Shown here one piece after another: positions 1 through 64,000 of a stretch of 64,000 nucleotides of DNA. Position 1 is the first letter of the stretch. The number at the start of each line of letters is the position of its first letter. Location of the stretch: assembly GCA_021463865.1 (NCBI GenBank), contig JAJTXY010000021.1, positions 1 to 64,000 on the forward strand, in the 5' to 3' direction. This stretch comes from Anaerolineae bacterium (GTDB lineage Bacteria; Chloroflexota; Anaerolineae; Aggregatilineales; J027). The position numbers and the translations under genes were made by a program. The notes beneath the pieces were generated by a model. That model was given only the letters and a program-made list of their open reading frames with translations. It ran no database searches and was not told where the DNA came from.

Positions 1-37
1 AACGGATAATAGCGGCTCAACAAAGGAGCAGCCCAAA

Positions 38-223
38 ATGGACGATCACGAAATTCTGACCGAGACCCTCGTGGAAACCGAGAACTATATGGTCTATCGC
101 ACGAGCGAACCGGACGGCGAAGAAATTCACCATATCGAATTGTTTAATATGACCCTGCACTTTTTTAAAGAGGAATGGCAGGAGTTTGTTGCGTTGATGC
201 AAGCGGTAGCCGATACCGAATAG
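38..223 (+). CDS. small acidic hypothetical protein (61 aa)
   Basis: I do not recognise the family. The protein is 61 residues, acidic at the N-terminus and rich in aromatic residues near the centre, with no signal peptide, membrane segment or cysteine. A clear AAAGGAG ribosome binding site (21-27) lies 10 bases before the ATG, which is the main reason to accept so short a gene. The next gene is convergent, with only about 20 bases between the stop codons. It could be a small regulatory or structural protein; no function is proposed. Confidence 0.7.
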   Translation: MDDHEILTETLVETENYMVYRTSEPDGEEIHHIELFNMTLHFFKEEWQEFVALMQAVADTE

Positions 224-242
224 CATTGGGTCGGGCGGCCTC

Positions 243-1277
243 TCAACCGCCCATCCACCCTATTAATAAGACATATCCCTCAATTCCCGCCGACAATTCA
301 ACCATTTCACCTGATTCTGTATTCTGGGCATAGACCCGACCATTAGCGTAACAATCAGTATAACCCTGCCATTGACTGTTATCATGCCCGTCGTAGGCCA
401 GCCAATTCCCTAACGCCGACCATGCTGGGTTGCAGCCCGGCCCAACTTCGATGGTTTCACCTGTAGCCCATTCCACGCGCCATAAAGTGTAGAGCGGGGG
501 GGTAGTGTCATTCAATCGGACACCCGCTAACCAATCGCCATCGGCTGACCACACCGGGGTTTTGCCAAAATAGGGGGCGGGTACATCGGAAAAATCGTTC
601 AACGAATATAGGCGCAGTTCATTATGATCCTGACCTTGTGCATCGCGCTGGCGGGCACGGTAGAGAAAGGAGAGAAATCGGGGGGAGTCAACAGGTCGCC
701 AATTGAGAAATTCGGCGCTGGCAGAAAGCAATAGTTGGGGGCTATCTCCCATTTTTTCAACCGAGGTTAACTGCTGAATCGTGCCTGAAGAATCCAACCA
801 ATACAGATTCAGAAAATTATCGCTTGGCCCGGTCATACTGAAGATGACACCATTGGAAAATGGGTGAAAATCGCGTGGGCCAGACAGCGGAGTGACTTGG
901 GCCAAGATTTGGGTAGTCCATTTTTCAGAGGGGTCGTCAGCGGATGAGGTGGGTTCATCTTTTTGAGTCAATCGTTCACCCGTCTCCATCATAATACGGA
1001 GAGGCGGTTCATCGGCGGCACGTACAAAATCGAGGGCCTCCGGGGTGCGGTTCACTAAGGTGTATCCCTCCGAAGCATTGAGAAGGGTTGTTTTGGTCAG
1101 ATGGCCTGCTTCATCGAGGGTGATTTTGTAGAGGGCGTGTGGGCTGGTGTCATTGGCACGGGCTAACAATAAGACGCTTTCGCCATTTGAGGCATTCGTA
1201 GAGTGTTGACTGGCCCAAAATAAGCTGACGAGTATCAGCAAAATTACAGAAGGAACTTTTTTGTGTGCGTTTTCCAT
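243..1277 (-). CDS. secreted TolB/WD40-type beta-propeller-like protein
   Basis: The chosen start gives 344 residues beginning MENAHKKV, followed by a hydrophobic stretch (about residues 8-24) that looks like a signal peptide or signal anchor. An upstream GTG-type extension to 1340 is possible but would place 21 polar residues before the signal and run to within two bases of the divergent gene. The body contains repeated short beta-rich segments with W-S-x-D/L-G-D/N-W-L-A motifs, as in PD40/TolB-like propeller blades (for example near residues 260-320). Such domains usually bind ligands or other proteins outside the cytoplasm. It is divergent from the EamA transporter gene with about 65 bases between starts. 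Function unknown; the propeller assignment is by motif only. Confidence 0.7.
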   Translation of the reverse strand: MENAHKKVPSVILLILVSLFWASQHSTNASNGESVLLLARANDTSPHALYKITLDEAGHLTKTTLLNASEGYTLVNRTPEALDFVRAADEPPLRIMMETGERLTQKDEPTSSADDPSEKWTTQILAQVTPLSGPRDFHPFSNGVIFSMTGPSDNFLNLYWLDSSGTIQQLTSVEKMGDSPQLLLSASAEFLNWRPVDSPRFLSFLYRARQRDAQGQDHNELRLYSLNDFSDVPAPYFGKTPVWSADGDWLAGVRLNDTTPPLYTLWRVEWATGETIEVGPGCNPAWSALGNWLAYDGHDNSQWQGYTDCYANGRVYAQNTESGEMVELSAGIEGYVLLIGWMGG

Positions 1278-1342
1278 ATTATATGCAGGCAAATTTAGAT
1301 GTACACTTGTGAAAGTACGTACATTCCCAACCAGAGGCATCT

Positions 1343-2308
1343 ATGAACTTTTATAAAGGGCTGACCGAGTTTCTGCGGAAGTATCACGCCGACCTCGCTT
1401 TATTAATGATTGTCACCGTCTGGGGACTGCATTATATTGTGGCGAAGGACGCCTTATCCCGTCTTGAACCGCTGACCTACAACGCGATTCGTTTTCCCAT
1501 TGGTCTGCCGTTTATTAGTTTACCACTGCTACGTAACCGGGCGTTGATCCGTATGCCCCGTCGAGATGTGATGGCCCTGTTCGGGTGGGTTATATTAGGC
1601 TTGGTGGGCTATCAAATCCTGTTTGTATTGGGTCTCAATTTGACCACCGCGACGAACTCGGCGCTTTTAGTTGCCACATTGCCCGCATGGGTCGCCGCGT
1701 TGAGTGTCAGTATGGGGTTGTTGGCTGTCAGCCGCCGCTTGATTATTGGAGTGGTGGTTACGCTCTCCGGTGTGATGCTGATTGTCATGAGCCATGCCGA
1801 GGGCGGGCCGTCGCTATCCTCGGATGACTTGCTGGGGAGTGCCATGTTGATTCTTGGTGTCATCTTGAGCGCCATCTATAACATCAATGTTGCACCCATT
1901 GTGGAACGGTCTGGCTCGATGGCAGTGGCAATTTTGGCGCATTGGTTCACTTGTTTAGGATTGGTAGTGGTTGGCCTTCCAGAATTAATCAAACTGTCTC
2001 CCTCCGATGTTCCGATGTCCGTTTGGCCGAACATTTTATACAGCGGTCTGCTATCAAGCGTGGGTGGTTATTTGGTTTGGAGTTACGCGCTTGGTAGATT
2101 GGGAGCCACCCGTTCGGTAGCCTATAACAATCTTAGCCCGGTTATCGCAGCGTTGGCAGGGGTGTTGCTACTGGGCGAGCATGTCACACTGGGGCTGATT
2201 GTGGGTGGCATTGTCACGTTGGTGGGTGTGGTGCTGGTACGTGGAAGCGGGGAAGAGACTGCTACTGAAGAAGTGCCCCTGACACCTGTCATGGCAGCGG
2301 GGGATTAG
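1343..2308 (+). CDS. EamA-family (DMT) metabolite transporter
   Basis: The 321-residue protein has about ten hydrophobic segments and two tandem EamA repeats, the usual size and layout of the drug/metabolite transporter superfamily. The first repeat opens with the typical W-G-x-x-Y/F-x-x-x-K pattern (around residues 28-35) and an R-F/Y-P motif at the start of the third helix. An AGAGG ribosome binding site (1333-1337) supports the ATG at 1343. Members of the family export amino acids, nucleosides or other small metabolites; the substrate cannot be read from sequence. The C-terminal tail after the last helix is short and acidic. It is transcribed alone, with its start divergent from the propeller protein. 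Confidence 0.9.
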   Translation: MNFYKGLTEFLRKYHADLALLMIVTVWGLHYIVAKDALSRLEPLTYNAIRFPIGLPFISLPLLRNRALIRMPRRDVMALFGWVILGLVGYQILFVLGLNLTTATNSALLVATLPAWVAALSVSMGLLAVSRRLIIGVVVTLSGVMLIVMSHAEGGPSLSSDDLLGSAMLILGVILSAIYNINVAPIVERSGSMAVAILAHWFTCLGLVVVGLPELIKLSPSDVPMSVWPNILYSGLLSSVGGYLVWSYALGRLGATRSVAYNNLSPVIAALAGVLLLGEHVTLGLIVGGIVTLVGVVLVRGSGEETATEEVPLTPVMAAGD

Positions 2309-2328
2309 CAGACTTATAGGCATTATGA

Positions 2329-2349
2329 CACGTGGCTAAAGCCACCGTG
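2329..2349. repeat. REP-like short palindrome
   Basis: GTGGCT (2332-2337) and AGCCAC (2340-2345) form a perfect stem with a two-base loop, extended by CAC/GTG pairs around a bulged C. It lies in the 150-base spacer between two same-strand genes and has no T-run, so it is not a simple terminator. Small palindromes of the pattern GGCT-AA-AGCC are common as REP-like elements in bacterial genomes; I did not see a second copy in this window. Confidence 0.4.
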
Positions 2350-2391
2350 CTGAATCTAGCTCGTGTCAAACTGCCGTAAATTGCAGCGGAC

Positions 2392-2420
2392 TTAAAATGC
2401 AAAGGGGCATGTGTTATACT
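2392..2420 (+). promoter_or_regulatory. candidate sigma-70-type promoter for the hydrolase/racemase genes
   Basis: TTAAAA (2392-2397) is followed after 17 bases by TATACT (2415-2420), which is preceded by a TG giving an extended -10. The predicted transcript would start near 2427 and carry the GAGGAAG ribosome binding site at 2448-2454. The -35 match is only 4 of 6. Confidence 0.45.
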
Positions 2421-2458
2421 TCCCGCCTGTTGAAATTAATGAGCATAGAGGAAGTAGC

Positions 2459-3196
2459 ATGACTCCGCCCCTGATTGGCATTACCACCGCACGTACCCAC
2501 ATTGAATATGATCGTTGGCGTGATGGCATGGCCGCCGAATATTCAAATGCGGTTATGCGGGCTGGCGGTATGCCCGTATTGATTCCGGTTTCAATAGTTG
2601 AATATGGCAGTGAAAGCGATTTGCGTTCGCTGTATGAGCGCCTCAACGGGATTCTGATTCCGGGGGGTGGTGATATTCACCCGGAATGGTATGGAGAAGC
2701 CCTGACCCAATTTGAATATGAAATTATCCCCCTGCGTGACAAACTGGAAGTCACCCTAGCGAAATGGGCCTTTGAAGATGACCGTCCATTACTGGGGGTT
2801 TGTCGTGGACAGCAGGTGATGAATGTGGCGTTGGGTGGGACTTTGATGCACGACATCAAAGAGGAATTGAATGGCAAATCTTTGCCACATCGCCAACCGA
2901 CTGAAAAACCGCGCACCTTTTTGGCCCATGAAGTTGAAGTCCAAGCCGATTCCCGTCTCGCTGCTGTGTTGGGGTGTCATCGCGTTTTGGTTAATAGTAT
3001 CCACCACCAAGCTGTCGGGAAATTGGCTGATCCCTTAAAAGTCACTGCGTTAGCCGACGATGGCATTGTTGAAGCGGTTGAAATCCCGGACGCGCATTTT
3101 TATATGGGGGTACAGTGGCATCCTGAATGCTTGGTGGACACCGTGCCCGAGATGCAATCGTTATTCCGCCAGTTTGTGGAATCCTGCACCCACTAA
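2459..3196 (+). CDS. gamma-glutamyl-gamma-aminobutyrate hydrolase-like peptidase C26
   Basis: Class I glutamine amidotransferase-fold hydrolase of the PuuD/peptidase C26 family, which cleaves gamma-glutamyl amide bonds in cytosolic substrates such as gamma-glutamyl-GABA. The nucleophile Cys115 sits in G-V-C-R-G-Q-Q, the oxyanion-side motif P-G-G-G-D is at residues 68-72, and the catalytic His lies in the C-terminal Q-W-H-P-E motif. The 245-residue length is normal for the family. The start at 2459 is chosen because GAGGAAG lies just before it; the in-frame ATG at 2411 has no such site. The glutamate racemase gene begins 6 bases after the stop, so the two are probably co-transcribed and both handle glutamate or gamma-glutamyl compounds. 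The true substrate is not certain. Confidence 0.88.
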   Translation: MTPPLIGITTARTHIEYDRWRDGMAAEYSNAVMRAGGMPVLIPVSIVEYGSESDLRSLYERLNGILIPGGGDIHPEWYGEALTQFEYEIIPLRDKLEVTLAKWAFEDDRPLLGVCRGQQVMNVALGGTLMHDIKEELNGKSLPHRQPTEKPRTFLAHEVEVQADSRLAAVLGCHRVLVNSIHHQAVGKLADPLKVTALADDGIVEAVEIPDAHFYMGVQWHPECLVDTVPEMQSLFRQFVESCTH

Positions 3197-3201
3197 ATAC
3201 C

Positions 3202-4071
3202 ATGACGATGCAATATACCTCGGCTCAATTCCGGCACTCCCCAATCGCAGTTACCGATTCGGGCGTGGGGGGCTTTTCGGTATTGCGTGAATTACAACAG
3301 TTGATGCCGCACGAAGATTTTGTTTATCTGGCCGACCAATGGCATGTACCATATGGCCCACGCACGATGCAGCAGATTCAATATTTTGAGGATGGCATTA
3401 CACGATTTTTCCTCAACGGGTGTGAACAGCTCCCCCCTGCGAAATTGATTGTCATCGCGTGTAATACGGCTAGTGCTGCGGCGTTACATCATGTGCGGGC
3501 CACGTTTCCACAGATCAAATTTGTCGGAACTGAACCAGCAATCAAACCTGCGGCGGAGCGAACTCGTAGTAATCATATCGGTGTCATTGCAACGGCAGCG
3601 ACTTTCCAAGGCGAATTGTATGCCAGTTTGATTGACCGCTTCGCACAGGGGCTGCACGTCCATAAACGCGCCTGCCCGGAATTTGTGACATTGGTTGAGC
3701 GCGGCGGGCCATATGACGAAGCCGATCAGCAGCAAGTCACAGAGATTTTGGCTCCGCTCAAGGCTGCCGGGATTGATGAATTGGTGTTGGGGTGTACCCA
3801 TTTTCCATTCCTGATGCCCTTGATTCAGACCGCAATGGGGGCGGGTGTGGAAATTATTGACCCCAGCCCAGCAATCGCCAAACAAACGGCGCGGGTATTG
3901 AAAGAAGCCGAGGCCGATACGGACAGGAATATGCCGGGACAGACGCTCTATTTGACCAGCGGGGATGAGGTACATTTCCGCAATCAATTGGAGGCGTTGT
4001 TGGGGCTAAAAAATCCCGATGTGCGTGTGGTGAAATGGACAGAGAATGACGAATCGCTTGCGATGACATGA
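3202..4071 (+). CDS. murI: glutamate racemase
   Basis: Converts L-glutamate to D-glutamate for peptidoglycan. The family signatures are all visible: D-S-G-V-G-G near residues 19-24, the first catalytic Cys87 in A-C-N-T-A-S and the second Cys198 in G-C-T-H-F-P. The 289-residue length is slightly longer than typical because of a short N-terminal extension before the first strand and a C-terminal tail. The ATG at 3202 is preferred, since an upstream in-frame start at 3127 would overlap the preceding hydrolase by about 70 bases; a second ATG at 3208 is also possible. No strong ribosome binding site is seen, consistent with translational coupling to the upstream gene. Confidence 0.94.
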   Translation: MTMQYTSAQFRHSPIAVTDSGVGGFSVLRELQQLMPHEDFVYLADQWHVPYGPRTMQQIQYFEDGITRFFLNGCEQLPPAKLIVIACNTASAAALHHVRATFPQIKFVGTEPAIKPAAERTRSNHIGVIATAATFQGELYASLIDRFAQGLHVHKRACPEFVTLVERGGPYDEADQQQVTEILAPLKAAGIDELVLGCTHFPFLMPLIQTAMGAGVEIIDPSPAIAKQTARVLKEAEADTDRNMPGQTLYLTSGDEVHFRNQLEALLGLKNPDVRVVKWTENDESLAMT

Positions 4072-4108
4072 GAGCAACTTATTTTTTCAAAAGGTGATGT
4101 GACCCAAG

Positions 4109-5410
4109 ATGTATTCCCATAAACGACGCTTATTTTTGCTGACTTTGCTTGTCTTGTTGCTTGTCTTGTTGGTGGCGTGTAAGGATGATCGAGAACCCGC
4201 ACGGGCTGTGATTGACCGTCCGGCCCAAAGGGTGACTGACCAAGCGGCGACGGCTTTTGCTCTTACGAACGCACCACCGACTGCTGGCCCAAGCCCAACG
4301 CCTTCTCCCACTCCCACGCCCTATGGCACAGCGACTCCGCTGCCCGGTTATGATCCGGATTTGGTGTTGGCGACGGTTGGCGGACGGGATATTACAGTGG
4401 CTTACTATCAGGCACGGGTACGCTATGAACGCTGGTTACCACTGGAAGGCCTGAAGCGTCTGTTGGACAAAGAAGGGCCATCACGCTTGCTTGACCTGAC
4501 CCTTTCGGAAAATTCACGTACCTTATCGCTGTTCTACACGCTAAGTGACCCCGATTCGATTGGGGTGCAGTCAATGGACGCCATTTTGACCGACCAGATT
4601 ATCCTGCGCGAAGCTGCAAATCGTGACCTTGAGATTGAACAGACGGTTTTTGATGGGCGTATGGCGGCGCGTATTGGTACGACATTGGGCGAGGGTGGTA
4701 CGCGACCCGATGATTGGGATGAAACCTATCAGGCGTTTTTGGAACGGCTCGAACTGTATACAGGCATGGACGAGGCACAGTTTTTGGAGACGGTGCGGGC
4801 ACTGGTCTATTATGAGCAACTGCGAGTTATCATCGGGGATCAGACCGAACTACCGGAGACGACGGTTACGAGTGTTACAGTGCAAGATGCCTTCTTTGAT
4901 TCACGGGCCGACGCGCTGGATGTGATTGAACGGTTGCAGGCAGGGGAAGCATTGGTAGATATTGCGCGGGATTATGGCAAATCGCCCAGTAATGGTGAGA
5001 CCCAACGTGAAATTCAACGTGATACCGAAGGGCTGAACGAAGAATTGATTAACGCCATCTTTGAAGCCACCCCCGGTATGGTGATTGGGCCATTTCCTAG
5101 CGCGGCGGGCTGGTACGTCGCCAACATCCTAGACCAGAAACTGGATATTCCTGCTCCCGGCGACTTGCAGGCGGTTAAGGATGAGTATTTCCGCCAATGG
5201 ATTTTGTCTAAGATGGATGACCCTGAATATACAACGTTGCTTGAAAAAGAAAACGGGTTGGAATTGTACCGCGATTTCATTCCACTCGACCCGCTGCCGC
5301 AAGATGTGTCGCCGATGATGCGTGATGAATTTGTCAAGCTGCCGGAAAATGCGTATGAGGAAGACGACCCAACGCCGACAGCGATTCCTCTGGGTAATTC
5401 CCCGCGCTAG
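4109..5410 (+). CDS. lipoprotein with parvulin-type (PpiC) peptidyl-prolyl isomerase domain
   Basis: Extracytoplasmic foldase of the SurA/PrsA type. A hydrophobic signal (about residues 8-23) ends in a lipobox L-V-A-C with Cys at about residue 24, so the mature protein should be lipid-anchored. A Thr/Pro/Ser-rich spacer follows (about residues 50-75), then a SurA-N-like helical region and a parvulin domain around residues 250-345 (motifs A-x-x-Y-G-x-S-P-S and G-P-F-P-S-A-A-G-W-Y). The 433-residue length suits PrsA-like chaperones. It follows murI by 37 bases on the same strand and may be co-transcribed. A bidirectional terminator follows at 5459. Isomerase activity is inferred from the domain and not certain. 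Confidence 0.85.
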   Translation: MYSHKRRLFLLTLLVLLLVLLVACKDDREPARAVIDRPAQRVTDQAATAFALTNAPPTAGPSPTPSPTPTPYGTATPLPGYDPDLVLATVGGRDITVAYYQARVRYERWLPLEGLKRLLDKEGPSRLLDLTLSENSRTLSLFYTLSDPDSIGVQSMDAILTDQIILREAANRDLEIEQTVFDGRMAARIGTTLGEGGTRPDDWDETYQAFLERLELYTGMDEAQFLETVRALVYYEQLRVIIGDQTELPETTVTSVTVQDAFFDSRADALDVIERLQAGEALVDIARDYGKSPSNGETQREIQRDTEGLNEELINAIFEATPGMVIGPFPSAAGWYVANILDQKLDIPAPGDLQAVKDEYFRQWILSKMDDPEYTTLLEKENGLELYRDFIPLDPLPQDVSPMMRDEFVKLPENAYEEDDPTPTAIPLGNSPR

Positions 5411-5458
5411 ATAGTCAGGTGGGCCATTAAAACACTAAACTAAAATACAGGAACAACG

Positions 5459-5490
5459 AGGGGAGATTGATGAGAGTTCTCCCCTTTCTC
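5459..5490. terminator. bidirectional intrinsic terminator
   Basis: GGGGAGA (5460-5466) pairs with TCTCCCC (5478-5484) and is followed by a T/C-rich tract. It lies between two convergent genes, ending at 5410 and 5493, so it probably stops transcription from both sides. Confidence 0.7.
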
Positions 5491-5492
5491 AT

Positions 5493-6203
5493 TTAACTTC
5501 CGAAACCATAACGACCATGACGTTCGACCAACTGCATAACGGTGAGAAAATCTTGATTCGATAGTTCCCCCCCATGTAACCAGCGTTCATTCTCCATCTT
5601 ATGCAGGCGGGTGAGTTGGGCTGCCAAACGGGGATCGAAGGCCTTCACGTCATCCATTTCTTTACGCTTGCGGAGTTTGATAAACCACTCTTTGAAGTGA
5701 GGTACATCTGAGGCCTTATCGGGGTCAAGGAAAGTATAAAGCGTCACAGTCTGCTCATTTTGCTGAAGTTGAACTGCTGCGCAATACCAACCCCGCTCCA
5801 CCCGTGTGCGGCGTTTGGCAATTGGGAAGTGCCATGCGTAAAAGTCGAGAGGGTCGGCCCAATTAAAGGTCGTTTCTTTGCGGCGTTTATCGCGGAATAG
5901 AAGTTGGCTTGAATCCAACAATACAAAGCGTCCGCTGGGCCATTTGGGTTTAATAATCCGTTCGCCAATCTGGGTGAAGATGACTAGGCCGACCAATGCC
6001 AGTGGGATACCGAGACATAAACTGCTTAGGGTTTCATCAATTAGGCGGGTAATCATCTGGCCTACCATAAAGCCGATAATCAGACCTGCAATCGCCAAGA
6101 GTGGCATCGCAAGTCGAATACCCACATGTTCAGCATCTACAGTCAAGTTTAGGGGTGGTTCCCCGGCAGTTGGAATGGAAGGGATTTCAAATTTGTTCGT
6201 CAT
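5493..6203 (-). CDS. hypothetical protein with two membrane segments
   Basis: A 236-residue protein of no recognised family. Two hydrophobic helices lie at about residues 30-55 and 65-90, joined by a short loop, so most of the chain (residues 95-236) is a single soluble domain, basic and rich in aromatic residues, presumably cytoplasmic. The C-terminus has a KRKEMDD-type charged helix. It lies 35 bases downstream of the response regulator gene on the same strand and is probably co-transcribed with it. That arrangement hints at a signalling or envelope role but nothing in the sequence proves it. Confidence 0.7.
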   Translation of the reverse strand: MTNKFEIPSIPTAGEPPLNLTVDAEHVGIRLAMPLLAIAGLIIGFMVGQMITRLIDETLSSLCLGIPLALVGLVIFTQIGERIIKPKWPSGRFVLLDSSQLLFRDKRRKETTFNWADPLDFYAWHFPIAKRRTRVERGWYCAAVQLQQNEQTVTLYTFLDPDKASDVPHFKEWFIKLRKRKEMDDVKAFDPRLAAQLTRLHKMENERWLHGGELSNQDFLTVMQLVERHGRYGFGS

Positions 6204-6238
6204 AGGTTCTCGAAAAAGACCAACTTATTTGGAAATTA

Positions 6239-7015
6239 CTATTCTTTTACTTGCGATGGGGCCGAAGGTTCAGGCGGCGTCGGTGGCACTGGTGATGGAG
6301 TTGATGCCGAAGGTTCCGGTAGCTCAGTTGGTACAGGTGATGATGTAAAGGCCTCTATAGGGGTGGAGGGAACGACAGTTTCGGTTGATGGAGCAACAGG
6401 TGAAACAGGGGTAGACGGAACAGCGGCAACGGTTGCCTCCGCGGGCAGGATAGGTTCGGAGGGTGGGGCAGGTATGGTTGTGGTTGGCGAAGAGGCAGGT
6501 GTGTCTGGAACTGGTGGAGTAGGTGGGGTTGTTGGGGGAATAGGCGAACTGGATGGCTCTGGAGAAGGCGTTTGAGTCGGTTGGGCAGCTTCCACTGGTG
6601 TTGGTGAAGTTGGGGTGGATTTTATCCAGATTTCAAGGCCAAGAACTTCCTGTACCAGTCGGCGCAGCGAGACGACATCAAAGGGCTTGGTCATATAAAA
6701 GTCGAGGTGGCTGCCCCGAAAAGCGACACGACGCTCCGGGTCTTGACGGGCCACACTCAACATAATAATGGGAATATTTTGGGTAGCCTCATCCTGTCGG
6801 ACAGTATCAAACACCTGCCAGCCGTCCATCGTTGGCATCATAACGTCCATAATCACGAGGTCGGGTTTTAACTTTTGGATCATTTCCAGCCCTTCGGCCC
6901 CGTTATCAGAACGCTTGACATCTAACTCTGTGGCATCCAGTAGAAAACCCAGTAACTCCGCGATGGCGGGTTGATCTTCAATGGTCAATACAAGTTTTTT
7001 GATCTTGTCCACCAT
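6239..7015 (-). CDS. response regulator with receiver domain and Pro/Ser/Thr-rich tail
   Basis: Residues 1-125 form a CheY-like receiver domain: acidic pair E13/D14, phospho-acceptor Asp57 in M-D-V-M-M-P, and the conserved Lys in the M-T-K-P motif near residue 109. No DNA-binding or enzymatic output domain follows. Instead about 125 residues are a low-complexity tail built mostly of Pro, Ser, Thr and Val. A GGAGAT ribosome binding site precedes the ATG. The partner kinase is not adjacent. The gene for a two-helix membrane protein follows 35 bases later, so the regulator may act on that protein. The tail may be a flexible linker or a target for modification; this is a guess. Confidence 0.88.
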   Translation of the reverse strand: MVDKIKKLVLTIEDQPAIAELLGFLLDATELDVKRSDNGAEGLEMIQKLKPDLVIMDVMMPTMDGWQVFDTVRQDEATQNIPIIMLSVARQDPERRVAFRGSHLDFYMTKPFDVVSLRRLVQEVLGLEIWIKSTPTSPTPVEAAQPTQTPSPEPSSSPIPPTTPPTPPVPDTPASSPTTTIPAPPSEPILPAEATVAAVPSTPVSPVAPSTETVVPSTPIEAFTSSPVPTELPEPSASTPSPVPPTPPEPSAPSQVKE

Positions 7016-7153
7016 GCTATCTCCGAGACTGCTCTCAGAATAAATTTGCCCGTGATTCTAGCATAGTTGCGGGAATCTACAACTGCGGTCAAGTGAGTAA
7101 AAGTGTGGCATACTGTAGACACATTTACGGAATTCATTAAGGAATCGAACGCT

Positions 7154-8713
7154 ATGGGCTTGTCGCTACTTGATGAGATACGCCAAAGCTGCCATCAACA
7201 TGATCTGATACCGCCTCAATCGCTCATATTGGTGGGGGTATCGGGGGGGATAGATTCGGTGGTGCTGCTCCATGCGCTACTGAGTCTGCGCGAAGAATGG
7301 CGGATAGATTTAACGGTTGCCACCTTTAATCATGGGCTACGCGGCGATGCTGGGGCGTCCGATGTGCGTTTTGTCGAAGATGTTGCCCGCCAATGGGGTG
7401 TCGAAGTCGTTACTGGTGCAGCCGATGTGATGGCGATCAAAGCTGAAGCTGGATTAAATCTTGAAGAGGCAGCCCGTCAAGCGCGTTATACCTTTTTGAT
7501 GCAGACGGCTATCCAGATTGGGGCAGACCGAATTGCGATTGCTCATAACCAAGATGACCAAGCCGAAACCGTTTTGATGCACATCATTCGCGGTACCGGG
7601 ATGCGCGGTTTACGTGGGATGCTGCCAATTACCCCGTTGAGCGAATATCATTTGTTAGAAGATTGGACGCTGATGGGTGCTGATATGGACGATTTTGATG
7701 ATGTAGACCCGGCGGAGGTGGTGTTGATTCGTCCGTTGTTGGATGTGTCACGGGCAGAAATTCGTGCCTATGCCGATGCACATAACCTCAGTTTTCGGCA
7801 GGATGTGACGAATGCCGATACGACCCGGTTTCGTAATGCACTGCGGCATGAGGTCTTCCCGACGCTGGAAAAATTTAATCCCAATGTGCGACAGGTCATG
7901 ACCCATCTGGCAGCGGTGATGCGTGATGAGGTGGATGTGATTGAACGTAGCGTCGAGAGTACGGCGGCATGGTTATTGGATTGGTCGGAAACCGAACCAA
8001 CACCGGAAACAGATGGCGAACCGGGGGAATTGGTATTTATTGACCGGATGGCCTTTCAGGAACAGCCGATTGCCGTCCAGCGCGGGATTATTCGCAAGGT
8101 ATTGTTTGAACTTTCACCCGGATTACGAGATGTCTCATTTGAACAAACCGAGTATGCCCGCGAGTTGATTTTAAAAGGCAAGACCGGGATGCACCTTGAT
8201 TTACCGATTGCGGTACGGTTGATGGTGGGGTATGACGAAGTAACGATTGGATATGGAGGGCGCCCTTTGTATCCGCCACATTTGCCTTATCTGACCCCCG
8301 GAACACAAATTTCAGTTGACCCAGCAGGCCCAACGATTATGGCTGGTCAATTGAAATTGATTAGCTATTGGGTGATTGAAAGCCGATCTAAGGATTTGCG
8401 CTTTGAAGACCCGCTGATTGCAACATTGGCGATTCCTGAAGGGGCGCGATTGGTGCTGCGGACGCGCCAGACAGGGGATCGGTTTCGACCTTTTGGGATG
8501 CACGGCAAGTCGCAAAAACTATCTGATACCTTCACCAATTTTAAAGTGCCGTCGTACTATCGAGATCATGTGCCGCTGTTGACCATCAATGATGAGATTG
8601 CGTGGTTTGTCGCCCCAACCGCCAATGGCCCACAGGCCCGTATTGCCGAGCCATTTGCTGTCCGGTCAGAGGAACAATCGGTACTCCGTCTACGTTGGCA
8701 AATACCCGAATAG
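7154..8713 (+). CDS. tilS: tRNA(Ile)-lysidine synthetase
   Basis: ATP-dependent enzyme that attaches lysine to C34 of the CAU-anticodon tRNA-Ile, changing its codon specificity to AUA. The PP-loop S-G-G-I-D-S is at residues 30-35, followed by the N-H-G-L-R motif and the H-N-Q-D-D-Q-A-E-T motif expected for the family, then a C-terminal TilS domain with the R-x-T-G-D-R-F-x-P motif. The 519-residue length is at the long end for the family. The start at 7154 is favoured by an AAGGA site (7139-7143); an upstream in-frame ATG at 7103 would add 17 residues. It is followed 16 bases later by a small SnoaL-like gene. Confidence 0.93.
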   Translation: MGLSLLDEIRQSCHQHDLIPPQSLILVGVSGGIDSVVLLHALLSLREEWRIDLTVATFNHGLRGDAGASDVRFVEDVARQWGVEVVTGAADVMAIKAEAGLNLEEAARQARYTFLMQTAIQIGADRIAIAHNQDDQAETVLMHIIRGTGMRGLRGMLPITPLSEYHLLEDWTLMGADMDDFDDVDPAEVVLIRPLLDVSRAEIRAYADAHNLSFRQDVTNADTTRFRNALRHEVFPTLEKFNPNVRQVMTHLAAVMRDEVDVIERSVESTAAWLLDWSETEPTPETDGEPGELVFIDRMAFQEQPIAVQRGIIRKVLFELSPGLRDVSFEQTEYARELILKGKTGMHLDLPIAVRLMVGYDEVTIGYGGRPLYPPHLPYLTPGTQISVDPAGPTIMAGQLKLISYWVIESRSKDLRFEDPLIATLAIPEGARLVLRTRQTGDRFRPFGMHGKSQKLSDTFTNFKVPSYYRDHVPLLTINDEIAWFVAPTANGPQARIAEPFAVRSEEQSVLRLRWQIPE

Positions 8714-8729
8714 AAATTAGGGGAATTCT

Positions 8730-9104
8730 ATGAATACTCCACAAGAGATCGTCGAAATGTTCTGGCACGCCTTTGATACCTTCGATTTTGAGGAGGCGGG
8801 TCGGCTTTTACACGATAATTTTGTATTTGAACTGCCGCAATCCAAAGAACGGGTGCGAGGCCGAGCGAATTTTGTGGCGTTTAATGCAAATTATCCGGGG
8901 CGGTGGCACATTGCCATTCAGCGCATGGTGGCCTCTGGGGATAAAGTTACTACAGAAATCACCGCACGTTCTGAGGAACAGACACTTACAGCAATTTCCT
9001 TTTTTCGTATTCAAGATGGCAAAATCATCCACATCCGCGAATTTTGGCCTGAACCCTTTCCGGCACAGGCATGGCGGGCGCAGTGGGTGGAGATGATGGA
9101 GTAG
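8730..9104 (+). CDS. SnoaL/NTF2-like family protein
   Basis: A 124-residue protein of the cone-shaped alpha+beta NTF2-like fold. The typical start is visible (a helix with F-W-x-A-F-x-x-x-D, then a strand with a His-Asp pair), as is the C-terminal strand pattern with I-x-x-I-R-E-F-W. Members act as small hydrolases, isomerases or ligand-binding proteins; no catalytic set can be assigned. It begins 16 bases after tilS and may share its transcript. Its end is only 8 bases from the end of the convergent helicase gene. Confidence 0.85.
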   Translation: MNTPQEIVEMFWHAFDTFDFEEAGRLLHDNFVFELPQSKERVRGRANFVAFNANYPGRWHIAIQRMVASGDKVTTEITARSEEQTLTAISFFRIQDGKIIHIREFWPEPFPAQAWRAQWVEMME

Positions 9105-9112
9105 GCCAATTT

Positions 9113-12100
9113 TTAGAGCAGGGCTTTTTCAATATCTTCATCAAGCGATGCCATCGCATTTCGCCACAGCGATTCGGGCATCTTCCACAGGATGCCGGGA
9201 TGCAGATAATAGACCTGCACATGGGGCGTGATGCCAATTTGCTGTTGAACGGCCTCGGCATACGCGCCCATTTGATAGGCGTAGCGCTTGCCGTGTTCGG
9301 CAACGTACCACAATTTCACCTCGCTGGTCTTAAAATCCAAGACATACCACGCGCCTTCATAGCGATAGAGGACATCAATGATGCCATGAATGATATGTGC
9401 GCCACGATCATAGGCAAATTCAATTTCGCGGTAGACCTCGCTGCATTCCTGTAACATGCGATAGAGGTCGCTGGATTGAAACTGGGCTAGTAGGCTTTGG
9501 GCACGACGCACTGCACTATCCAAGGCTTGCTGATTGGTGGCATTACGTTCCCACGCATAACTTTCGAGCGCCTCTTGGACAATTTCCGGGCTAATATCGC
9601 GGGGGAGCAGCCCAACCCGCAAGGCACGATGCACAATATCCCCGATGACATAGCCCGGAACCCCTGCCACTGATGCGGAATGGCTGATAGGCCAGATCGA
9701 GGTTGGCATATCGCGTAAGATGGTCTGACGAAAACCCCGACGTGCAATTTCTTCGGGTTTTTCGTACTTAGCACGGCCTAATTTTTCCAAATGGGTGGCG
9801 CTGATATGGCGTGCAAGGGGTTGACCACTCAGGCGGGTCGCATCGGTGGTTGCAAGGGTAAATTCGGCAGGCAGGGGGATGGCAACTGGCGACAATCCTT
9901 TTTCCAGCGTTTCCCATTGGTTGGAATAGGTGCGGTGGGGAATTAAGGTATGCGGGGCTGGGATGGTCAAAGGGCGATAGAGCTTGAGGCCGCCCCAGCG
10001 ATAGGTCACGGGCTGAATTTCATCATTGGGTTGGTAGGACTCCATCTTGAAAACGGCCTGTAATTGGCTTAACCAATCTTGGCTGTTCCCGGAGGTTTCG
10101 TGACCGCTTATCACCAAAATATCTTGGGCACGGGTCGCGGCTACATAGAATAGGCGTTTGCGTTCCGCCATATCCCGCGCATTGGCAGAAAGTTGGGCGA
10201 GTCTATAAGCAAACCCCTCTTTATCCACATCATCATTGGATTCATTGGAATCAGCCATTAAGCGACAAGCCGGGCCAACTTCTGGATCAACTCCGATGCG
10301 CGGTTTGTCGGCGGATCGTTTCCATGAACAGTCGGCCAGCACGACGACGGGGAATTCCAAGCCCTTGCTGGCATGAACTGTCATGAGTGTAATCGCGTTT
10401 TGAGCCTCAAGCGTGGCTTCCCCTTCGCGGGCTTCGGCTTCGACCATATCGCGTAGATAGGTGTTAAATTCACCCAACGATACACGCTGGCTTTTTTCAG
10501 CGACAGTCAATAATTTTTGGACATTGGCACGGCGTTTTTCACCATTGGGCAATCCCGTCAGAATCGCCTCAAAGCCCGTCCGTTCCAAAATTTGCTCAAT
10601 CAGTTCGGCGATAGTGACACGACCCGCCAGAGTACGAAGCGAGGTCAGGATTTGGCGGGCAAATTCGACGGCAGAGAGGTCTTCCGCCGGGATGGGTAGC
10701 CAATCCGATTCCCAGACCGAACGGTTAGCATCTTGCGACAGGGCATCCCACAAATGCAGCAGTTTGTCCCCGTGTCGGCGCAGTCGTAGGGTCAGCAGGG
10801 CTTCATCACTCAGCCCGAATAGGGGCGAACGTAAGGCTGCCGCCAGCGACAAATCATCGGCGGGGTTATGTAGTGCCCGCAGCAGATTCATCACATCCCA
10901 GACCTCTTGGCGATTGTAGTACCCCTTGCCCGCGACGGTCAGATAGGGGAGGCCGTAGGATTGAAAAGCCTCTTCATACAATGGACTGTTGCTTAGAGAC
11001 TGGAATAGGATGGTGATGTCACCAAAAGCCAGCGGACGATGCTGGTCTGATTTTTTGTCCCAGACTTCTAACTTTTGCTCGACCCAGCGACCCAATTGGG
11101 AGGCTAGAATATCGGCTTCCCAACGCCGCGATTCTTCGGCATCCAATCCGGAACCATTTTTGCCCGTTTTGGGCAGCAGCATCAGTGTGATCGGCGATTG
11201 ATTGGCGGTATGACTGGAGGCACGGTTGGCAGACATGGGGGCGTAAGTGACACTATAGGCCGAAGCAAAGTGTGTTTCCGTCTTGAGCAGATTCCCAAAG
11301 AGTTCATTGATACAGCCGATGAGATTCTGATGGCTGCGGAAGGAGGTACTGAGTTGGACTTGCTGTCCACCGGCTTGAATAATTTCCTCCGACACTTGGC
11401 GAAAGACGCTAACATCCGCCCCGCGAAAAGCATAAATGCTTTGTTTGGGGTCGCCAACCACGAATAATTTGCCCGCCGGGGCTTTTTTTGCGCCGATCCC
11501 ACACAATTGATAGACAATCTGGCGCTGCATCGCGTTGGTATCTTGGAATTCATCTACCATCACATGATTAAACTCTTGGAGGTAGCGACGTGACACTTGT
11601 GGATAATGCGTCAACAGGTGGGCGGTCATACTTTCCAAATCGTTAAAATCTAGAGTGCCGTTCTGATCTTTCAGGTCACGGAAACGCCTATTTACCAACG
11701 CAGTCGCCTCGCGCCAATGGAACAGCAAATCAGCCAGTCGGCGGTCAAGCTCCATCGGGGGTGGTAAAAATAGGCTTTTGTAGGTCTTAAGGTGATCGTC
11801 ACGCAGGGTTCGCAGCATGGCTTTTGATTCGTGAAGCCGACCCTGCCAGTTTTTGTCGCTGCCGACATTCAGGACGATGGCTTCCGCCAAACTTTCGATA
11901 GCGGTCTTGATTTCGAGTGGGGAGCCGTTTTTCAACACTTGCCGATGACTAAGTATGTCTTCCCATACCGCCCATAATTTGTCGCCACGTGGTTGCTCGG
12001 CTTCGGGAATGGACATCGGCCAATAGAGGCAGTCCCAAAAATCACCGTCATTGCGTAAAGCGTCGGCGACACGATTGGCATTCACCTCCCATGCCGCGTG

Positions 12101-12706
12101 CCAATCCTTCATGAGGACTTCGGTGGTTTTGTCGGCCAACTGCTCGATCAGTCGTTCAGATTGACCACTGGTAATGAGATCGTGCAGACTGGTTCGCACC
12201 CCCTGTACGCCATATTCGACCAACAAAGCACGAGCCGGAGTTTCTAGCAGTTCGGCAAGGCTCTGGTCAATCGCTTCATCGAGTAAGATGGCTGTGTCAA
12301 TTTCGTCGAGCACTTCAAATTCGGGGTCGAGATTGGCTTCTACGGCATTGGCCCGTAGAATTTGAGCACAGAGGCTGTGGATAGTGCCAATACGGGCGCT
12401 ATCTAGGCTGGCTTCATGGGTACGCCAACGTTTGGCATTTGGGTCATCGGGTGGCGTGTGGGCCGCGCGTTGACTAATCTCTTGACGCACGCGATCTCGC
12501 ATTTCACGGGCGGCCTTTTCGGTAAACGTAATGGCAACAATCGAGGGCAGTGTCCATGTGGGGTTTTGGTCGAGCAGGTGCATAAATCGCTGTACCAGCA
12601 CGAAGGTTTTGCCACTGCCAGCGCCAGCGACTACCACGAGATTTTTGTCGGTTATTTCAATTGCCTGTCGTTGTTCAGGGGTCAATTGCATGGTAATCGT
12701 GCCCAT
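9113..12706 (-). CDS. addA: UvrD-family helicase-nuclease, AddA-like
   Basis: Large DNA repair enzyme (1197 aa). Superfamily 1 helicase motifs run in order: Walker A G-A-G-S-G-K-T near residue 31, motif II D-E-F-Q-D-T, motif III G-D-P-K-Q-S-I-Y-A-F-R-G-A-D, and motif V/VI with V-H-x-S-K-G-L-E-F and V-A-A-T-R-A. The C-terminal 200 residues contain a RecB-type nuclease core (G-x-I-D-V-L, then V-L-D-F-K-T) and Q-M-x-x-Y. This layout matches AddA, which unwinds and trims double-strand breaks with its partner AddB. No AddB-like gene is visible here. The alternative start at 12691 (second Met) would remove five residues. Convergent with the SnoaL-like gene. Confidence 0.9.
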   Translation of the reverse strand: MGTITMQLTPEQRQAIEITDKNLVVVAGAGSGKTFVLVQRFMHLLDQNPTWTLPSIVAITFTEKAAREMRDRVRQEISQRAAHTPPDDPNAKRWRTHEASLDSARIGTIHSLCAQILRANAVEANLDPEFEVLDEIDTAILLDEAIDQSLAELLETPARALLVEYGVQGVRTSLHDLITSGQSERLIEQLADKTTEVLMKDWHAAWEVNANRVADALRNDGDFWDCLYWPMSIPEAEQPRGDKLWAVWEDILSHRQVLKNGSPLEIKTAIESLAEAIVLNVGSDKNWQGRLHESKAMLRTLRDDHLKTYKSLFLPPPMELDRRLADLLFHWREATALVNRRFRDLKDQNGTLDFNDLESMTAHLLTHYPQVSRRYLQEFNHVMVDEFQDTNAMQRQIVYQLCGIGAKKAPAGKLFVVGDPKQSIYAFRGADVSVFRQVSEEIIQAGGQQVQLSTSFRSHQNLIGCINELFGNLLKTETHFASAYSVTYAPMSANRASSHTANQSPITLMLLPKTGKNGSGLDAEESRRWEADILASQLGRWVEQKLEVWDKKSDQHRPLAFGDITILFQSLSNSPLYEEAFQSYGLPYLTVAGKGYYNRQEVWDVMNLLRALHNPADDLSLAAALRSPLFGLSDEALLTLRLRRHGDKLLHLWDALSQDANRSVWESDWLPIPAEDLSAVEFARQILTSLRTLAGRVTIAELIEQILERTGFEAILTGLPNGEKRRANVQKLLTVAEKSQRVSLGEFNTYLRDMVEAEAREGEATLEAQNAITLMTVHASKGLEFPVVVLADCSWKRSADKPRIGVDPEVGPACRLMADSNESNDDVDKEGFAYRLAQLSANARDMAERKRLFYVAATRAQDILVISGHETSGNSQDWLSQLQAVFKMESYQPNDEIQPVTYRWGGLKLYRPLTIPAPHTLIPHRTYSNQWETLEKGLSPVAIPLPAEFTLATTDATRLSGQPLARHISATHLEKLGRAKYEKPEEIARRGFRQTILRDMPTSIWPISHSASVAGVPGYVIGDIVHRALRVGLLPRDISPEIVQEALESYAWERNATNQQALDSAVRRAQSLLAQFQSSDLYRMLQECSEVYREIEFAYDRGAHIIHGIIDVLYRYEGAWYVLDFKTSEVKLWYVAEHGKRYAYQMGAYAEAVQQQIGITPHVQVYYLHPGILWKMPESLWRNAMASLDEDIEKALL

Positions 12707-12977
12707 CTAGGTAAATTTTTGGAATGCCATATTCCATTAATATAGCTTTGTTGGGGATAAACGGGTAGTGGACTTGCTATATTCTGTAGAATTGTGGTTA
12801 AATTGATGATGTTGTTTCTTGGGAACACTTTTAGTGACAACAAATTCATTTTAGATTATACTAATGCGCGGCAGGGGTCGTTTCTCAGCGGTGAGTCCCA
12901 TCAATCGCAACTGGCCCCCTTCCCCATAGGCAGATTAAGGTTTGTAAGCACCCTCACCGATTGGAGGATCAGGCACA

Positions 12978-13607
12978 ATGCCACCGGAAAAAAGCGGCTT
13001 TAATTACCCGAACAAATTTGCCCTCATTATCCTGATGGCGATGGAAGAAATCATGGGCAAGAATGGCTTGAACGCGATTCTGCACCTCGCCGGACTTGAG
13101 GAGTTTATCGGGAGCTACCCGCCCGATAACCTTGAAAAACAGTTCGACTTTGCCCATATCACGGCCTTAAATGTCGCACTGGAAGAAATGTATGGCCCGC
13201 GCGGTGGGCGTGGTTTGGCGCTGCGTGCAGGCCGAGCGACATTTGCCGAGGGTCTCAAAGGGTTTGGGGCATTGGCCGGGGTGGGGGACCTTGCGTTTAA
13301 GGTGCTGCCGCTGCCCGCCAAATTGAAGATCGGTTTGCCGGCGATGGCGAATATTTTGACCCAATTTTCTGACCAGATTTCCAACGTGACCGAAGAAAAT
13401 GATAAATTTGTTTACACACTGGAACGCTGCCCCATGTGCTGGAAGCGTACTGCTGACCGCCCGGTGTGTTATCTGGGGCAGGGGTTGTTACAAGAAGGTC
13501 TGCGCTGGGTCTCAGGTGGTCATGAATTTAAGGTAGACATGGCGACCTGTATTGCCAAAGGCGATGACATCGGACGCTATGTGATTTTCAAAGAGCCGAT
13601 TGGTTAA
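12978..13607 (+). CDS. V4R-domain protein (4-vinyl reductase-like)
   Basis: A 209-residue cytosolic protein. The C-terminal third carries the V4R signature: a C-x-x-C pair (C-P-M-C), a third Cys in P-V-C-Y, a G-x-x-x-x-x-L-x-W pattern, and a fourth Cys near A-T-C-I-A-K-G-D-D. V4R domains bind small hydrophobic molecules and may hold a metal through these cysteines; they occur in bacteriochlorophyll biosynthesis and as sensor domains. The N-terminal part is alpha-helical with no clear family. A GGAGG site at 12963-12967 supports the ATG. It is a single gene ending at a strong terminator just before tRNA-Glu. The ligand is unknown. Confidence 0.8.
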   Translation: MPPEKSGFNYPNKFALIILMAMEEIMGKNGLNAILHLAGLEEFIGSYPPDNLEKQFDFAHITALNVALEEMYGPRGGRGLALRAGRATFAEGLKGFGALAGVGDLAFKVLPLPAKLKIGLPAMANILTQFSDQISNVTEENDKFVYTLERCPMCWKRTADRPVCYLGQGLLQEGLRWVSGGHEFKVDMATCIAKGDDIGRYVIFKEPIG

Positions 13608-13633
13608 TCCTAGACACTTCAAAAGATTGACGC

Positions 13634-13670
13634 AAAACCCCTGTTTTCAAGAGTGAAATAGGGGTTTTTT
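13634..13670 (+). terminator. intrinsic terminator after the V4R gene
   Basis: AAAACCCCT (13634-13642) pairs with AGGGGTTTT (13660-13668), and the T-run continues to 13670. The loop is about 17 bases. It separates the V4R gene from the tRNA-Glu promoter. Confidence 0.85.
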
Positions 13671-13696
13671 GTTAGGAGCAGTGGTGAAGTTGTGCC

Positions 13697-13725
13697 TTGA
13701 CCAGTCTAAAGTGACTGTGTAGAAT
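13697..13725 (+). promoter_or_regulatory. promoter of tRNA-Glu
   Basis: TTGACC (13697-13702), a 17-base spacer and TAGAAT (13720-13725) match the housekeeping consensus in 5 of 6 positions each. The tRNA begins 16 bases after the -10 element. Confidence 0.8.
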
Positions 13726-13740
13726 GTACCATCGTTGTCC

Positions 13741-13813
13741 GCCCCCATCGTCTAGTGGACTAGGACGCGGCCCTTTCAAGGCCAAAACAGGGGTTCGAAT
13801 CCCCTTGGGGGCA
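13741..13813 (+). tRNA. trnE: tRNA-Glu (anticodon UUC)
   Basis: The seven-base acceptor arms GCCCCCA and TGGGGGC pair fully, with A as discriminator base. The T arm AGGGG-TTCGAAT-CCCCT is perfect, and the anticodon loop CTTTCAA gives UUC, which reads GAA/GAG. The body is 73 bases and the CCA end is not encoded (the next bases are TAT). Besides translation, this tRNA feeds glutamate to the C5 tetrapyrrole pathway in bacteria that use it. It stands alone with its own promoter. Confidence 0.96.
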
Positions 13814-13945
13814 TATCCATAAATCTGTGATTTGCCAGCTATTCATGAATGTGTGAGTAGCTGGTTTTGTTTTGCGCTTCGATTGGTCACTAGCTTTCTG
13901 GGATACTACACACCTTAAGGCCTTAGAGCAGTGATGCGTTAAATT

Positions 13946-13974
13946 TTGCTAAAATAAATAGTCTGTCATAAAAT
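13946..13974 (+). promoter_or_regulatory. promoter of the HAAT transporter operon
   Basis: TTGCTA (13946-13951), a 17-base spacer and TAAAAT (13969-13974) form a good sigma-70-type promoter 40-50 bases before the first gene. No operator palindrome is obvious. Confidence 0.62.
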
Positions 13975-14015
13975 CAACCCCAAACTCGTATAGACTTAAA
14001 AAAAATTAGGATTAT

Positions 14016-14852
14016 TTGAAAATTATGACCTTATCGAGATTTGCTCGGCCCTATGAGGTCAACCAACCGGAACGTCATCGTTTAGAAGTTCAAAATGTCA
14101 GTCTCAGTTTCGGGGGTGTCAATGCTCTCACTAGCGTCAGTCTAACATGTGAACCCGGCGAGATTTTGGCAATCATTGGGCCAAATGGCGCAGGGAAAAC
14201 CAGTCTGCTCAACTGCATCTGTAGTCTCTATCGCCCACAACGGGGTCGAATCGTTTACCATGACCGCAATCTCGTCACGACTTCGCCCCACCAGCTTCCC
14301 AAACTCGGCATTGCGCGTACCTTCCAAAATATCGAACTCTTTAGCCATATGACGGTTCTAGATAATTTGATGTTGGGCCGGCATATCCATATGAAAAAGA
14401 ATATCTTCACCTCCATGCTGTATTGGGGGCCGGGTCAACGCGAAGAAATTCACCACCGTGAATTTGTGGAACAGGTGATTGACCTGCTTGAAATTCAGCA
14501 TATCCGTAAACAGCAGGTTGGGTCATTAGCCTATGGACTGCAAAAACGGGTTGAATTGGGGCGGGCGCTGGCGATGAACCCCGGTTTACTGCTTTTGGAC
14601 GAACCGATGGCAGGCATGAACGTGGAAGAAAAAGAGGACATGGCCCGGTTCATCCTCGACATCAACGAGGAGTGGGGGGTGACGATCATTTTGATTGAGC
14701 ACGATATGGGGGTGGTGATGGATATTTCAGATCGAGTGGCGGTACTCGATTTTGGACGCCTGATTGCACTGGGGACACCACACGAGGTTCGGGCCAATCC
14801 ACAAGTCATCCAAGCCTATTTAGGACAAGAACATGCCCTGATGCAGGAATAG
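14016..14852 (+). CDS. livG: branched-chain amino-acid-type ABC transporter ATPase, LivG-like
   Basis: ATPase subunit of a HAAT-family importer. Walker A G-P-N-G-A-G-K-T-S lies near residues 58-66, the Q-loop follows, and Walker B L-L-L-L-D-E-P-M-A-G-M is present. The ABC signature is atypical (S-L-A-Y-G-L-Q-K-R), as is usual for LivG. The C-terminal H-D-M-G-V-V-M region and the final I-x-A-Y-L-G tail are also LivG traits. The start could be TTG at 14016, which has AGGA at the right distance, or ATG at 14025. It begins a six-gene same-strand run ending with a LivF-like ATPase. Substrate may be an organic acid rather than an amino acid, given the acyl-CoA synthetase next door. Confidence 0.92.
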   Translation: MKIMTLSRFARPYEVNQPERHRLEVQNVSLSFGGVNALTSVSLTCEPGEILAIIGPNGAGKTSLLNCICSLYRPQRGRIVYHDRNLVTTSPHQLPKLGIARTFQNIELFSHMTVLDNLMLGRHIHMKKNIFTSMLYWGPGQREEIHHREFVEQVIDLLEIQHIRKQQVGSLAYGLQKRVELGRALAMNPGLLLLDEPMAGMNVEEKEDMARFILDINEEWGVTIILIEHDMGVVMDISDRVAVLDFGRLIALGTPHEVRANPQVIQAYLGQEHALMQE

Positions 14853-14863
14853 TAGAGGGCACG

Positions 14864-16771
14864 ATGGCGATGAACCTGATTGACACTCTGCCTAAACAAC
14901 TGATCGAAAACGCCCGAATTTATGGAAATCGTGCGGCCCTGCGCGAAAAAGAATTTGGCATCTGGCAGTCGCTGACGTGGGCACAGTATTTGGAACGTGT
15001 GCGGAATTTTGCGCTAGGACTGCATCAATTGGGGTTTGCACGCGGCGATAAGGTGGCTATTTTAGGGGATAATCGCCCCGAATGGGTCATTAGCGAATTG
15101 GCAGCCCAATCACTGGGTGGTCAGTCCGTTGGTATCTATCAAGACTCCACGCCGGAAGAAGTGTTGTATATCGCCGATTTGGTTGCGGTGCGTTACTTGG
15201 TGGTGGAAGACCAAGAGCAGGTAGATAAGGTGGTCGAAATCTGGGATCGGCTGTCGCGGGCACAGGCCGTGATTTTTTATGATCCTAAAGGCCTCCGCAA
15301 CTATGACCAAGCATATTTGAAGCCTTTTCCCGAAATCGAAAATTTGGGGCGCGAATTTCACCTAGCGAATCCGACATTTTTTGAGAAATCGGTCAGCAAG
15401 GGGAAAGGGGAAGATATTGCCATTGTTTCGACGACCTCTGGCACGACCTCCAAACCGAAATTAGGGCAGATTACACACGACAATCTATTTGCGATGGCGA
15501 AGGGCATGACAGAAGTAGATGGTTTTACGGTAGACGATCAATTTGTCTCCTTTTTGCCGTTGGCATGGATTGGCGAACAAATGATGTCTATGGCGTGTGG
15601 CATGTATAAGGGATTTGCACTGAGTTTTCCCGAAGATACCCATACTGTGCGGGCGGATTTGCGGGAAATTGGGCCGCATATTATGTTTGCCCCGCCGCGC
15701 ATCTGGGAGAGCATGGTCAGCGAGGTTCAGGTCAAAATTGAAGACGCGGATCGCCTAAAAAAATTCCTGTTTAACCGTGCCATGAAGATTGGCTATCGCA
15801 TCGCCGACAAAAAATTTGGCCGCAAGCCGCTGACTGCTGTAGATAAAGCCCAACTAGCCCTTACCCGTGTGTTTGTCTTTAATAACGTGCTTGACCAACT
15901 CTGTCTGCGTTATATCAAATGGGGTTACACGGCGGGGGCAGCATTGGGGCCAGATGTGTTCCGGTTTTACCACGCGATGGGGGTAAATCTCAAACAGGGG
16001 TACGGTCAAACCGAAACGACGGGTCTTTGTGTGATTCACCGCGACGACGAAATCAAATATCAGACGGTGGGCAAGCCTTTCCCCGGTGTTGAGGTCAAGA
16101 CCGATGATAACGGCGAGATTCTGGTACGGGGGCCAGTCTGTTTCAGCGGGTATTTTCGCAATGAAGCGGCCACAGCGGAGACGATTATGCCGGACGGTTG
16201 GGTACGGACAGGCGATGCAGGGTATTTTGACGACGAGGGTCATCTGATTGTGATTGACCGTGCCAAAGATGTCATGACCTTGCAAGATGGCACACGCTTC
16301 TCACCACAATTTATTGAGAACAAACTTAAATTTAGCCAGTATATTAAAGAGGCGGTTGTGTTTGGGGGTGATTGGCCCTATGTGACGGCGTTTATCAACA
16401 TAGATTTTGCGAATGTGGGTAAATGGGCCGAGGCACAGCAGATTGCCTATACGACCTATACTGATCTTTCCCAAAAATCTTCGGTGTATGACCTCATTCG
16501 GAAAGATGTCGAGCGCACCAATGCTGATCTTCCCTCGGCGGCCCGCATCCAAAAATTTTTGCTGCTCTATAAAGAATTGGACGCGGATGATGCTGAATTG
16601 ACACGCACCCGCAAGGTTCGGCGTGGGTATGTCGCGCAGACATATCATCAGCTGATTGATGGGCTGTACAGCGACCTCGACAGCTTGGATATTGAATCGG
16701 TGATTACCTATCAAGATGGGCGCACGGCGACAATCAAAGTGAATTTGAGAATTGATAAGGTTAATCCGTGA
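14864..16771 (+). CDS. AMP-forming long-chain acyl-CoA synthetase
   Basis: Activates a carboxylic acid to its CoA thioester via an acyl-adenylate. The 635-residue length and order of motifs fit the ANL superfamily: the AMP-binding loop T-S-G-T-T-S-K-P-K near residue 196, G-Y-G-Q-T-E-T-T-G near residue 384, and the hinge motif R-T-G-D-A-G-Y with D-R-A-K-D-V-M. The loop has Ser where Gly is more usual (T-T-G-x-P-K). It begins 11 bases after livG and precedes the two permease genes, so it sits inside the transporter operon. That placement suggests the transporter imports the acid that this enzyme activates, so CoA ligation would trap the substrate. The chain length or aromatic nature of the acid cannot be read. 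Confidence 0.92.
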   Translation: MAMNLIDTLPKQLIENARIYGNRAALREKEFGIWQSLTWAQYLERVRNFALGLHQLGFARGDKVAILGDNRPEWVISELAAQSLGGQSVGIYQDSTPEEVLYIADLVAVRYLVVEDQEQVDKVVEIWDRLSRAQAVIFYDPKGLRNYDQAYLKPFPEIENLGREFHLANPTFFEKSVSKGKGEDIAIVSTTSGTTSKPKLGQITHDNLFAMAKGMTEVDGFTVDDQFVSFLPLAWIGEQMMSMACGMYKGFALSFPEDTHTVRADLREIGPHIMFAPPRIWESMVSEVQVKIEDADRLKKFLFNRAMKIGYRIADKKFGRKPLTAVDKAQLALTRVFVFNNVLDQLCLRYIKWGYTAGAALGPDVFRFYHAMGVNLKQGYGQTETTGLCVIHRDDEIKYQTVGKPFPGVEVKTDDNGEILVRGPVCFSGYFRNEAATAETIMPDGWVRTGDAGYFDDEGHLIVIDRAKDVMTLQDGTRFSPQFIENKLKFSQYIKEAVVFGGDWPYVTAFINIDFANVGKWAEAQQIAYTTYTDLSQKSSVYDLIRKDVERTNADLPSAARIQKFLLLYKELDADDAELTRTRKVRRGYVAQTYHQLIDGLYSDLDSLDIESVITYQDGRTATIKVNLRIDKVNP

Positions 16772-16824
16772 GGCAAGGCTGTATCGAAAGAACCCCAGAA
16801 ATTAAGCAATAGGAAAAATATTTT

Positions 16825-18015
16825 ATGACAGGCACGGAGAAAAAAAGTCTTTCATTACAGGGCCTCTTAGATCATCTGCAAACCTATTTTGCCGCCAAGA
16901 CGTGGCAGTGGTATTTGACACTATTCGGAATTTTGGCAGTAGGGGCCTATCTCCTCAATTGGTTTGTGCCCCAAGCACAAGACAATCCAGCGTCATTTGT
17001 GCGCTATACCTACAATGGAATCGCGGAGGGCGCGATTTTGGCATTGGTGTCGGTGGGGCTGGTGCTGATTTATAAGGCGACAGATGTGATCAATTTTGCA
17101 CATGGTGAGTTCATGATGCTGGGGGCCTATATCGCGTATGAAATGCTGGTTGAGTTCAAGGTGTCCTTTCTCGGTATTGATAGATTAGGGCTTGTGCCAG
17201 CGCTGATTGCGGCGGCGGTCATTATGGGGTTGCTCGGCATCTTGGTGGAACGATTGGTACTACGCCCACTGGTGGGTGAACCCGTGATCTCGGTCATTAT
17301 GGTGACGATTGGCCTGAGCAGCATTATTCATGCCGGGGTGGGATTGCAATGGGGCACAGACGCCAAAACATGGCAGGTGCGCGATACAGCATTGGCGGAT
17401 GGGGTTCTGGCGCAAGTGCCGGAACTATTCCCTCAAGATTCGGAAATTCGCCGTGATCTTGAAACCGGGGCGTATGAGCGGGAAATCGAAGGCTCCCGCC
17501 GCCCGGTGCGCTTTCAATATGACAAGGTGTATATTGTGTTGATTGTGAGCGTCGTCATCCTCGCCTTGATCTTTTTCTTTAAATACAGCAAGCAGGGTAT
17601 TGCCATGCGGGCGACGGCGGATGACCAGCAAGCCTCGCTTAGTATGGGGATTAGTGTCAAACGTATTTTTGCCATCACATGGTCAATTGCCGCGATGACG
17701 GCGGGGATTGCCGGGTTGATTGTGGCGGACACCGGGGGTGGGGCCAAGACCGATATTCCGGGTGTGGGACTGCGTGCCTTTCCGGTCATTATTCTGGGTG
17801 GGCTGGATTCGATTGCGGGGGCGATTGTTGGCGGGTTAATGATTGGCCTGCTGGAACAATATGCCGTTGGATATATTGATCCTCTTTTGCAAGAAAATTT
17901 CGCTTCCCTTGCCAGTGCCTCCACCAAAAATGTGGTGCCGTATCTGGTGCTGATTGTCATTTTGATGTTTAAGCCATATGGGTTGTTTGGTCAAAAGCGG
18001 ATTGAACGGGTATAA
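16825..18015 (+). CDS. livH: branched-chain amino-acid-type ABC transporter permease, LivH-like
   Basis: Inner-membrane permease of the HAAT importer. It has about eight to nine hydrophobic segments and the LivH signatures N-F-A-H-G-E-F-M-M-L-G-A-Y near residues 91-103 and a C-terminal G-G-L-D-S-I-x-G-A-I-V-G-G. At 396 residues it is about 100 longer than the usual LivH. The extra length is an N-terminal segment with its own membrane helix (about residues 30-48) and a charged insertion of about 60 residues around residues 180-235 between helices. It works with LivM to form the pore. In the operon it follows the acyl-CoA synthetase by 53 bases. Confidence 0.92.
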   Translation: MTGTEKKSLSLQGLLDHLQTYFAAKTWQWYLTLFGILAVGAYLLNWFVPQAQDNPASFVRYTYNGIAEGAILALVSVGLVLIYKATDVINFAHGEFMMLGAYIAYEMLVEFKVSFLGIDRLGLVPALIAAAVIMGLLGILVERLVLRPLVGEPVISVIMVTIGLSSIIHAGVGLQWGTDAKTWQVRDTALADGVLAQVPELFPQDSEIRRDLETGAYEREIEGSRRPVRFQYDKVYIVLIVSVVILALIFFFKYSKQGIAMRATADDQQASLSMGISVKRIFAITWSIAAMTAGIAGLIVADTGGGAKTDIPGVGLRAFPVIILGGLDSIAGAIVGGLMIGLLEQYAVGYIDPLLQENFASLASASTKNVVPYLVLIVILMFKPYGLFGQKRIERV

Positions 18016-18034
18016 GGGCAAGGGATGATCAATT

Positions 18035-19117
18035 ATGACCGCAACACAATGTGGCGTTTTCCATGAGTCATATGGATCAGATTTGCAGCTTCGCCCGACC
18101 ACCATGCAGCGGATACGTATTGTATTGGTGCTGGCGGTAGTGGTGATTTTGCCGCTGGTGGCGAACAATTATCTCATCCGTATTTCTAACAGCATCATCA
18201 TCGCGGCGATTGGGGCGATTGGTCTCAATATCTTGGTAGGTTATACGGGCCAGATCAGTTTGGGGCAGGGGGCATTTTTGGCAGTTGGGGCCTATTCTTC
18301 GGCCTTGCTGACCACGTATTATGATATTCCATGGCCCATCGCGGTGGTTCTTGCGTCATTTATTACGGCGGGGATTGGTATGATGTTTGGTATCCCTTCG
18401 CTACGACTCAAGGGGCTATATCTGGCTGTAGCAACTCTCGCGGCCCAACAGATTGTGCAGTGGGTTCTCAATAATTGGGACCCCATAGATGGTCTACAGG
18501 ATGGTCGAGCCACCAATGCACTCCGTATTCCCGATCCCAAGATTTTTGGGTATCAGTTAAATCAGGATGAGAAAGCCTTTTATGTGTTTGGGGTGCTGAT
18601 TTTGATTGCAGTCGTGATTGTTACCGTCAACCTCTTTCGTACCCATGTGGGGCGGGCATTTATTGCCATCCGTGACCAAGATATTGCGGCGGAGGTGATG
18701 GGGGTCAATATTTTCCGCTATAAATTATTGGCATTTGCGACCTCCTCCTTTTTTGTTGGACTAGCAGGTGCGCTCTTGGCACAACACAGCACGGCGATTA
18801 GCTGGGAGCGCTTCACGATTGAAATATCTATCCAGTATCTCGCCATGATAATTATCGGGGGCCTCGGTACGATTTCCGGCTCAATCTATGGGGCAATCTT
18901 TATTACCGTGCTGCCGGAATTATTGCGTGAAATGGGCGATTTTTTGACAAAATCAGAGGTATTAAACGCTGACGATTTTCGGCTCTATCTCCCATTTATC
19001 CAACGCGGCGCATTTGGGGTCGCTATCGTCATTACGTTAATTTTGGAGCCAGAAGGGATTGTGAAGATGTGGCGGGATATTAAAAACTATTTCCGCCTCT
19101 GGCCTTTTAGTTATTGA
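18035..19117 (+). CDS. livM: branched-chain amino-acid-type ABC transporter permease, LivM-like
   Basis: Second permease of the HAAT importer, 360 residues with about nine hydrophobic segments. LivM signatures are present: G-Y-T-G-Q-I-S-L-G-Q-G-A-F near residues 69-81 and I-R-D-x-D-I-A-A-E-V-M-G in the cytoplasmic loop that contacts the ATPase. The first 23 residues are polar, and the ATG at 18104 (MQRIRIV) would give a more typical start; the ATG at 18035 is kept as the first good candidate. It follows livH by 19 bases. Confidence 0.92.
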   Translation: MTATQCGVFHESYGSDLQLRPTTMQRIRIVLVLAVVVILPLVANNYLIRISNSIIIAAIGAIGLNILVGYTGQISLGQGAFLAVGAYSSALLTTYYDIPWPIAVVLASFITAGIGMMFGIPSLRLKGLYLAVATLAAQQIVQWVLNNWDPIDGLQDGRATNALRIPDPKIFGYQLNQDEKAFYVFGVLILIAVVIVTVNLFRTHVGRAFIAIRDQDIAAEVMGVNIFRYKLLAFATSSFFVGLAGALLAQHSTAISWERFTIEISIQYLAMIIIGGLGTISGSIYGAIFITVLPELLREMGDFLTKSEVLNADDFRLYLPFIQRGAFGVAIVITLILEPEGIVKMWRDIKNYFRLWPFSY

Positions 19118-19214
19118 CGCTATTATCTCGGGTGAAATTTTAAGGAGGTGAAACGCAAGATAAAACCGAAGCCGTTTTAACCCAGTTTTTTAGAGCCTTG
19201 AGGAGTTTAGGACG

Positions 19215-20432
19215 ATGAAAAAAAGATTGTTTGTGATTGTTTTAGTTTTGGTAACACTGTTGACTGGCACAAGCCTCAATTCTGGCCGAATTGGGTTGGC
19301 ACAAGAAGGCGAACCCATCAAAATCGGCGCAGTGTTTGATCTTTCTGGTGCGACAGGTGACGTAGGCACACCCTATTCTGTGGGAGTCGTGGGCTATGTG
19401 GATTGGGTCAATGCCAACGGTGGGGTTGAAGGCCGCCCAATTGAACTGGTTTCGCAAGACTATGCCTATGATGTAGCCACCGCCGAAAATCTATATGTGC
19501 AATTTGTCGAAGAAGGCGTGGTCGCGTTTATGGGCTGGGGCACAGGCGACACGGAGGCGCTGCGTGGTCGCGTGGCGGAGGATCAAATTCCTTTCATGTC
19601 TGCGTCCTATTCAGCAGCCTTAAATGATCCGGCAGGCGAAGCACCCTATAATTTCCTTGTGGGGACGACCTATTCAGATCAACTGGTCATTATGCTGCAA
19701 TATATGTTGGATGAATGGGTGGCGGATGACAACGATCCAGCCGATATGAAAGTTGTGTTTTTCCATAATGACAGCCCGTTTGGGACTTCTCCGCTGGAAG
19801 ATGGGGAAGCCTTTGCCGTTGAGAACGGGATTGAGACCATGCGCATTGCAATGCCACGTGGGGCTACCAGCTATGAAGCCGAATTGACCCGTGCCGATGA
19901 ATTTGGAGTCACCCACATCATCGTACAAAACGTGTCCACGCCAGCGGCTCTGTTGGTTTCGGAAGCGGCTGATTTTGGGCTACTGGAAGATATTGAATTT
20001 GGGTGTCTGAACTGGTGTGCCGATGAAATTTTGATTGAATTGGCAGGCGAAGATGCTGAGGGTGTGCTTGGTGCATTGCCCTTTGGCCCCACCACCGTCG
20101 AAGTCCCCGGTCAAGAAATCCCCAGTGCATGGCTGGATGAAAACGATATGACGCTGGAGGAAGCGACCCTACACTTTACACAGGGGTGGTGGACGATGGC
20201 GGTGATGGTCGAAGGCATTCGGCTGACATTGGCAGCAGGGCAGGAATTGACGGGTGAAAACATCAAGGCCAACCTTGAAAGCATTACCGAATTTGATACG
20301 GGTGGGATCACCGCGCCGATTACGTTTACCCCTGACGATCATCGTGGCAACCGTTCACTCACCATTTTCAGTGTTGAAGATGGAGTGTGGACAGCAGCCA
20401 GTGATGTGATTGATCTACGGACTGAAGAATAA
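19215..20432 (+). CDS. livK: ABC transporter substrate-binding protein, LivK-like
   Basis: Periplasmic or cell-surface receptor of the importer. A signal peptide covers about residues 1-29 and ends G-L-A before Q-E-G. The mature protein has the type I periplasmic-binding fold with the usual first strand I-K-I-G-A-V-F-D-L-S-G and a G-T-G-D-T-E ligand-pocket loop. No lipobox Cys is present in the signal, so it may be soluble or anchored in another way. GGAG/AGGA sites precede the ATG. The protein is strongly acidic. It ends 16 bases before an intrinsic terminator, which probably raises its expression over the following ATPase. The ligand could be an amino acid or an organic/aromatic acid. Confidence 0.92.
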   Translation: MKKRLFVIVLVLVTLLTGTSLNSGRIGLAQEGEPIKIGAVFDLSGATGDVGTPYSVGVVGYVDWVNANGGVEGRPIELVSQDYAYDVATAENLYVQFVEEGVVAFMGWGTGDTEALRGRVAEDQIPFMSASYSAALNDPAGEAPYNFLVGTTYSDQLVIMLQYMLDEWVADDNDPADMKVVFFHNDSPFGTSPLEDGEAFAVENGIETMRIAMPRGATSYEAELTRADEFGVTHIIVQNVSTPAALLVSEAADFGLLEDIEFGCLNWCADEILIELAGEDAEGVLGALPFGPTTVEVPGQEIPSAWLDENDMTLEEATLHFTQGWWTMAVMVEGIRLTLAAGQELTGENIKANLESITEFDTGGITAPITFTPDDHRGNRSLTIFSVEDGVWTAASDVIDLRTEE

Positions 20433-20447
20433 GCCGAAAAAATGAAT

Positions 20448-20477
20448 GGGGCAGGGTGGTATATCTGCCCCTTTTTT
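20448..20477 (+). terminator. intrinsic terminator inside the transporter operon
   Basis: GGGGCAG (20448-20454) pairs with CTGCCCC (20465-20471), followed by six T residues. It lies between the binding-protein gene and the last ATPase gene. The ribosome binding site of the ATPase gene begins only eight bases after the T-run, so read-through is needed unless another promoter exists. Confidence 0.85.
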
Positions 20478-20497
20478 AGATTTTGAGGGCAAAACCT

Positions 20498-21304
20498 ATG
20501 ACCGACCCTTTATTGAGCCTGAATAATATTGAAGTGATTTACAATCGCGTCATCTTGGTGTTAAAGGGCCTCTCGATTAAGGTGGATGAGGGCAAGATTG
20601 TCGCCCTGCTCGGCGCAAACGGGGCCGGTAAATCTACCACACTCAAAGCTATTTCTGGCTTACTGAAGCCCGAAAATGGGTCGGTGACAGACGGCTCGAT
20701 TGTGTATAAGGGCCAAAATATCCATAACTCTGATGCTGCCGCGATTGTGCGTAAGGGTATTTTTCAGGTGATGGAGGGACGGCGCATTTTTGAGCATCTG
20801 ACCGTCGAAGAAAATTTACGGGCAGGAGCGTATATCCAGCGTAATCCGATGGAGGCCCGCCGCCGGATGCAAATTGTCTATGACTATTTCCCACGTCTAA
20901 ATGAACGTAAGCGGCAGGTGGCAGGTTTTATGTCGGGCGGGGAACAGCAGATGTTGGCGATTGGGCGGGCGCTGATGGCGAACCCGGAATTGATTTTGCT
21001 GGACGAACCCTCACTTGGCCTTGCTCCACTACTGGTACAGGAGATTTTCCGCATTATTAAGCGGATTAATCAAGAGCAAGGGGTGACGATTTTGTTGGTG
21101 GAACAAAATGCCAATATCGCCCTAAGCGTGGCGGATTATGCCTACATCATGGAGAACGGGCGCGTGGTGTTGGATGGTACACCTCAAGATTTAACCGCGA
21201 ATGCTGACGTGCGCGAATTTTATCTAGGGCTGACGGATGTGGGGCATCGCAAAAGCTACCGTGAAGTTAAGCATTATAAACGGCGCAAACGCTGGTTATC
21301 CTAG
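20498..21304 (+). CDS. livF: branched-chain amino-acid-type ABC transporter ATPase, LivF-like
   Basis: Second ATPase subunit of the importer, 268 residues. Walker A G-A-N-G-A-G-K-S-T, signature M-S-G-G-E-Q-Q-M-L-A-I-G-R-A and Walker B L-I-L-L-D-E-P-S-L-G-L are all intact, and the V-E-Q-N-A motif is characteristic of LivF. The ATG at 20498 is chosen because GAGGG (20485-20489) is correctly spaced; a TTG at 20483 would add five residues. The C-terminal 30 residues are unusually basic and extend past the normal LivF end. It lies directly after an intrinsic terminator. Confidence 0.93.
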   Translation: MTDPLLSLNNIEVIYNRVILVLKGLSIKVDEGKIVALLGANGAGKSTTLKAISGLLKPENGSVTDGSIVYKGQNIHNSDAAAIVRKGIFQVMEGRRIFEHLTVEENLRAGAYIQRNPMEARRRMQIVYDYFPRLNERKRQVAGFMSGGEQQMLAIGRALMANPELILLDEPSLGLAPLLVQEIFRIIKRINQEQGVTILLVEQNANIALSVADYAYIMENGRVVLDGTPQDLTANADVREFYLGLTDVGHRKSYREVKHYKRRKRWLS

Positions 21305-21726
21305 TGGGTATCCCGTTTAAATAATACCGCAAACTATATTGAGAATGCCGAAACTATGCGATAAACTTTGAATCGCATCTCTGGAAAAATAAATCATCAC
21401 CCAGTGATCACTTAAAGATTGCTGGTTTTTTGTTGTATGGAGTTGGAGGAAATAGAAATCAGTTTATCTTGGGCCGCTAGACTCCGACAGGGATGGATTA
21501 TGCCGATTTAGCGCACTCGTGATCTCAAAATTACTGGACATGGCATTACAAAATGCAATGCAATTGGGCATTTATCCACTAGAATCATAGGTCAAGATTG
21601 GCGATACTGAGGTGTGGGCTGAACGCCAACATGTGGACAATCGGATTAGCGAAAACCATAATTCTCCACAATCTACCGTTGCATTTCTCTTATATGCTTC
21701 TCTTGACCTAAAGGATACACATTCCC
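21305..21726. other. 422-base gap: probable terminator and possible gene remnant
   Basis: No convincing gene. A probable terminator lies at 21401-21431. A short open stretch at 21456-21590 has a protein-like composition but no start or ribosome binding site and may be a remnant. The last 30 bases form the leader of the MFS gene. Confidence 0.5.
21401..21431 (+). terminator. probable terminator of the transporter operon
   Basis: CCAG (21401-21404) and ATC (21407-21409) pair with GAT (21417-21419) and CTGG (21422-21425) around a symmetric TG/TG mismatch, followed by six T residues. It lies about 100 bases after livF. Confidence 0.5.
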
Positions 21727-22932
21727 TTGAATCCTTCTTCTCAAAATCGTCAATTGTCTGTGGTTGCTATCGCGTATTTCAGTTTTATCGTTTTAGGAAT
21801 GCCCAGCGCAATGTTAGGGGTGGCGTGGTCGCCCTATATGCGCGAGACATTTGACCAACCACGTGATGCCGTCGCCCTTGTGCTGTTTGCCAGCACTGCT
21901 GGATATTTTCTGGCAAGTTTTATCAGTGGGTGGTTAATGGCCCGTCTGCCTGCTGCTGGCCTTTTGGCCCTAAGCTGCGTGCTTGGCGCAATGGGGGTGT
22001 TGGGGTATGCCGTCGCACCCTCATTTGCGCTATTGGTCTTGGCCGGGTTGTTTGGTGGGGCGGGAGCGGGAATTTTGGATGGGGGCATGAATGTCTATTT
22101 CGCTGCCCATTATGGCCCACGCCTGATGAATTGGCTGCACGCCTGTTTTGGCATTGGTTCGACACTTGCGCCGTTGATGATGAACGCCATTTTGAACAGC
22201 GACGCATCGTGGCGGATTGGCCCAGCCATTATCGGCGGGATGTATCTAAGTTTGGTCGTTTTGTTTTTGCTTACACGGCAATCGTGGCCCAGCCTAAAGA
22301 TGGCCCATCAATCTGAAGAACCAATCCAGCACGCCGATGCCCTTTCAACTTTACGTATGCCGATTGTCTGGCTGGGTATCATTTTATTTATGGCGTATAC
22401 GGGGGTCGAATTAGGCGCCGGCCAGTGGTCGTTTAGTTTGTTTCATGAAGAACGCGGCATCTCCGAGAGTGCGGCGCGGTTCTGGGTTAGCCTCTATTGG
22501 GGCAGTTTCACGATTGGTCGGATTTTCTTTGGGGCGATTATCAATCGGGTGAATACCCACATATTGGTACAAAGTTGTTTGAGCGGCGCGGCGGTTGGCA
22601 TGGCGCTGTTGTGGTGGAATCCAAGCGACACGGTAAGTTTTGTCGGTTTGGTCATTTATGGATTTATGCTCGCCCCAATTTTTGCCTTGATGGTCACGAA
22701 CACCCAAGAACGGCTTGGCCCCTCACATGCACCCAACGCGATTGGGTTTCAGGTTGCTGCCGCCAGTATTGGAGCAGGGGGCATCCCGGGACTGGTCGGT
22801 ATTCTGGCTGAACGTTCTAGTCTCGAAATTATTCCCCCCTTTTTCTTTGTGCTCGTCATCATTATGGCAGTGGCCTACACTGTCATCAATCGCCCCGGTC
22901 ATGCTGCTGCGACGAGTGAAATAACGAGTTAG
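21727..22932 (+). CDS. major facilitator superfamily transporter
   Basis: A 401-residue integral membrane protein with twelve predicted helices in two halves and a central hydrophilic loop around residues 188-205, the normal MFS plan. A G-W-L-M-A-R-L-P motif between helices 2 and 3 resembles the MFS A motif in position. The family subgroup resembles FucP/YbjJ-like sugar or metabolite transporters, but no substrate can be assigned. The start is TTG at 21727 with AAAGGA about 12 bases upstream. The next gene, another transporter, begins 5 bases after the stop, so the two probably form an operon. Confidence 0.88.
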   Translation: MNPSSQNRQLSVVAIAYFSFIVLGMPSAMLGVAWSPYMRETFDQPRDAVALVLFASTAGYFLASFISGWLMARLPAAGLLALSCVLGAMGVLGYAVAPSFALLVLAGLFGGAGAGILDGGMNVYFAAHYGPRLMNWLHACFGIGSTLAPLMMNAILNSDASWRIGPAIIGGMYLSLVVLFLLTRQSWPSLKMAHQSEEPIQHADALSTLRMPIVWLGIILFMAYTGVELGAGQWSFSLFHEERGISESAARFWVSLYWGSFTIGRIFFGAIINRVNTHILVQSCLSGAAVGMALLWWNPSDTVSFVGLVIYGFMLAPIFALMVTNTQERLGPSHAPNAIGFQVAAASIGAGGIPGLVGILAERSSLEIIPPFFFVLVIIMAVAYTVINRPGHAAATSEITS

Positions 22933-22937
22933 GTGCG

Positions 22938-24146
22938 ATGATTGCTTTAACCATTGGGATTGTGCTTGTGACCTATGCGGGCGTGGCGATTGGCAGTGCG
23001 CCACGTCTGCGGATGAATCGCGCGACGATTGCGTTGGTCGGTGCGGCAACCCTGATTGCAGTGGGAGCCATCCAAGAAGATGAGGCTATCGCTTCATTGG
23101 ATGTCGGCACGATTTTGTTGTTGGCGGCGATGATGGTCATTAATGCTAATCTGCGTCTATCCGGCTTTTTTGAACTCGTCGGCGGACGGGTATTGGAGTT
23201 TGCCAAGTCACCCCAGATGCTCTTGGCGCTGGTCATTTTGGCGGCTGGGGTGCTTTCGGCGTTGTTCCTAAATGATACGATTTGCCTGTTGTTTACGCCG
23301 ATGGTGGTGGATTTGACCACCCGCCTCAAACGTGATCCTATCCCCTATTTGATCGGTCTAGCCACCGCAACCAATGTGGGTTCAACTGCGACAATCACGG
23401 GGAATCCACAAAATTTGATTATTGGGCAGGCCAGCGGCATCAGCTATCTGGCATTTCTGAGCCATCTCGCCCCTGTCGCGCTGATTGGCATGGCGGTATG
23501 CTGGGTCGTGATTGTGCTGGTGTTTCCACACGAATTTCGTGGCAGACTACCTCTCACCGAAGTGGAATCGCCTCAGATTTTCCCGCCGCTGTTGTGGCGG
23601 ACGATTGCAGTCGTGGCAGGCCTACTCGTGGCGTTTTTGGTGGGGCTACCGATTGTTTCTTCGGCATGTGTGGCGGCGGGCCTGCTGTTGATTTCACGTA
23701 TCCGTCCCCATAAATTGCTCGATATTGATTGGGGACTGTTGGCATTTTTTGGTGGTCTATTTGTGGTGACGGGCGCAATCGAGGTGACGGGGATCAGTGA
23801 AGATTTATTTGAGGCCATTTCTCCGGTGATTCGCGGTGGGGTAGGGCCATTAAGTTTGGCGACGGCAGCACTGAGTAATGTCATCTCTAACGTTCCGGCG
23901 GTTTTGCTGCTCCGCTCGGAAATGGAGACACTCGCTAATCCCCAGCAGGGCTGGTTAACACTGGCGATGTCGTCCACGCTGGCGGGCAATTTGACGCTGC
24001 TTGGCTCGGCAGCCAATCTGATTGTGGCGGAAATTGCAGCCACGCGCGGCGTGAAGCTCACCTTTATGGCCTATTTACGAGCGGGTGTCCCAATTACCCT
24101 CATTACTATCGCGCTCGGCGTGCTCTGGTTAAGCCTCGTTAGTTAA
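22938..24146 (+). CDS. SLC13/ArsB-like anion permease
   Basis: A 402-residue protein with about eleven hydrophobic segments, typical of the ion transporter superfamily that includes ArsB, NhaD and CitMHS. Recognisable features are the L-N-D-T-I-C-L-L-F-T-P motif (about residues 112-122), the pair of A-T-N-V-G-S-T-A-T-I-T-G-N-P-Q-N motifs near residues 147-162, and the second-half repeat S-N-V-I-S-N-V-P-A-V followed by L-A-G-N-L-T-L-L-G-S-A-A-N. These hairpin motifs hold the ion and anion in this family. It may move dicarboxylates, arsenite or another anion. The short spacing to the MFS gene suggests joint expression. Confidence 0.88.
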   Translation: MIALTIGIVLVTYAGVAIGSAPRLRMNRATIALVGAATLIAVGAIQEDEAIASLDVGTILLLAAMMVINANLRLSGFFELVGGRVLEFAKSPQMLLALVILAAGVLSALFLNDTICLLFTPMVVDLTTRLKRDPIPYLIGLATATNVGSTATITGNPQNLIIGQASGISYLAFLSHLAPVALIGMAVCWVVIVLVFPHEFRGRLPLTEVESPQIFPPLLWRTIAVVAGLLVAFLVGLPIVSSACVAAGLLLISRIRPHKLLDIDWGLLAFFGGLFVVTGAIEVTGISEDLFEAISPVIRGGVGPLSLATAALSNVISNVPAVLLLRSEMETLANPQQGWLTLAMSSTLAGNLTLLGSAANLIVAEIAATRGVKLTFMAYLRAGVPITLITIALGVLWLSLVS

Positions 24147-24291
24147 TCTGCTGGTGTAATACTCCTAAGAATTAGTCACCTGACTAAGCCATAAGTTGCA
24201 TAGATTTTCAACCATATGCCCGGTGAGATGCCGGGTTGCTTTGTTTACACTGAGTTCATCATCAAGGAAGCAAACAAGGGGACTCATCACG

Positions 24292-26730
24292 ATGGCGAAA
24301 ACACGTATTCGCAAGATTTTTGGAGACATTCTCTCCCGCAAGGGACGCACTGCCCTTGTATCCATGAGCATTTTTATCGGCGTTTTTGGCGTTGTTACCC
24401 TGTTTACGATGGGTGATCTAATCGTCAATCGCCTTGAGGACGATATTCAAGCAGACAAATTGGCGATGATGAAAACGCATCTCAATTTGGCGGCGGGTCA
24501 AACACCCACTCCCAATGATGTGCTGCTGAATCAAGTGCAAGCCTATCCCGGTGTCACAACGGTTGAGGGCTATCTGGCGAGTTTGGTCTATTTCCAAGCG
24601 GATGATGGCGATAAATTTGAAGACGGCATGGTGATTTCCAGCTATGCGCCGATGGGTGAAAGCGAACTTGAACCTATGCGCGTCATTGATGGCGAATATC
24701 CTGTGTCCGGGCAGCGCCAATTAGCCGTCGAACAACGGATGGCGAAGGAATTTGGCCTTGAAGTTGGCGATACCCTGAATCTGCGTATGGTCAGCCTAGC
24801 TGGGGGTGGTGCCGAAATTCCGGTGGAGACATGGACGATTACTGCCATTGTGTTCCAACCCTATATGCTCGATTTCAATTACGATCCGGTAGTTTCGGTG
24901 TTCACCACCTTCGAAGATACCCAGTACATCACCGGCATTTCGTATGTGAACTACATCTTCACACGCTTCAGCAGCTACAAATTGGCTGATGAACAATCCA
25001 ACGCTTTTGCCCAATCATTGGCCGATACCACCAGCTTTATCCCTGATCTGAATTACACGGCTGACCCCGCCAAGAATGAACAGATCAAAAGTGCGACAGA
25101 CACGAGTAACGTCTTGGGGATGCTTGGTCTAACCGCCCTGATTGTGTCCGGTTTCTTGGTTATCAATGTGGTCAACTCCATCGTTATCGAACAGAAACGT
25201 CAAATCGGGGTGATGAAATCTTTGGGGGCGTCACGCGGCGATAACTTCTTCATCTATGTGGGGATTGCGCTGGCGTATGGTGTCTTCGGGGTCATTCCGG
25301 GCGTGGTGCTGGGTATTCCGGCGGGGTATTTTGCGGCACAGGCTTTGGCGACCACGATGGGTACGATTATCGAAGATTTTGTACTGGCTCCCCGTGCAAT
25401 CTTCTTGGGGGTTGGTATAGGCTTGGCGGTGCCTGTGTTGGCGGCACTTCTCCCGGTGTTTAATGGGACACGGGTCAAGATTTTGGATGCGATGCTCGAC
25501 CTCGGCATTAGCTCGAAGTATGGCAACGGCCCGATTGCGAAATTGATTGCCAAGCTGCCTGTTTCAATCAATGTGCGTCAAGGTATAAGCAATGTCAGCC
25601 AGAAAAAGGGTCGGTTGGCTTTCACCGTGCTGACGCTGGCGATGGCGGCGGGTGCTTTCATGGGGATTTTTGCCCTGTTTGCGGCCATTGATGATCTCAT
25701 GGATACCATTGTTGGGACTTACGGCGCGACGGATATTTATATCGTTCCGACGCAACAGCAAGATTTCAACACGATTAAGACCACGCTGAATGAAGAAGTG
25801 GATGGTATCGCGGCGGTTGAGCCTGTAAGCGGGATTCAAATCGAAATTGATGGGTATACTCCGCCTGCGAGTACCGGTGGATTCAGCTATGCCAATGGTT
25901 ATGACCCGGAAGCCGAGAATCCTGCGTACAACGTCGAACTGCTAGAAGGCTCGTTGTGGGGCGAGGGGACTGACCCCTATGGTGTGGTGCTGAGTAACAA
26001 TATCGCTACGACCATGAACGCCCATGCGGGTGATCGGATTACCATTCGCATTGCAGGTAACAGTCGTGAAGTCGAAGTGGTTGGTCTGGCGAAGTATCCC
26101 TTTGATCTGGTGTTCATGCGCTGGCAGGCCCTGTCTGAAATGGCGGGTTATACCCTAAATGGCGAACCCGTTGCACGTGACATAGCCATATCCCTCGATA
26201 CAGAAGACCCAACGGTCAAAGAAACCGCCGATAAGATTGACGAAATCAATGAAGTTCTGTTGGGCAAGGGCATTACCGCCAGCTACCAAAACTTCCCGGA
26301 GATCGTCGAGAACATTACCAACATGATCAATAGCTTCCGCATGATTTTCAATCTGACCGCCGCCTTGATTGCGCTGGTGGGTGGATTGGGACTGTTGACG
26401 GCCCTTTCGATGAGCGTGTTTGAACGCCAAAAGGAAATTGGGGTGATGCGCTCTATCGGGGCGAGTTCCCGCACGGTGGTCAGCCAATTCCTAACGGAAG
26501 GCCTCATTGTTGGGTTGATCGCGTGGGCGGTGGGGTTGCCCATCAGCTACCTATTGAGCATCGCGCTGACGGAAGCCCTCGGTTTTGGTGATATGTTGGA
26601 CTTGAGCTATCCGATTGCCGCGCCGATTGTGGGCCTGATTGGAATGCTCTTGGTATCCACCATCTCCAGCCTGTGGCCCTCACTCTCGGCTGCACGTAAG
26701 ACCGTCTCCGACATTCTGCGCTATCAATAA
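24292..26730 (+). CDS. FtsX-type ABC transporter permease
   Basis: An 812-residue permease of the MacB/LolC type. The N-terminal helix (about residues 20-40) is followed by a large extracytoplasmic MacB-PCD domain. Then come three FtsX helices (about residues 275-410), a second N-terminal-like helix near residue 450, a second extracytoplasmic domain, and the final three FtsX helices (about residues 695-800). Each FtsX unit has the cytoplasmic motif R/Q-K-Q/E-I-G-V-M-K/R-S-I/L-G-A that contacts an ATPase. No ATPase gene is adjacent, so it must pair with one encoded elsewhere. Such systems export lipids, lipoproteins or peptides or act mechanically on the envelope. The start at 24292 follows an AAGGGGA site. 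Confidence 0.92.
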   Translation: MAKTRIRKIFGDILSRKGRTALVSMSIFIGVFGVVTLFTMGDLIVNRLEDDIQADKLAMMKTHLNLAAGQTPTPNDVLLNQVQAYPGVTTVEGYLASLVYFQADDGDKFEDGMVISSYAPMGESELEPMRVIDGEYPVSGQRQLAVEQRMAKEFGLEVGDTLNLRMVSLAGGGAEIPVETWTITAIVFQPYMLDFNYDPVVSVFTTFEDTQYITGISYVNYIFTRFSSYKLADEQSNAFAQSLADTTSFIPDLNYTADPAKNEQIKSATDTSNVLGMLGLTALIVSGFLVINVVNSIVIEQKRQIGVMKSLGASRGDNFFIYVGIALAYGVFGVIPGVVLGIPAGYFAAQALATTMGTIIEDFVLAPRAIFLGVGIGLAVPVLAALLPVFNGTRVKILDAMLDLGISSKYGNGPIAKLIAKLPVSINVRQGISNVSQKKGRLAFTVLTLAMAAGAFMGIFALFAAIDDLMDTIVGTYGATDIYIVPTQQQDFNTIKTTLNEEVDGIAAVEPVSGIQIEIDGYTPPASTGGFSYANGYDPEAENPAYNVELLEGSLWGEGTDPYGVVLSNNIATTMNAHAGDRITIRIAGNSREVEVVGLAKYPFDLVFMRWQALSEMAGYTLNGEPVARDIAISLDTEDPTVKETADKIDEINEVLLGKGITASYQNFPEIVENITNMINSFRMIFNLTAALIALVGGLGLLTALSMSVFERQKEIGVMRSIGASSRTVVSQFLTEGLIVGLIAWAVGLPISYLLSIALTEALGFGDMLDLSYPIAAPIVGLIGMLLVSTISSLWPSLSAARKTVSDILRYQ

Positions 26731-26732
26731 AG

Positions 26733-26761
26733 TTGCCCCCGAAGGGTTGCTAACGGATAAT
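26733..26761 (+). promoter_or_regulatory. candidate promoter for the STAS/receiver/kinase operon
   Basis: TTGCCC (26733-26738), a 17-base spacer and GATAAT (26756-26761). The -10 matches 5 of 6 and the -35 matches 4 of 6. It starts three bases after the FtsX stop. Confidence 0.5.
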
Positions 26762-26769
26762 TGAGATAG

Positions 26770-26794
26770 GGGGATAGGTGCAAAGCCTATCCCC
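26770..26794 (+). promoter_or_regulatory. hairpin in the leader of the STAS operon
   Basis: GGGGATAGG (26770-26778) and CCTATCCCC (26786-26794) form a perfect nine-base stem with a seven-base loop and no T-run. It would be at the 5' end of the transcript from the promoter just upstream, 38 bases before the STAS start codon, or could protect the 3' end of the FtsX message. Confidence 0.6.
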
Positions 26795-26832
26795 ACTGCT
26801 CAATCATATAAGTAAATCGGAGGCATGGCACA

Positions 26833-27165
26833 ATGGACATTACCCAACGTGAAGAAAAGGGTGTGGTCGTTTTTTCGTTAAATGGTCGGATTGATAATGA
26901 CGGCGCGACCAAGATGGAGCAGACGCTTCAATCGGCGGCGGAAGCAGGCAAAAGCAAAATGGTGCTAGATTTATCCACCGTGCAGTACATCAACAGTGCT
27001 GGACTGCGCGTCCTCGCTGAATTCCTGACGGTGAATCGGGAAAAAGGCGGCGAACTCTATCTCTCGGCGGTCAACAGCCGGGTTAAGCGCGTTTTCCAAA
27101 TTGTGGGGTTCGATAACTTCTTCAGAATGTTTGATAGCACGGTTGACGCGGTGAATGCTTTTTAA
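26833..27165 (+). CDS. STAS-domain anti-sigma factor antagonist-like protein
   Basis: A 110-residue single STAS domain of the SpoIIAA/RsbV type. The start M-D-I-T-Q-R-E, the D-L-S-x-V-Q-Y-I-N-S-A-G-L-R motif with the phosphorylatable Ser at about residue 56, and the C-terminal V-F-x-I-V-G-F-D-x-F are all typical. Such proteins bind an anti-sigma or switch kinase in their dephosphorylated form. CGGAGG lies 9 bases before the ATG. No RsbW-like kinase is adjacent; instead a receiver protein and a histidine kinase follow, so partner switching may be wired to a two-component system here. Confidence 0.92.
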   Translation: MDITQREEKGVVVFSLNGRIDNDGATKMEQTLQSAAEAGKSKMVLDLSTVQYINSAGLRVLAEFLTVNREKGGELYLSAVNSRVKRVFQIVGFDNFFRMFDSTVDAVNAF

Positions 27166-27176
27166 GGATCATGGTT

Positions 27177-27548
27177 ATGCCTCACGCCGACATTTTGATA
27201 GTGGATGATACCCCGGAGAACCTTAAAATCTTGGTCGGGGTGCTGAAGGATGAGGGCTATAAAGTCCGAGCGGTGTTGAGTGGACAGATGGCCCTCACAG
27301 CGGTGCGTGCGGCGGCTCCCGATTTGATTTTATTGGACATTAACATGCCGGGCATGAATGGCTACGAGGTGTGCGATCAATTAAAAGCCGACCCACGGCT
27401 TCAGCATATTCCGGTGATTTTTATCAGTGCGTTGGCAAGTGAAGTAGATTTGGCACGGTTGGCAGAAACCGGAGCAGTTGATTACATCAGCAAGCCTTTT
27501 CGCTTTGACGAGGTATTGCGCAAGGTTGCCGATTATCTGCAAACGTAA
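27177..27548 (+). CDS. stand-alone receiver-domain response regulator
   Basis: A 123-residue CheY-like protein with no output domain. The acidic pair D-D-T, phospho-acceptor in [13 protein letters not shown] and the final K-P-F-R Lys are intact. The ATG at 27177 is chosen over 27171 because AAGGA (27164-27168) is eight bases away. It begins 12 bases after the STAS gene and 15 bases before the hybrid kinase, which is its obvious phosphodonor. Confidence 0.92.
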
Positions 27549-27562
27549 GCGAGGCACGAACA

Positions 27563-29749
27563 ATGGGTGGAGATAGTTCCTTAGTAGTACGCTTGCAACG
27601 GCGGTTTAATCTTGCGCCGGAGACAACCTTGCTGTTAGACCCCTTTGAAATTGAAACTGATCTTGAACGCAAAGCCAGCACCCTTGATATTTTGAGCCGG
27701 GGGTGGATGCTGCTTATTATTTTCTTGTTTATTATTGTCACCCTTTTTTTTGTGGTGTCGCTGACCACCGGCGGGTTTCAGCGTCAATATTTGACGGAAG
27801 GTTTCTCGGATATTGAAATTGCCCAAGCTGCCATTATCAACTTGGGCATTTTTGTGGTTTTGTTGGGACACGCCAACCTTAGTTATATGCTAAATATACG
27901 TGGTTTTACACGGGTGGCGACCTATATTTTTAGCTACGGTCAACTTGTGATGATTTGGAGCCTGTGGATACTGCTGCTCTTGGTATCGGATTGGGAAGAT
28001 ATTCCCGACGATATGAAGGTCAATATCATGTCGTTGGAATATTTGTTGGGAATTTCGACGCTTGTGACATGTGTTCTGATTGGCTATCGGGCCAGTTTCG
28101 CGGTAACGATCTTGAACACCTTCGCCACGTTTGTGATCAGCCCCATTTTTGTCCAAGATGTTGCGATTGCGCCGATATTTTTCTGGTGGATTGTGGCAAT
28201 TGCGGCGTGGCAAAATGAAAAAACCCTCAAGCGTACCTATGGTAAACTGCGGGCGGCGCGTGGCAATTTGGAGCAGTTGGTCGAAACACGCACCCAACAG
28301 CTTTCGCAGCGGACGAAGGAATTGGAACGGGCCAAAGAAGAGGCCGAGGCCGCCAACCTTGCCAAGAGCACCTTCCTTGCGAATATGAGCCATGAACTGC
28401 GTACCCCGATGAACGCGATTTTGGGGTTTGCCCAACTTATGGAGCGCGATGCCAATCTAACGACGACCCAGCAAGAAAACCTTACGGTCATTTCCCGCAG
28501 TGGCGAACATCTTTTGCAACTGATTAATGACGTGCTGGAAATGTCCAAGATTGAGGCCGGGCATACGACGCTCAATATCACTAATTTTGACCTGTTTAAT
28601 TTATTGGACACGATTGAAGAACTGCTGCATGTACGGGCTGAAAATAAGGGCCTGCTGCTGACATTGGAACGAGCGTTGGATGTGCCACAGTATATTCAAG
28701 GCGATGAGAGCAAGTTGCGCCAAGTGCTGCTCAACCTGTTGGGCAACGCCATCAAATTTACACCAAAGGGTGGGGTAACGCTCTGGGTAGAACGGGCGTC
28801 GGTGGAGGGCGAACAAGCCAGCTTGCGTTTCAGGGTTGAAGATACCGGGCCGGGGATTGCTCCCCATGAAATTCCTCATTTATTTGATGCCTTTGTCCAA
28901 TCCGAAAGTGGGATTCAATCGCAAGAGGGGACGGGACTGGGTCTCACCATCAGCCGTCAATATGTGCGCATGATGGGGGGCGATATTGCGGTTAGGAGCG
29001 AGATGGGCAAGGGGTCTACCTTTGTATTTGATGTTCGCACCAAAGTTGCGCCTGCCGCCGATGTCCGTAATATGCCAGCCGTTCAGCGCGTCATTGGGTT
29101 AGCACCGGGACAGCCGACCTATCGGATATTGATTGCCGAAGATCGGTGGGAAAATCGGGCGCTGCTGCTGCGGTTGCTTGAGCCATTGGGATTTGAACTG
29201 CGCGAGGCTTCAAATGGTAAAGAGGCTATAGAGATTAGCGAATCATGGCAGCCTCACTTGATTTTTATGGATATGCGGATGCCAGTTCTGGATGGCTACG
29301 CGGCGACTAAACAAATCAAGGCGTCTAAGGAAAGCCAATCGCCATTGATTATTGCCTTGACTGCCAGTGTATTTGAACATGAACGCATGACCATTTTGGA
29401 ACAGGGCTGTGATGATTTTATTCGTAAGCCGTTTCGGGAAGAGGTCATCTTTGAAAAATTGGCACAGCGTTTAGGCGTACAGTTTATTTATGAAGAAAAG
29501 AAGCCGTTGTTGACGCTATCGAATGTGAAATCCACGCAAGATTTATCGCAGAATGTATTGCGATCATTGCCGTTGGAGTGGGTAGCGCATTTGTATCATG
29601 CGGCAAGTATGGCGGATACTGAAGAGACGTTGGCGCTCATTCAACAGATCGAGGCCCAAGATACCCATTTGGCCTCTTTGCTGACTAACATGGTCGAGAA
29701 CTTCCGTTTTGACCGCATCATGGCATTGACACAGGGAATATCAAAATGA
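27563..29749 (+). CDS. membrane hybrid histidine kinase with C-terminal receiver
   Basis: A 728-residue sensor kinase. About six hydrophobic helices occupy residues 48-215 with short loops, so the sensor may respond to membrane state or a lipophilic ligand rather than a large extracellular domain. A coiled coil at about residues 225-268 leads to HisKA with phospho-His277 in S-H-E-L-R-T-P. The HATPase domain has N (L-L-G-N-A-I-K-F), G1 (D-T-G-P-G-I) and G2 (G-T-G-L-G-L) boxes. A receiver follows (about residues 510-635, phospho-Asp in M-D-M-R-M-P) and a helical tail of about 70 residues. The stop overlaps the rhodanese start by four bases (ATGA), implying coupled translation. Confidence 0.95.
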
Positions 29750-30702
29750 AATCTGGGAATTTGAAGTTTTTGTGGATATGGCTGGCATTGTTTTGTGCGG
29801 TGGCGCTGATCGGGGGCACACTGCTGGATATGAAAGATATGCCATCTGTAACGGCGCAAGACCCCACTAGTACCGGGACACCAGAAGATGAGTATGGCAA
29901 CCCTGAACTCTTGGCAGAGGTAGATTGGCTGGCGGAAAATTTAGATGACCCCTTGCTGGCGGTGTTGGATATGCGTCCACCAGCCGAATACAACTTAGGG
30001 CATATTCCCGGCGCAGTGCAGGTTGATGTTGCTTCAGTTCGTGCAACGGTGGATGGGATTAAGGCCCAAATTCCCGACGCGGCAACTATGTCGGCACTCT
30101 TGGGCGAATGGGGATTGATGCCGGAGATGACGATTGTGATTTATGACGATAATAACCTGTTGGATGCGGCGTTGATGTTTTGGACACTGGATGCCTATGG
30201 ACATGCCGATATTAAATTGCTGAATGGTGGCTGGTTGGCGTGGGATGGCGGGGAACTGCCCCAAGAGACGGAAGCGCCTGAAATTGAGCCGACAGAATAT
30301 GAGGTTGAAGCGCTGCCCGAACACAATGTTGACCGCAAGTGGGTATTGGCCCATTTAGATGACCTGACGCTTCAATTAATTGATGCCCGTAGTCCCGAAG
30401 AATTCTCCGGCGAAACTGTCCGCGCCAAACATGGAGGGCATATCCCCGGCGCGTTTAATATGAATTGGACGAATAATTTGGAGGACGGCTATTTCAAGTC
30501 GCAGGCCGATCTTGAAGCGCTCTATGAATCACTGGATTTAGCCGATAAGAAGATGATTGTTACCTATTGTCAAACCGGACATCGTGCATCAGTGGCCTAT
30601 TTCACCATGCGTTTGATGGGGTTTGAAAATGTAGCCGTCTATGATGGCTCATGGGAAGATTGGGGGAATCAAGATGACACCCCGATTGAAACAGGCTTGT
30701 AA
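29746..30702 (+). CDS. exported two-domain rhodanese-type sulfurtransferase
   Basis: A 318-residue protein with an N-terminal hydrophobic segment (about residues 6-26) acting as signal peptide or anchor, then two rhodanese domains. The first (about residues 50-170) lacks a catalytic Cys, as usual for the structural half. The second (about residues 195-315) carries Cys275 in Y-C-Q-T-G-H-R-A-S, a six-residue active loop. Thiosulfate or 3-mercaptopyruvate sulfurtransferases have this layout. The extracytoplasmic location and the four-base overlap with the hybrid kinase gene are unusual. A link between sulfur or redox state and the sensor is an inference. Confidence 0.9.
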
Positions 30703-30715
30703 TGGAGCGAATTTG

Positions 30716-30757
30716 GGATACCCTCCTCAAAATTGATGGGGTGGGGTTTCTTTTCAG
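30716..30757 (+). terminator. weak candidate terminator after the rhodanese gene
   Basis: ACCCTCCTC and GGGGTGGGGT can form an imperfect stem with G-T pairs and one mismatch, followed by a T-rich tract. It sits where the signalling operon should end. Confidence 0.4.
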
Positions 30758-30828
30758 TACAGAAGATAAAAATCTCGCTATAATCTATACCATCACTCAA
30801 ATTTCAAGCGCCACGTAAGCGGGGATTT

Positions 30829-31857
30829 GTGGCACCCCAGAAGAGGAGCGTGAACCATTCAATACTTACCTGCTCACCCTATTTTGTTGAACTCGCTGTT
30901 AATGAAATTCGTCGTCACCATCCATCTGTTGTCGTTTTAGCAACCCTTAGCCCCGGCTGTCTGCTGATTCAGGCCTCCACTCCATTCGATCAATTCACTC
31001 GCCCCTTTCGAGACCGCCTGCCGATTTACCTCCATCATCTTGCCCCTGTCCATCAAACAGCAGCGCTGCATCAGACTGAGCAAACCATTGAAAAATGGCT
31101 ATGCCGTCACCCTACCGCTATCCTTCAGACCCGCATTTTGCCAGATATGGTGAACGGCGCGGATGCCATCTCGATGTCCCCTGCCAATGCCCTGTTGCAG
31201 AGACTTCAGCAATCCAATGGCAAAACCGCTACCTCTGCCAGCAAGATTTTATCGGTGGCCCTTGCGCGGCAAAACACCAACTGGAAGGCGTTTATTGGGG
31301 TTTCATGGGCCAATCAAAATATCTCGCCGTATGCAGGTGGGGTGCGTCCCTATTCCGTTCAAATGCCCAATCGCGCTGGGTATAAGCTATTGGAGGCATT
31401 GACGGATTTTGGGATTCGGTTGCGGGCGGGAGATTGTGCGCTTGATTTGGGGGCTGCACCGGGAGCTTGGACGATGGTACTGCGCCAGCATGGGTTAAAG
31501 GTGACCGCCGTCGCCCCCACCGAGATGTATCCCGATTTACTGAATGACCCATTGGTAGTGTATCGCAGGATGACCGCTGAAGAATATCTGCCACATGCCG
31601 AAGGGTCGTTTGAGGTGATTGTCAATGATATGCGCATGGACGCACAGGATTCCAGTCGCGTGATGGTCAGCTATGCCCGACATCTAGAGCCGGATGGGGT
31701 TGGCATTATGACGTTGAAACTGCGCCAACCCAATATGCGGCGTCTGATGGATCATTCATTTCGGATTTTGCGCCGTGCCTACAAGATTATGCAGGTGCGC
31801 CAATTGGTGAGTAATCGTCAAGAGGTGTGTTTGTTTCTGCGGCCAAAAATTGAGTGA
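30829..31857 (+). CDS. FtsJ/RlmM-like SAM-dependent RNA methyltransferase
   Basis: A 342-residue protein with an N-terminal domain (THUMP-like position, about residues 1-120) and a C-terminal Rossmann methyltransferase with motif I L-D-L-G-A-A-P-G-A-W near residues 205-214. The P-G-A/G-W-T motif and later V-N-D-M-R-M-D (motif IV) are typical of RrmJ/RlmM enzymes, which 2'-O-methylate 23S rRNA. The catalytic K-D-K-E tetrad is partly readable: Asp in the N-D-M segment and Lys in T-L-K-L-R. The start is GTG at 30829; GTG at 30850 is an alternative. A specific rRNA site cannot be assigned. Confidence 0.82.
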   Translation: MAPQKRSVNHSILTCSPYFVELAVNEIRRHHPSVVVLATLSPGCLLIQASTPFDQFTRPFRDRLPIYLHHLAPVHQTAALHQTEQTIEKWLCRHPTAILQTRILPDMVNGADAISMSPANALLQRLQQSNGKTATSASKILSVALARQNTNWKAFIGVSWANQNISPYAGGVRPYSVQMPNRAGYKLLEALTDFGIRLRAGDCALDLGAAPGAWTMVLRQHGLKVTAVAPTEMYPDLLNDPLVVYRRMTAEEYLPHAEGSFEVIVNDMRMDAQDSSRVMVSYARHLEPDGVGIMTLKLRQPNMRRLMDHSFRILRRAYKIMQVRQLVSNRQEVCLFLRPKIE

Positions 31858-31931
31858 GGGTTGCCCCTCTCCTATCGGGCGTTCCAAACCTTTGGGAGAG
31901 GGGATTTGGGGATATAGCAGACAGCGAGGGA

Positions 31932-34900
31932 CTACCGTTCGAAAGCGCCGATGTCGGGGCCGTTCCCGTTGAAGGGAAGGTTGACCGGGGTATTGGCGCT
32001 CCACGAGATAGAGCGATTCACTGTGATGGTATTGGTATCGTAGTTGATGCTAACAATGGTCACGGTTTCGCCGCCGACCCGGATGGAATCAGCCGCAATC
32101 ATGCCGTTGTAGCCCGCATGGAAGTAACCCGCGTCTTTAACTTGGATGACCGTACCAGAACCCGCACTGACGGTTTCGGTCAGGCTTACCCCCGCGTCAA
32201 TGGCCGGGGAGTTGGATTGCAAGTGCAGGTCAAACTGATTGGCTGATGGATTATAGGCCACAAAGTTGGGATTGCCTTCTCTATTGCCCCAGAAATTTTG
32301 GGGATAGCGGGTGTTAAACCAATCCGCATTGGCATCACCAACCCCAGCGACGTAGATGGGGCACTCCCCATTCCCATTGCCACCTGCGTTCAAATTCTGT
32401 TGGCAGGTGCTGGCACGTGGGTTTTCGATCAGGTTGCCCGCCACAATCATTCCGGCGAAGGGCGGACGGTTGCTGCTGCCAGAAACTTCAATGGTGAGTT
32501 GGAAGGGATTGTTGCCCGCCCCCGCCAAGTTACCATAGATGATGTTGTTCTTGACAATATCGTCGTGCAGTTCAGTGCCCAAGCCGTGATTGGTAATTGA
32601 AATACCGGTACCCATCCATTCAAACCGATCAAGGCCGTTGTTGACGATGGTGTTATGGAAGATATGGTTGCCATAATCCATCGGGGCATAATTGCCAAAC
32701 ACGGTGACAATCAGGCCAACATGATCGCTGTTGCGGATGACGTTGCGGCGGAAGATTGTGGCGACGGCAGTTTCTTCGTACCCCAAGCCACCGTGCTGGG
32801 CCTCGGAATTGTTGGAGCGCAGGAAGGTATTGCCTTCGACCAGATTGCGATAGGCTGGATAAATCGTACCGGCAGGCGCATCACCGGGATTGACAAAGTA
32901 ACCCAGATAGATGCCTTTTTGCCAATCGTTATCAAAGGTGTTGTTGCGGATGATGTTGAATGGTGCGTTGACAATGATGCTGCCTTGAGCGCCATAGGTG
33001 AAGTAATTCCCCTCGATGAGGTTATATCCACCCCGGTTCATATCACCCGTGATCCCAATATGGTTGCCTTCTTGGTCGCCACCCTGATAACGACCCCAGC
33101 GATCCATACGTGAGTTCAAAATCTTGTTATAGGAACTGTAGCGCAGGGCGATACCGTTAAAATTGCGCTGGATACCTGACGGATAGGTTGGATTCATGAA
33201 TTCGATATTCTGAAGCGTGATATGATCAGAATTCTCGATATGCGCCCATGCGTCTAGCGGCTCTTCAACACGCAGATTTTCGAATACGATATAGCTCTTG
33301 CCAATGACTTCGATGTTGCGATAGACCCGATTGTCGCCGTCAATGAGTGGACGTTCGCCGGGGTAGCCCTTGATCGTGACAGGCGCAGTGGCTGTCCCAG
33401 AATTAGGGGTGATTTTTTCGTAGTACGTGCCAGCACGAACGATAATCGTATCACCGGGTTGCGCACGACCTGCCGCATATTGAATGGTGCGATAGGGCGC
33501 GTTTTCACTACCTGCATTGCTGTCCTGACCCGTTGGCGCGACGTAGAAGGTGCGTCCGCTGGGGGCTGGTGTGGTAGGAGCCGGAGTCGTTGGGGCGGGC
33601 GTGGTAGGAGCGGGAGTAGTAGGTGCTGGTGTTGTTGGCGCAGGCGTGGTGGGTGCCGGAGTCGTTGGTGCTGGTGTTGTTGGCGCAGGCGTGGTTGCGG
33701 TTGGCGTAGCGCGGTTAATGACAAATGTCTTGGTGACCCATGCGGTGACAACACCGGTTTGGGCTGTCATGCGAGCGCGTAAGGTATAGGTGCCATTGGT
33801 AAGGCCGTTATACAGTCTGTCAGGCATGACATTACAGGGAACGTTTCCAGTGAACACACAGAACGCGGCTGAACCTTCGGTGACTGAGTGAATAACCTGA
33901 CCCGCTGGATTCAAAATTTCAAACGCCACGTTGGTTACACCTGCACCATCCTGCGTTCCGACAGCCGGATTATAGGCGACTGCTTGGAAGCCCGTTTGTG
34001 AAATGCTGGTGATCGTCTGATTACTGCTGCTTGGATTGACAATGTTCAAGAATAGCGGTTGCGGAACAGGTGTGGTTGGCACGGGGGTAGTGGGTGCTGG
34101 TGTTGTGGGAGCCGGAGTGGTCGGTGCAGGTGTCGTGGGTGTTGGGGTGACAGTACCGCCCTTGCTCAAGATCAATTTACGCTGTGCCCATGCCGACTTT
34201 TGACCGTTATTCGACATAGCCTGAACGCGCAACGTATATTCCCCAGCCTTCAAACTGCTGTAGAGATTGCTTGGCATGGGTTTGCAGCGCCCGCTGGCAT
34301 CGGTGAAAGCGCAGTAGGGTTGGCTGCCTTCGGTGCGGGTATGGACGACGCGGCCAGCCCCATCTACCAGTTCAAAATAGATACTGGCGATACCTGACCC
34401 ATCCTGTGTTCCAACAGCGCTATCGAAAGCCGATGCTTGGAAGCGGGTTTGGTCACGATTGGCAAAGACAGCGCCATCCGTCACCGGAGTTACGATTTGC
34501 ACATTGACCGCTGCTACAGGCGTTGTGGGAGCCGGAGTGGTCGGCGCGGGTGTGGTTGGGGCAGGTGTGGTTGGGATGGGAGTTGCTGCACCAGTGAAAT
34601 TGAAGGTACGGCTGATCCAGCCTGAAAGCTGACCATTGCTGCCGACAGCTTGTACCTTGAGGGTATAAACGCCATTGGTCATGAGGGCATAGGCATCACT
34701 CGGCATCGGCAGACACACCCCATTTTGATCCATATAGGCACAATAAATGGGGTCACTTTCGGTGTGTTGATAAACCGACGTCCCATTTGGCCCATACAGT
34801 TCAAAGCTGACTTGACTAATCCCGCTGCCGTTGGTCGAGCCGATGAGTGGGTCAAATGCAATCACTTGAAAATTGGTTTGTGTGATGGCATTGATGGTCT

Positions 34901-35924
34901 GCCCTTCACTGACAGGCTGGGCAAATGTCACCACAGGCAAAATTTGACCCGGCTGCGTGGGGGCCTGCGTAACAGGTGGCGGCGTTCCATTGCTTGGGGG
35001 CAAGGGCGTTGCACTGTTGATGATAAATGTGCGGTTCATCCAAGCCGAAGCTGTTCCATTAAACGCCACTGCCTGCGCCATCACGGTGTAAGTACCGGGG
35101 GCTAGACTGACAAACATATCGGCTGACATTGGCAGGCAAACACCATTTTGATCGGTAAATGCGCAATAGATGGCATTCGACTCGCTGCTGCTGAACACAA
35201 CCGACCCGGATGGGCCGACCACTTGAAAGTTGACCTGCGCGATGCCACTGCCATCGGCACTCCCGACATTTGGATCGAAGGCCGCAACCTGAAAAGCCGT
35301 CTGGTTGATGTCAACGACGGATTCCCCCTCAATCACCGGGCGCACAAAACTGACCACCAATGGTAGGTTGCTCGGTGGCTGCGTTACCACTGGTGGTTGA
35401 GTTACCACGACGGGTGGTTGGGTCACGATGGTGGGGGGGTGACTCGGCGGAGCAGGGGGAATGGGCAGCACGGAAACAAATTCAACCATATCTGGCCCAT
35501 ACAATTGATCGCCTGTGAGGGTGTTTCCCAAGAAGGCACCCCACCAGCCATATTGACTAATTTCTTGAATGTCTTGGAGGCGGTACTGCATCAGGAGATC
35601 GCCTGTGATGTCATTGTTGACATCATAAATAACCATATTCAGAGGTAGCGCCCCTGCAAAATTGATTGAGTTGAGGTCTATGGCGTTAACATCCACGTAT
35701 TCCATAAGCCCCGGCGCTTCACACAAATAGGGGTCATTGAGTACACCGGAATAGGCTACTACCGTCACTATGTCACCTACTGCCCACGCATCAGTTTTGA
35801 CGCACAATATACGCCCGCTTGCATTGGCAGTTTGGACAGAATCGAGTGAGACAATGAACGATAGGGATGCAAACATTAAGACAAAGAATAGAGACAAACG
35901 ACGCAATACTTGAGATTGAAACAT
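31932..35924 (-). CDS. secreted protein with four Cys-loop modules, Pro/Thr linkers and a C-terminal beta-helix
   Basis: A 1330-residue exported protein. AAGGAG lies 9 bases before the ATG at 35924. The signal peptide is about residues 8-36 (ending T-A-N-A-S). Residues 37-155 form a small domain with two Cys. Four related modules of about 115 residues follow at about 188-303, 329-443, 473-587 and 622-737. Each has the pattern Q-T-x-F-Q-x-x-A, then D-G-S/A-G-I/V, then a Cys pair spaced 8 or 9 residues (254/263, 395/404, 538/547, 689/697) before P-M. They are joined by P-A-P-T-T linkers, the longest at about 741-793. Residues 796-1330 are a right-handed beta-helix of the DUF1565/pectate-lyase-like kind, ending D-I-G-A-F-E-R. 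It may bind or cut polysaccharide, but no catalytic residues can be assigned. Confidence 0.9.
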   Translation of the reverse strand: MFQSQVLRRLSLFFVLMFASLSFIVSLDSVQTANASGRILCVKTDAWAVGDIVTVVAYSGVLNDPYLCEAPGLMEYVDVNAIDLNSINFAGALPLNMVIYDVNNDITGDLLMQYRLQDIQEISQYGWWGAFLGNTLTGDQLYGPDMVEFVSVLPIPPAPPSHPPTIVTQPPVVVTQPPVVTQPPSNLPLVVSFVRPVIEGESVVDINQTAFQVAAFDPNVGSADGSGIAQVNFQVVGPSGSVVFSSSESNAIYCAFTDQNGVCLPMSADMFVSLAPGTYTVMAQAVAFNGTASAWMNRTFIINSATPLPPSNGTPPPVTQAPTQPGQILPVVTFAQPVSEGQTINAITQTNFQVIAFDPLIGSTNGSGISQVSFELYGPNGTSVYQHTESDPIYCAYMDQNGVCLPMPSDAYALMTNGVYTLKVQAVGSNGQLSGWISRTFNFTGAATPIPTTPAPTTPAPTTPAPTTPVAAVNVQIVTPVTDGAVFANRDQTRFQASAFDSAVGTQDGSGIASIYFELVDGAGRVVHTRTEGSQPYCAFTDASGRCKPMPSNLYSSLKAGEYTLRVQAMSNNGQKSAWAQRKLILSKGGTVTPTPTTPAPTTPAPTTPAPTTPVPTTPVPQPLFLNIVNPSSSNQTITSISQTGFQAVAYNPAVGTQDGAGVTNVAFEILNPAGQVIHSVTEGSAAFCVFTGNVPCNVMPDRLYNGLTNGTYTLRARMTAQTGVVTAWVTKTFVINRATPTATTPAPTTPAPTTPAPTTPAPTTPAPTTPAPTTPAPTTPAPTTPAPSGRTFYVAPTGQDSNAGSENAPYRTIQYAAGRAQPGDTIIVRAGTYYEKITPNSGTATAPVTIKGYPGERPLIDGDNRVYRNIEVIGKSYIVFENLRVEEPLDAWAHIENSDHITLQNIEFMNPTYPSGIQRNFNGIALRYSSYNKILNSRMDRWGRYQGGDQEGNHIGITGDMNRGGYNLIEGNYFTYGAQGSIIVNAPFNIIRNNTFDNDWQKGIYLGYFVNPGDAPAGTIYPAYRNLVEGNTFLRSNNSEAQHGGLGYEETAVATIFRRNVIRNSDHVGLIVTVFGNYAPMDYGNHIFHNTIVNNGLDRFEWMGTGISITNHGLGTELHDDIVKNNIIYGNLAGAGNNPFQLTIEVSGSSNRPPFAGMIVAGNLIENPRASTCQQNLNAGGNGNGECPIYVAGVGDANADWFNTRYPQNFWGNREGNPNFVAYNPSANQFDLHLQSNSPAIDAGVSLTETVSAGSGTVIQVKDAGYFHAGYNGMIAADSIRVGGETVTIVSINYDTNTITVNRSISWSANTPVNLPFNGNGPDIGAFER
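33546..33706 (-). repeat. 15-base tandem repeat coding the Pro-Ala-Pro-Thr-Thr linker
   Basis: About ten 15-base units encode repeated P-A-P-T-T between module 4 and the beta-helix. Units differ mainly at third codon positions. Shorter arrays of the same unit lie at about 34062-34157 and 34512-34580, between modules. Confidence 0.85.
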
Positions 35925-35940
35925 TGATATACGCTCCTTG

Positions 35941-36015
35941 ACAGAATTGAGCGAGGGCTGTTTCTTAATCGTTATTTTATGAAATTCACAAATCATGTGC
36001 CCTCGCTTTTTCTGT
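35941..36015 (-). promoter_or_regulatory. long imperfect inverted repeat upstream of the surface protein
   Basis: ACAGAA (35941-35946) and AGCGAGGGC (35950-35958) are mirrored by GCCCTCGCT (35999-36007) and TTCTGT (36010-36015). This makes a 15-pair stem with a small internal loop around about 40 AT-rich bases. It ends five bases before the AAGGAG site. It may be an RNA leader structure or a pair of operator half-sites flanking a promoter. Confidence 0.6.
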
Positions 36016-36173
36016 GAAACCGTATTAGAAAGCGGTTTTTATTCGGAAATGAGCCTTAAGAAATTATGAAAAATTTCTGAAGACTAAAGAAAGAATAGAT
36101 GAATTACGTAAATTCGTAAAGAAGCGCAATTCCAACTTTTGTAAAGATTTGTCTTGAATTAAGAGTACAATCG

Positions 36174-36196
36174 TTGAGATGAATCAATTGAGATGA
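36174..36196. repeat. TTGAGATGA direct repeat
   Basis: Two exact copies of TTGAGATGA at 36174-36182 and 36188-36196, with a 14-base period. They lie about 250 bases upstream of the surface-protein start. The spacing is not an integral helical turn, so an activator tandem site is only a possibility. Confidence 0.4.
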
Positions 36197-36279
36197 CGTG
36201 TTCTCAATGCAACTGTGGGGTTAGGGGGAATGGTTGAATTAAGTTAACGTACTAACATAAATCCGGTAACCATATATAC

Positions 36280-36301
36280 AAAAAAACCCCATCAGTATGG
36301 G
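36280..36301 (-). terminator. terminator of the sigma/anti-sigma operon
   Basis: On the minus strand CCCAT and ATGGG form a short stem with a four-base loop, followed by G and seven T residues. It is 120 bases downstream of the anti-sigma stop. Confidence 0.65.
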
Positions 36302-36423
36302 CTGTTAAGGGATGAGTTGAGGATGGAAAATGGGTATTCTGTTGCGTCAGATGGAGGATTCTAGGTCAATTTGAGGATTAATATGTGAATATTGTAAATG
36401 GATTCTGACAACGGTTGGGGGTA

Positions 36424-37251
36424 TTAAGCACCACCAAGCGCAACAGGGTTTGTAGAAGGGGCTTCACTTCCAGTCATAGGTTCGTCAGAAATACCGAGCG
36501 CATCATATTCATTCAATGGGGCTGGAATCTCAAATATAAATGTCCCCTGCCCCTCTTCATCCACACGAAAGACGCCGCCGCTGACGGGTTGATTGTCACG
36601 AATAAACCACAATTGATAGGCGCGGTTTGATGCTAAGGCGGGGAGATTGTTGGACACAAGCAATGCACTGTCACTGGCAGGTGTCCAAATTACCGATGCC
36701 AATGCCTCACCCGTAGAGGATTCCAAATTGATGCGACTGGCTTTCCCGGTAGCTAGGGCGGCGAAGAACTGATTTTGTCGCGTTAACTGATCGCTTAGTT
36801 CATTAATTTTGGTTTCTTGTTGCTGCCGTTCATCGCTCAGATTGAACAATCGTGCAATCAAAACCACGTTGACGATGAGCAAAAGTGCTGCCGCTGCTAG
36901 TGTGAAACGGGCAAGGGTGGGGGTAAGCCAGCGCACCGAAGTTTTTAGAACAGGGGTGGGCGTAGGCGATATGAGCAAAGGCGCGGATACTTGACGTTGG
37001 GCCACCGCAGTCATTAATTTGTCATGCAAAGCGGCAGGAGGTGCTATTAGCGGTGTGGTGTAGGCGATTGCACCTGCCAAACGCATAAAATCTTGCAACT
37101 CAATGGCGACCTCGGGGCACTCGGCCAGCAGCGATTCCACTAAGCGGGTTTCTGCCTCATCGGTTGCCCCAATGCTATAGGCGGGCAGTAATTCGCGGAG
37201 TGTGTCGCACACTGAATTTATGCTGTTGAGTCTGCTATCGTTTGTATCCAT
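36424..37251 (-). CDS. membrane anti-sigma factor, RskA-like
   Basis: A 275-residue protein. The N-terminal 85 residues form a helical anti-sigma domain that should bind the sigma factor in the cytosol. The usual zinc motif H-x3-C-x2-C is absent. One membrane helix lies at about residues 112-135, followed by a short coiled segment, then an extracytoplasmic RskA C-terminal domain with Y-Q-L-W-F-I and G-x-F-x-V motifs (about residues 205-250). It follows the ECF sigma gene by 81 bases on the same strand. In this family release of the sigma factor follows proteolysis of the anti-sigma protein. The ATG at 37251 is chosen; TTG at 37257 is possible. Confidence 0.88.
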   Translation of the reverse strand: MDTNDSRLNSINSVCDTLRELLPAYSIGATDEAETRLVESLLAECPEVAIELQDFMRLAGAIAYTTPLIAPPAALHDKLMTAVAQRQVSAPLLISPTPTPVLKTSVRWLTPTLARFTLAAAALLLIVNVVLIARLFNLSDERQQQETKINELSDQLTRQNQFFAALATGKASRINLESSTGEALASVIWTPASDSALLVSNNLPALASNRAYQLWFIRDNQPVSGGVFRVDEEGQGTFIFEIPAPLNEYDALGISDEPMTGSEAPSTNPVALGGA

Positions 37252-37332
37252 CGCCAACTACATTACAACTCATCATATATAAATACGTTTTTAATGCTTT
37301 AATCAGATGTCAGACCGTCAAGAATTTACACA

Positions 37333-37899
37333 TTATTCATTTGGTTGGCCTATGGCTTCCAACCACATCGCTTTTAATTTCTCCAAACCAAGCCTCAGCC
37401 GAGTTTTGACCGTGCCGAGTGGTAGATTTAGCTGTGCTGCGATTTCACTGTGGGACATGCCCCCAAAAAACGCGAGTTCGATAGCCTCGGTTTGGTTCGG
37501 TGGCAATTGTTGAATTAACGTTCGCAGCAGCATGGTGTCTTGTTCATCCAATAAGCCATGTTTGCTGCTCATATTCAAGACATCTTCAATATCTACCGCT
37601 GACCATGATGGACGGCGCTGCTCTTTGCGAAGTCGGTCAATGGCTGTATACCGAGTTACGGTCATGAGCCAGTTGAGCAGCTTGCCACGTGTCGAATCCC
37701 AACTATCGGGTTGATCCCAGATTTTGAGGAATATATCTTGGGTCACCTCTTCGGCGAAACCAGTGTTCTGCAATACGCGCATCGCCAATCCATAGACCAA
37801 TCCGCCGAAGCGTTGATATAGCTCGGACAGGGCAGACTGATCGCGCAGTTTAATGCGATTTATGAGGTCGGTTTCGTCAAATGCAGTGTTATCTGGCAT
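37333..37899 (-). CDS. ECF-subfamily RNA polymerase sigma factor, SigK-like
   Basis: A 188-residue group 4 sigma factor. Region 2 (about residues 20-90) has Y-x-R-F-G-G-L-V-Y-G-L-A and D-I-F-L-K-I-W-D, and region 4 (about residues 125-180) has G-M-S-H-S-E-I-A-A-Q-L with a G-T-V-K-T-R-L-R helix. The match to SigK-type ECF factors is supported by the neighbouring RskA-like gene. The start codon overlaps a nine-base inverted repeat arm (37898-37906), and no ribosome binding site is evident. Such factors usually activate their own operon and a small regulon; the nearby surface-protein gene is a candidate target. Confidence 0.93.
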   Translation of the reverse strand: MPDNTAFDETDLINRIKLRDQSALSELYQRFGGLVYGLAMRVLQNTGFAEEVTQDIFLKIWDQPDSWDSTRGKLLNWLMTVTRYTAIDRLRKEQRRPSWSAVDIEDVLNMSSKHGLLDEQDTMLLRTLIQQLPPNQTEAIELAFFGGMSHSEIAAQLNLPLGTVKTRLRLGLEKLKAMWLEAIGQPNE

Positions 37900-37943
37900 A
37901 TGCTACTGAGTTACCATGAATGAATATGCTTAGTGTAGCATAT
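37898..37943 (-). promoter_or_regulatory. inverted repeat covering the sigma-factor start codon
   Basis: ATATGCTAC (37898-37906) and GTAGCATAT (37935-37943) are perfect inverted repeats with 28 bases between. The inner arm includes the last two bases of the start codon on the minus strand, so a folded message would hide the start, or the two arms could be operator half-sites. Confidence 0.5.
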
Positions 37944-38218
37944 CTGCCGCGACATTAAAATTTGATGAGTTTTTCCCCTCTAGAAATCTAATACCGCATC
38001 GGGTAACGATAACTATTATAAATCCCCTATCTTCGAGGCTGAACAGGTTCTCCCCCCCCACCCCTAGTCAGCTAATGGCGAGGATAGGGGAATTCTCTTT
38101 GAGGGATGCAAAAAGCAGATCGGCGGATGCCATTTGTTTAGGATGGACAACCGCCGTAAGTGAGGAAATAGGAAGAAGGTTTGATCGAGGGCTTACGAGA
38201 TTTGCTCTCAATAAAGAA
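37900..38218. other. 319-base gap: upstream region of the sigma operon
   Basis: Contains the inverted repeat at the sigma-factor start. No gene is supported; an open stretch starting at 38075 on the plus strand has no ribosome binding site and runs into the opposite-strand gene. Confidence 0.5.
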
Positions 38219-38539
38219 TTAGGTAATTTCAATCAACTCCCCGTCATCGCTCCGTATGTAACGGCGGGGTTGGTCATCGTTTTTGTGCTTGGCTAAGGTC
38301 TCATTTTTACGTTTAATTGGGCCGCTGTTATTTTCCTGCCAACCCTTCACCAATTGAATCCCCATGCCCAAAAATAAGAATGGGATTGCCAGCGCAAACG
38401 TAATACCGAGAATGATAGGATTGTCGCCAATGTAGGCGATGCCCTTTGAAACGGCGGTAAAAGCCAGCCAGCCAAGCGGCCACATTAGCCAGCTAAATTT
38501 CCACATGAAATGTTTTCCGCCATGACCCCACCACCACAT
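38219..38539 (-). CDS. small membrane protein with two helices
   Basis: A 106-residue protein of no recognised family. The N-terminus is rich in Trp, Gly and His (M-W-W-W-G-H-G-G-K-H). Two hydrophobic segments cover about residues 15-35 and 42-65. A charged cytoplasmic tail follows, rich in Lys, Asn and Asp. AGGAG eight bases before ATG 38539 decides the start. It lies downstream of the sigma gene's promoter on the same strand but is not in its operon. Function unknown. Confidence 0.75.
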   Translation of the reverse strand: MWWWGHGGKHFMWKFSWLMWPLGWLAFTAVSKGIAYIGDNPIILGITFALAIPFLFLGMGIQLVKGWQENNSGPIKRKNETLAKHKNDDQPRRYIRSDDGELIEIT

Positions 38540-38679
38540 GATGTTTACTCCTACACTTGGCAATCAGCAATGGGTAGACAAGCCTCTTTGGGAGAGGTTT
38601 ATAGCCCTTTATACGCATTTGATTCCATAAGGTTGCGCGGCCCGGTAAAATCTTCTTTATATATATTAAGGAGAGTGCG

Positions 38680-39126
38680 ATGATTGAGATTCGATTTGCC
38701 TCGATGGAGGAATTCACCATTATTTTTGAACGCCTCAAAGAAATTCCGATGCAATGGGAAGATATTGACCCGGCACGCTCATTGTTTCATGCGGCGTTTG
38801 ATGGAGAGGCCATCGTGGGGTTTGCGCGTTTTGAGCCGGACGAACGCGGGGCGCTTTTGGGATCGCTATATGTAGAGCCTGCCTATCGAAAAGCTGGTTT
38901 GGGACAGGCCATTGTCGAATATGCGGAAGAATTGACCCGTCAGCGTGGTCTGGCTCAATTGTTCGTATTCAGCACCGAGGCAAGGGGGTTTTTCCAGCGA
39001 TTGGGATTTGTGGAGACGCCTGTCGAGTGGACGGTGCAAACCATTCCACATTCCCCACAGGTGGAATGGTATGTGCAGCATCCCCATTATCTGGCGGAAG
39101 AAGTGACCTATGTGAAGCAGGTTTAG
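38680..39126 (+). CDS. GNAT-family N-acetyltransferase
   Basis: A 148-residue GNAT-fold protein. Motif A is visible as L-x-V-E-P-A-Y-R-K-A-G-L-G-Q-A-I-V (about residues 64-80), the acetyl-CoA pyrophosphate loop, and motif B near F-F-Q-R-L-G-F-V. The C-terminal part resembles ArgA-like and related small GNAT enzymes. AAGGAG precedes the ATG at optimal spacing. The substrate amine is unknown. It stands alone, convergent with the ADP-ribosylglycohydrolase. Confidence 0.9.
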   Translation: MIEIRFASMEEFTIIFERLKEIPMQWEDIDPARSLFHAAFDGEAIVGFARFEPDERGALLGSLYVEPAYRKAGLGQAIVEYAEELTRQRGLAQLFVFSTEARGFFQRLGFVETPVEWTVQTIPHSPQVEWYVQHPHYLAEEVTYVKQV

Positions 39127-39254
39127 TTATTTGATTTTATCCCCCTAATGCTTTTTTGACGGCTTCACTAGCCCGCAGAACGCCCCTGACCTCCAATGAA
39201 TGAATCGCAGCTTGGGCGAGTTCGGGGGTCACATTGTGGATGGTATAGGGATGA

Positions 39255-40109
39255 TTATTGATGATGTTTTTGTATAATTAAAACCAATTTTGCATCAAGG
39301 CTGATTAAGTAATCCTTGCCATACGGCCCATTTTCAAGCATATCTAATAGGTGAGGCGGCAAATCCTGTGTGATTTCTTGGCAGTTGCAAGCCGCACCAA
39401 GCGCAATCGTGGCAACGGTGTCCACATCACCCGTAAATGCAATACAGTCTTTTAGCAGTCGACTCATACTGTCATTTCGTATTACGGCTGTGATGGCCGC
39501 CTGCACACTCATCCATCCCTTTGATTTGACTTTACCCACATACGGTTTTGACCATGTGTAGCTATTTGGTACATGCTGTTCCAAAAATTGACCAAGTTCT
39601 GCTTTTGGGCCGAGGTGGTAGATAAAATAATGGGACATTAAAGCCGCCGCAGTAGCTGCTTGGATACCATCTAGCGTATTGTGGGTGATAGCAGCCTGTA
39701 TTTTGGACTTTTCAATGACCTCCTCAATGGTTGGGAAGATGCCAATTGGGATGGCCCGCATTGCTGCGCCACTTTTGTCGCTGTCGGGGGCGATTTTTGC
39801 CAAGAATTCTGCCCCATCGTGTACCTGCTGCAAAAAACCATAAAATGAACCCGCGTAACCTTCACGGGGGTCACGTTTAAAGGCTTCGACAAAGCGGGTG
39901 GCAAGATTAAGGGGTGTCCATTCCAAACCAGCGGTGATGACCTCGGCGATTGCAATACTCATCTGGGTGTCGTCGGTATAATGCCCCGGCAAAATATGAT
40001 GTTTGGGATGCTTCACGTAATTAGATAGATCGTTTAAGCGCGTGATGTTGTCCGTCGCATATTCAAAGCCTGCTCCATAAGCGTCGCCAACTGCGAGTTC
40101 TAGCATCAT
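39255..40109 (-). CDS. ADP-ribosylglycohydrolase family protein, possibly frameshifted at its 3' end
   Basis: A 284-residue DraG/ARH-type hydrolase that would remove ADP-ribose from proteins or small molecules. The N-terminal G-D-A-Y-G-A-G-F-E and Y-T-D-D-T-Q-M motifs and C-terminal G-D-V-D-T-V-A-T-I motif supply the Asp residues that hold the two magnesium ions. GGGAGA lies eight bases before ATG 40109. The chain ends K-H-H-Q just after a five-T run (39267-39271 on the plus strand). Removing one base there would open the frame for 43 more residues, to a stop at 39137. The catalytic core is complete either way. Transcribed alone. Confidence 0.9.
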   Translation of the reverse strand: MMLELAVGDAYGAGFEYATDNITRLNDLSNYVKHPKHHILPGHYTDDTQMSIAIAEVITAGLEWTPLNLATRFVEAFKRDPREGYAGSFYGFLQQVHDGAEFLAKIAPDSDKSGAAMRAIPIGIFPTIEEVIEKSKIQAAITHNTLDGIQAATAAALMSHYFIYHLGPKAELGQFLEQHVPNSYTWSKPYVGKVKSKGWMSVQAAITAVIRNDSMSRLLKDCIAFTGDVDTVATIALGAACNCQEITQDLPPHLLDMLENGPYGKDYLISLDAKLVLIIQKHHQ

Positions 40110-40245
40110 AGATTATTTCTCCCTGCCTGTTTGACAAGCCACAATAGATTTTTATAAGAAAATCGCCCAAATGGGAACATCAACGGTGTATTTTCGTATT
40201 ATGATTGTTGCGAGTTCTATATTGGGTTTTCTGCAAAGGAGCAAA

Positions 40246-42216
40246 ATGGCCCAAAAACAAGGCAAGGCGCTGACCCTGCCTTTTATGCGTAACAAAGATG
40301 GTCAAACGGTCAGTATCACATGGCCGCTCATCAAACGGGTGTTTACCTATGCCCGTCCCTATCGCCGCCAAATTAGCGCGATGCTGGCGGTGATTTTGTT
40401 TACTACACTGGTTGGTTTGCTGCGCCCGCTAATTTTCCGCGATTTGATAGATGTCACCCTACCCGAAAAAGATATGGGGCGGTTGAATCTGCTGGCGGTC
40501 GGGTTGTTTTTCATCCCATTGATGGGTGGGGCGCTCAAAATTTGGCAAAAGCGACTGAGTTCGACAGTGGCAGAAGGTGTAACCTACGATTTACGCATGG
40601 GCCTCTATAACCATCTGCAAAAAATGTCGCTGCGGTTTTATACCAACACCAAAACGGGCGAATTGATGAGCCGCCTCAATAATGATGTCAAAGATGCACA
40701 ATCGGCGATCAGCCATACGATTGTGGATATGGTCAGCCATCTGGTGCAGTTGGTGGCAACGCTGGTGGTCATGCTGGCGCTGGAATGGCGGCTGACCTTA
40801 CTCGGTATCTTGATTTTGCCAGCACTTATCCCGCTGGCGAAACGGTCTAGCACCATTCAGCGCGACTTGGCCCGCGAATCAATGGACGACAACGCCAAAA
40901 TGAATGCTCTCATGCACGAAACGCTCAATATTGGCGGGGTGCTGCTGGTTAAATTGTTTGGCCGGCGACGGGAGGAAGTCCATCGTTTTGATCAACACGC
41001 GGCGGTGGTGCGCGATATTGGCATCAAACGCTCGGTGGCCTCGGTGCGCTTTTCGGTAGTGATGGGGTTGCTAGGGGCGATTGGCACGGCGGTGGTCTAT
41101 TGGATTGGCGGCTATATGGTGCTGAAGGGGGTATTTACCATCGGCACGATTGTGGCCTTTAGCGCCTATCTCGGCCAGTTTTATAGCACCTTGCAAAGCC
41201 TTTCCAATGCCCCCATCAGTTTTGCGACCTCACTGGTCAGCTTTGAGCGTGTGTTTGAGGTGATTGATTTGCCGCTGGATATTGCCGAAAAGCCAGATGC
41301 CCTTGTTTTGGACAATGTGCATGGGCGCATCGAGTTTGAAAGTGTGTCGTTTCGGTATGACACCGAAAAGGAAATCGGCCTCAGTTATGTGCGGCGACAT
41401 GGACAGGTGCATCAGGTCGAAGCTGTGCTGTCGGGGAATCAAAACGGAACAGCAAAACCAGATGTAATTGAGGAAGTCGCTGAACCCAGCGCCTATAGCC
41501 AAGCGCGAGTACAGGCATTGGATGGAGTATCGTTTACCATTCAGTCGGGGCAATTAGTGGCGCTGGTTGGGCCGAGTGGCGCAGGCAAAACCACCACGAC
41601 CTATCTCGTCCCCCGTCTGTATGACCCCACCGCAGGCAGAATTTTGCTGGATGGGCATGATTTGCGGGATGTATCGCTGGATTCACTGGCGGAAAATGTG
41701 GGTATGGTGACGCAGGAAACCCACCTGTTTCATGATACCATCCGCACCAATTTGCTCTATGCGCGGTTGGACGCCACCCAAGCTGAAATCGAGGCGGCAT
41801 GTCGGGCGGCGAATATCCACGATTTCATCATGGGCCTGCCCAATGGCTATGAGACGATTGTAGGGGAACGCGGCTATCGGCTGAGTGGCGGCGAAAAACA
41901 ACGCCTCGCCATTGCGCGTGTCATTCTTAAAAATCCGCGTATCTTGGTGTTGGATGAGGCCACCAGCCACCTCGACAGCCAATCTGAGGCTCTCATCCAA
42001 GATGCGCTCAAAACGGTCATGGCAGGGCGTACCAGCATTGTGATTGCCCATCGCCTCAGCACCATCCTTGCCGCCGACCTCATTTTGGTGATGGATCGTG
42101 GACAGGTGGTTGAGCACGGCACACACAGCGAATTGCTGGCGCAAAATGGCCTCTATCGTCAGTTGTACGAAACCCAATTCAGCCGTGAGCTAGTGGGGCA
42201 TCAGTTCGCCGACTAA
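40246..42216 (+). CDS. ABC exporter, fused membrane and ATPase domains (MsbA/MdlB-like)
   Basis: A 656-residue half-transporter. Six membrane helices lie in residues 40-325, then an ATPase domain with Walker A G-P-S-G-A-G-K-T-T near residue 442, signature L-S-G-G-E-K-Q-R and Walker B I-L-V-L-D-E-A. It probably dimerises to export a lipid, peptide or drug. Between the A-loop aromatic (F-R-Y near residue 370) and the second strand (about residue 422) there is an insertion of about 45 polar residues not found in most relatives. AAGGAG at 40236-40241 decides the start at 40246. Its last 27 bases overlap the convergent response regulator gene. Confidence 0.93.
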   Translation: MAQKQGKALTLPFMRNKDGQTVSITWPLIKRVFTYARPYRRQISAMLAVILFTTLVGLLRPLIFRDLIDVTLPEKDMGRLNLLAVGLFFIPLMGGALKIWQKRLSSTVAEGVTYDLRMGLYNHLQKMSLRFYTNTKTGELMSRLNNDVKDAQSAISHTIVDMVSHLVQLVATLVVMLALEWRLTLLGILILPALIPLAKRSSTIQRDLARESMDDNAKMNALMHETLNIGGVLLVKLFGRRREEVHRFDQHAAVVRDIGIKRSVASVRFSVVMGLLGAIGTAVVYWIGGYMVLKGVFTIGTIVAFSAYLGQFYSTLQSLSNAPISFATSLVSFERVFEVIDLPLDIAEKPDALVLDNVHGRIEFESVSFRYDTEKEIGLSYVRRHGQVHQVEAVLSGNQNGTAKPDVIEEVAEPSAYSQARVQALDGVSFTIQSGQLVALVGPSGAGKTTTTYLVPRLYDPTAGRILLDGHDLRDVSLDSLAENVGMVTQETHLFHDTIRTNLLYARLDATQAEIEAACRAANIHDFIMGLPNGYETIVGERGYRLSGGEKQRLAIARVILKNPRILVLDEATSHLDSQSEALIQDALKTVMAGRTSIVIAHRLSTILAADLILVMDRGQVVEHGTHSELLAQNGLYRQLYETQFSRELVGHQFAD

Positions 42217-42573
42217 TTCCTGTACACGACTGACCAACTCACGTGGGAGAACCGGTTTTTGTAGATAAAGATCGGCTCCCGCATCAAGGCTAGCCCGTTG
42301 CGTGTGAGAATCGCCCAACGCCGAGAGCATCATGACGGGGGTGGTATGGGTATCGGGCCATGTGCGCAGTTCGCGGCAAAGCTCAATGCCATTCATCCCC
42401 GGCATCATCACATCTAAAATGAATAGGTCGGGTTTGATGTTGCGCATCAAATCTAAGGCATCTAGGGCATTGGTGGCTTTCCAAACCGTGAAGCCCTGAC
42501 GCTTGAGCATGGTGCCAAAAATTTCCAAAAGCGATGGTTCATCATCTACTAACAAAATCTGCTTCTCTGACAT
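42190..42573 (-). CDS. stand-alone receiver-domain response regulator
   Basis: A 127-residue CheY-like protein: acidic pair D-D-E, phospho-acceptor Asp in I-L-D-V-M-M-P-G-M-N-G, Ser in M-L-S-A, and Lys in L-Q-K-P. No output domain. AGGAGGG about nine bases before ATG 42573 supports the start. The gene ends inside the 3' end of the ABC exporter on the other strand. No kinase is adjacent; hybrid kinases elsewhere may phosphorylate it. Confidence 0.92.
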   Translation of the reverse strand: MSEKQILLVDDEPSLLEIFGTMLKRQGFTVWKATNALDALDLMRNIKPDLFILDVMMPGMNGIELCRELRTWPDTHTTPVMMLSALGDSHTQRASLDAGADLYLQKPVLPRELVSRVQELVGELMPH

Positions 42574-42700
42574 GCCGCCAGCCCTCCTGAACAGCGATGG
42601 CATCCTCTTGAGGCTGTTTAGTCTTGGGGATGTTACGGTTTGTTACAATCCCCGCCGACTTTCTAGCATAAATGAATTCACCTTTAAAGGGCTAGGGACT

Positions 42701-43624
42701 TTAGGCGGATTTTATGACAGGTGGACGTGACCCCTTAGTGGGGACGAGGATGGTGACGGCTTTTGGCAGAACTTGTATATCAATTTTATTGAACTTGACC
42801 AGTTCCCCATCGCAGACCATTGGTTGGGGTGGGTCGGCAATGATTGAGGCTTTGCGTACCTGCCACTGCTGCAACGGGCCAGCGAGTTCCCCCAAAAAAA
42901 CGGCTCCAGCGGCAACAGACAAAACGGTTCGTAAATTGACCTCTTGAATGACCAACACATCCAGCAGGCCGTCACTGATGTCTATCGCGTGCGATAATTT
43001 GAGTTCACCGACTCCCACACTGCCAAAGGTCGTGACCATGCAATTGATTCCATCAATTTCGATTTTTTCGCCATCCAGTTCCAGATGATAGTGGGTGGTA
43101 GGGAAATTACGCAGATTTTTAAGGGCGGCATTCACATAGGCGAAAATGCCACTGCGATTTTTGGCTTCCCGGTCTGCTTCCTTATTCATTTCGGCTTCAA
43201 GGCCTATGCCTAAATGAAAAAATACTTGGTCGCCAACGATACCCATATCAATTGCTTTGGGGGTGCTGCGGTTGTTCTCTAATAAGGAGATTGCTTGAGA
43301 AAAATCACGCGGGATGCCCAGTTCGATGGATAACACATTGGCCGTACCGCCCGGTAGAATGAGCATGGGAATTTGACTGTCGCGCAGACCACTGGCGACC
43401 TCGCGCACCGTGCCATCGCCACCATAAGCCGCGACAACATTTACCCCGGCTTCAACAGCAGCTTGGGCAAAACGATTGGCATCGCCAGCCTGCTTGGTGA
43501 TAAATATTTCCCAGTCCACTTCGAGTGTATTCAGGGTATCATTTAACGTCTTTAGAAAAGGCTCATCGCGGCCTGCGGCTGGGTTGACGATGATATGCAC
43601 CTTTTGATAACGTGTAGAGGGCAT
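42701..43624 (-). CDS. diacylglycerol/lipid kinase family protein
   Basis: A 307-residue lipid kinase of the DgkB/YegS/BmrU type. Signatures are N-P-A-A-G near residues 12-16, the nucleotide loop G-G-D-G-T-V-R-E-V near residue 62, and the P-G-G-T-A-N-V-L motif. The C-terminal beta domain follows. It would phosphorylate diacylglycerol or a related lipid at the inner membrane face. The ATG at 43624 is preferred (AGGA about 11 bases upstream); a GTG at 43642 is possible. It is divergent from an App1-like phosphatidate phosphatase gene with 66 bases between starts, so the two may control the same lipid pool. Confidence 0.9.
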   Translation of the reverse strand: MPSTRYQKVHIIVNPAAGRDEPFLKTLNDTLNTLEVDWEIFITKQAGDANRFAQAAVEAGVNVVAAYGGDGTVREVASGLRDSQIPMLILPGGTANVLSIELGIPRDFSQAISLLENNRSTPKAIDMGIVGDQVFFHLGIGLEAEMNKEADREAKNRSGIFAYVNAALKNLRNFPTTHYHLELDGEKIEIDGINCMVTTFGSVGVGELKLSHAIDISDGLLDVLVIQEVNLRTVLSVAAGAVFLGELAGPLQQWQVRKASIIADPPQPMVCDGELVKFNKIDIQVLPKAVTILVPTKGSRPPVIKSA

Positions 43625-43690
43625 ATTTTGACTTTTCCTCACTCCCTAGGTTTAGATATGCTTTGGGGACATTATAACGCGGGAGATCGC

Positions 43691-44842
43691 ATGGCGGATT
43701 TAAAAGCTAGTTTTCGACGATTAGCTATCTCAATCGAAAATCGAGTGGATCGCTTGCGGCGTGGTCAAAAGGAGTTTGGCCCGATCACGATTCTGCCTTA
43801 TCTCGGTCATGGAACCAGTAAAATGCTGCATCTCAAAGGGCGGGTCGTGGCCGATTATCGTGTGCCCAGCCCATTGGAAACGGATAGTGGATGGAAAAAC
43901 CTCCTAAATAACTTTCGGCGGTTTCATACCCACGAGATTCCATATGCCAAAGTTCGCGCTTGTTACGGCGAGATAGAACAGGAATTTACGGCGAACGATG
44001 ATGGGTACTTTGCAGTTCACATGGAATTGGGCCAAGCACCCTCTGAAGATCAATTTTGGCATGAGCTCAAAATCGAACTGGTTGAGGATACTTCCATTCA
44101 GGCAACGGGTCGCGTTCTCATTCCACCAACCCAAATTCAATATGGGGTAATTAGCGATTTGGATGATACCGTCATCAAATCGGATGTGGTGCAAGTTACG
44201 AAACTGCTGACTAATACCTTTCTCCGTAACTCACGCACGCGCTTGCCTTTTGCGGGAGTAGCGGCGTTCTATCATGCCTTACAGCAAGGAACTGTAGGGG
44301 GCTTTAATCCAATTTATTACGTCACCAGCGGCATCTGGAATTTATATGATGTATATCTGGATTTTTTGCAGATCCAAGGCATTCCCATTGGGCCAATTTT
44401 TATGACTGACTTGGGCCTGAGTGAGCAGTATCTCTTTAAGCCGGGACGCTTTGAACATAAATTGGCCGTCATCCGAGAATTGCTGCAAACACATCCCAAT
44501 TTATCTTTTATTCTCATTGGTGACAGTGGTGAAAAAGACGCTGAAATCTATGGGCAGGTTGCCATTGAGAATCCGGGGCGCATATTGGCGATCTATATCC
44601 GCGATGTGAGCCAGAAACACCGTGATGATCAGGTCAAGGCCATTATCGAGACGGTGCAAGAAAGTGGCACTGAAATTCTGCTGGTCGAAGATACGATTGC
44701 GGCGGCGACCCATGCCATCGAACGCGGTTATATTAAACCGGAAACACTCTCGGCTATTCAGCAAGCCCAGCGCAAAGACACCCCGCCCTCCAATCCGGTT
44801 GAGTCGCTCCGAAAGGCAGCTAAAGACAAATCAGGAGGCTAG
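43691..44842 (+). CDS. App1-like (DUF2183) phosphatidate phosphatase
   Basis: A 383-residue protein with the DUF2183/App1 catalytic domain. The haloacid dehalogenase-like motif D156-L-D158-D-T160 begins the catalytic region, followed by the conserved P-I-Y-Y-V-T-S-G-I-W-N-L-Y and a K-x-x-x-I-x-x-x-L then I-G-D-S-G-E-K-D. The yeast homologue App1 removes phosphate from phosphatidate to give diacylglycerol. The N-terminal 140 residues are a beta-rich domain. GGGAGA precedes ATG 43691; an upstream in-frame ATG at 43595 would overlap the lipid kinase gene. The stop overlaps the convergent HAD gene by 12 bases. Confidence 0.88.
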   Translation: MADLKASFRRLAISIENRVDRLRRGQKEFGPITILPYLGHGTSKMLHLKGRVVADYRVPSPLETDSGWKNLLNNFRRFHTHEIPYAKVRACYGEIEQEFTANDDGYFAVHMELGQAPSEDQFWHELKIELVEDTSIQATGRVLIPPTQIQYGVISDLDDTVIKSDVVQVTKLLTNTFLRNSRTRLPFAGVAAFYHALQQGTVGGFNPIYYVTSGIWNLYDVYLDFLQIQGIPIGPIFMTDLGLSEQYLFKPGRFEHKLAVIRELLQTHPNLSFILIGDSGEKDAEIYGQVAIENPGRILAIYIRDVSQKHRDDQVKAIIETVQESGTEILLVEDTIAAATHAIERGYIKPETLSAIQQAQRKDTPPSNPVESLRKAAKDKSGG

Positions 44843-45637
44843 GACAAAACGCTCCAATGCCTCAGCGATGCCATCATGGTCGTTGCTGGCGGTGACATAA
44901 TCGGCGGATTTTTGCACCTCCGGCTTGGAATTGCCCATCGCAACGCCAATCCCCGCCAATTGCAGCATCCCAATGTCGTTTTCACCATCCCCAAATGCGA
45001 TGACATGCTCTGGTGGCATATCCATAAGTTCCAAAAGATGACTAAGGCCGCTCCCTTTGGATGCACCGGGGGGCAGCACTTCCAACATGGTATCAAGGGC
45101 CTGTACCAACGTCACGACATTGCCAATCTGGTCTTGGAGATTGGTACGTAGGGCAGTGATCCGCTTTGGCTCGTCAATAAAGGTCAGTTTATGGACGGGT
45201 ACATGGTCAATGATCTGGCGTAGCGGGCCGACGGCTTCCGGCTGTGGTTCATGATAATGTGTCAGGATGTCGGTCTGTGGACTGTTGTAGTCAGTTAGGA
45301 TGCGTGTACCGCTGTAAATGACGGTGGGATACTGGCCTTGTAGTGCGGTTTCAAGCGCGATATGGGCAGGATCAGCAGCGAGCGTTTTTTGGTATAAAAC
45401 ATCACCCTGACCGCTGTACACGGTTAACCCTTGTATGTATACTCCGGGAGTAGTGAGGCCCAAATGTTCAATAATATGGAGAGCGGAGGTGCGAGTTTTT
45501 CCAGTGGCAAGTATTAATGGAATACCCCGCTGCATGGCTTCGCGCAGGCATCGCTCGGTACGTTGGCTGATTTCGTGATTGCTATTGAGTAAGGTTCCGT
45601 CCAAGTCGGTAACGATAAGCTGGATGGGAGATGCCAT
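44831..45637 (-). CDS. Cof-type HAD phosphatase
   Basis: A 268-residue HAD hydrolase with a type IIB cap. Motif I D11-L-D13-G-T-L is at the N-terminus, the cap lies at about residues 80-180, Lys is in the P-P-G-A-S-K-G motif, and motif IV is G-D-G-E-N-D. These enzymes dephosphorylate sugar phosphates, flavin or pyridoxal phosphate with broad specificity. It ends within the App1 gene on the other strand. It is divergent from the exopolysaccharide locus, with about 206 bases between starts. Confidence 0.93.
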   Translation of the reverse strand: MASPIQLIVTDLDGTLLNSNHEISQRTERCLREAMQRGIPLILATGKTRTSALHIIEHLGLTTPGVYIQGLTVYSGQGDVLYQKTLAADPAHIALETALQGQYPTVIYSGTRILTDYNSPQTDILTHYHEPQPEAVGPLRQIIDHVPVHKLTFIDEPKRITALRTNLQDQIGNVVTLVQALDTMLEVLPPGASKGSGLSHLLELMDMPPEHVIAFGDGENDIGMLQLAGIGVAMGNSKPEVQKSADYVTASNDHDGIAEALERFVLAS

Positions 45638-45843
45638 TCAATTATTTACCTTGTAGATTGGATATGGGTGTGGCTTGATTATCAACATAACCTTATGATA
45701 CTTTTTTTGTAAGGGCATTGAAAGGCTTTTTTCATACGTATTACGTTAGCTGCAAGGTTAAAACACTATAGTTGAGAACGTTCGGCGCTCTAAAAATTTA
45801 TTGAGGCGGCGAAAGATTTGAGTTTTCTTGAGAGGTACATTGC

Positions 45844-48033
45844 ATGGCTCGAAATGGACACCGGCACATTCTATTTGTAGATGATGATGCCGATATACGA
45901 GAAGTAGTCGAAAGCCGGTTAGAGCTTGCGGGAATTAGTGTAACCACTGCTGAAGATGGCATAGATGCGCTTCATCATTTGGAGACCGGCCTTTTCCCAG
46001 ATATCATTATTTCCGACATCCAGATGCCCAACATGGATGGTTTTGCTTTCTTTAGCACGGTTCGCCAGAATGACGAATGGCTTGAAATTCCGTTTGTGGG
46101 CCTGACCGAAGACATGGACGGCACAATTGCACGGCGGGCACGCATTTTGGGCATGACCGATTTTTTGCGGAAACCGTTTGACAGCGATGAATTGTTAGAG
46201 ACTATCTATAGCAAAACCAAAGATAAGTCGGATGGGGATGCTGATAATGGACGTGTTTCAACCCAGCCTGTTACACAAGCCTTGAGCCGTCCAGAATCCA
46301 CCCGTCTTGAGGGACGTTCGGATTATTCACGGTTCGACAATGCCCCGGTTGTGGTGGATGATTCACCCAGCATGTCGCGGCAAATGGTCATGGCAACCCC
46401 GAAACTTCCTATTTCCACCAGTGCAGCAACTTCCGCCTCGGCAGGAGCAGAACTTAAATCCTATTTTCGGGTGCTCCTCTGGTATAAATGGGTTATTATC
46501 ATTTGTACGGTTGTGGCGGTTGTTTTGTCGTTTGTTGCCAGTATGCTGATTACGCCTAAATATTCAGCGAGTGCCACCTTGCGTGTTGCTTCGGCGTCCG
46601 GTGGGGTGGTGGACTATGGTTCACTGGCACTGTCTTCACGCTTGATGAACACCTACCGTGAAATTGCGACCAGTGGCCCGGTTATTGATGAACTCAATGA
46701 GCGTCTGGGTACGGAAGTTGCCCCCGCTATTTCAGTGGATTCCATTGTCGAAACTGAGTTGTTTACCATTACTGCAACCGATGCTGATCCCGAAATCGCC
46801 AAAGATGCCGCCAACATCATGGCCGAAATCATGGTTGAACGCAGTTTGGAACTGTACGGTGGGACAACCGAAACCTATCGGCAGTACCTTGAAGACCAAC
46901 TGCAAGAGGCCGAAGATAACTATCAGCAGGCGGTACGGGCTTATGAAATCGCCATTGAGGGAGCACAGACCGATCAGGAAGCAACTAATCCTGAAGGTGG
47001 CATAACCCAATCCGCTTCGTTGGTCACGGCTAAACTTGATATTTTGCAGAAGCGGGTCGAGCTTTTCCAACAAATATATCAAGATCGGCTCAACCGTTAC
47101 GAAAACGCGCTGGTGAGCGAACAACTGCGGGCCAACGCTATCAGTATTGTTGAACCCGCCTATCTACCAACAGCGCCGTCCTCACCCAAGAAGATGTTCA
47201 ATGCTATTTTGGGTTTTGGTGCGGGATTGGTGGGTGGAGTTGGCTTGGCTTTCTTACTCGAAACCTTTAAGAATGCCTTCCGCACGATTGAGGATGTTCA
47301 AAATGTTACCAGTCTGCCCATTTTGGCTCAAGTACCGAATCGCTCTGGCGGGCCATTGAGCCTACTGCGTCGTCGCCGTCGTGAGTTGTTCCTTACCCAG
47401 AAATCTAAACCCTCATTCTTTGAACCCTATCATCGGCTGCGTGTAACGCTGCTCGGCTCTCGATCCATCTCGAAAGGCGATGTCATTCTGCTCGCCAGTG
47501 CCGAACCGGGGGCCGGTAAGTCCACCACGACGGGCAATCTTGGTGTGGCAATGGCGGAAACAGGCAACCGTGTCATTTTGATTGATGCCGACTTCCCCCG
47601 TCATGGGTTGACTCGTATGTTTAACCAAGTGGGCAAACTGGGCTTGGGTGAGGTCTTATTGGGTCAGCAAAGCCTTGCAGAAACTATCCAAGATACCCAA
47701 TGGCCCACCCTCGGATTTTTGCCTGCTGGCGCTGTAGCGGATGAAATGACGGGCCGACTGTCGCCTGAAACACTTGAGGAAGTGCTGGCACAGTTGCGCC
47801 AACTCTATGACTATATCGTGATTGATTCACCCGCCTTGCTTTCCATTGCTGATGCAACTGTTATTGCGAGGCAGGCCGATGCGGTGGTGATGGTTGTCTC
47901 CATTCGACATTCGCAACCCAGCGAACTCCGTATGGCTTTGCAGCAGTTGGGTGATGTGAATGCCAAGACTGTTGGGTTGGTCATCAATCGCGCCCCCAAG
48001 ACCCGTGTCTACAGTTATTACGCTCGCCGATAA
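45844..48033 (+). CDS. receiver-Wzz-BY-kinase fusion protein
   Basis: A 729-residue protein controlling polysaccharide chain length and export. Residues 8-125 are a CheY-like receiver (acidic D13-D15, phospho-Asp58 in S-D-I-Q-M-P, Lys110). A Ser/Pro-rich linker (130-200) leads to the first membrane helix (about 213-237). The Wzz domain (238-450) has a coiled region and the pre-helix P-T-A-P-S-S-P motif. The second helix is about 452-472. The BY-kinase (540-715) has Walker A G-A-G-K559-S-T, Walker A' I-D-A-D, Walker B I-V-I-D-S-P and a C-terminal Tyr cluster (Y723, Y725, Y726). Both helices place receiver and kinase in the cytosol. The fusion is the first gene of a locus that ends beyond the window. 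Confidence 0.95.
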   Translation: MARNGHRHILFVDDDADIREVVESRLELAGISVTTAEDGIDALHHLETGLFPDIIISDIQMPNMDGFAFFSTVRQNDEWLEIPFVGLTEDMDGTIARRARILGMTDFLRKPFDSDELLETIYSKTKDKSDGDADNGRVSTQPVTQALSRPESTRLEGRSDYSRFDNAPVVVDDSPSMSRQMVMATPKLPISTSAATSASAGAELKSYFRVLLWYKWVIIICTVVAVVLSFVASMLITPKYSASATLRVASASGGVVDYGSLALSSRLMNTYREIATSGPVIDELNERLGTEVAPAISVDSIVETELFTITATDADPEIAKDAANIMAEIMVERSLELYGGTTETYRQYLEDQLQEAEDNYQQAVRAYEIAIEGAQTDQEATNPEGGITQSASLVTAKLDILQKRVELFQQIYQDRLNRYENALVSEQLRANAISIVEPAYLPTAPSSPKKMFNAILGFGAGLVGGVGLAFLLETFKNAFRTIEDVQNVTSLPILAQVPNRSGGPLSLLRRRRRELFLTQKSKPSFFEPYHRLRVTLLGSRSISKGDVILLASAEPGAGKSTTTGNLGVAMAETGNRVILIDADFPRHGLTRMFNQVGKLGLGEVLLGQQSLAETIQDTQWPTLGFLPAGAVADEMTGRLSPETLEEVLAQLRQLYDYIVIDSPALLSIADATVIARQADAVVMVVSIRHSQPSELRMALQQLGDVNAKTVGLVINRAPKTRVYSYYARR

Positions 48034-48036
48034 AAA

Positions 48037-48071
48037 GTTAGGCCTGCCGGTGGCTACAGTGCAGGCTTTTT
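48037..48071 (+). terminator. intrinsic terminator or attenuator after the BY-kinase gene
   Basis: GCCTGC (48042-48047) pairs with GCAGGC (48061-48066) and is followed by five T residues. It lies 9 bases past the kinase stop, before the first glycosyltransferase. Partial read-through would set the ratio between the controller and the biosynthetic enzymes. Confidence 0.72.
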
Positions 48072-48091
48072 ACTAAAGGAGACTTAGGATT

Positions 48092-49303
48092 ATGTCCGGC
48101 AGCCGTCCGCTGCGTGTCTTGATGATTGTTGAAAACTGCTCGTACCCCTTTGATGTGCGGGTGCGGCATGAAGCTGAAACTTTAGCCGCTGCTGGCTATC
48201 AAGTGTGTGTAATTGCGCCACGAGGCAAAAACGAAAAATGGCGGGATACCCTCAATGGTGTCTATGCCGTGCGCTTCCCAGCACCTCCCAATCGTGGGGG
48301 GATGTTAGGGTATTTGATGGAATTTGGGTATGCCACCCTTGCGGTGACGTGGCTGGCACTGTGGCTGACCCTGCGAGGTAAAGTGGATGTGATTCATGTA
48401 CATAATCCACCGGATACGTTGTGGTTTGCGGCGCTGATTCCTAAATTATTGGGCAAGAAATTTATCTACGATCATCATGACCTATCGCCTGAATTGTTCC
48501 TCTCCAAGTATGGCGAAGACGCCAAAGAAAATAAGTTGTATCGCGTGTTGCTGTGGCTGGAAAAACGTTCGTGCCGCATGGCGAATTGGGTGGTGGAGGT
48601 CAACGAGTCCTACAAGAAGGGTGATATTGAACGTAATGGTGTCAAACCAGAGCGTGTCCATGTCGTCCGCAATGGCCCTAACCTAAAACGGATGCGCCTT
48701 GTCCCAATTGATGAGCAACTCCGCGCCAAAGCCGAAACGTTGATCGCCTATGTTGGCAATATTTCCTCGCAAGATGGCCTCGACCATTTGTTGGGGGCGG
48801 TGTATCACCTTGAGCGTGATCTCGGCTATAAGGATTGGTACTGCAACGTCATTGGCAAGGCCGATAATCTCAATGAATTGCAGCAGATTGCCCAAGAATT
48901 AGGGATTAGTGAGCGGGTGCGCTTTACGGGTTTTATCTCTGATGATGAAATGCTGCGTATCCTGTCTACATCTGATATTTGCATTGTGCCCGACCCCGAT
49001 AATCCGTTGAACAATAAATCCACCATGAACAAAGTCATGGAATATATGGCATTGGGCAAGCCAATGGTCGCTTATGACTTGGTGGAACACAAGTTTTCAG
49101 CACAGGACGCGGCCCTTTATGCGATTCCCAACGACAAAATGGATATGGCCCGCCAAATTTTGAAGCTCGTCCAAGACCCTGCGTTGCGTGCCCAAATGGG
49201 AGAAGCAGGTCGTCAACGGGTCGAAACTCAATTGAAATGGGAGTATTCGGCTGAAAAACTGCTGGCGCTCTATGCCGAAGTTGCGAAGGAAACGCTGGGT
49301 TGA
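48092..49303 (+). CDS. GT4-family glycosyltransferase
   Basis: A 403-residue GT-B retaining glycosyltransferase. The N-terminal domain begins M-I-V-E-N-C-S-Y-P-F-D-V-R-V-R-H-E-A, a pattern typical of capsule and exopolysaccharide loci, and a hydrophobic patch around residues 75-95 may touch the membrane. The C-terminal domain has the E-Y-M-A-L-G-K-P motif with the E-x7-E-like acidic residues that hold the donor nucleotide sugar. AAAGGAGA precedes the ATG. It is the first enzyme gene after the attenuator and probably adds an early sugar to the lipid-linked unit; donor and linkage are unknown. Confidence 0.92.
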   Translation: MSGSRPLRVLMIVENCSYPFDVRVRHEAETLAAAGYQVCVIAPRGKNEKWRDTLNGVYAVRFPAPPNRGGMLGYLMEFGYATLAVTWLALWLTLRGKVDVIHVHNPPDTLWFAALIPKLLGKKFIYDHHDLSPELFLSKYGEDAKENKLYRVLLWLEKRSCRMANWVVEVNESYKKGDIERNGVKPERVHVVRNGPNLKRMRLVPIDEQLRAKAETLIAYVGNISSQDGLDHLLGAVYHLERDLGYKDWYCNVIGKADNLNELQQIAQELGISERVRFTGFISDDEMLRILSTSDICIVPDPDNPLNNKSTMNKVMEYMALGKPMVAYDLVEHKFSAQDAALYAIPNDKMDMARQILKLVQDPALRAQMGEAGRQRVETQLKWEYSAEKLLALYAEVAKETLG

Positions 49304-49319
49304 TAGGTAATAGTACGCG

Positions 49320-50912
49320 ATGAGCAGCCTTCCGAACTCGAAAACCTTTGCACGCCCCGGATTCTTCTATTATCTGATCCGGCCTTGGCGTGTGATAGAC
49401 TTGCCCGGCTTTTGGCCTTTTATGGAATTGGTCATCGCGGCAGGGATAGGGTTGTGCATTGCGGTTTTGATTATCTTCAGCACCCACTTTATCGGCAATC
49501 CAAAGGTCGTCGTGGGGGCGATTGGCGGCATTTTTTATGTCTTTATGATTCGCCGCTGGCCCTATTTGGGAATCTTGTCGGTCGTGGCGATTACAAGCGG
49601 GCTGATCAGTTGGGAATGGCTGCCACTAATCCCTATTGGCCCATTCAGTGCCCATATTCCCGATGTGATGTTGGGCCTGCTTCTTTTGCTGCTGATATTG
49701 CGTGCCACAGCCCAAAAGGATTTTCATTTTTATCAGACCCCATTAGATATTCCCTTAATATTGTTTATCATGGCATTACTTTTTTCGATGTTTAATGGCG
49801 TCATCTTTTTAGACCTATCGCCCAACCCTGTAATACGGGTATCTCGACCTATTTTTTACTGGTTAATCTTTTTTCCGATTACGCAATTTATCACGGACAG
49901 GCAGACATTACGCAATTTTCTGTATGGCCTTATGGGATTGGCGCTGGTTCTCTCGGCTGGCCTGATATTCCCCAACCGCTTTTTGCCTCTTATGCCTGTC
50001 AGCGCAGCGGATTTGACAACTGCTGGCCGCGAATTCTCCGGTGTGACTCGCCTTTATTATGGCGGCGAACGTTATCTCTACATGATTATCCCGGCCATGA
50101 TCGGCACTCTGCTGATTTATCGTAAGGAGCGTTGGCTGCGGTTCATTGTGCTGGCAGGGGCGATATTTTGGCTGTACCGGAGTTATCAACGTAATTATTG
50201 GGCCACCACGATTGTCAACATTGGCTTAATGATCGCCTTGTTCAGCACGTTTAGTCGAACGCGCTATCGGACGATTACTCGTCTTGCGACTGCCGCTCCG
50301 CTACTCATTATTTTGTTTATAGGGGTCTATTTCGCATTTCCGGCGCAGGTGGGGAGCCAGATTGACATTTATGCTGATCGGATGGGCAGTATTTTTCAGA
50401 CCGCCTCCAATGAGCGAGCCGATAGCAGCCTTGAATGGCGCTCGATGGAAAATTACTATGCCCGGCAAAGTATCAATGAACATTTGTGGTTTGGCATTGG
50501 GCCATCGGGAACTTATCGCCCACCGTTTGAAATTGAAGTGCTTGCTAACGAGTATCCGATTAACTGGTATGTCCACAACAGCTACTTGTGGATCACCGTC
50601 ATGATGGGACTCTCTGGCTTAATCCCGTTTTTGTGGCTAAGTATTCAATATGTTTTGCGTACTTTGTGGCGTTGGACGGAACTGCGGGATGAAGAATTTA
50701 TCGGCGTCTATATCGGCTTTGGTACGGGTTACTTGGGCATGATGATTAGCAACATCGTCGCGCCAAATTTTGTGCAATCGTGGGCACTTATCATCTATCC
50801 GGTAGCGATGGGTGTCAACGAAGTGATTTATCGGCTGAATAAACAAGAAAAAGAACAAGCCGAAAAACAACAAACAATCTCGCTTGCCCGTCGTATGCGT
50901 GTGGCAAGATAA
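49320..50912 (+). CDS. Wzy/O-antigen-ligase-like polymerase
   Basis: A 530-residue membrane protein with about eleven to twelve hydrophobic segments. The WaaL/Wzy_C domain is marked by a long extracytoplasmic loop (about residues 335-420) with conserved R-x-x-x-W and H-N-S-Y-L-W-I motifs. Such proteins join repeat units outside the membrane or ligate chains to a carrier. Placed between a glycosyltransferase and a flippase gene, polymerase is the more likely role. The C-terminal tail is charged and cytoplasmic. 16 bases separate it from the previous gene. Confidence 0.9.
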   Translation: MSSLPNSKTFARPGFFYYLIRPWRVIDLPGFWPFMELVIAAGIGLCIAVLIIFSTHFIGNPKVVVGAIGGIFYVFMIRRWPYLGILSVVAITSGLISWEWLPLIPIGPFSAHIPDVMLGLLLLLLILRATAQKDFHFYQTPLDIPLILFIMALLFSMFNGVIFLDLSPNPVIRVSRPIFYWLIFFPITQFITDRQTLRNFLYGLMGLALVLSAGLIFPNRFLPLMPVSAADLTTAGREFSGVTRLYYGGERYLYMIIPAMIGTLLIYRKERWLRFIVLAGAIFWLYRSYQRNYWATTIVNIGLMIALFSTFSRTRYRTITRLATAAPLLIILFIGVYFAFPAQVGSQIDIYADRMGSIFQTASNERADSSLEWRSMENYYARQSINEHLWFGIGPSGTYRPPFEIEVLANEYPINWYVHNSYLWITVMMGLSGLIPFLWLSIQYVLRTLWRWTELRDEEFIGVYIGFGTGYLGMMISNIVAPNFVQSWALIIYPVAMGVNEVIYRLNKQEKEQAEKQQTISLARRMRVAR

Positions 50913-50929
50913 TCTCTTGAGGGGATCGA

Positions 50930-52489
50930 ATGCAAAGGCGCGTTATTAAAGACCTGCTGGCCTATTTGCCATCCAAAATTTTGCCAGCACTGACGGCATT
51001 TATCACGGTGCCAATTTTTACTCGTCTATTTGCCCCAGACCAATATGGCAACTATAACCTTGCAGTTGGGGTCTCGGAGTTTTTGATTGCTGGGACGGTC
51101 ACAGGATTTGCCGCTGCCGCCGTGCGATTTTATGCGGCCTATGAACTCAAAGAAAAACTTTCCGACTATTTTGGGACGATTTTTTCTACCACCGCCGTAC
51201 TGACCATTGTTGGGGGGATTATCGCCGCCGTGCTGATGGTCGCCGCCAAAACCGCCGATTTGGTAGATGATGACCTATACTCCCTATTATGGGTGGCGCT
51301 GCTGCTCTTTATCGTCAGCAGTTGGTACACCGTTCTGATGCACATTGTTCGGGCAGAGGAAAAAAGCCGCTGGTACACCGCCTTTGAGCTATCTATGCGT
51401 TACGGGATGGTCATTATTGCATGGATAATGGCAACCCAGTTCAATGTTGGGGTTGGCTCGATCTTATGGGGACAGGTCATTATCACTATTGTGCTGATGA
51501 TTCCCCTCTTTTGGGTTACATCAAAAGGCATAGCCATACGATTTAGTAAATTAACCCGAACTGATTTTGCGCCGTTTTGGGCCTATGCTTTGCCCCTTAC
51601 CATTGGTAATTTGGCGTTTTGGGGATTGCGCTTGGCTGACCGCTACATCGTCAAAATTTTCCATGATAGCTATGAGGTCGGTGTCTATCTCGTTTCCTAC
51701 AACATTTCGGCCCGCAGTATTGACCTGCTGGTCGGTCTATTTTTGATTGTCCCCGGCCCTATTATGATGAGGACATGGGAAGAAAAAGGCCGTGCCGAAA
51801 CTGAAGAAACACTGACCACTTTTACTCGGATGTTCCTAATTTTGGTCATGCCAGCGGTGGTTGGCTTGGCAGTAACTGCACGTCTATTGGTGGGATTTTT
51901 GGCTGATCCTGAATATTTTGATGGATACCGTGCGACCTTTTTTGTGGCGGCATCTAGCGCTCTATTTGGTTTAGGGCAGTTGGGCAGCTATGGTATCCTG
52001 CTGGGTAAAAAGACGAATATTTTGGCCCGTAATCAATTTATTGCGGTTGCAGTCAGCCTTGCACTTAACATTGCTTTAGTTCCTTGGTTGGGTTTTATGG
52101 GCGCGGCGATGGCCGGGACAATTGCTTTTGCTTTCCAGACCTTTTTGCAGGCCTATTATTCCGCGAAATTCCTGACATGGCGCTGGCCTATGCAAACGTT
52201 GTGGCGAGTTGTTGTGGCGACGGTGTTGATGGGGATTGTCGCAGGTCTCATTGTCGAGTTTGGGCCAGCAGATGGTACTAAAGAACAGGTACTGACGTTT
52301 CTGATCGCGGTTGGGGCTGGGGCAGTTGCCTACGGAATCACCATTATTGGCCTCGGTGAAATCTCCATTGCCCAATTACGCACCATTCGTAGCGAGCATG
52401 GGCCGGATGCGCTGATTGCCTCTGTGCCAGAGGATGCGGAATCAGAATCAACGATCCCACCAATGCCCGAAACCACCGTTGAAATATAG
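50930..52489 (+). CDS. Wzx-type oligosaccharide flippase
   Basis: A 519-residue MOP-superfamily protein with twelve to fourteen hydrophobic helices. The N-terminus K-D-L-L-A-Y-L-P-S-K-I-L-P-A and the F-T-R-L-F-A-P-D-Q-Y-G-N-Y segment are typical of the RfbX/Wzx group. It would turn undecaprenyl-linked repeat units to the outer face of the membrane for Wzy. The C-terminus extends about 40 acidic residues past the last helix. It begins 17 bases after the polymerase gene. Confidence 0.92.
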   Translation: MQRRVIKDLLAYLPSKILPALTAFITVPIFTRLFAPDQYGNYNLAVGVSEFLIAGTVTGFAAAAVRFYAAYELKEKLSDYFGTIFSTTAVLTIVGGIIAAVLMVAAKTADLVDDDLYSLLWVALLLFIVSSWYTVLMHIVRAEEKSRWYTAFELSMRYGMVIIAWIMATQFNVGVGSILWGQVIITIVLMIPLFWVTSKGIAIRFSKLTRTDFAPFWAYALPLTIGNLAFWGLRLADRYIVKIFHDSYEVGVYLVSYNISARSIDLLVGLFLIVPGPIMMRTWEEKGRAETEETLTTFTRMFLILVMPAVVGLAVTARLLVGFLADPEYFDGYRATFFVAASSALFGLGQLGSYGILLGKKTNILARNQFIAVAVSLALNIALVPWLGFMGAAMAGTIAFAFQTFLQAYYSAKFLTWRWPMQTLWRVVVATVLMGIVAGLIVEFGPADGTKEQVLTFLIAVGAGAVAYGITIIGLGEISIAQLRTIRSEHGPDALIASVPEDAESESTIPPMPETTVEI

Positions 52490-52496
52490 GGGTTCC

Positions 52497-54539
52497 ATGC
52501 CATCTATCAAACATTATGCTGACCGCTTCCGTGAACTTGGCGTGCGGGGTGCGGTTGAAAAAGTGGGGGGACGAGTCAGCCGCGCCGGAAAACTTTGGGG
52601 TGAGACGGCCTATTGGCGTTGGAAAGCCAACCAAACCATGTCCGATGCCGATTTGCTGGCCGAGGTGAAGGGCGATTGGCAAACCTTCGGGACATTTATC
52701 ACACAACTCGCCTCCCGACCTGACACCTCATTTTTGCTGCCGCATGAGTCGCGCTTAGAGACGGTTCAGATACTACGCGAGCGTTATCCCGAACATGTCT
52801 CGGCGACTTTGGCACTGGCGGATGCGGCCTGTCAAAACGAATTTAATTTATTCGGGCAGGTGGTCAAATTCCCCGATGAAATCAACTGGCATCGTGACCC
52901 TGTGACGGGTTATGAATGGCCCGTGCTATATATTGTGCGGATGGAAGAATTATTGTGGTCGGTTGAACGCAGTGCCGATTTGAAGCCGATTTGGGAACTC
53001 AACCGTCATCAGCATTTTATCGCGTTGGGGATGGCGTATTGGTTGACTGAAGATATTCGTTATTATGAGGCATTTGCGAAACAGACCGAAAGCTGGATTC
53101 AAGCCAATCCGGTGCTGCATGGCATCAATTGGTTCAGCAGCCTTGAGTTGGGGATTCGGCTCATCGCGTGGGGGGTGGCCTTCCAATTTTTCCGCCCACT
53201 GGCTGATTTCCGGGAAAAATTAGCGCCGGCCTTCCTAAAAAGTCTCTATCAGCAGGCCGATGTTCTCAGCACCCATCTTACCCATTGGGAGGCCGTGCCC
53301 AACAATCACTTGATTGGCGAGGCGGCGGGGCTAGCCATTACGGCGGCGCTGTTCCCTGAATTTAAGGAATCGGCGCAGTGGCTTGAGATTGGTCTCCGGC
53401 ATATGAACGAACAAATGATAGCCCAAACGCATCCTAGCGGGGCGAACAAGGAGCAGGGCACGGGGTATCATCAATTTGTGGCGGAATTTGTGCAACCGTT
53501 GGTGCTGCTGGCGAAACGCGGCCTCATTCCTCCGCAGCCTGTTTTGGAAGATACACTCCATCGGATGATTGATTATGTGCAATATTGCAAAACCCCGGCA
53601 GGCACAATGCAAAATTGGGGTGATCAAGATGATGGACGGGCAGTCGGGTTAAGCCTTGCCAAGCCGTTTTGGGATTTCCGTCATCTTTTGGCGTTTGGGG
53701 CGGCCTATTATCAGCGACCTGATTGGAAATTTGGCTCTGGACGGTTTGATGAAGAATCCTTCTGGCTGTTGGGTAAAGATGGCTTGGAGACTTGGGAAAA
53801 ATTAGAGGCGCAGCCCCCTGCCGAAATCTCCAAAGCCTTTCCTGATGCAGGCCACTATATCATCCGCGATGATTGGTCAGCGACCAGTGACATACTGTAT
53901 TTTCGCTGTGGCCCGTATGGATTGGGTGGAGAGGGCGAATCGGCCCATGCCCATTGTGATATGCTCAGTCCGATTTTGTGGATTGGTGGGCGGCCTGTTT
54001 TGGTGGATGCGGGTACGTATCTTTATCATGGCCCATCGCGCGACCACTATCGAACGACGGCCTCGCATAATACGCTGATGATTGATGGCAAGGAACAGGC
54101 GGTCCCTCGCACCGATTTTTCGTGGGAGCAGGTGCCGCATGGGGAATGTTTGGCATGGGAGGCAGGAAAGCGTGTCGTCGGCGCGATGCAAACTCGGGCA
54201 GGCGTAGGCCATCAGCGGGAAATCAATCATCCGGCAGCGGGTGTTTGGGAAATCAGCGACACCTTACAGGCGGATTCAACGACGCATGAAGTAAAGTGGT
54301 TTTATCATTTTGCACCCGACCTGACTGTACAGCAGTTGGATGGACGGGTGTTGGTAAAAAATGATGCAGCTAGTTTTTCAATGGATGTTATCCCACCTGC
54401 TGAGGTGAAGTTGAGTATCGAGGTGGGTGAATTTTCATCGAATTATGGGCGAAAACAGCCCAATCAAATCCTTATCGCAACTTGGCAGGGCGCAGTCTCA
54501 GAAATGCGCTTCGTCTGGAAATTTGAACGCAATTCATAA
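52497..54539 (+). CDS. heparinase II/III-family polysaccharide lyase
   Basis: A 680-residue protein with an alpha/alpha toroid domain (about residues 100-400) and a C-terminal beta-sandwich (about residues 440-650) of the heparinase II/III kind. Motifs include N-N-H-L-I-G-E (toroid, His/Asn site), G-T-G-Y-H-Q and, in the sandwich, A-H-A-H-C-D with His near residue 483 and H-N-T-L-M-I-D-G. The fold includes enzymes that cut uronate-containing chains, such as heparin and alginate lyases. No signal peptide is evident, which is common for members coded inside capsule loci. It may trim or proofread the polymer. ATG 52497 is 8 bases after the flippase stop with AGGGG nearby. Confidence 0.9.
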   Translation: MPSIKHYADRFRELGVRGAVEKVGGRVSRAGKLWGETAYWRWKANQTMSDADLLAEVKGDWQTFGTFITQLASRPDTSFLLPHESRLETVQILRERYPEHVSATLALADAACQNEFNLFGQVVKFPDEINWHRDPVTGYEWPVLYIVRMEELLWSVERSADLKPIWELNRHQHFIALGMAYWLTEDIRYYEAFAKQTESWIQANPVLHGINWFSSLELGIRLIAWGVAFQFFRPLADFREKLAPAFLKSLYQQADVLSTHLTHWEAVPNNHLIGEAAGLAITAALFPEFKESAQWLEIGLRHMNEQMIAQTHPSGANKEQGTGYHQFVAEFVQPLVLLAKRGLIPPQPVLEDTLHRMIDYVQYCKTPAGTMQNWGDQDDGRAVGLSLAKPFWDFRHLLAFGAAYYQRPDWKFGSGRFDEESFWLLGKDGLETWEKLEAQPPAEISKAFPDAGHYIIRDDWSATSDILYFRCGPYGLGGEGESAHAHCDMLSPILWIGGRPVLVDAGTYLYHGPSRDHYRTTASHNTLMIDGKEQAVPRTDFSWEQVPHGECLAWEAGKRVVGAMQTRAGVGHQREINHPAAGVWEISDTLQADSTTHEVKWFYHFAPDLTVQQLDGRVLVKNDAASFSMDVIPPAEVKLSIEVGEFSSNYGRKQPNQILIATWQGAVSEMRFVWKFERNS

Positions 54540-54556
54540 ATGGAGCGGATCAACTA

Positions 54557-55870
54557 ATGAAAGTCAGTATTTTTGGTCTTGGGTATGTGGGGACCGTTTC
54601 GGCGGCGTGTTTGGCCGGGCAAGGGCACGATGTGTTGGGGGTAGATGTAAGTGCCGACAAGGTCAATCAGATTAACAATAAACAAAGCCCGATTGTCGAA
54701 CCCGGCCTTGAACCCCTGATTTCAAAGGGTGTGGAAACTGGTAAATTGAAGGCGACACAAGATACTGCTGCTGCTGTTCGTCATGGGGAAGTATTGCTTA
54801 TCTGCGTCGGGACGCCCTCGCACGCGAATGGTGGTTTGGGATTGACCTATGTGGAACGGGTCGCGCAAGACATCGGTCAGGCGTTGGCAACCGTCAACGA
54901 TTATAAAGTCGTTTCGCTGCGCAGTACGGTGCTGCCGGGTACATTTACTGAGACCCTGAAGCCCATATTGGAACAATATTCCGGCAAAAAGGCCGGGGTA
55001 GATTTTGGCGTCACAGTGAACCCTGAATTCTTGCGCGAAGGTAGCGCGATTGAGGACTTTATCAATCCGCCGTATACGCTGATTGGGGCGGAGGATGAAA
55101 GATCGGGTCAAACACTTGCTCATTTGTACGACGGGATTGATGCCCCTCTGTTTTTCAGCGATCCCGATACCGCCAATATGGTCAAATATGCCTGTAACGC
55201 TTTCCATGCGGTCAAGGTAACGTTTGCCAACGAAATTGGACGGTTGTCAAAGGTGGTCGGAGTAGACAGTACCCGCGTCATGGAGATTTTTACACAGGAT
55301 ACCAAGCTGAATATTTCGCCGCGCTATCTACGTCCCGGTTTTGCGTTCGGGGGGTCGTGTCTGCCGAAAGATTTACGGGCGATTAACTACCTTGCTCGGC
55401 ACACCGATGTGGACATTCCCATGCTGGAAGGCGTGATGGAAAGTAACGTAGAGCATATCGAGTTTGCGCTGGATATGGTGGTGCGAAGTGGTAAGAAATC
55501 CGTGACGCTGGTCGGCCTCAGCTTCAAACCTCACACCGATGATCTGCGCGAAAGTCCGATGGTGGCGTTGGCGGAAACGCTGCTTGGCAAGGGTTACAAA
55601 GTAACAATCTATGATGCTAATGTCAATCTGGCGCGGCTGGTCGGCGGTAATCGTTCGTATATTGAACAAACCATCCCGCATATCGCCTCACTCATGTGCC
55701 ATTCATTGGAAGAAGCGGTGGATGGGGCGGATGTCATTATTGCCTCACACGGCGTCAATGATGATCTGGTGGCGCTGGCACGGGAAGATCAATTGGTGGT
55801 TGACCTGTCGCGTAATTCCAGTAATGCTCATTGGATGGGCAAGTCCGCGTATGAAGGGCTTTGCTGGTAA
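54557..55870 (+). CDS. algD: GDP-mannose 6-dehydrogenase, AlgD-like
   Basis: Oxidises GDP-mannose twice to GDP-mannuronate using NAD. The 437-residue protein has the N-terminal Rossmann G-L-G-Y-V-G-T motif, the central dimerisation helix, and catalytic Cys268 in F-G-G-S-C-L-P-K-D, the same residue number as the catalytic Cys of Pseudomonas AlgD. The segments F-H-A-V-K-V-T-F-A-N-E-I-G and L-S-F-K-P-H-T-D-D-L-R-E-S-P and the final E-G-L-C-W resemble AlgD more than UDP-glucose dehydrogenases. It supplies a uronic acid donor for the polymer. UDP-sugar specificity cannot be ruled out from sequence alone. Confidence 0.9.
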   Translation: MKVSIFGLGYVGTVSAACLAGQGHDVLGVDVSADKVNQINNKQSPIVEPGLEPLISKGVETGKLKATQDTAAAVRHGEVLLICVGTPSHANGGLGLTYVERVAQDIGQALATVNDYKVVSLRSTVLPGTFTETLKPILEQYSGKKAGVDFGVTVNPEFLREGSAIEDFINPPYTLIGAEDERSGQTLAHLYDGIDAPLFFSDPDTANMVKYACNAFHAVKVTFANEIGRLSKVVGVDSTRVMEIFTQDTKLNISPRYLRPGFAFGGSCLPKDLRAINYLARHTDVDIPMLEGVMESNVEHIEFALDMVVRSGKKSVTLVGLSFKPHTDDLRESPMVALAETLLGKGYKVTIYDANVNLARLVGGNRSYIEQTIPHIASLMCHSLEEAVDGADVIIASHGVNDDLVALAREDQLVVDLSRNSSNAHWMGKSAYEGLCW

Positions 55871-55876
55871 GGGCCT

Positions 55877-57232
55877 ATGACCAATCCAAGCGAACAACGT
55901 CCGCGTAAACTGCTGGTGATCGCCTATATCTTTCCGCCGTTTTTTTCGGTGGGGGGGTCTATCCGGGTGGTCAAGTTTCTAAAATACCTGCCCAATCTCG
56001 GTTGGAAACCCTATGTGTTGACCGTAGACGACAGCCGCGAATATAAGAGTCTGCGTCGAGAGGGGAGTGAAGAACTCCTCTCTGACCTGCCATCCGACGT
56101 GGTGGTGTGTCGGGCGGTGGCGGGTGAGGCTTCGTCATCATTGCTGGAAAAAGGACGGGCGGCCCGCGAGAAAAACAAGTTGCTCAAGTTGGTCATCAAT
56201 ACTCTGCGTGATATTCGAGACTGGGTGACACGCTGGTTGCTCATTCCTGATGAAAATATCACGTGGCTGCCGTTTGCGGTGCGACAGGGCCGCCAGATCA
56301 TTAAAGAAAATGAGATTGACGCCATTTTTGTGACCTGCCCTCCCCATTCAGCCGCTGTGATTGGCGCGGTATTAAAACGCCTGACCCGTTGTCCGCTGGT
56401 ATTGGATTTTCGGGATGATTGGGTGGATACGCCGTGGCAAGCCGAGCGCCCTGCTTTTGTACGATGGATCAATAAATGGCTAGAGCGCTTTGCCGTGAGC
56501 AGTGCCAGCAAAGTGGTTTTGGTGACGCCGGTCAGTCACGCTGCCTTTGAAAAACGCTATCCACGCCAGAAGGATAAGATGGTCTATATTCCGAATGGGG
56601 TAGACCTAGCCGATTATGCCTATCTGGATAACGCACCGCCGCCTACTTTTGATGGAAAATTTACGATTGTCCATGCCGGGTTGCTGACGGTTGCCGCTGA
56701 TTGGAATCGTGACCCGAAGGCGTTTTTTCAGGCGTTGGTCAACATCCGCCAAGCGCACCCCGAAATCGGCGAGAATATGCGGATGGTGTTTACCGGGGAA
56801 CTGCCTCCCGAATACAAAGCCTATGTCACTGAGATGGGGTTGGAGAGCATAGTCGAAGAGGCGGGGTATCTGCCACGGCCTGAGTTTGCGACCCTGCTAC
56901 GGAATGCCGATTTGCTGCTGACCATTAATTATGCCGGATTTTCAACCTTAATCCCCGGTAAAATTTATGAATATTGGGCAGTCAGCGGCCCACCCATTAT
57001 GCTGTTGAGCGAACCGGGGGCGGCCCATCAATTGATTCAGCAATATCAATTGGGCGTGGCGCTTAAACAAAACGATACGCTGAGAATTCAGCAGGCTATA
57101 TTAGACTATTATCAGCAGAGGGCGGAGGGGCATCCGGTACGCATTACCCGCGACGGTATTGATAATTTTGCCCGTGCCAAACTCGCTGAAAAATTGGCGG
57201 GAGCATTGGACGGATTGAAATTTAAATCATGA
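55877..57232 (+). CDS. GT4-like glycosyltransferase
   Basis: A 451-residue GT-B protein. The N-terminus has the pattern Y-I-F-P-P-F-F-S-V-G-G-S-I-R, typical of a group of capsule glycosyltransferases whose first loop binds the acceptor. The C-terminal Rossmann domain has G-K-I-Y-E-Y-W-A and the acidic residues that hold the donor phosphate. It begins 7 bases after the algD-like gene and probably uses GDP-mannuronate or another sugar nucleotide; which is unknown. Confidence 0.9.
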   Translation: MTNPSEQRPRKLLVIAYIFPPFFSVGGSIRVVKFLKYLPNLGWKPYVLTVDDSREYKSLRREGSEELLSDLPSDVVVCRAVAGEASSSLLEKGRAAREKNKLLKLVINTLRDIRDWVTRWLLIPDENITWLPFAVRQGRQIIKENEIDAIFVTCPPHSAAVIGAVLKRLTRCPLVLDFRDDWVDTPWQAERPAFVRWINKWLERFAVSSASKVVLVTPVSHAAFEKRYPRQKDKMVYIPNGVDLADYAYLDNAPPPTFDGKFTIVHAGLLTVAADWNRDPKAFFQALVNIRQAHPEIGENMRMVFTGELPPEYKAYVTEMGLESIVEEAGYLPRPEFATLLRNADLLLTINYAGFSTLIPGKIYEYWAVSGPPIMLLSEPGAAHQLIQQYQLGVALKQNDTLRIQQAILDYYQQRAEGHPVRITRDGIDNFARAKLAEKLAGALDGLKFKS

Positions 57233-57265
57233 GATACGTCCTTATGAATGACAGGAAGATTTTAT

Positions 57266-58024
57266 ATGCAGCTTGAAAAGAAAGTGGCTGTAATTACGGG
57301 AGCAGGGCAGGGACTTGGCCTTGCAATGGCAAAAGCCTTTGTTGCAGAAGGGGCAAAGGTTGTCGTTGCCGAATATAATGCCGAAAAGGGCAAGTCTGCG
57401 GCTGAAAGTTTGGGTGCAGGGAACGCCGTATTCGTGCATACTGATGTGCGCGATGTTCAATCGGTGGCGCGGATGGCGGAGACGGCGGTTAGCAGTTTTG
57501 GACGATTGGATATTTTGGTCAATAACGCTGGATTGTTTGGCCGTACCAAAACTGAAGATCTCTCCGAAGAGGAATGGGATCGCATGATGGATACCAATCT
57601 CAAGGGAGCGTTCTTGTGCAGCCAAGCCGCTGGACGGGTCATGATTAAACAGGGCGAGGGTGGTTGCATTATCAGTATGTCCTCGATTAACGGCATCGTC
57701 GGTTTCCCGGAAAGACTGGCCTATAATTGCAGCAAGGCTGCCATTGATGCCCTGACCCGCGTATTGGCTTCGGAGTGGGGTCAGTATAACATCCGTGTGA
57801 ATGCCATCGCGCCGGGGTATGTACGGAATGACGTGTTGGATGAACATATCGCATCGGGGTGGTTTGATGGCGCGGCGATTTTAAAACGTACCCCGCTGGC
57901 CCGCTTTATTGAGGAAGACGACATCGCCAAAGCTGCTGTCTATCTGGCGTCTCCGGCGGCCTATAACGTCAGCGGGGTGGTGCTGCCCGTTGATGGGGGT
58001 TGGGTTGCCTACGGGTATCTATAA
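57266..58024 (+). CDS. SDR-family oxidoreductase
   Basis: A 252-residue classical short-chain dehydrogenase. The coenzyme motif T-G-A-G-Q-G-L-G is at residues 12-19, N-N-A-G-L follows, and the active site is Ser in S-M-S-S with Tyr-x3-Lys in Y-N-C-S-K. The D/Y-residue pattern after the second strand suggests NAD or NADP use but cannot decide. AGGAAG eight bases before ATG 57266 sets the start. It probably alters a sugar or its precursor in the locus, for example a keto or 6-deoxy step, but a general metabolic role is also possible. Confidence 0.93.
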   Translation: MQLEKKVAVITGAGQGLGLAMAKAFVAEGAKVVVAEYNAEKGKSAAESLGAGNAVFVHTDVRDVQSVARMAETAVSSFGRLDILVNNAGLFGRTKTEDLSEEEWDRMMDTNLKGAFLCSQAAGRVMIKQGEGGCIISMSSINGIVGFPERLAYNCSKAAIDALTRVLASEWGQYNIRVNAIAPGYVRNDVLDEHIASGWFDGAAILKRTPLARFIEEDDIAKAAVYLASPAAYNVSGVVLPVDGGWVAYGYL

Positions 58025-58026
58025 AT

Positions 58027-59238
58027 ATGAGCGAAACACGCTTCCCTCTGCCCGGTAAATATTTATTTGTGGCCGGTATCAACCTGACCGTGCAGAAACT
58101 GAACAGTCCAGCCCAACGCCTGCCCTATGCCCTCGCCCCGTATGTGGAGCAACTGGATTTGGTTGGGTATGTCAATTTTTATGGCGGCCCACCAACCTCT
58201 AAGTTCAATAAATTGGCGAAGGGGGCGACCCATTTGCTGAGGGATCGGGTGAGTGTGACCCAAGAGGATAACGTGCGACGGTTGATTGCACGACGGCTGC
58301 CTCTGCCCCGTTCAGTTGATGTCAAGATGCAAAGCCGCTGGATATACCAAATCCTGAAAGGTCATTTGGCACGAAAATATGACGTGGCGATTGTGGCCCA
58401 TGCCGAAAATGCCCCACTTGCCAAACTGCTGAAGAATTCCGGTATCGCGCAGCATCTCATCTACAACGATTGGGATTATTACCCCGGCTATGTTGAAGCT
58501 GAATACCGTGATTTGGTGGCGGGTTATGAGCAACTGCATGTGGATTTGGCAGATGGGGTTGCGTCGGTAAGCCGTCCCCTGCAAGAACTGCGTACCCAGC
58601 AGGGTGCAAAGCGCACCATTGTGATTCCGAATGCCGTTGAATTTGAGAAATTTAATCGGGCGTACCAAAATCGCAAACCACACCCGCCGACCCTGATTTA
58701 TTGCGGCAGCGTGGATGCACGGTGGGGGATTGACCTAGCCATTCGTGCCCTGCCAACCCTACGCCAGCAGATTCCTGATATACGGGTAATGGTGGTTGGG
58801 GGCGGGCCAGCCGAAGAGGAATTGCAGAGCCTTGCTAAAGAAATCGGCGTGAGTGAGCAGGTCGTCTTCACCGGGGCAGTGCCCTATGAGCAATTACCGG
58901 ATATGATGGCGGAGGCCGATATTGGCTTGGCAACTTCGCGGCAGGACGAGTTTCGCAAATATGCCTCCCCGATGAAAATCACTGAGTATATGGCGGCGGG
59001 GTTGCCTGTTATCGCATCCGGTGGCGGGGAAGCCGAGCAAATGATTGAAGAGTCGCGCGGAGGGGTACATATCGAATATGACACGGATGCCCTGATACAA
59101 GCGGTGCTGTCGCTGATGCAAAATCGTACTCAATTGGAAATGATGCAGCAGGCCGCATTAGATTATGCCCACAGCCGCACATGGGACGAGATGGGCAAAC
59201 GACTTGCCTTATTTATGGCGGAGATATTGCGATCATGA
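58027..59238 (+). CDS. GT4-family glycosyltransferase
   Basis: A 403-residue GT-B glycosyltransferase. The donor domain contains Y-C-G-S-V-D-A-R-W-G-I, F-T-G-A-V-P-Y, and the E-Y-M-A-A-G-L-P-V motif. ATG 58027 lies two bases after the SDR stop. Its stop overlaps the next glycosyltransferase start by four bases, so translation of the two is likely coupled. The N-terminal acceptor domain resembles enzymes that extend lipid-linked oligosaccharides. Donor and linkage unknown. Confidence 0.92.
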   Translation: MSETRFPLPGKYLFVAGINLTVQKLNSPAQRLPYALAPYVEQLDLVGYVNFYGGPPTSKFNKLAKGATHLLRDRVSVTQEDNVRRLIARRLPLPRSVDVKMQSRWIYQILKGHLARKYDVAIVAHAENAPLAKLLKNSGIAQHLIYNDWDYYPGYVEAEYRDLVAGYEQLHVDLADGVASVSRPLQELRTQQGAKRTIVIPNAVEFEKFNRAYQNRKPHPPTLIYCGSVDARWGIDLAIRALPTLRQQIPDIRVMVVGGGPAEEELQSLAKEIGVSEQVVFTGAVPYEQLPDMMAEADIGLATSRQDEFRKYASPMKITEYMAAGLPVIASGGGEAEQMIEESRGGVHIEYDTDALIQAVLSLMQNRTQLEMMQQAALDYAHSRTWDEMGKRLALFMAEILRS

Positions 59239-60341
59239 GAATACTCTTTTTATCGGATAGGCCGCCGAGTGGGGCGAAAATGGCCGATGCCTATCAAACC
59301 CGATTGGAAGGTTTGTCACACGGTTTACAGGCGCACGGTGTCGAAACCGAATTTTTGTCGCTGCGAACCTTGCGTGTCAAAGGGCCGCATCTGTTGTTTT
59401 CGTTGAATGCCCCTGCAATTGCCCGACATGCCAAGTCGTTTGACGTGATCCATGCTGCTGGGGCGGGTTCGGCAACAGCGGCGGCGGTGGCACGTTGGTT
59501 CAACAAACATCATGTAGTATTTGACGTGCATGGCGATGAATTGATGGAGACGCGGCTGGAATGGGATAAAAAACGCTCCCTACGGTCAGGCTATCTCGTT
59601 TTTCAGAGCGCCGTTTTGACCCAATTGGCCCGTCGCATGGCGAATACGCTGCTGATGGTGTCCGGCCCATTCCAAGAACGGTATGCCAAACGCGGTGTGC
59701 CGGAATCGAAAATGATTATTGTGCGGAATGGCGTGGATACTTCGTTATTTAAACCCACCACTCTACCCAATGATGGCACAGTGCGGATTTGTTATGCGGG
59801 CAGTTTTCAGGCATGGCAGGCGGCGGATGTGTTGCAAGCGGCATTGGTCCAAAATATCCGTGATGGGGTGCATTTCCACCTTATCGGATTTGCTGAGGGT
59901 GATCAGGAACTCAAGGCTCAATTTGCCGCGAAACTGAGCGATCATGCCACGTTGGAAAATCGGATGCCGGTTGATCAACTGCCCGACAAATTAGCCCCGA
60001 TGGACGTATTGGTGATTTCACGCACGCGCCATCCGGTGATGCAAGGGGGATTGCCAAGCAAATTTGCCGAATATCTGGCGATGGGCAAGCCGCTGATTGT
60101 CACTAACGTAGATGAGACCTCCAAATTTGTGCGCGAGGCCGAGTGTGGGTTGGTGTGTGAGCCGACGGTGGAAAGTATGAGTGCTGCTATCCGTACCGCT
60201 AGTCAATGGACTGCTGAAGAACGTCAGCGTATGGGTGAAAATGCACGGCGCTTGGCGGAAACGACCTTTGATTGGAAAGTGCTTGCCAAACATTACCTAG
60301 ATGAATTGCAACCCCGCCTGAATAAAGGAGGTCACTCATGA
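59235..60341 (+). CDS. GT4-family glycosyltransferase
   Basis: A 368-residue GT-B enzyme starting M-R-I-L-F-L-S-D-R-P-P-S-G. The donor domain has Y-A-G-S-F-Q-A-W-Q-A-A-D and the E-Y-L-A-M-G-K-P motif. The ATG overlaps the previous stop (ATGA) and its own stop overlaps the next start in the same way, so three genes are likely translated as a coupled set. It has a basic patch in the first domain that may contact the membrane. Confidence 0.92.
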   Translation: MRILFLSDRPPSGAKMADAYQTRLEGLSHGLQAHGVETEFLSLRTLRVKGPHLLFSLNAPAIARHAKSFDVIHAAGAGSATAAAVARWFNKHHVVFDVHGDELMETRLEWDKKRSLRSGYLVFQSAVLTQLARRMANTLLMVSGPFQERYAKRGVPESKMIIVRNGVDTSLFKPTTLPNDGTVRICYAGSFQAWQAADVLQAALVQNIRDGVHFHLIGFAEGDQELKAQFAAKLSDHATLENRMPVDQLPDKLAPMDVLVISRTRHPVMQGGLPSKFAEYLAMGKPLIVTNVDETSKFVREAECGLVCEPTVESMSAAIRTASQWTAEERQRMGENARRLAETTFDWKVLAKHYLDELQPRLNKGGHS

Positions 60342-61888
60342 GCCGCGCTGTGATGATTCTCGCCGACCCGCGTGATATGGCCTCTTTGAATTTCGAGGGC
60401 ATCCAAGTCCCCGGCTTCGATCGGGTGATTGTACGGGTGGCGGATTTCGCCCGCCTCAAAGAAGAAGCCCCGACCATTAAGGCCGAGATTGAACGCGATA
60501 ATGTGGGGCTGGTCATCTATGCCCGTAACGACCAAGTATTTGAGCGCCATTCGATTGCTTATTGCATCCGCTATTTTCAGACAGGTTATTCTTCGTTGAG
60601 CGGGATTGATACCGAAGAAGCCTTTAGTCAGGCCCGGTCCATCATTGTGGATTTACAGGGTAAGGAAGGGATTTTTGAAGTCCCGCCGATTGCCGCCCCA
60701 ACCAAAAAAGTCGCCAGCCAAACGCAGGGCACGTTCTCGCTGATTTTTGATACCGAACAACTGGCGTGCATCAAAGTTGGCTTGCCACGTATTTTGCCCC
60801 TGCTCGATCAATATGGAGTCAAGGCGACCTTTTTCTGCACTGGCTTTGTGCAGGATGTGTATCCCAAGACCCTGCCTGTGATTGCGGAACGGGGGCACGA
60901 AATCGGCATACACGGGCCGCATCATGAATGGATGGCCGGGTTATCGGCGGATGAACAGCGCCGTCGTTTGACCGCCCATGTTGAACAATTCCGCCAGTAT
61001 TATCCGGTGGTCGGGGCGAACTTTATTTTCCGCACCGATGCTCATACGATTCCGATTTTGGTGGATTTGGGGATGCGCTATTGTACGGCGTTTGCGCTGC
61101 ATCATTACAAACCAATGGCCTATCGTCAGGTCAATACTCAGCCCGTGCCGATTGTGACAGATAGGGGCGGGATATGGATGGTGCCTGTGCCTGCTGAGAC
61201 CTATGACTGGCCGTGGTTCGGGACACGCCTCGCTATTGATTCAGCGTTAGTGCGCTCCAAACGCGAAACAGGTCAGCCGCATGTCTCAGTGTTGATGCAC
61301 CCCTTCCGAGATGGCTCTAAGATGCACCTCAAACAGTTAGAGGCGATGCTGGAATATCTGACTCAGAAGCGTCAGTTAAAAGCCGTGACACTCGAGCAGC
61401 ACATGACCGAACCTTCCCCAAGTCAAGCTGATACTCGCATTTATATGAACTATCTGCGGGTGGATGGCAGTCACCCCGACGGCTATCAGCGCGAATTTTG
61501 GTCACGTGCCGAATACTATTGGGATCGGCTGTCGGCGGTGTATCATGGCCTAAAAGCGATTGGCAAAAATCCGGCGTTGGTGGTCGAACCACAAAATATC
61601 ACCCACGCCGTCCACCCCGAAGCCCCCACCGGAGGGACGCCCATCGCGTTTGACCCGATGGCCGCTTCGCAAGATTATCCCGATGGCCCGGATTGGGAGC
61701 GCTTCTTGAAACTCTTGCGCGAGTCGGATGAGGGGGCGCAGGTTTTTTCCCCGCCAAGTGCGGAAGAACAGAAGGCATTTATCAACAAGCTCAAGAAACC
61801 ACGCCACCTACGGGATGTGACGGGTCTGCCGCCAGAGGCCGCGATTCGGGCCGTTTATAAACTCCGCAAGGGCCGCCCTTACTTCTGA
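60338..61888 (+). CDS. polysaccharide deacetylase family protein with extra C-terminal domain
   Basis: A 516-residue protein with three parts: residues 1-125 of unknown fold, a NodB-like deacetylase domain (about 130-360) and a C-terminal extension (about 375-516). The metal site is D138-T-E140 and the H192-G-P-H195-H196 group, with the usual T-F-F-C-T-G strand near residue 165. The second acidic residue is Glu where the classic TFDD motif has Asp, as in some HpPgdA-like and exosortase-linked deacetylases. It would remove N- or O-acetyl groups from the polymer. It has no signal peptide, so it may act on lipid-linked intermediates in the cytosol or have lost export. Confidence 0.85.
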   Translation: MSRAVMILADPRDMASLNFEGIQVPGFDRVIVRVADFARLKEEAPTIKAEIERDNVGLVIYARNDQVFERHSIAYCIRYFQTGYSSLSGIDTEEAFSQARSIIVDLQGKEGIFEVPPIAAPTKKVASQTQGTFSLIFDTEQLACIKVGLPRILPLLDQYGVKATFFCTGFVQDVYPKTLPVIAERGHEIGIHGPHHEWMAGLSADEQRRRLTAHVEQFRQYYPVVGANFIFRTDAHTIPILVDLGMRYCTAFALHHYKPMAYRQVNTQPVPIVTDRGGIWMVPVPAETYDWPWFGTRLAIDSALVRSKRETGQPHVSVLMHPFRDGSKMHLKQLEAMLEYLTQKRQLKAVTLEQHMTEPSPSQADTRIYMNYLRVDGSHPDGYQREFWSRAEYYWDRLSAVYHGLKAIGKNPALVVEPQNITHAVHPEAPTGGTPIAFDPMAASQDYPDGPDWERFLKLLRESDEGAQVFSPPSAEEQKAFINKLKKPRHLRDVTGLPPEAAIRAVYKLRKGRPYF

Positions 61889-61906
61889 TTGGGGCAGAGG
61901 GAAACA

Positions 61907-63028
61907 ATGGTATACAAACCACGTGTGCTGATTATCGGCCCGACCCTCAAACAAATGGGTGGGGTGGGCATGGTCAATGAAATCTTGCTGGCCTCGACAA
62001 GCCTGCGGGATGATTTTGAACTGCTGCATCTCGATACTACCCGTCCCGAAGACTCGATTGACCAAGTGGCGACGCTGGCGGTGGGCAATTTTTGGCTGTT
62101 TTTTAAGCAATGGCTTCAACTTCTGCGAATTCTCATTACCCAGCGCCCTAAAATCATGCACCAGCCGATTACGGATCGCGTCTCCTTTTATAAAGAGGGG
62201 ATATTTATGCTGACGGCGCGATTGTTTGGGGTGCGCGTCGTGGGGCATCTGCACGGCAATGCTTTTAAGCAGTTGGCGGAAAATAAACGCAAACCTGTAC
62301 GCCAAAGTGTGTGGTTAGTGATGCGCCTACCCAAAGTGGTCATCGCCCTGTCCGATGGCTGGCGCGATTATCTGCTGCAACAGGTTTCCCCTAAATTGAA
62401 AATCGTGGTAGTTGAAAATACGGTAGACGCCGATTTTGCTCAACTCGCCCATCAGCCTGTCGAAAAATCAAATCGAACAAGTTGCAAGGTGCTGTTTATG
62501 GGCAGTTTGGGAACACGCAAGGGTGTACCCGAAATCTTAAAGGCCTTGCCCATCGTGCGTGCCGAAAATCCTGCCGTTGAATTTGTAGTGCCGGGTGGAT
62601 TGGAACTCGGCGCGGAGCAGGGGTTAATTGACCAAGCCAAAAGTGAAGCATTGGCGGTGGGGGGCGTTAGTTTCCCCGGTATCGTCACGGGCCAGTCGAA
62701 ATTGGAGTTGTTTAAAGACGCCGATATTTTCCTGCTGCCTTCCCATCATGAGAATTTTCCTATCTCGGTTCTCGAAGCAATGGCATCCCGGTTGCCGCTG
62801 GTCATAACACCAGTCGGTGCTTTGCCGGAAGTCTTGCAAGATGGGATACACTGCCTATTTGTACCGGTGGGGGATGTGCAGAAAATTGCCGAGGCGGTTT
62901 TAAAGTTGTCTCAAGACCCGACCTTGCGTGACACAATGGGGGCAGCAAATTTGGCGCTGTATCAATCTCGATTCGCCCCCGAAGCCATGATGGACAAGAT
63001 CAAAACTATTTATTCGCAGCTTTTATAA
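61907..63028 (+). CDS. GT4-family glycosyltransferase
   Basis: A 373-residue GT-B glycosyltransferase with an N-terminal G-P-T-L-K-Q-M-G-G-V-G-M loop and the C-terminal motif L-P-S-H-H-E-N-F-P-I-S-V-L-E-A-M-A, whose E-x7-E pattern is the donor-binding signature of family 4. ATG 61907 is 18 bases after the deacetylase stop. The stop codon overlaps or abuts the start of the methyltransferase gene. Confidence 0.93.
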   Translation: MVYKPRVLIIGPTLKQMGGVGMVNEILLASTSLRDDFELLHLDTTRPEDSIDQVATLAVGNFWLFFKQWLQLLRILITQRPKIMHQPITDRVSFYKEGIFMLTARLFGVRVVGHLHGNAFKQLAENKRKPVRQSVWLVMRLPKVVIALSDGWRDYLLQQVSPKLKIVVVENTVDADFAQLAHQPVEKSNRTSCKVLFMGSLGTRKGVPEILKALPIVRAENPAVEFVVPGGLELGAEQGLIDQAKSEALAVGGVSFPGIVTGQSKLELFKDADIFLLPSHHENFPISVLEAMASRLPLVITPVGALPEVLQDGIHCLFVPVGDVQKIAEAVLKLSQDPTLRDTMGAANLALYQSRFAPEAMMDKIKTIYSQLL

Positions 63029-63753
63029 TGGAGTATCCAATGGATAAAAAAGACACGACGTTGTATTCGCCACCGCCGATTACCGAAAAATACACGGGCT
63101 ATATCCCTGACCATTGGGGGCAAGATTCGGTTTCACTTTTGCCCAAAGGCAATGGGCGGCTGTGTCTCGATCACGGCTGTGGCGATGGTCGGTCACGTAA
63201 ATTGATTGAGTCGTTCGGCTGGAAATGGGTTGGGGTGGATATTGAGGGGAATGTGAGCCTGATTTGTGATGGTCACTATTTGCCATTTAAAGCCAATACC
63301 TTTGACCACGCGATTAGCAACGCCGTGTTTGAGCATTTATATGATCCCTTTCAGGCGGCACGTGAAATTTTCCGCGTCATGAAACCGGGGGCCTATTTGC
63401 AGGGCGAGGTGGCCTTCCAAGAGCCGTTCCACGCTAACTCATATTTTCATATGTCGCATATGGGCACGAAGCAAATGTTGACGACGGCGGGGTTTGAAGT
63501 GATTCGGCTGTGGCCTACATGGCATTTGTTTGAGGCGCAGATGCAAAATATGTTCCCCGTGCCCATCGTTTCACCCACCTTGCGTTTTGTGGCCCGTTGG
63601 ACAGCGAAGGGCCTGATGGCGGGTCGGGCATTGGGCTTGAAGCAGGTTTCCAAGATGAAAGGCCGCAGTCCCGAAGAAATCCAACGCCGCCTAGAAATTG
63701 ACCGCTTGAGTTATACCGGGTCGGTGGCGTTCTTTGCCCGCAAACCTGCCTAA
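63028..63753 (+). CDS. class I SAM-dependent methyltransferase
   Basis: A 241-residue protein with a Rossmann methyltransferase core. Motif I L-D-H-G-C-G-D-G is at about residues 46-53, followed by an acidic end of strand 2 (V-D-I-E) and motif IV A-I-S-N-A-V-F-E-H-L. The cap region after it is rich in His and Phe. In capsule loci such enzymes methylate a sugar of the repeat unit or the chain end, which can stop elongation. The ATG at 63028 overlaps the previous TAA; ATG 63040 with GGAG is an alternative. Confidence 0.9.
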   Translation: MEYPMDKKDTTLYSPPPITEKYTGYIPDHWGQDSVSLLPKGNGRLCLDHGCGDGRSRKLIESFGWKWVGVDIEGNVSLICDGHYLPFKANTFDHAISNAVFEHLYDPFQAAREIFRVMKPGAYLQGEVAFQEPFHANSYFHMSHMGTKQMLTTAGFEVIRLWPTWHLFEAQMQNMFPVPIVSPTLRFVARWTAKGLMAGRALGLKQVSKMKGRSPEEIQRRLEIDRLSYTGSVAFFARKPA

Positions 63754-63778
63754 TATCCCTTCATCGGCTGCACGGCGG

Positions 63779-64000
63779 ATGCTGGTGTGTTGGTCGCTCA
63801 TGTTGATTGCCCTCAGCCTTGCCACTGGTTTGATGTGGCTGACGGGCTATTTTTATTACACCTCGGTGGGGATTGATACCGAACGCGAAAACTATGGGTC
63901 AAAGGTCAGTACCCATTATAGGGTGCGCTGGCTCGGTAATGGCTCGATTTGGATCGGGGGTGGGCGGGCCTATGGGGAGATGGATTGGGACAAACCGCTG
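63779..64000 (+). CDS. partial membrane-anchored hypothetical protein, runs off the window
   Basis: Open to the last base (at least 74 residues). The start is uncertain: ATG 63779 is used, but the same frame is open upstream to a TTG at 63734 that lies inside the methyltransferase gene. A hydrophobic helix covers about residues 3-26, preceded in the upstream reading by two Arg, as in a signal anchor. After that the chain is polar and rich in Gly, Trp and Tyr. No family is recognised. It follows the locus genes with no gap and may be part of it. Confidence 0.65.
   Translation, partial: MLVCWSLMLIALSLATGLMWLTGYFYYTSVGIDTERENYGSKVSTHYRVRWLGNGSIWIGGGRAYGEMDWDKPL

Follow-up and report, generated by a model that had tools for sequence, protein, structure and literature searches.

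Among the closest described systems is Wzc of E. coli K30 (PCP-2a; PDB 7NHR, 9EXO), in which a first transmembrane helix (TM1), the Wzz and GNVR regions, a second transmembrane helix (TM2), a BY-kinase domain and a tyrosine tail follow one another on a single chain. The dephosphorylated octamer of E. coli Wzc supports polymerisation and phosphorylation of the Tyr tail leads to its disassembly to the monomer; the Tyr-tail helix is connected with the membrane and periplasmic parts through the cytosolic helix at the N-terminus, ahead of TM1 (PMC8285477, PMC11986026). The signals that set the Wzc/BY-kinase cycle, and the post-translational regulation of chain length and export, are poorly understood. 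In M. xanthus, the single-domain response regulator EpsW, phosphorylated at D58, binds and activates the initiating PGT EpsZ and thereby controls EPS synthesis post-translationally, and small monoPGTs can bear fused receiver domains (PMC12802240).

In the window investigated here, the whole stretch of 64,000 nucleotides from contig JAJTXY010000021.1 of an Anaerolineae bacterium (order Aggregatilineales), a gene for a protein of 729 aa joins a receiver domain to a Wzz region and a BY-kinase. It occupies 45844..48033 on the + strand, with exact coordinates, strand and frame, and all features of the gene and of its operon given below lie on that strand. The receiver (residues 9-121; 45868..46206), recognised by Pfam (Response_reg, 8e-24) and in the predicted structure, contains the codons of the phospho-acceptor D58 (46015-46017), T88 (46105-46107) and K110 (46171-46173). 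An unstructured, fast-evolving linker, recognised by its pLDDT, identity and dN/dS (about residues 126-199; 46219..46440), leads to a cytosolic helix that starts at about residue 200 and precedes TM helix 1 (about 207-235; 46462..46548). The Wzz region (PF02706, 1.7e-9; residues 204-283; 46453..46692) is followed by long extracytoplasmic helices seen in the predicted secondary structure (residues 316-430; 46789..47133) and by the GNVR region (Pfam 7.6e-8; residues 401-471; 47044..47256), which runs into TM helix 2 (about 451-473). Both membrane helices were placed by hydropathy and the model. The BY-kinase P-loop domain (Pfam AAA_31, 1.4e-15; residues 547-688; 47482..47907) harbours Walker A PGAGKST (47506-47526), Walker A' LIDADFPR (47578-47601) and Walker B YIVIDSP (47812-47832). 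The degenerate heptapeptide EPYHRLR (residues 527-533; 47422..47442) stands at the ExxRxxR site of other BY-kinases, and the chain ends in the Tyr motif YSYY (Y723, Y725, Y726; 48010..48021).

All four Pfam matches exceed their curated cut-offs, as does the NCBIfam eps_fam tyrosine autokinase match over residues 544-726. Hydropathy detects two TM segments and no more, which puts both receiver and kinase on the cytosolic side. The initial annotation had described this domain order and topology from the letters and the reading frames, and Pfam, NCBIfam and hydropathy agree with it; Asp58 and Lys110, with D13, D14 and T88 beside them, and all three Walker motifs were found in place. The C-terminal Tyr cluster it had noted exists as well, but is small, consisting of three Tyr.

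Sequence searches of solved structures matched the N-terminus to NtrC, CheY and related receivers, and the C-terminal half to CapA1/CapB1, Wzc and BceF. The best PDB sequence match of the kinase was S. aureus CapA1/CapB1, with Wzc among the best, and Wzc was the top fold match among solved structures, the Foldseek search with the fusion model being headed by Wzc and CapAB. The PCP-2b systems CapA/CapB and CpsC/CpsD are split into two proteins, whereas the fusion is one chain with a receiver added. From TM1 to the tail it has the same order as Wzc, from which it differs by the N-terminal receiver and the linker of about 75 aa, by the shortness of its extracytoplasmic loop (TM helices about 215 aa apart, against 377 in Wzc, residues 51-427), by having just 3 tail Tyr and by the degenerate ExxRxxR. 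A Wzz region, a loop between two TM helices and a BY-kinase C-terminal to TM2 on the same chain, all characters of PCP-2a, were seen in the fusion, and Wzx, Wzy and glycosyltransferases are encoded alongside it. The fusion is a Wzc-type kinase, of a known class, with the receiver as the new element. By likeness to Wzc it may form an octameric ring with a Tyr-dependent assembly cycle.

In the AlphaFold model the receiver is confident, with pLDDT mostly 94-98 and strands and helices alternating five times; the linker is disordered over residues 134-199 (pLDDT <50 over most of its length), two membrane helices are present and the kinase is moderately confident. The underlying alignment had 39 rows, mostly covering the receiver, and with a pTM of 0.42 neither relative domain placement nor a receiver-kinase interface is derivable from the model. 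Of the structure and interface prediction proposed in the initial annotation, the receiver was thus obtained with confidence while the interface was unusable. Linker identity between the fused lineages is 12-18%; judged by its sequence, so long and non-conserved a linker would allow direct allostery without favouring it.

The same single frame was present in all five congeners sampled (stop-to-stop length 733-735 codons, at 87-99% identity), and a scan of contigs for the receiver motif gave a single fused relative, the congener protein L114 on JACRBG01 from a Chloroflexi groundwater MAG. Two genomes of another family in the same order, G010 and G022, encode the same architecture at 36-39% identity, as a protein of 701-704 aa in G010 and in a 794-aa frame with the receiver at residue 66 in G022. 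That an assembly or sequencing error joined two genes is practically inconceivable, as the separate assemblies of five congeners and of two genomes from another family share one frame. A frameshift or assembly fusion is therefore excluded, and the receiver, which on that reading should have been a separate gene in close relatives, is not one.

In the other genera of its own family, kinases lack a receiver or none were detected, and altogether the fusion occurs in 7 of 154 genomes of the order. No further fusions were found in samples of the class (396 genomes) and the phylum (400 genomes), nor in samples of Planctomycetota, Myxococcota, Cyanobacteriota, Acidobacteriota and Pseudomonadota. In an HMM check of ~270 BY-kinase frames from six phyla, a receiver was present only in this fused family. 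Long-frame kinases (838-1253 aa, several phyla) re-read with longer flanks had no receiver, and the N-terminal extensions of eight of them had no Pfam domain. Viral contigs gave no close relative, none of 1,783 matching plasmid records covered 80% of the fusion query, and literature searches for the receiver-Wzz-BY-kinase architecture found nothing. This rarity is that of samples in which a few candidates were scored in each genome and the best loci alone were fetched, so that a more divergent fusion could escape. The architecture search which the initial annotation had called for thus did find the fusion in other genomes, but in one clade only and by sampling. As far as the sequences go, the fusion is real, conserved, rare and functional-looking, and so far makes up one small family.

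Other additions to related proteins were met on the way. In G031, of the same order, the Wzz-BYK part of a 735-aa frame (L068:989-3193, - strand) is followed at the C-terminus by an FHA domain, which binds phosphopeptides, usually with pThr; here a kinase of this type has received another sort of regulatory module. G018, also of this order, encodes a chain of 1547 aa (L200:9914-14554, + strand) in which Wzz-BYK is combined with PMT_2 glycosyltransferase-like and F5/8 type C regions. CpaE/TadZ, a pilus protein, combines a receiver-like domain with a MinD/ParA-type P-loop ATPase related to BYK; unlike the fusion, it is without Wzz and without TM segments. A 457-aa frame in G000 (C56:76017-77006), with a receiver followed by a MinD/ParA-like P-loop region, resembles CpaE/TadZ.

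In a tree of 40 Wzz-BYK sequences the fused proteins formed one clade (SH-aLRT 100), which shows at the level of sequence that these kinases arose once. The receiver scored 84.4 bits with PF00072 against a curated cut-off of 30.2, and D13, D14, D58 and K110 were invariant in every fused homologue of the three lineages aligned. The initial annotation had made its reading depend on conservation of Asp58 and Lys110, and both are kept throughout; a decoy receiver without an active site is ruled out by the four invariant residues. The switch residue at position 88 is T in the genus, S in G022 and V in G010. Identity between the fused lineages is about 44-46% for the receiver and 44-46% for Wzz. Among congeners, the receiver evolves more slowly than any other part of the protein: between the most distant of them, G000 and G002, it has 3 non-synonymous and 52 synonymous differences (dN/dS 0.007), and the ratio is higher in Wzz (0.033), in BYK (0.052) and in the linker (0.14), although synonymous sites are near saturation in this pair and the counts weigh more than the ratios. 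Such strong purifying selection, estimated from coding sequence, argues for a working receiver.

The nearest receivers outside the fused set, at 48-52% identity, are the N-terminal receivers of soluble RR-HisKA-HATPase proteins of ~400 aa in the same order (among L081-L084 and L002-L007), and the closest receivers in its own genome are also N-terminal and of this type. The output of these hybrids is a histidine kinase, whereas that of the fusion is a membrane co-polymerase. In the simplest history, the receiver was likely recruited onto Wzz-BYK from an RR-histidine kinase by domain shuffling, which the receiver tree is too weak to prove by itself. A separate horizontal acquisition of unrelated receivers in each lineage was considered and set aside: the kinase tree gives one clade, and the receiver-only tree, in which L016 and L017 are not firmly joined to the clade of the genus, is too weak to speak either way.

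The fusion gene is the first of a polysaccharide operon in the window. It is followed, after a gap of 58 bases with a ribosome-binding site, by a GT4 glycosyltransferase (48092..49303), whose ortholog adjoins the fused gene in G022, and then by a Wzy/O-antigen ligase-like polymerase (49320..50912), a Wzx-type flippase (50930..52489) and a heparinase II/III-like protein (52416..54539). In its longest frame this last gene overlaps the flippase by 74 bases, but translation probably begins downstream of 52416; its place in the order is kept in G010. A UDP-glucose/GDP-mannose dehydrogenase (54557..55870) precedes the remainder of the cluster (55877..63753), made up of four glycosyltransferases, a short-chain dehydrogenase, a polysaccharide deacetylase and a methyltransferase. 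In each of the three lineages the fused gene stands first in the same Wzx/Wzy operon, and the subsequent gene order is kept in G010, where the first GT4 is missing, and in G022 up to the contig end. The nearest non-fused kinase relatives head different clusters.

Neither in the window nor in the stretches of G010 and G022 that were read does a histidine kinase adjoin the fusion gene. The polysaccharide cluster has no evident gene for a histidine kinase, a tyrosine phosphatase or an initiating PGT; three LMW-PTP genes are present elsewhere in the genome. A row of genes at 26833-29749 (+), about 16 kb from the fusion gene, encodes a 110-aa STAS/anti-anti-sigma-like protein together with a hybrid histidine kinase and a receiver, and is a candidate phosphodonor. 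A single-domain response regulator is encoded at 42190-42603 on the - strand, 3.2 kb upstream of the fusion gene; in G010 a 43%-identical counterpart is located ~6 kb away from the fused gene, and the corresponding stretch of G002 gave no match. The fused gene of G010 also has, immediately upstream, a divergent AAA/TPR/BTAD-type regulator (L067:12105-15266, +). The genome also contains a second polysaccharide locus (C6; L199:5784-7935, +) in which Wzz is split from a BYK-like protein; with its eroded P-loop (SPAQDNHKS), the latter is probably no active kinase.

To the observed fusion and topology, the intact and conserved phospho-acceptor, the purifying selection on the receiver, the single origin of the kinase and the stable Wzx/Wzy linkage, the following mechanism may be added. 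A histidine kinase (or phosphorelay) unlinked to the fusion gene would phosphorylate D58. The phospho-receiver, flexibly tethered to the cytosolic helix before TM1, would then alter assembly of the co-polymerase ring or phosphorylation of the Tyr tail, and polymerisation by the adjacent Wzy and export would be switched on or off post-translationally. The receiver is attached at the N-terminal end that matches the coupling helix of Wzc. EpsW likewise is a receiver with its phospho-acceptor at Asp58 that controls EPS synthesis after translation, but it is a separate protein targeting a PGT, whereas the receiver of the fusion sits on the co-polymerase/kinase itself. Given the coupling by the N-terminal helix of Wzc and the precedent of EpsW, we judge gating by an unlinked histidine kinase through D58 the most likely reading: there are good grounds to expect that this Wzc-type (PCP-2a) autokinase has its ring assembly or its Tyr-phosphorylation cycle, and hence export, gated by D58 phosphorylation. 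A histidine kinase could thus probably control the export machine directly via the fused receiver; that D58 is phosphorylated in vivo, which way control runs and where it acts are what we infer. Evidence against gating is that no histidine kinase adjoins the gene in the stretches read, that the linker is long and non-conserved, that the fused lineages do not all retain the classical Thr/Ser switch, T88 being V in G010, and that the D28-K701 contact of Wzc is not evident, W213 aligning with D28 in a weak segment.

The kinase domain offers a different view of how the receiver might act. The ExxRxxR motif of BY-kinases is part of the ring-forming interface, and it was intact in none of the three fused lineages (EPYHRLR in the genus, NAFQGLQ and DAYRQLG) against 71 of 92 non-fused kinases. 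The A' Arg, shifted by one in the genus (DADFPR) and missing in G022, was canonically placed in one of three against 85 of 92. The Tyr tails are down to 3, 2 and 2 residues (Y723-S-Y725-Y726 here, YSY in G022 and YY only in G010), and BYK, with 30-36% identity between the fused lineages, is the least conserved globular domain. These eroded hallmarks suggest that control may have shifted in part from Tyr to Asp, with the catalytic residues persisting. Taken to its end, association of phosphorylated receivers and not the tyrosine cycle would drive ring assembly, the export machine would be the receiver's output domain, and the BY-kinase would be weakened and turning vestigial, or mainly a structural ATPase; so complete a transfer of control seems to us quite unlikely. 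K559 (the Walker A Lys), D581, D583 and D661 are invariant across the fused lineages, the BYK is under purifying selection (dN/dS 0.05), and the fused proteins, as one clade, amount to one observation. The hallmarks are degenerate also in the non-fused close relatives L020, L022, L024 and L037, and ExxRxxR deviates in 21 of the 92 non-fused kinases, so that EPYHRLR does not exclude membership of the BY-kinases; for these reasons the degenerate motif was rejected as proof of lost kinase control.

The receiver may instead serve for docking or localisation, recruiting a kinase, a cytosolic glycosyltransferase or PGT, or a polar scaffold, in which case phosphorylation would set the place and partners of the complex and not the kinase cycle. 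The linker is long, disordered and fast-evolving, as a tether would be, EpsW is a receiver that acts by binding an EPS enzyme, and the receiver sequence is nearly frozen within the genus. Still, we hold docking to be unlikely, since a pure docking domain has no need of the fully conserved phospho-site and a partner protein for the receiver was not found. It is most improbable that the receiver is an evolutionary hitch-hiker of a chance gene fusion, with little function: the fusion is known from one clade only, but the receiver has the lowest dN/dS in the protein and its phospho-site is invariant over a deep divergence, in two families.

With gating through D58 as the preferred reading, a phospho-acceptor and a co-polymerase/kinase on one chain would tie environmental sensing to export without transcription, and a single substitution of D58 would probe this link. 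In EpsW/EpsZ the regulator is a protein of its own and targets the first enzyme; here the principle would extend to the polymerisation and export step, with the regulator built in. If it is true that the receiver controls assembly, it would be a natural handle to tune exopolysaccharide production.
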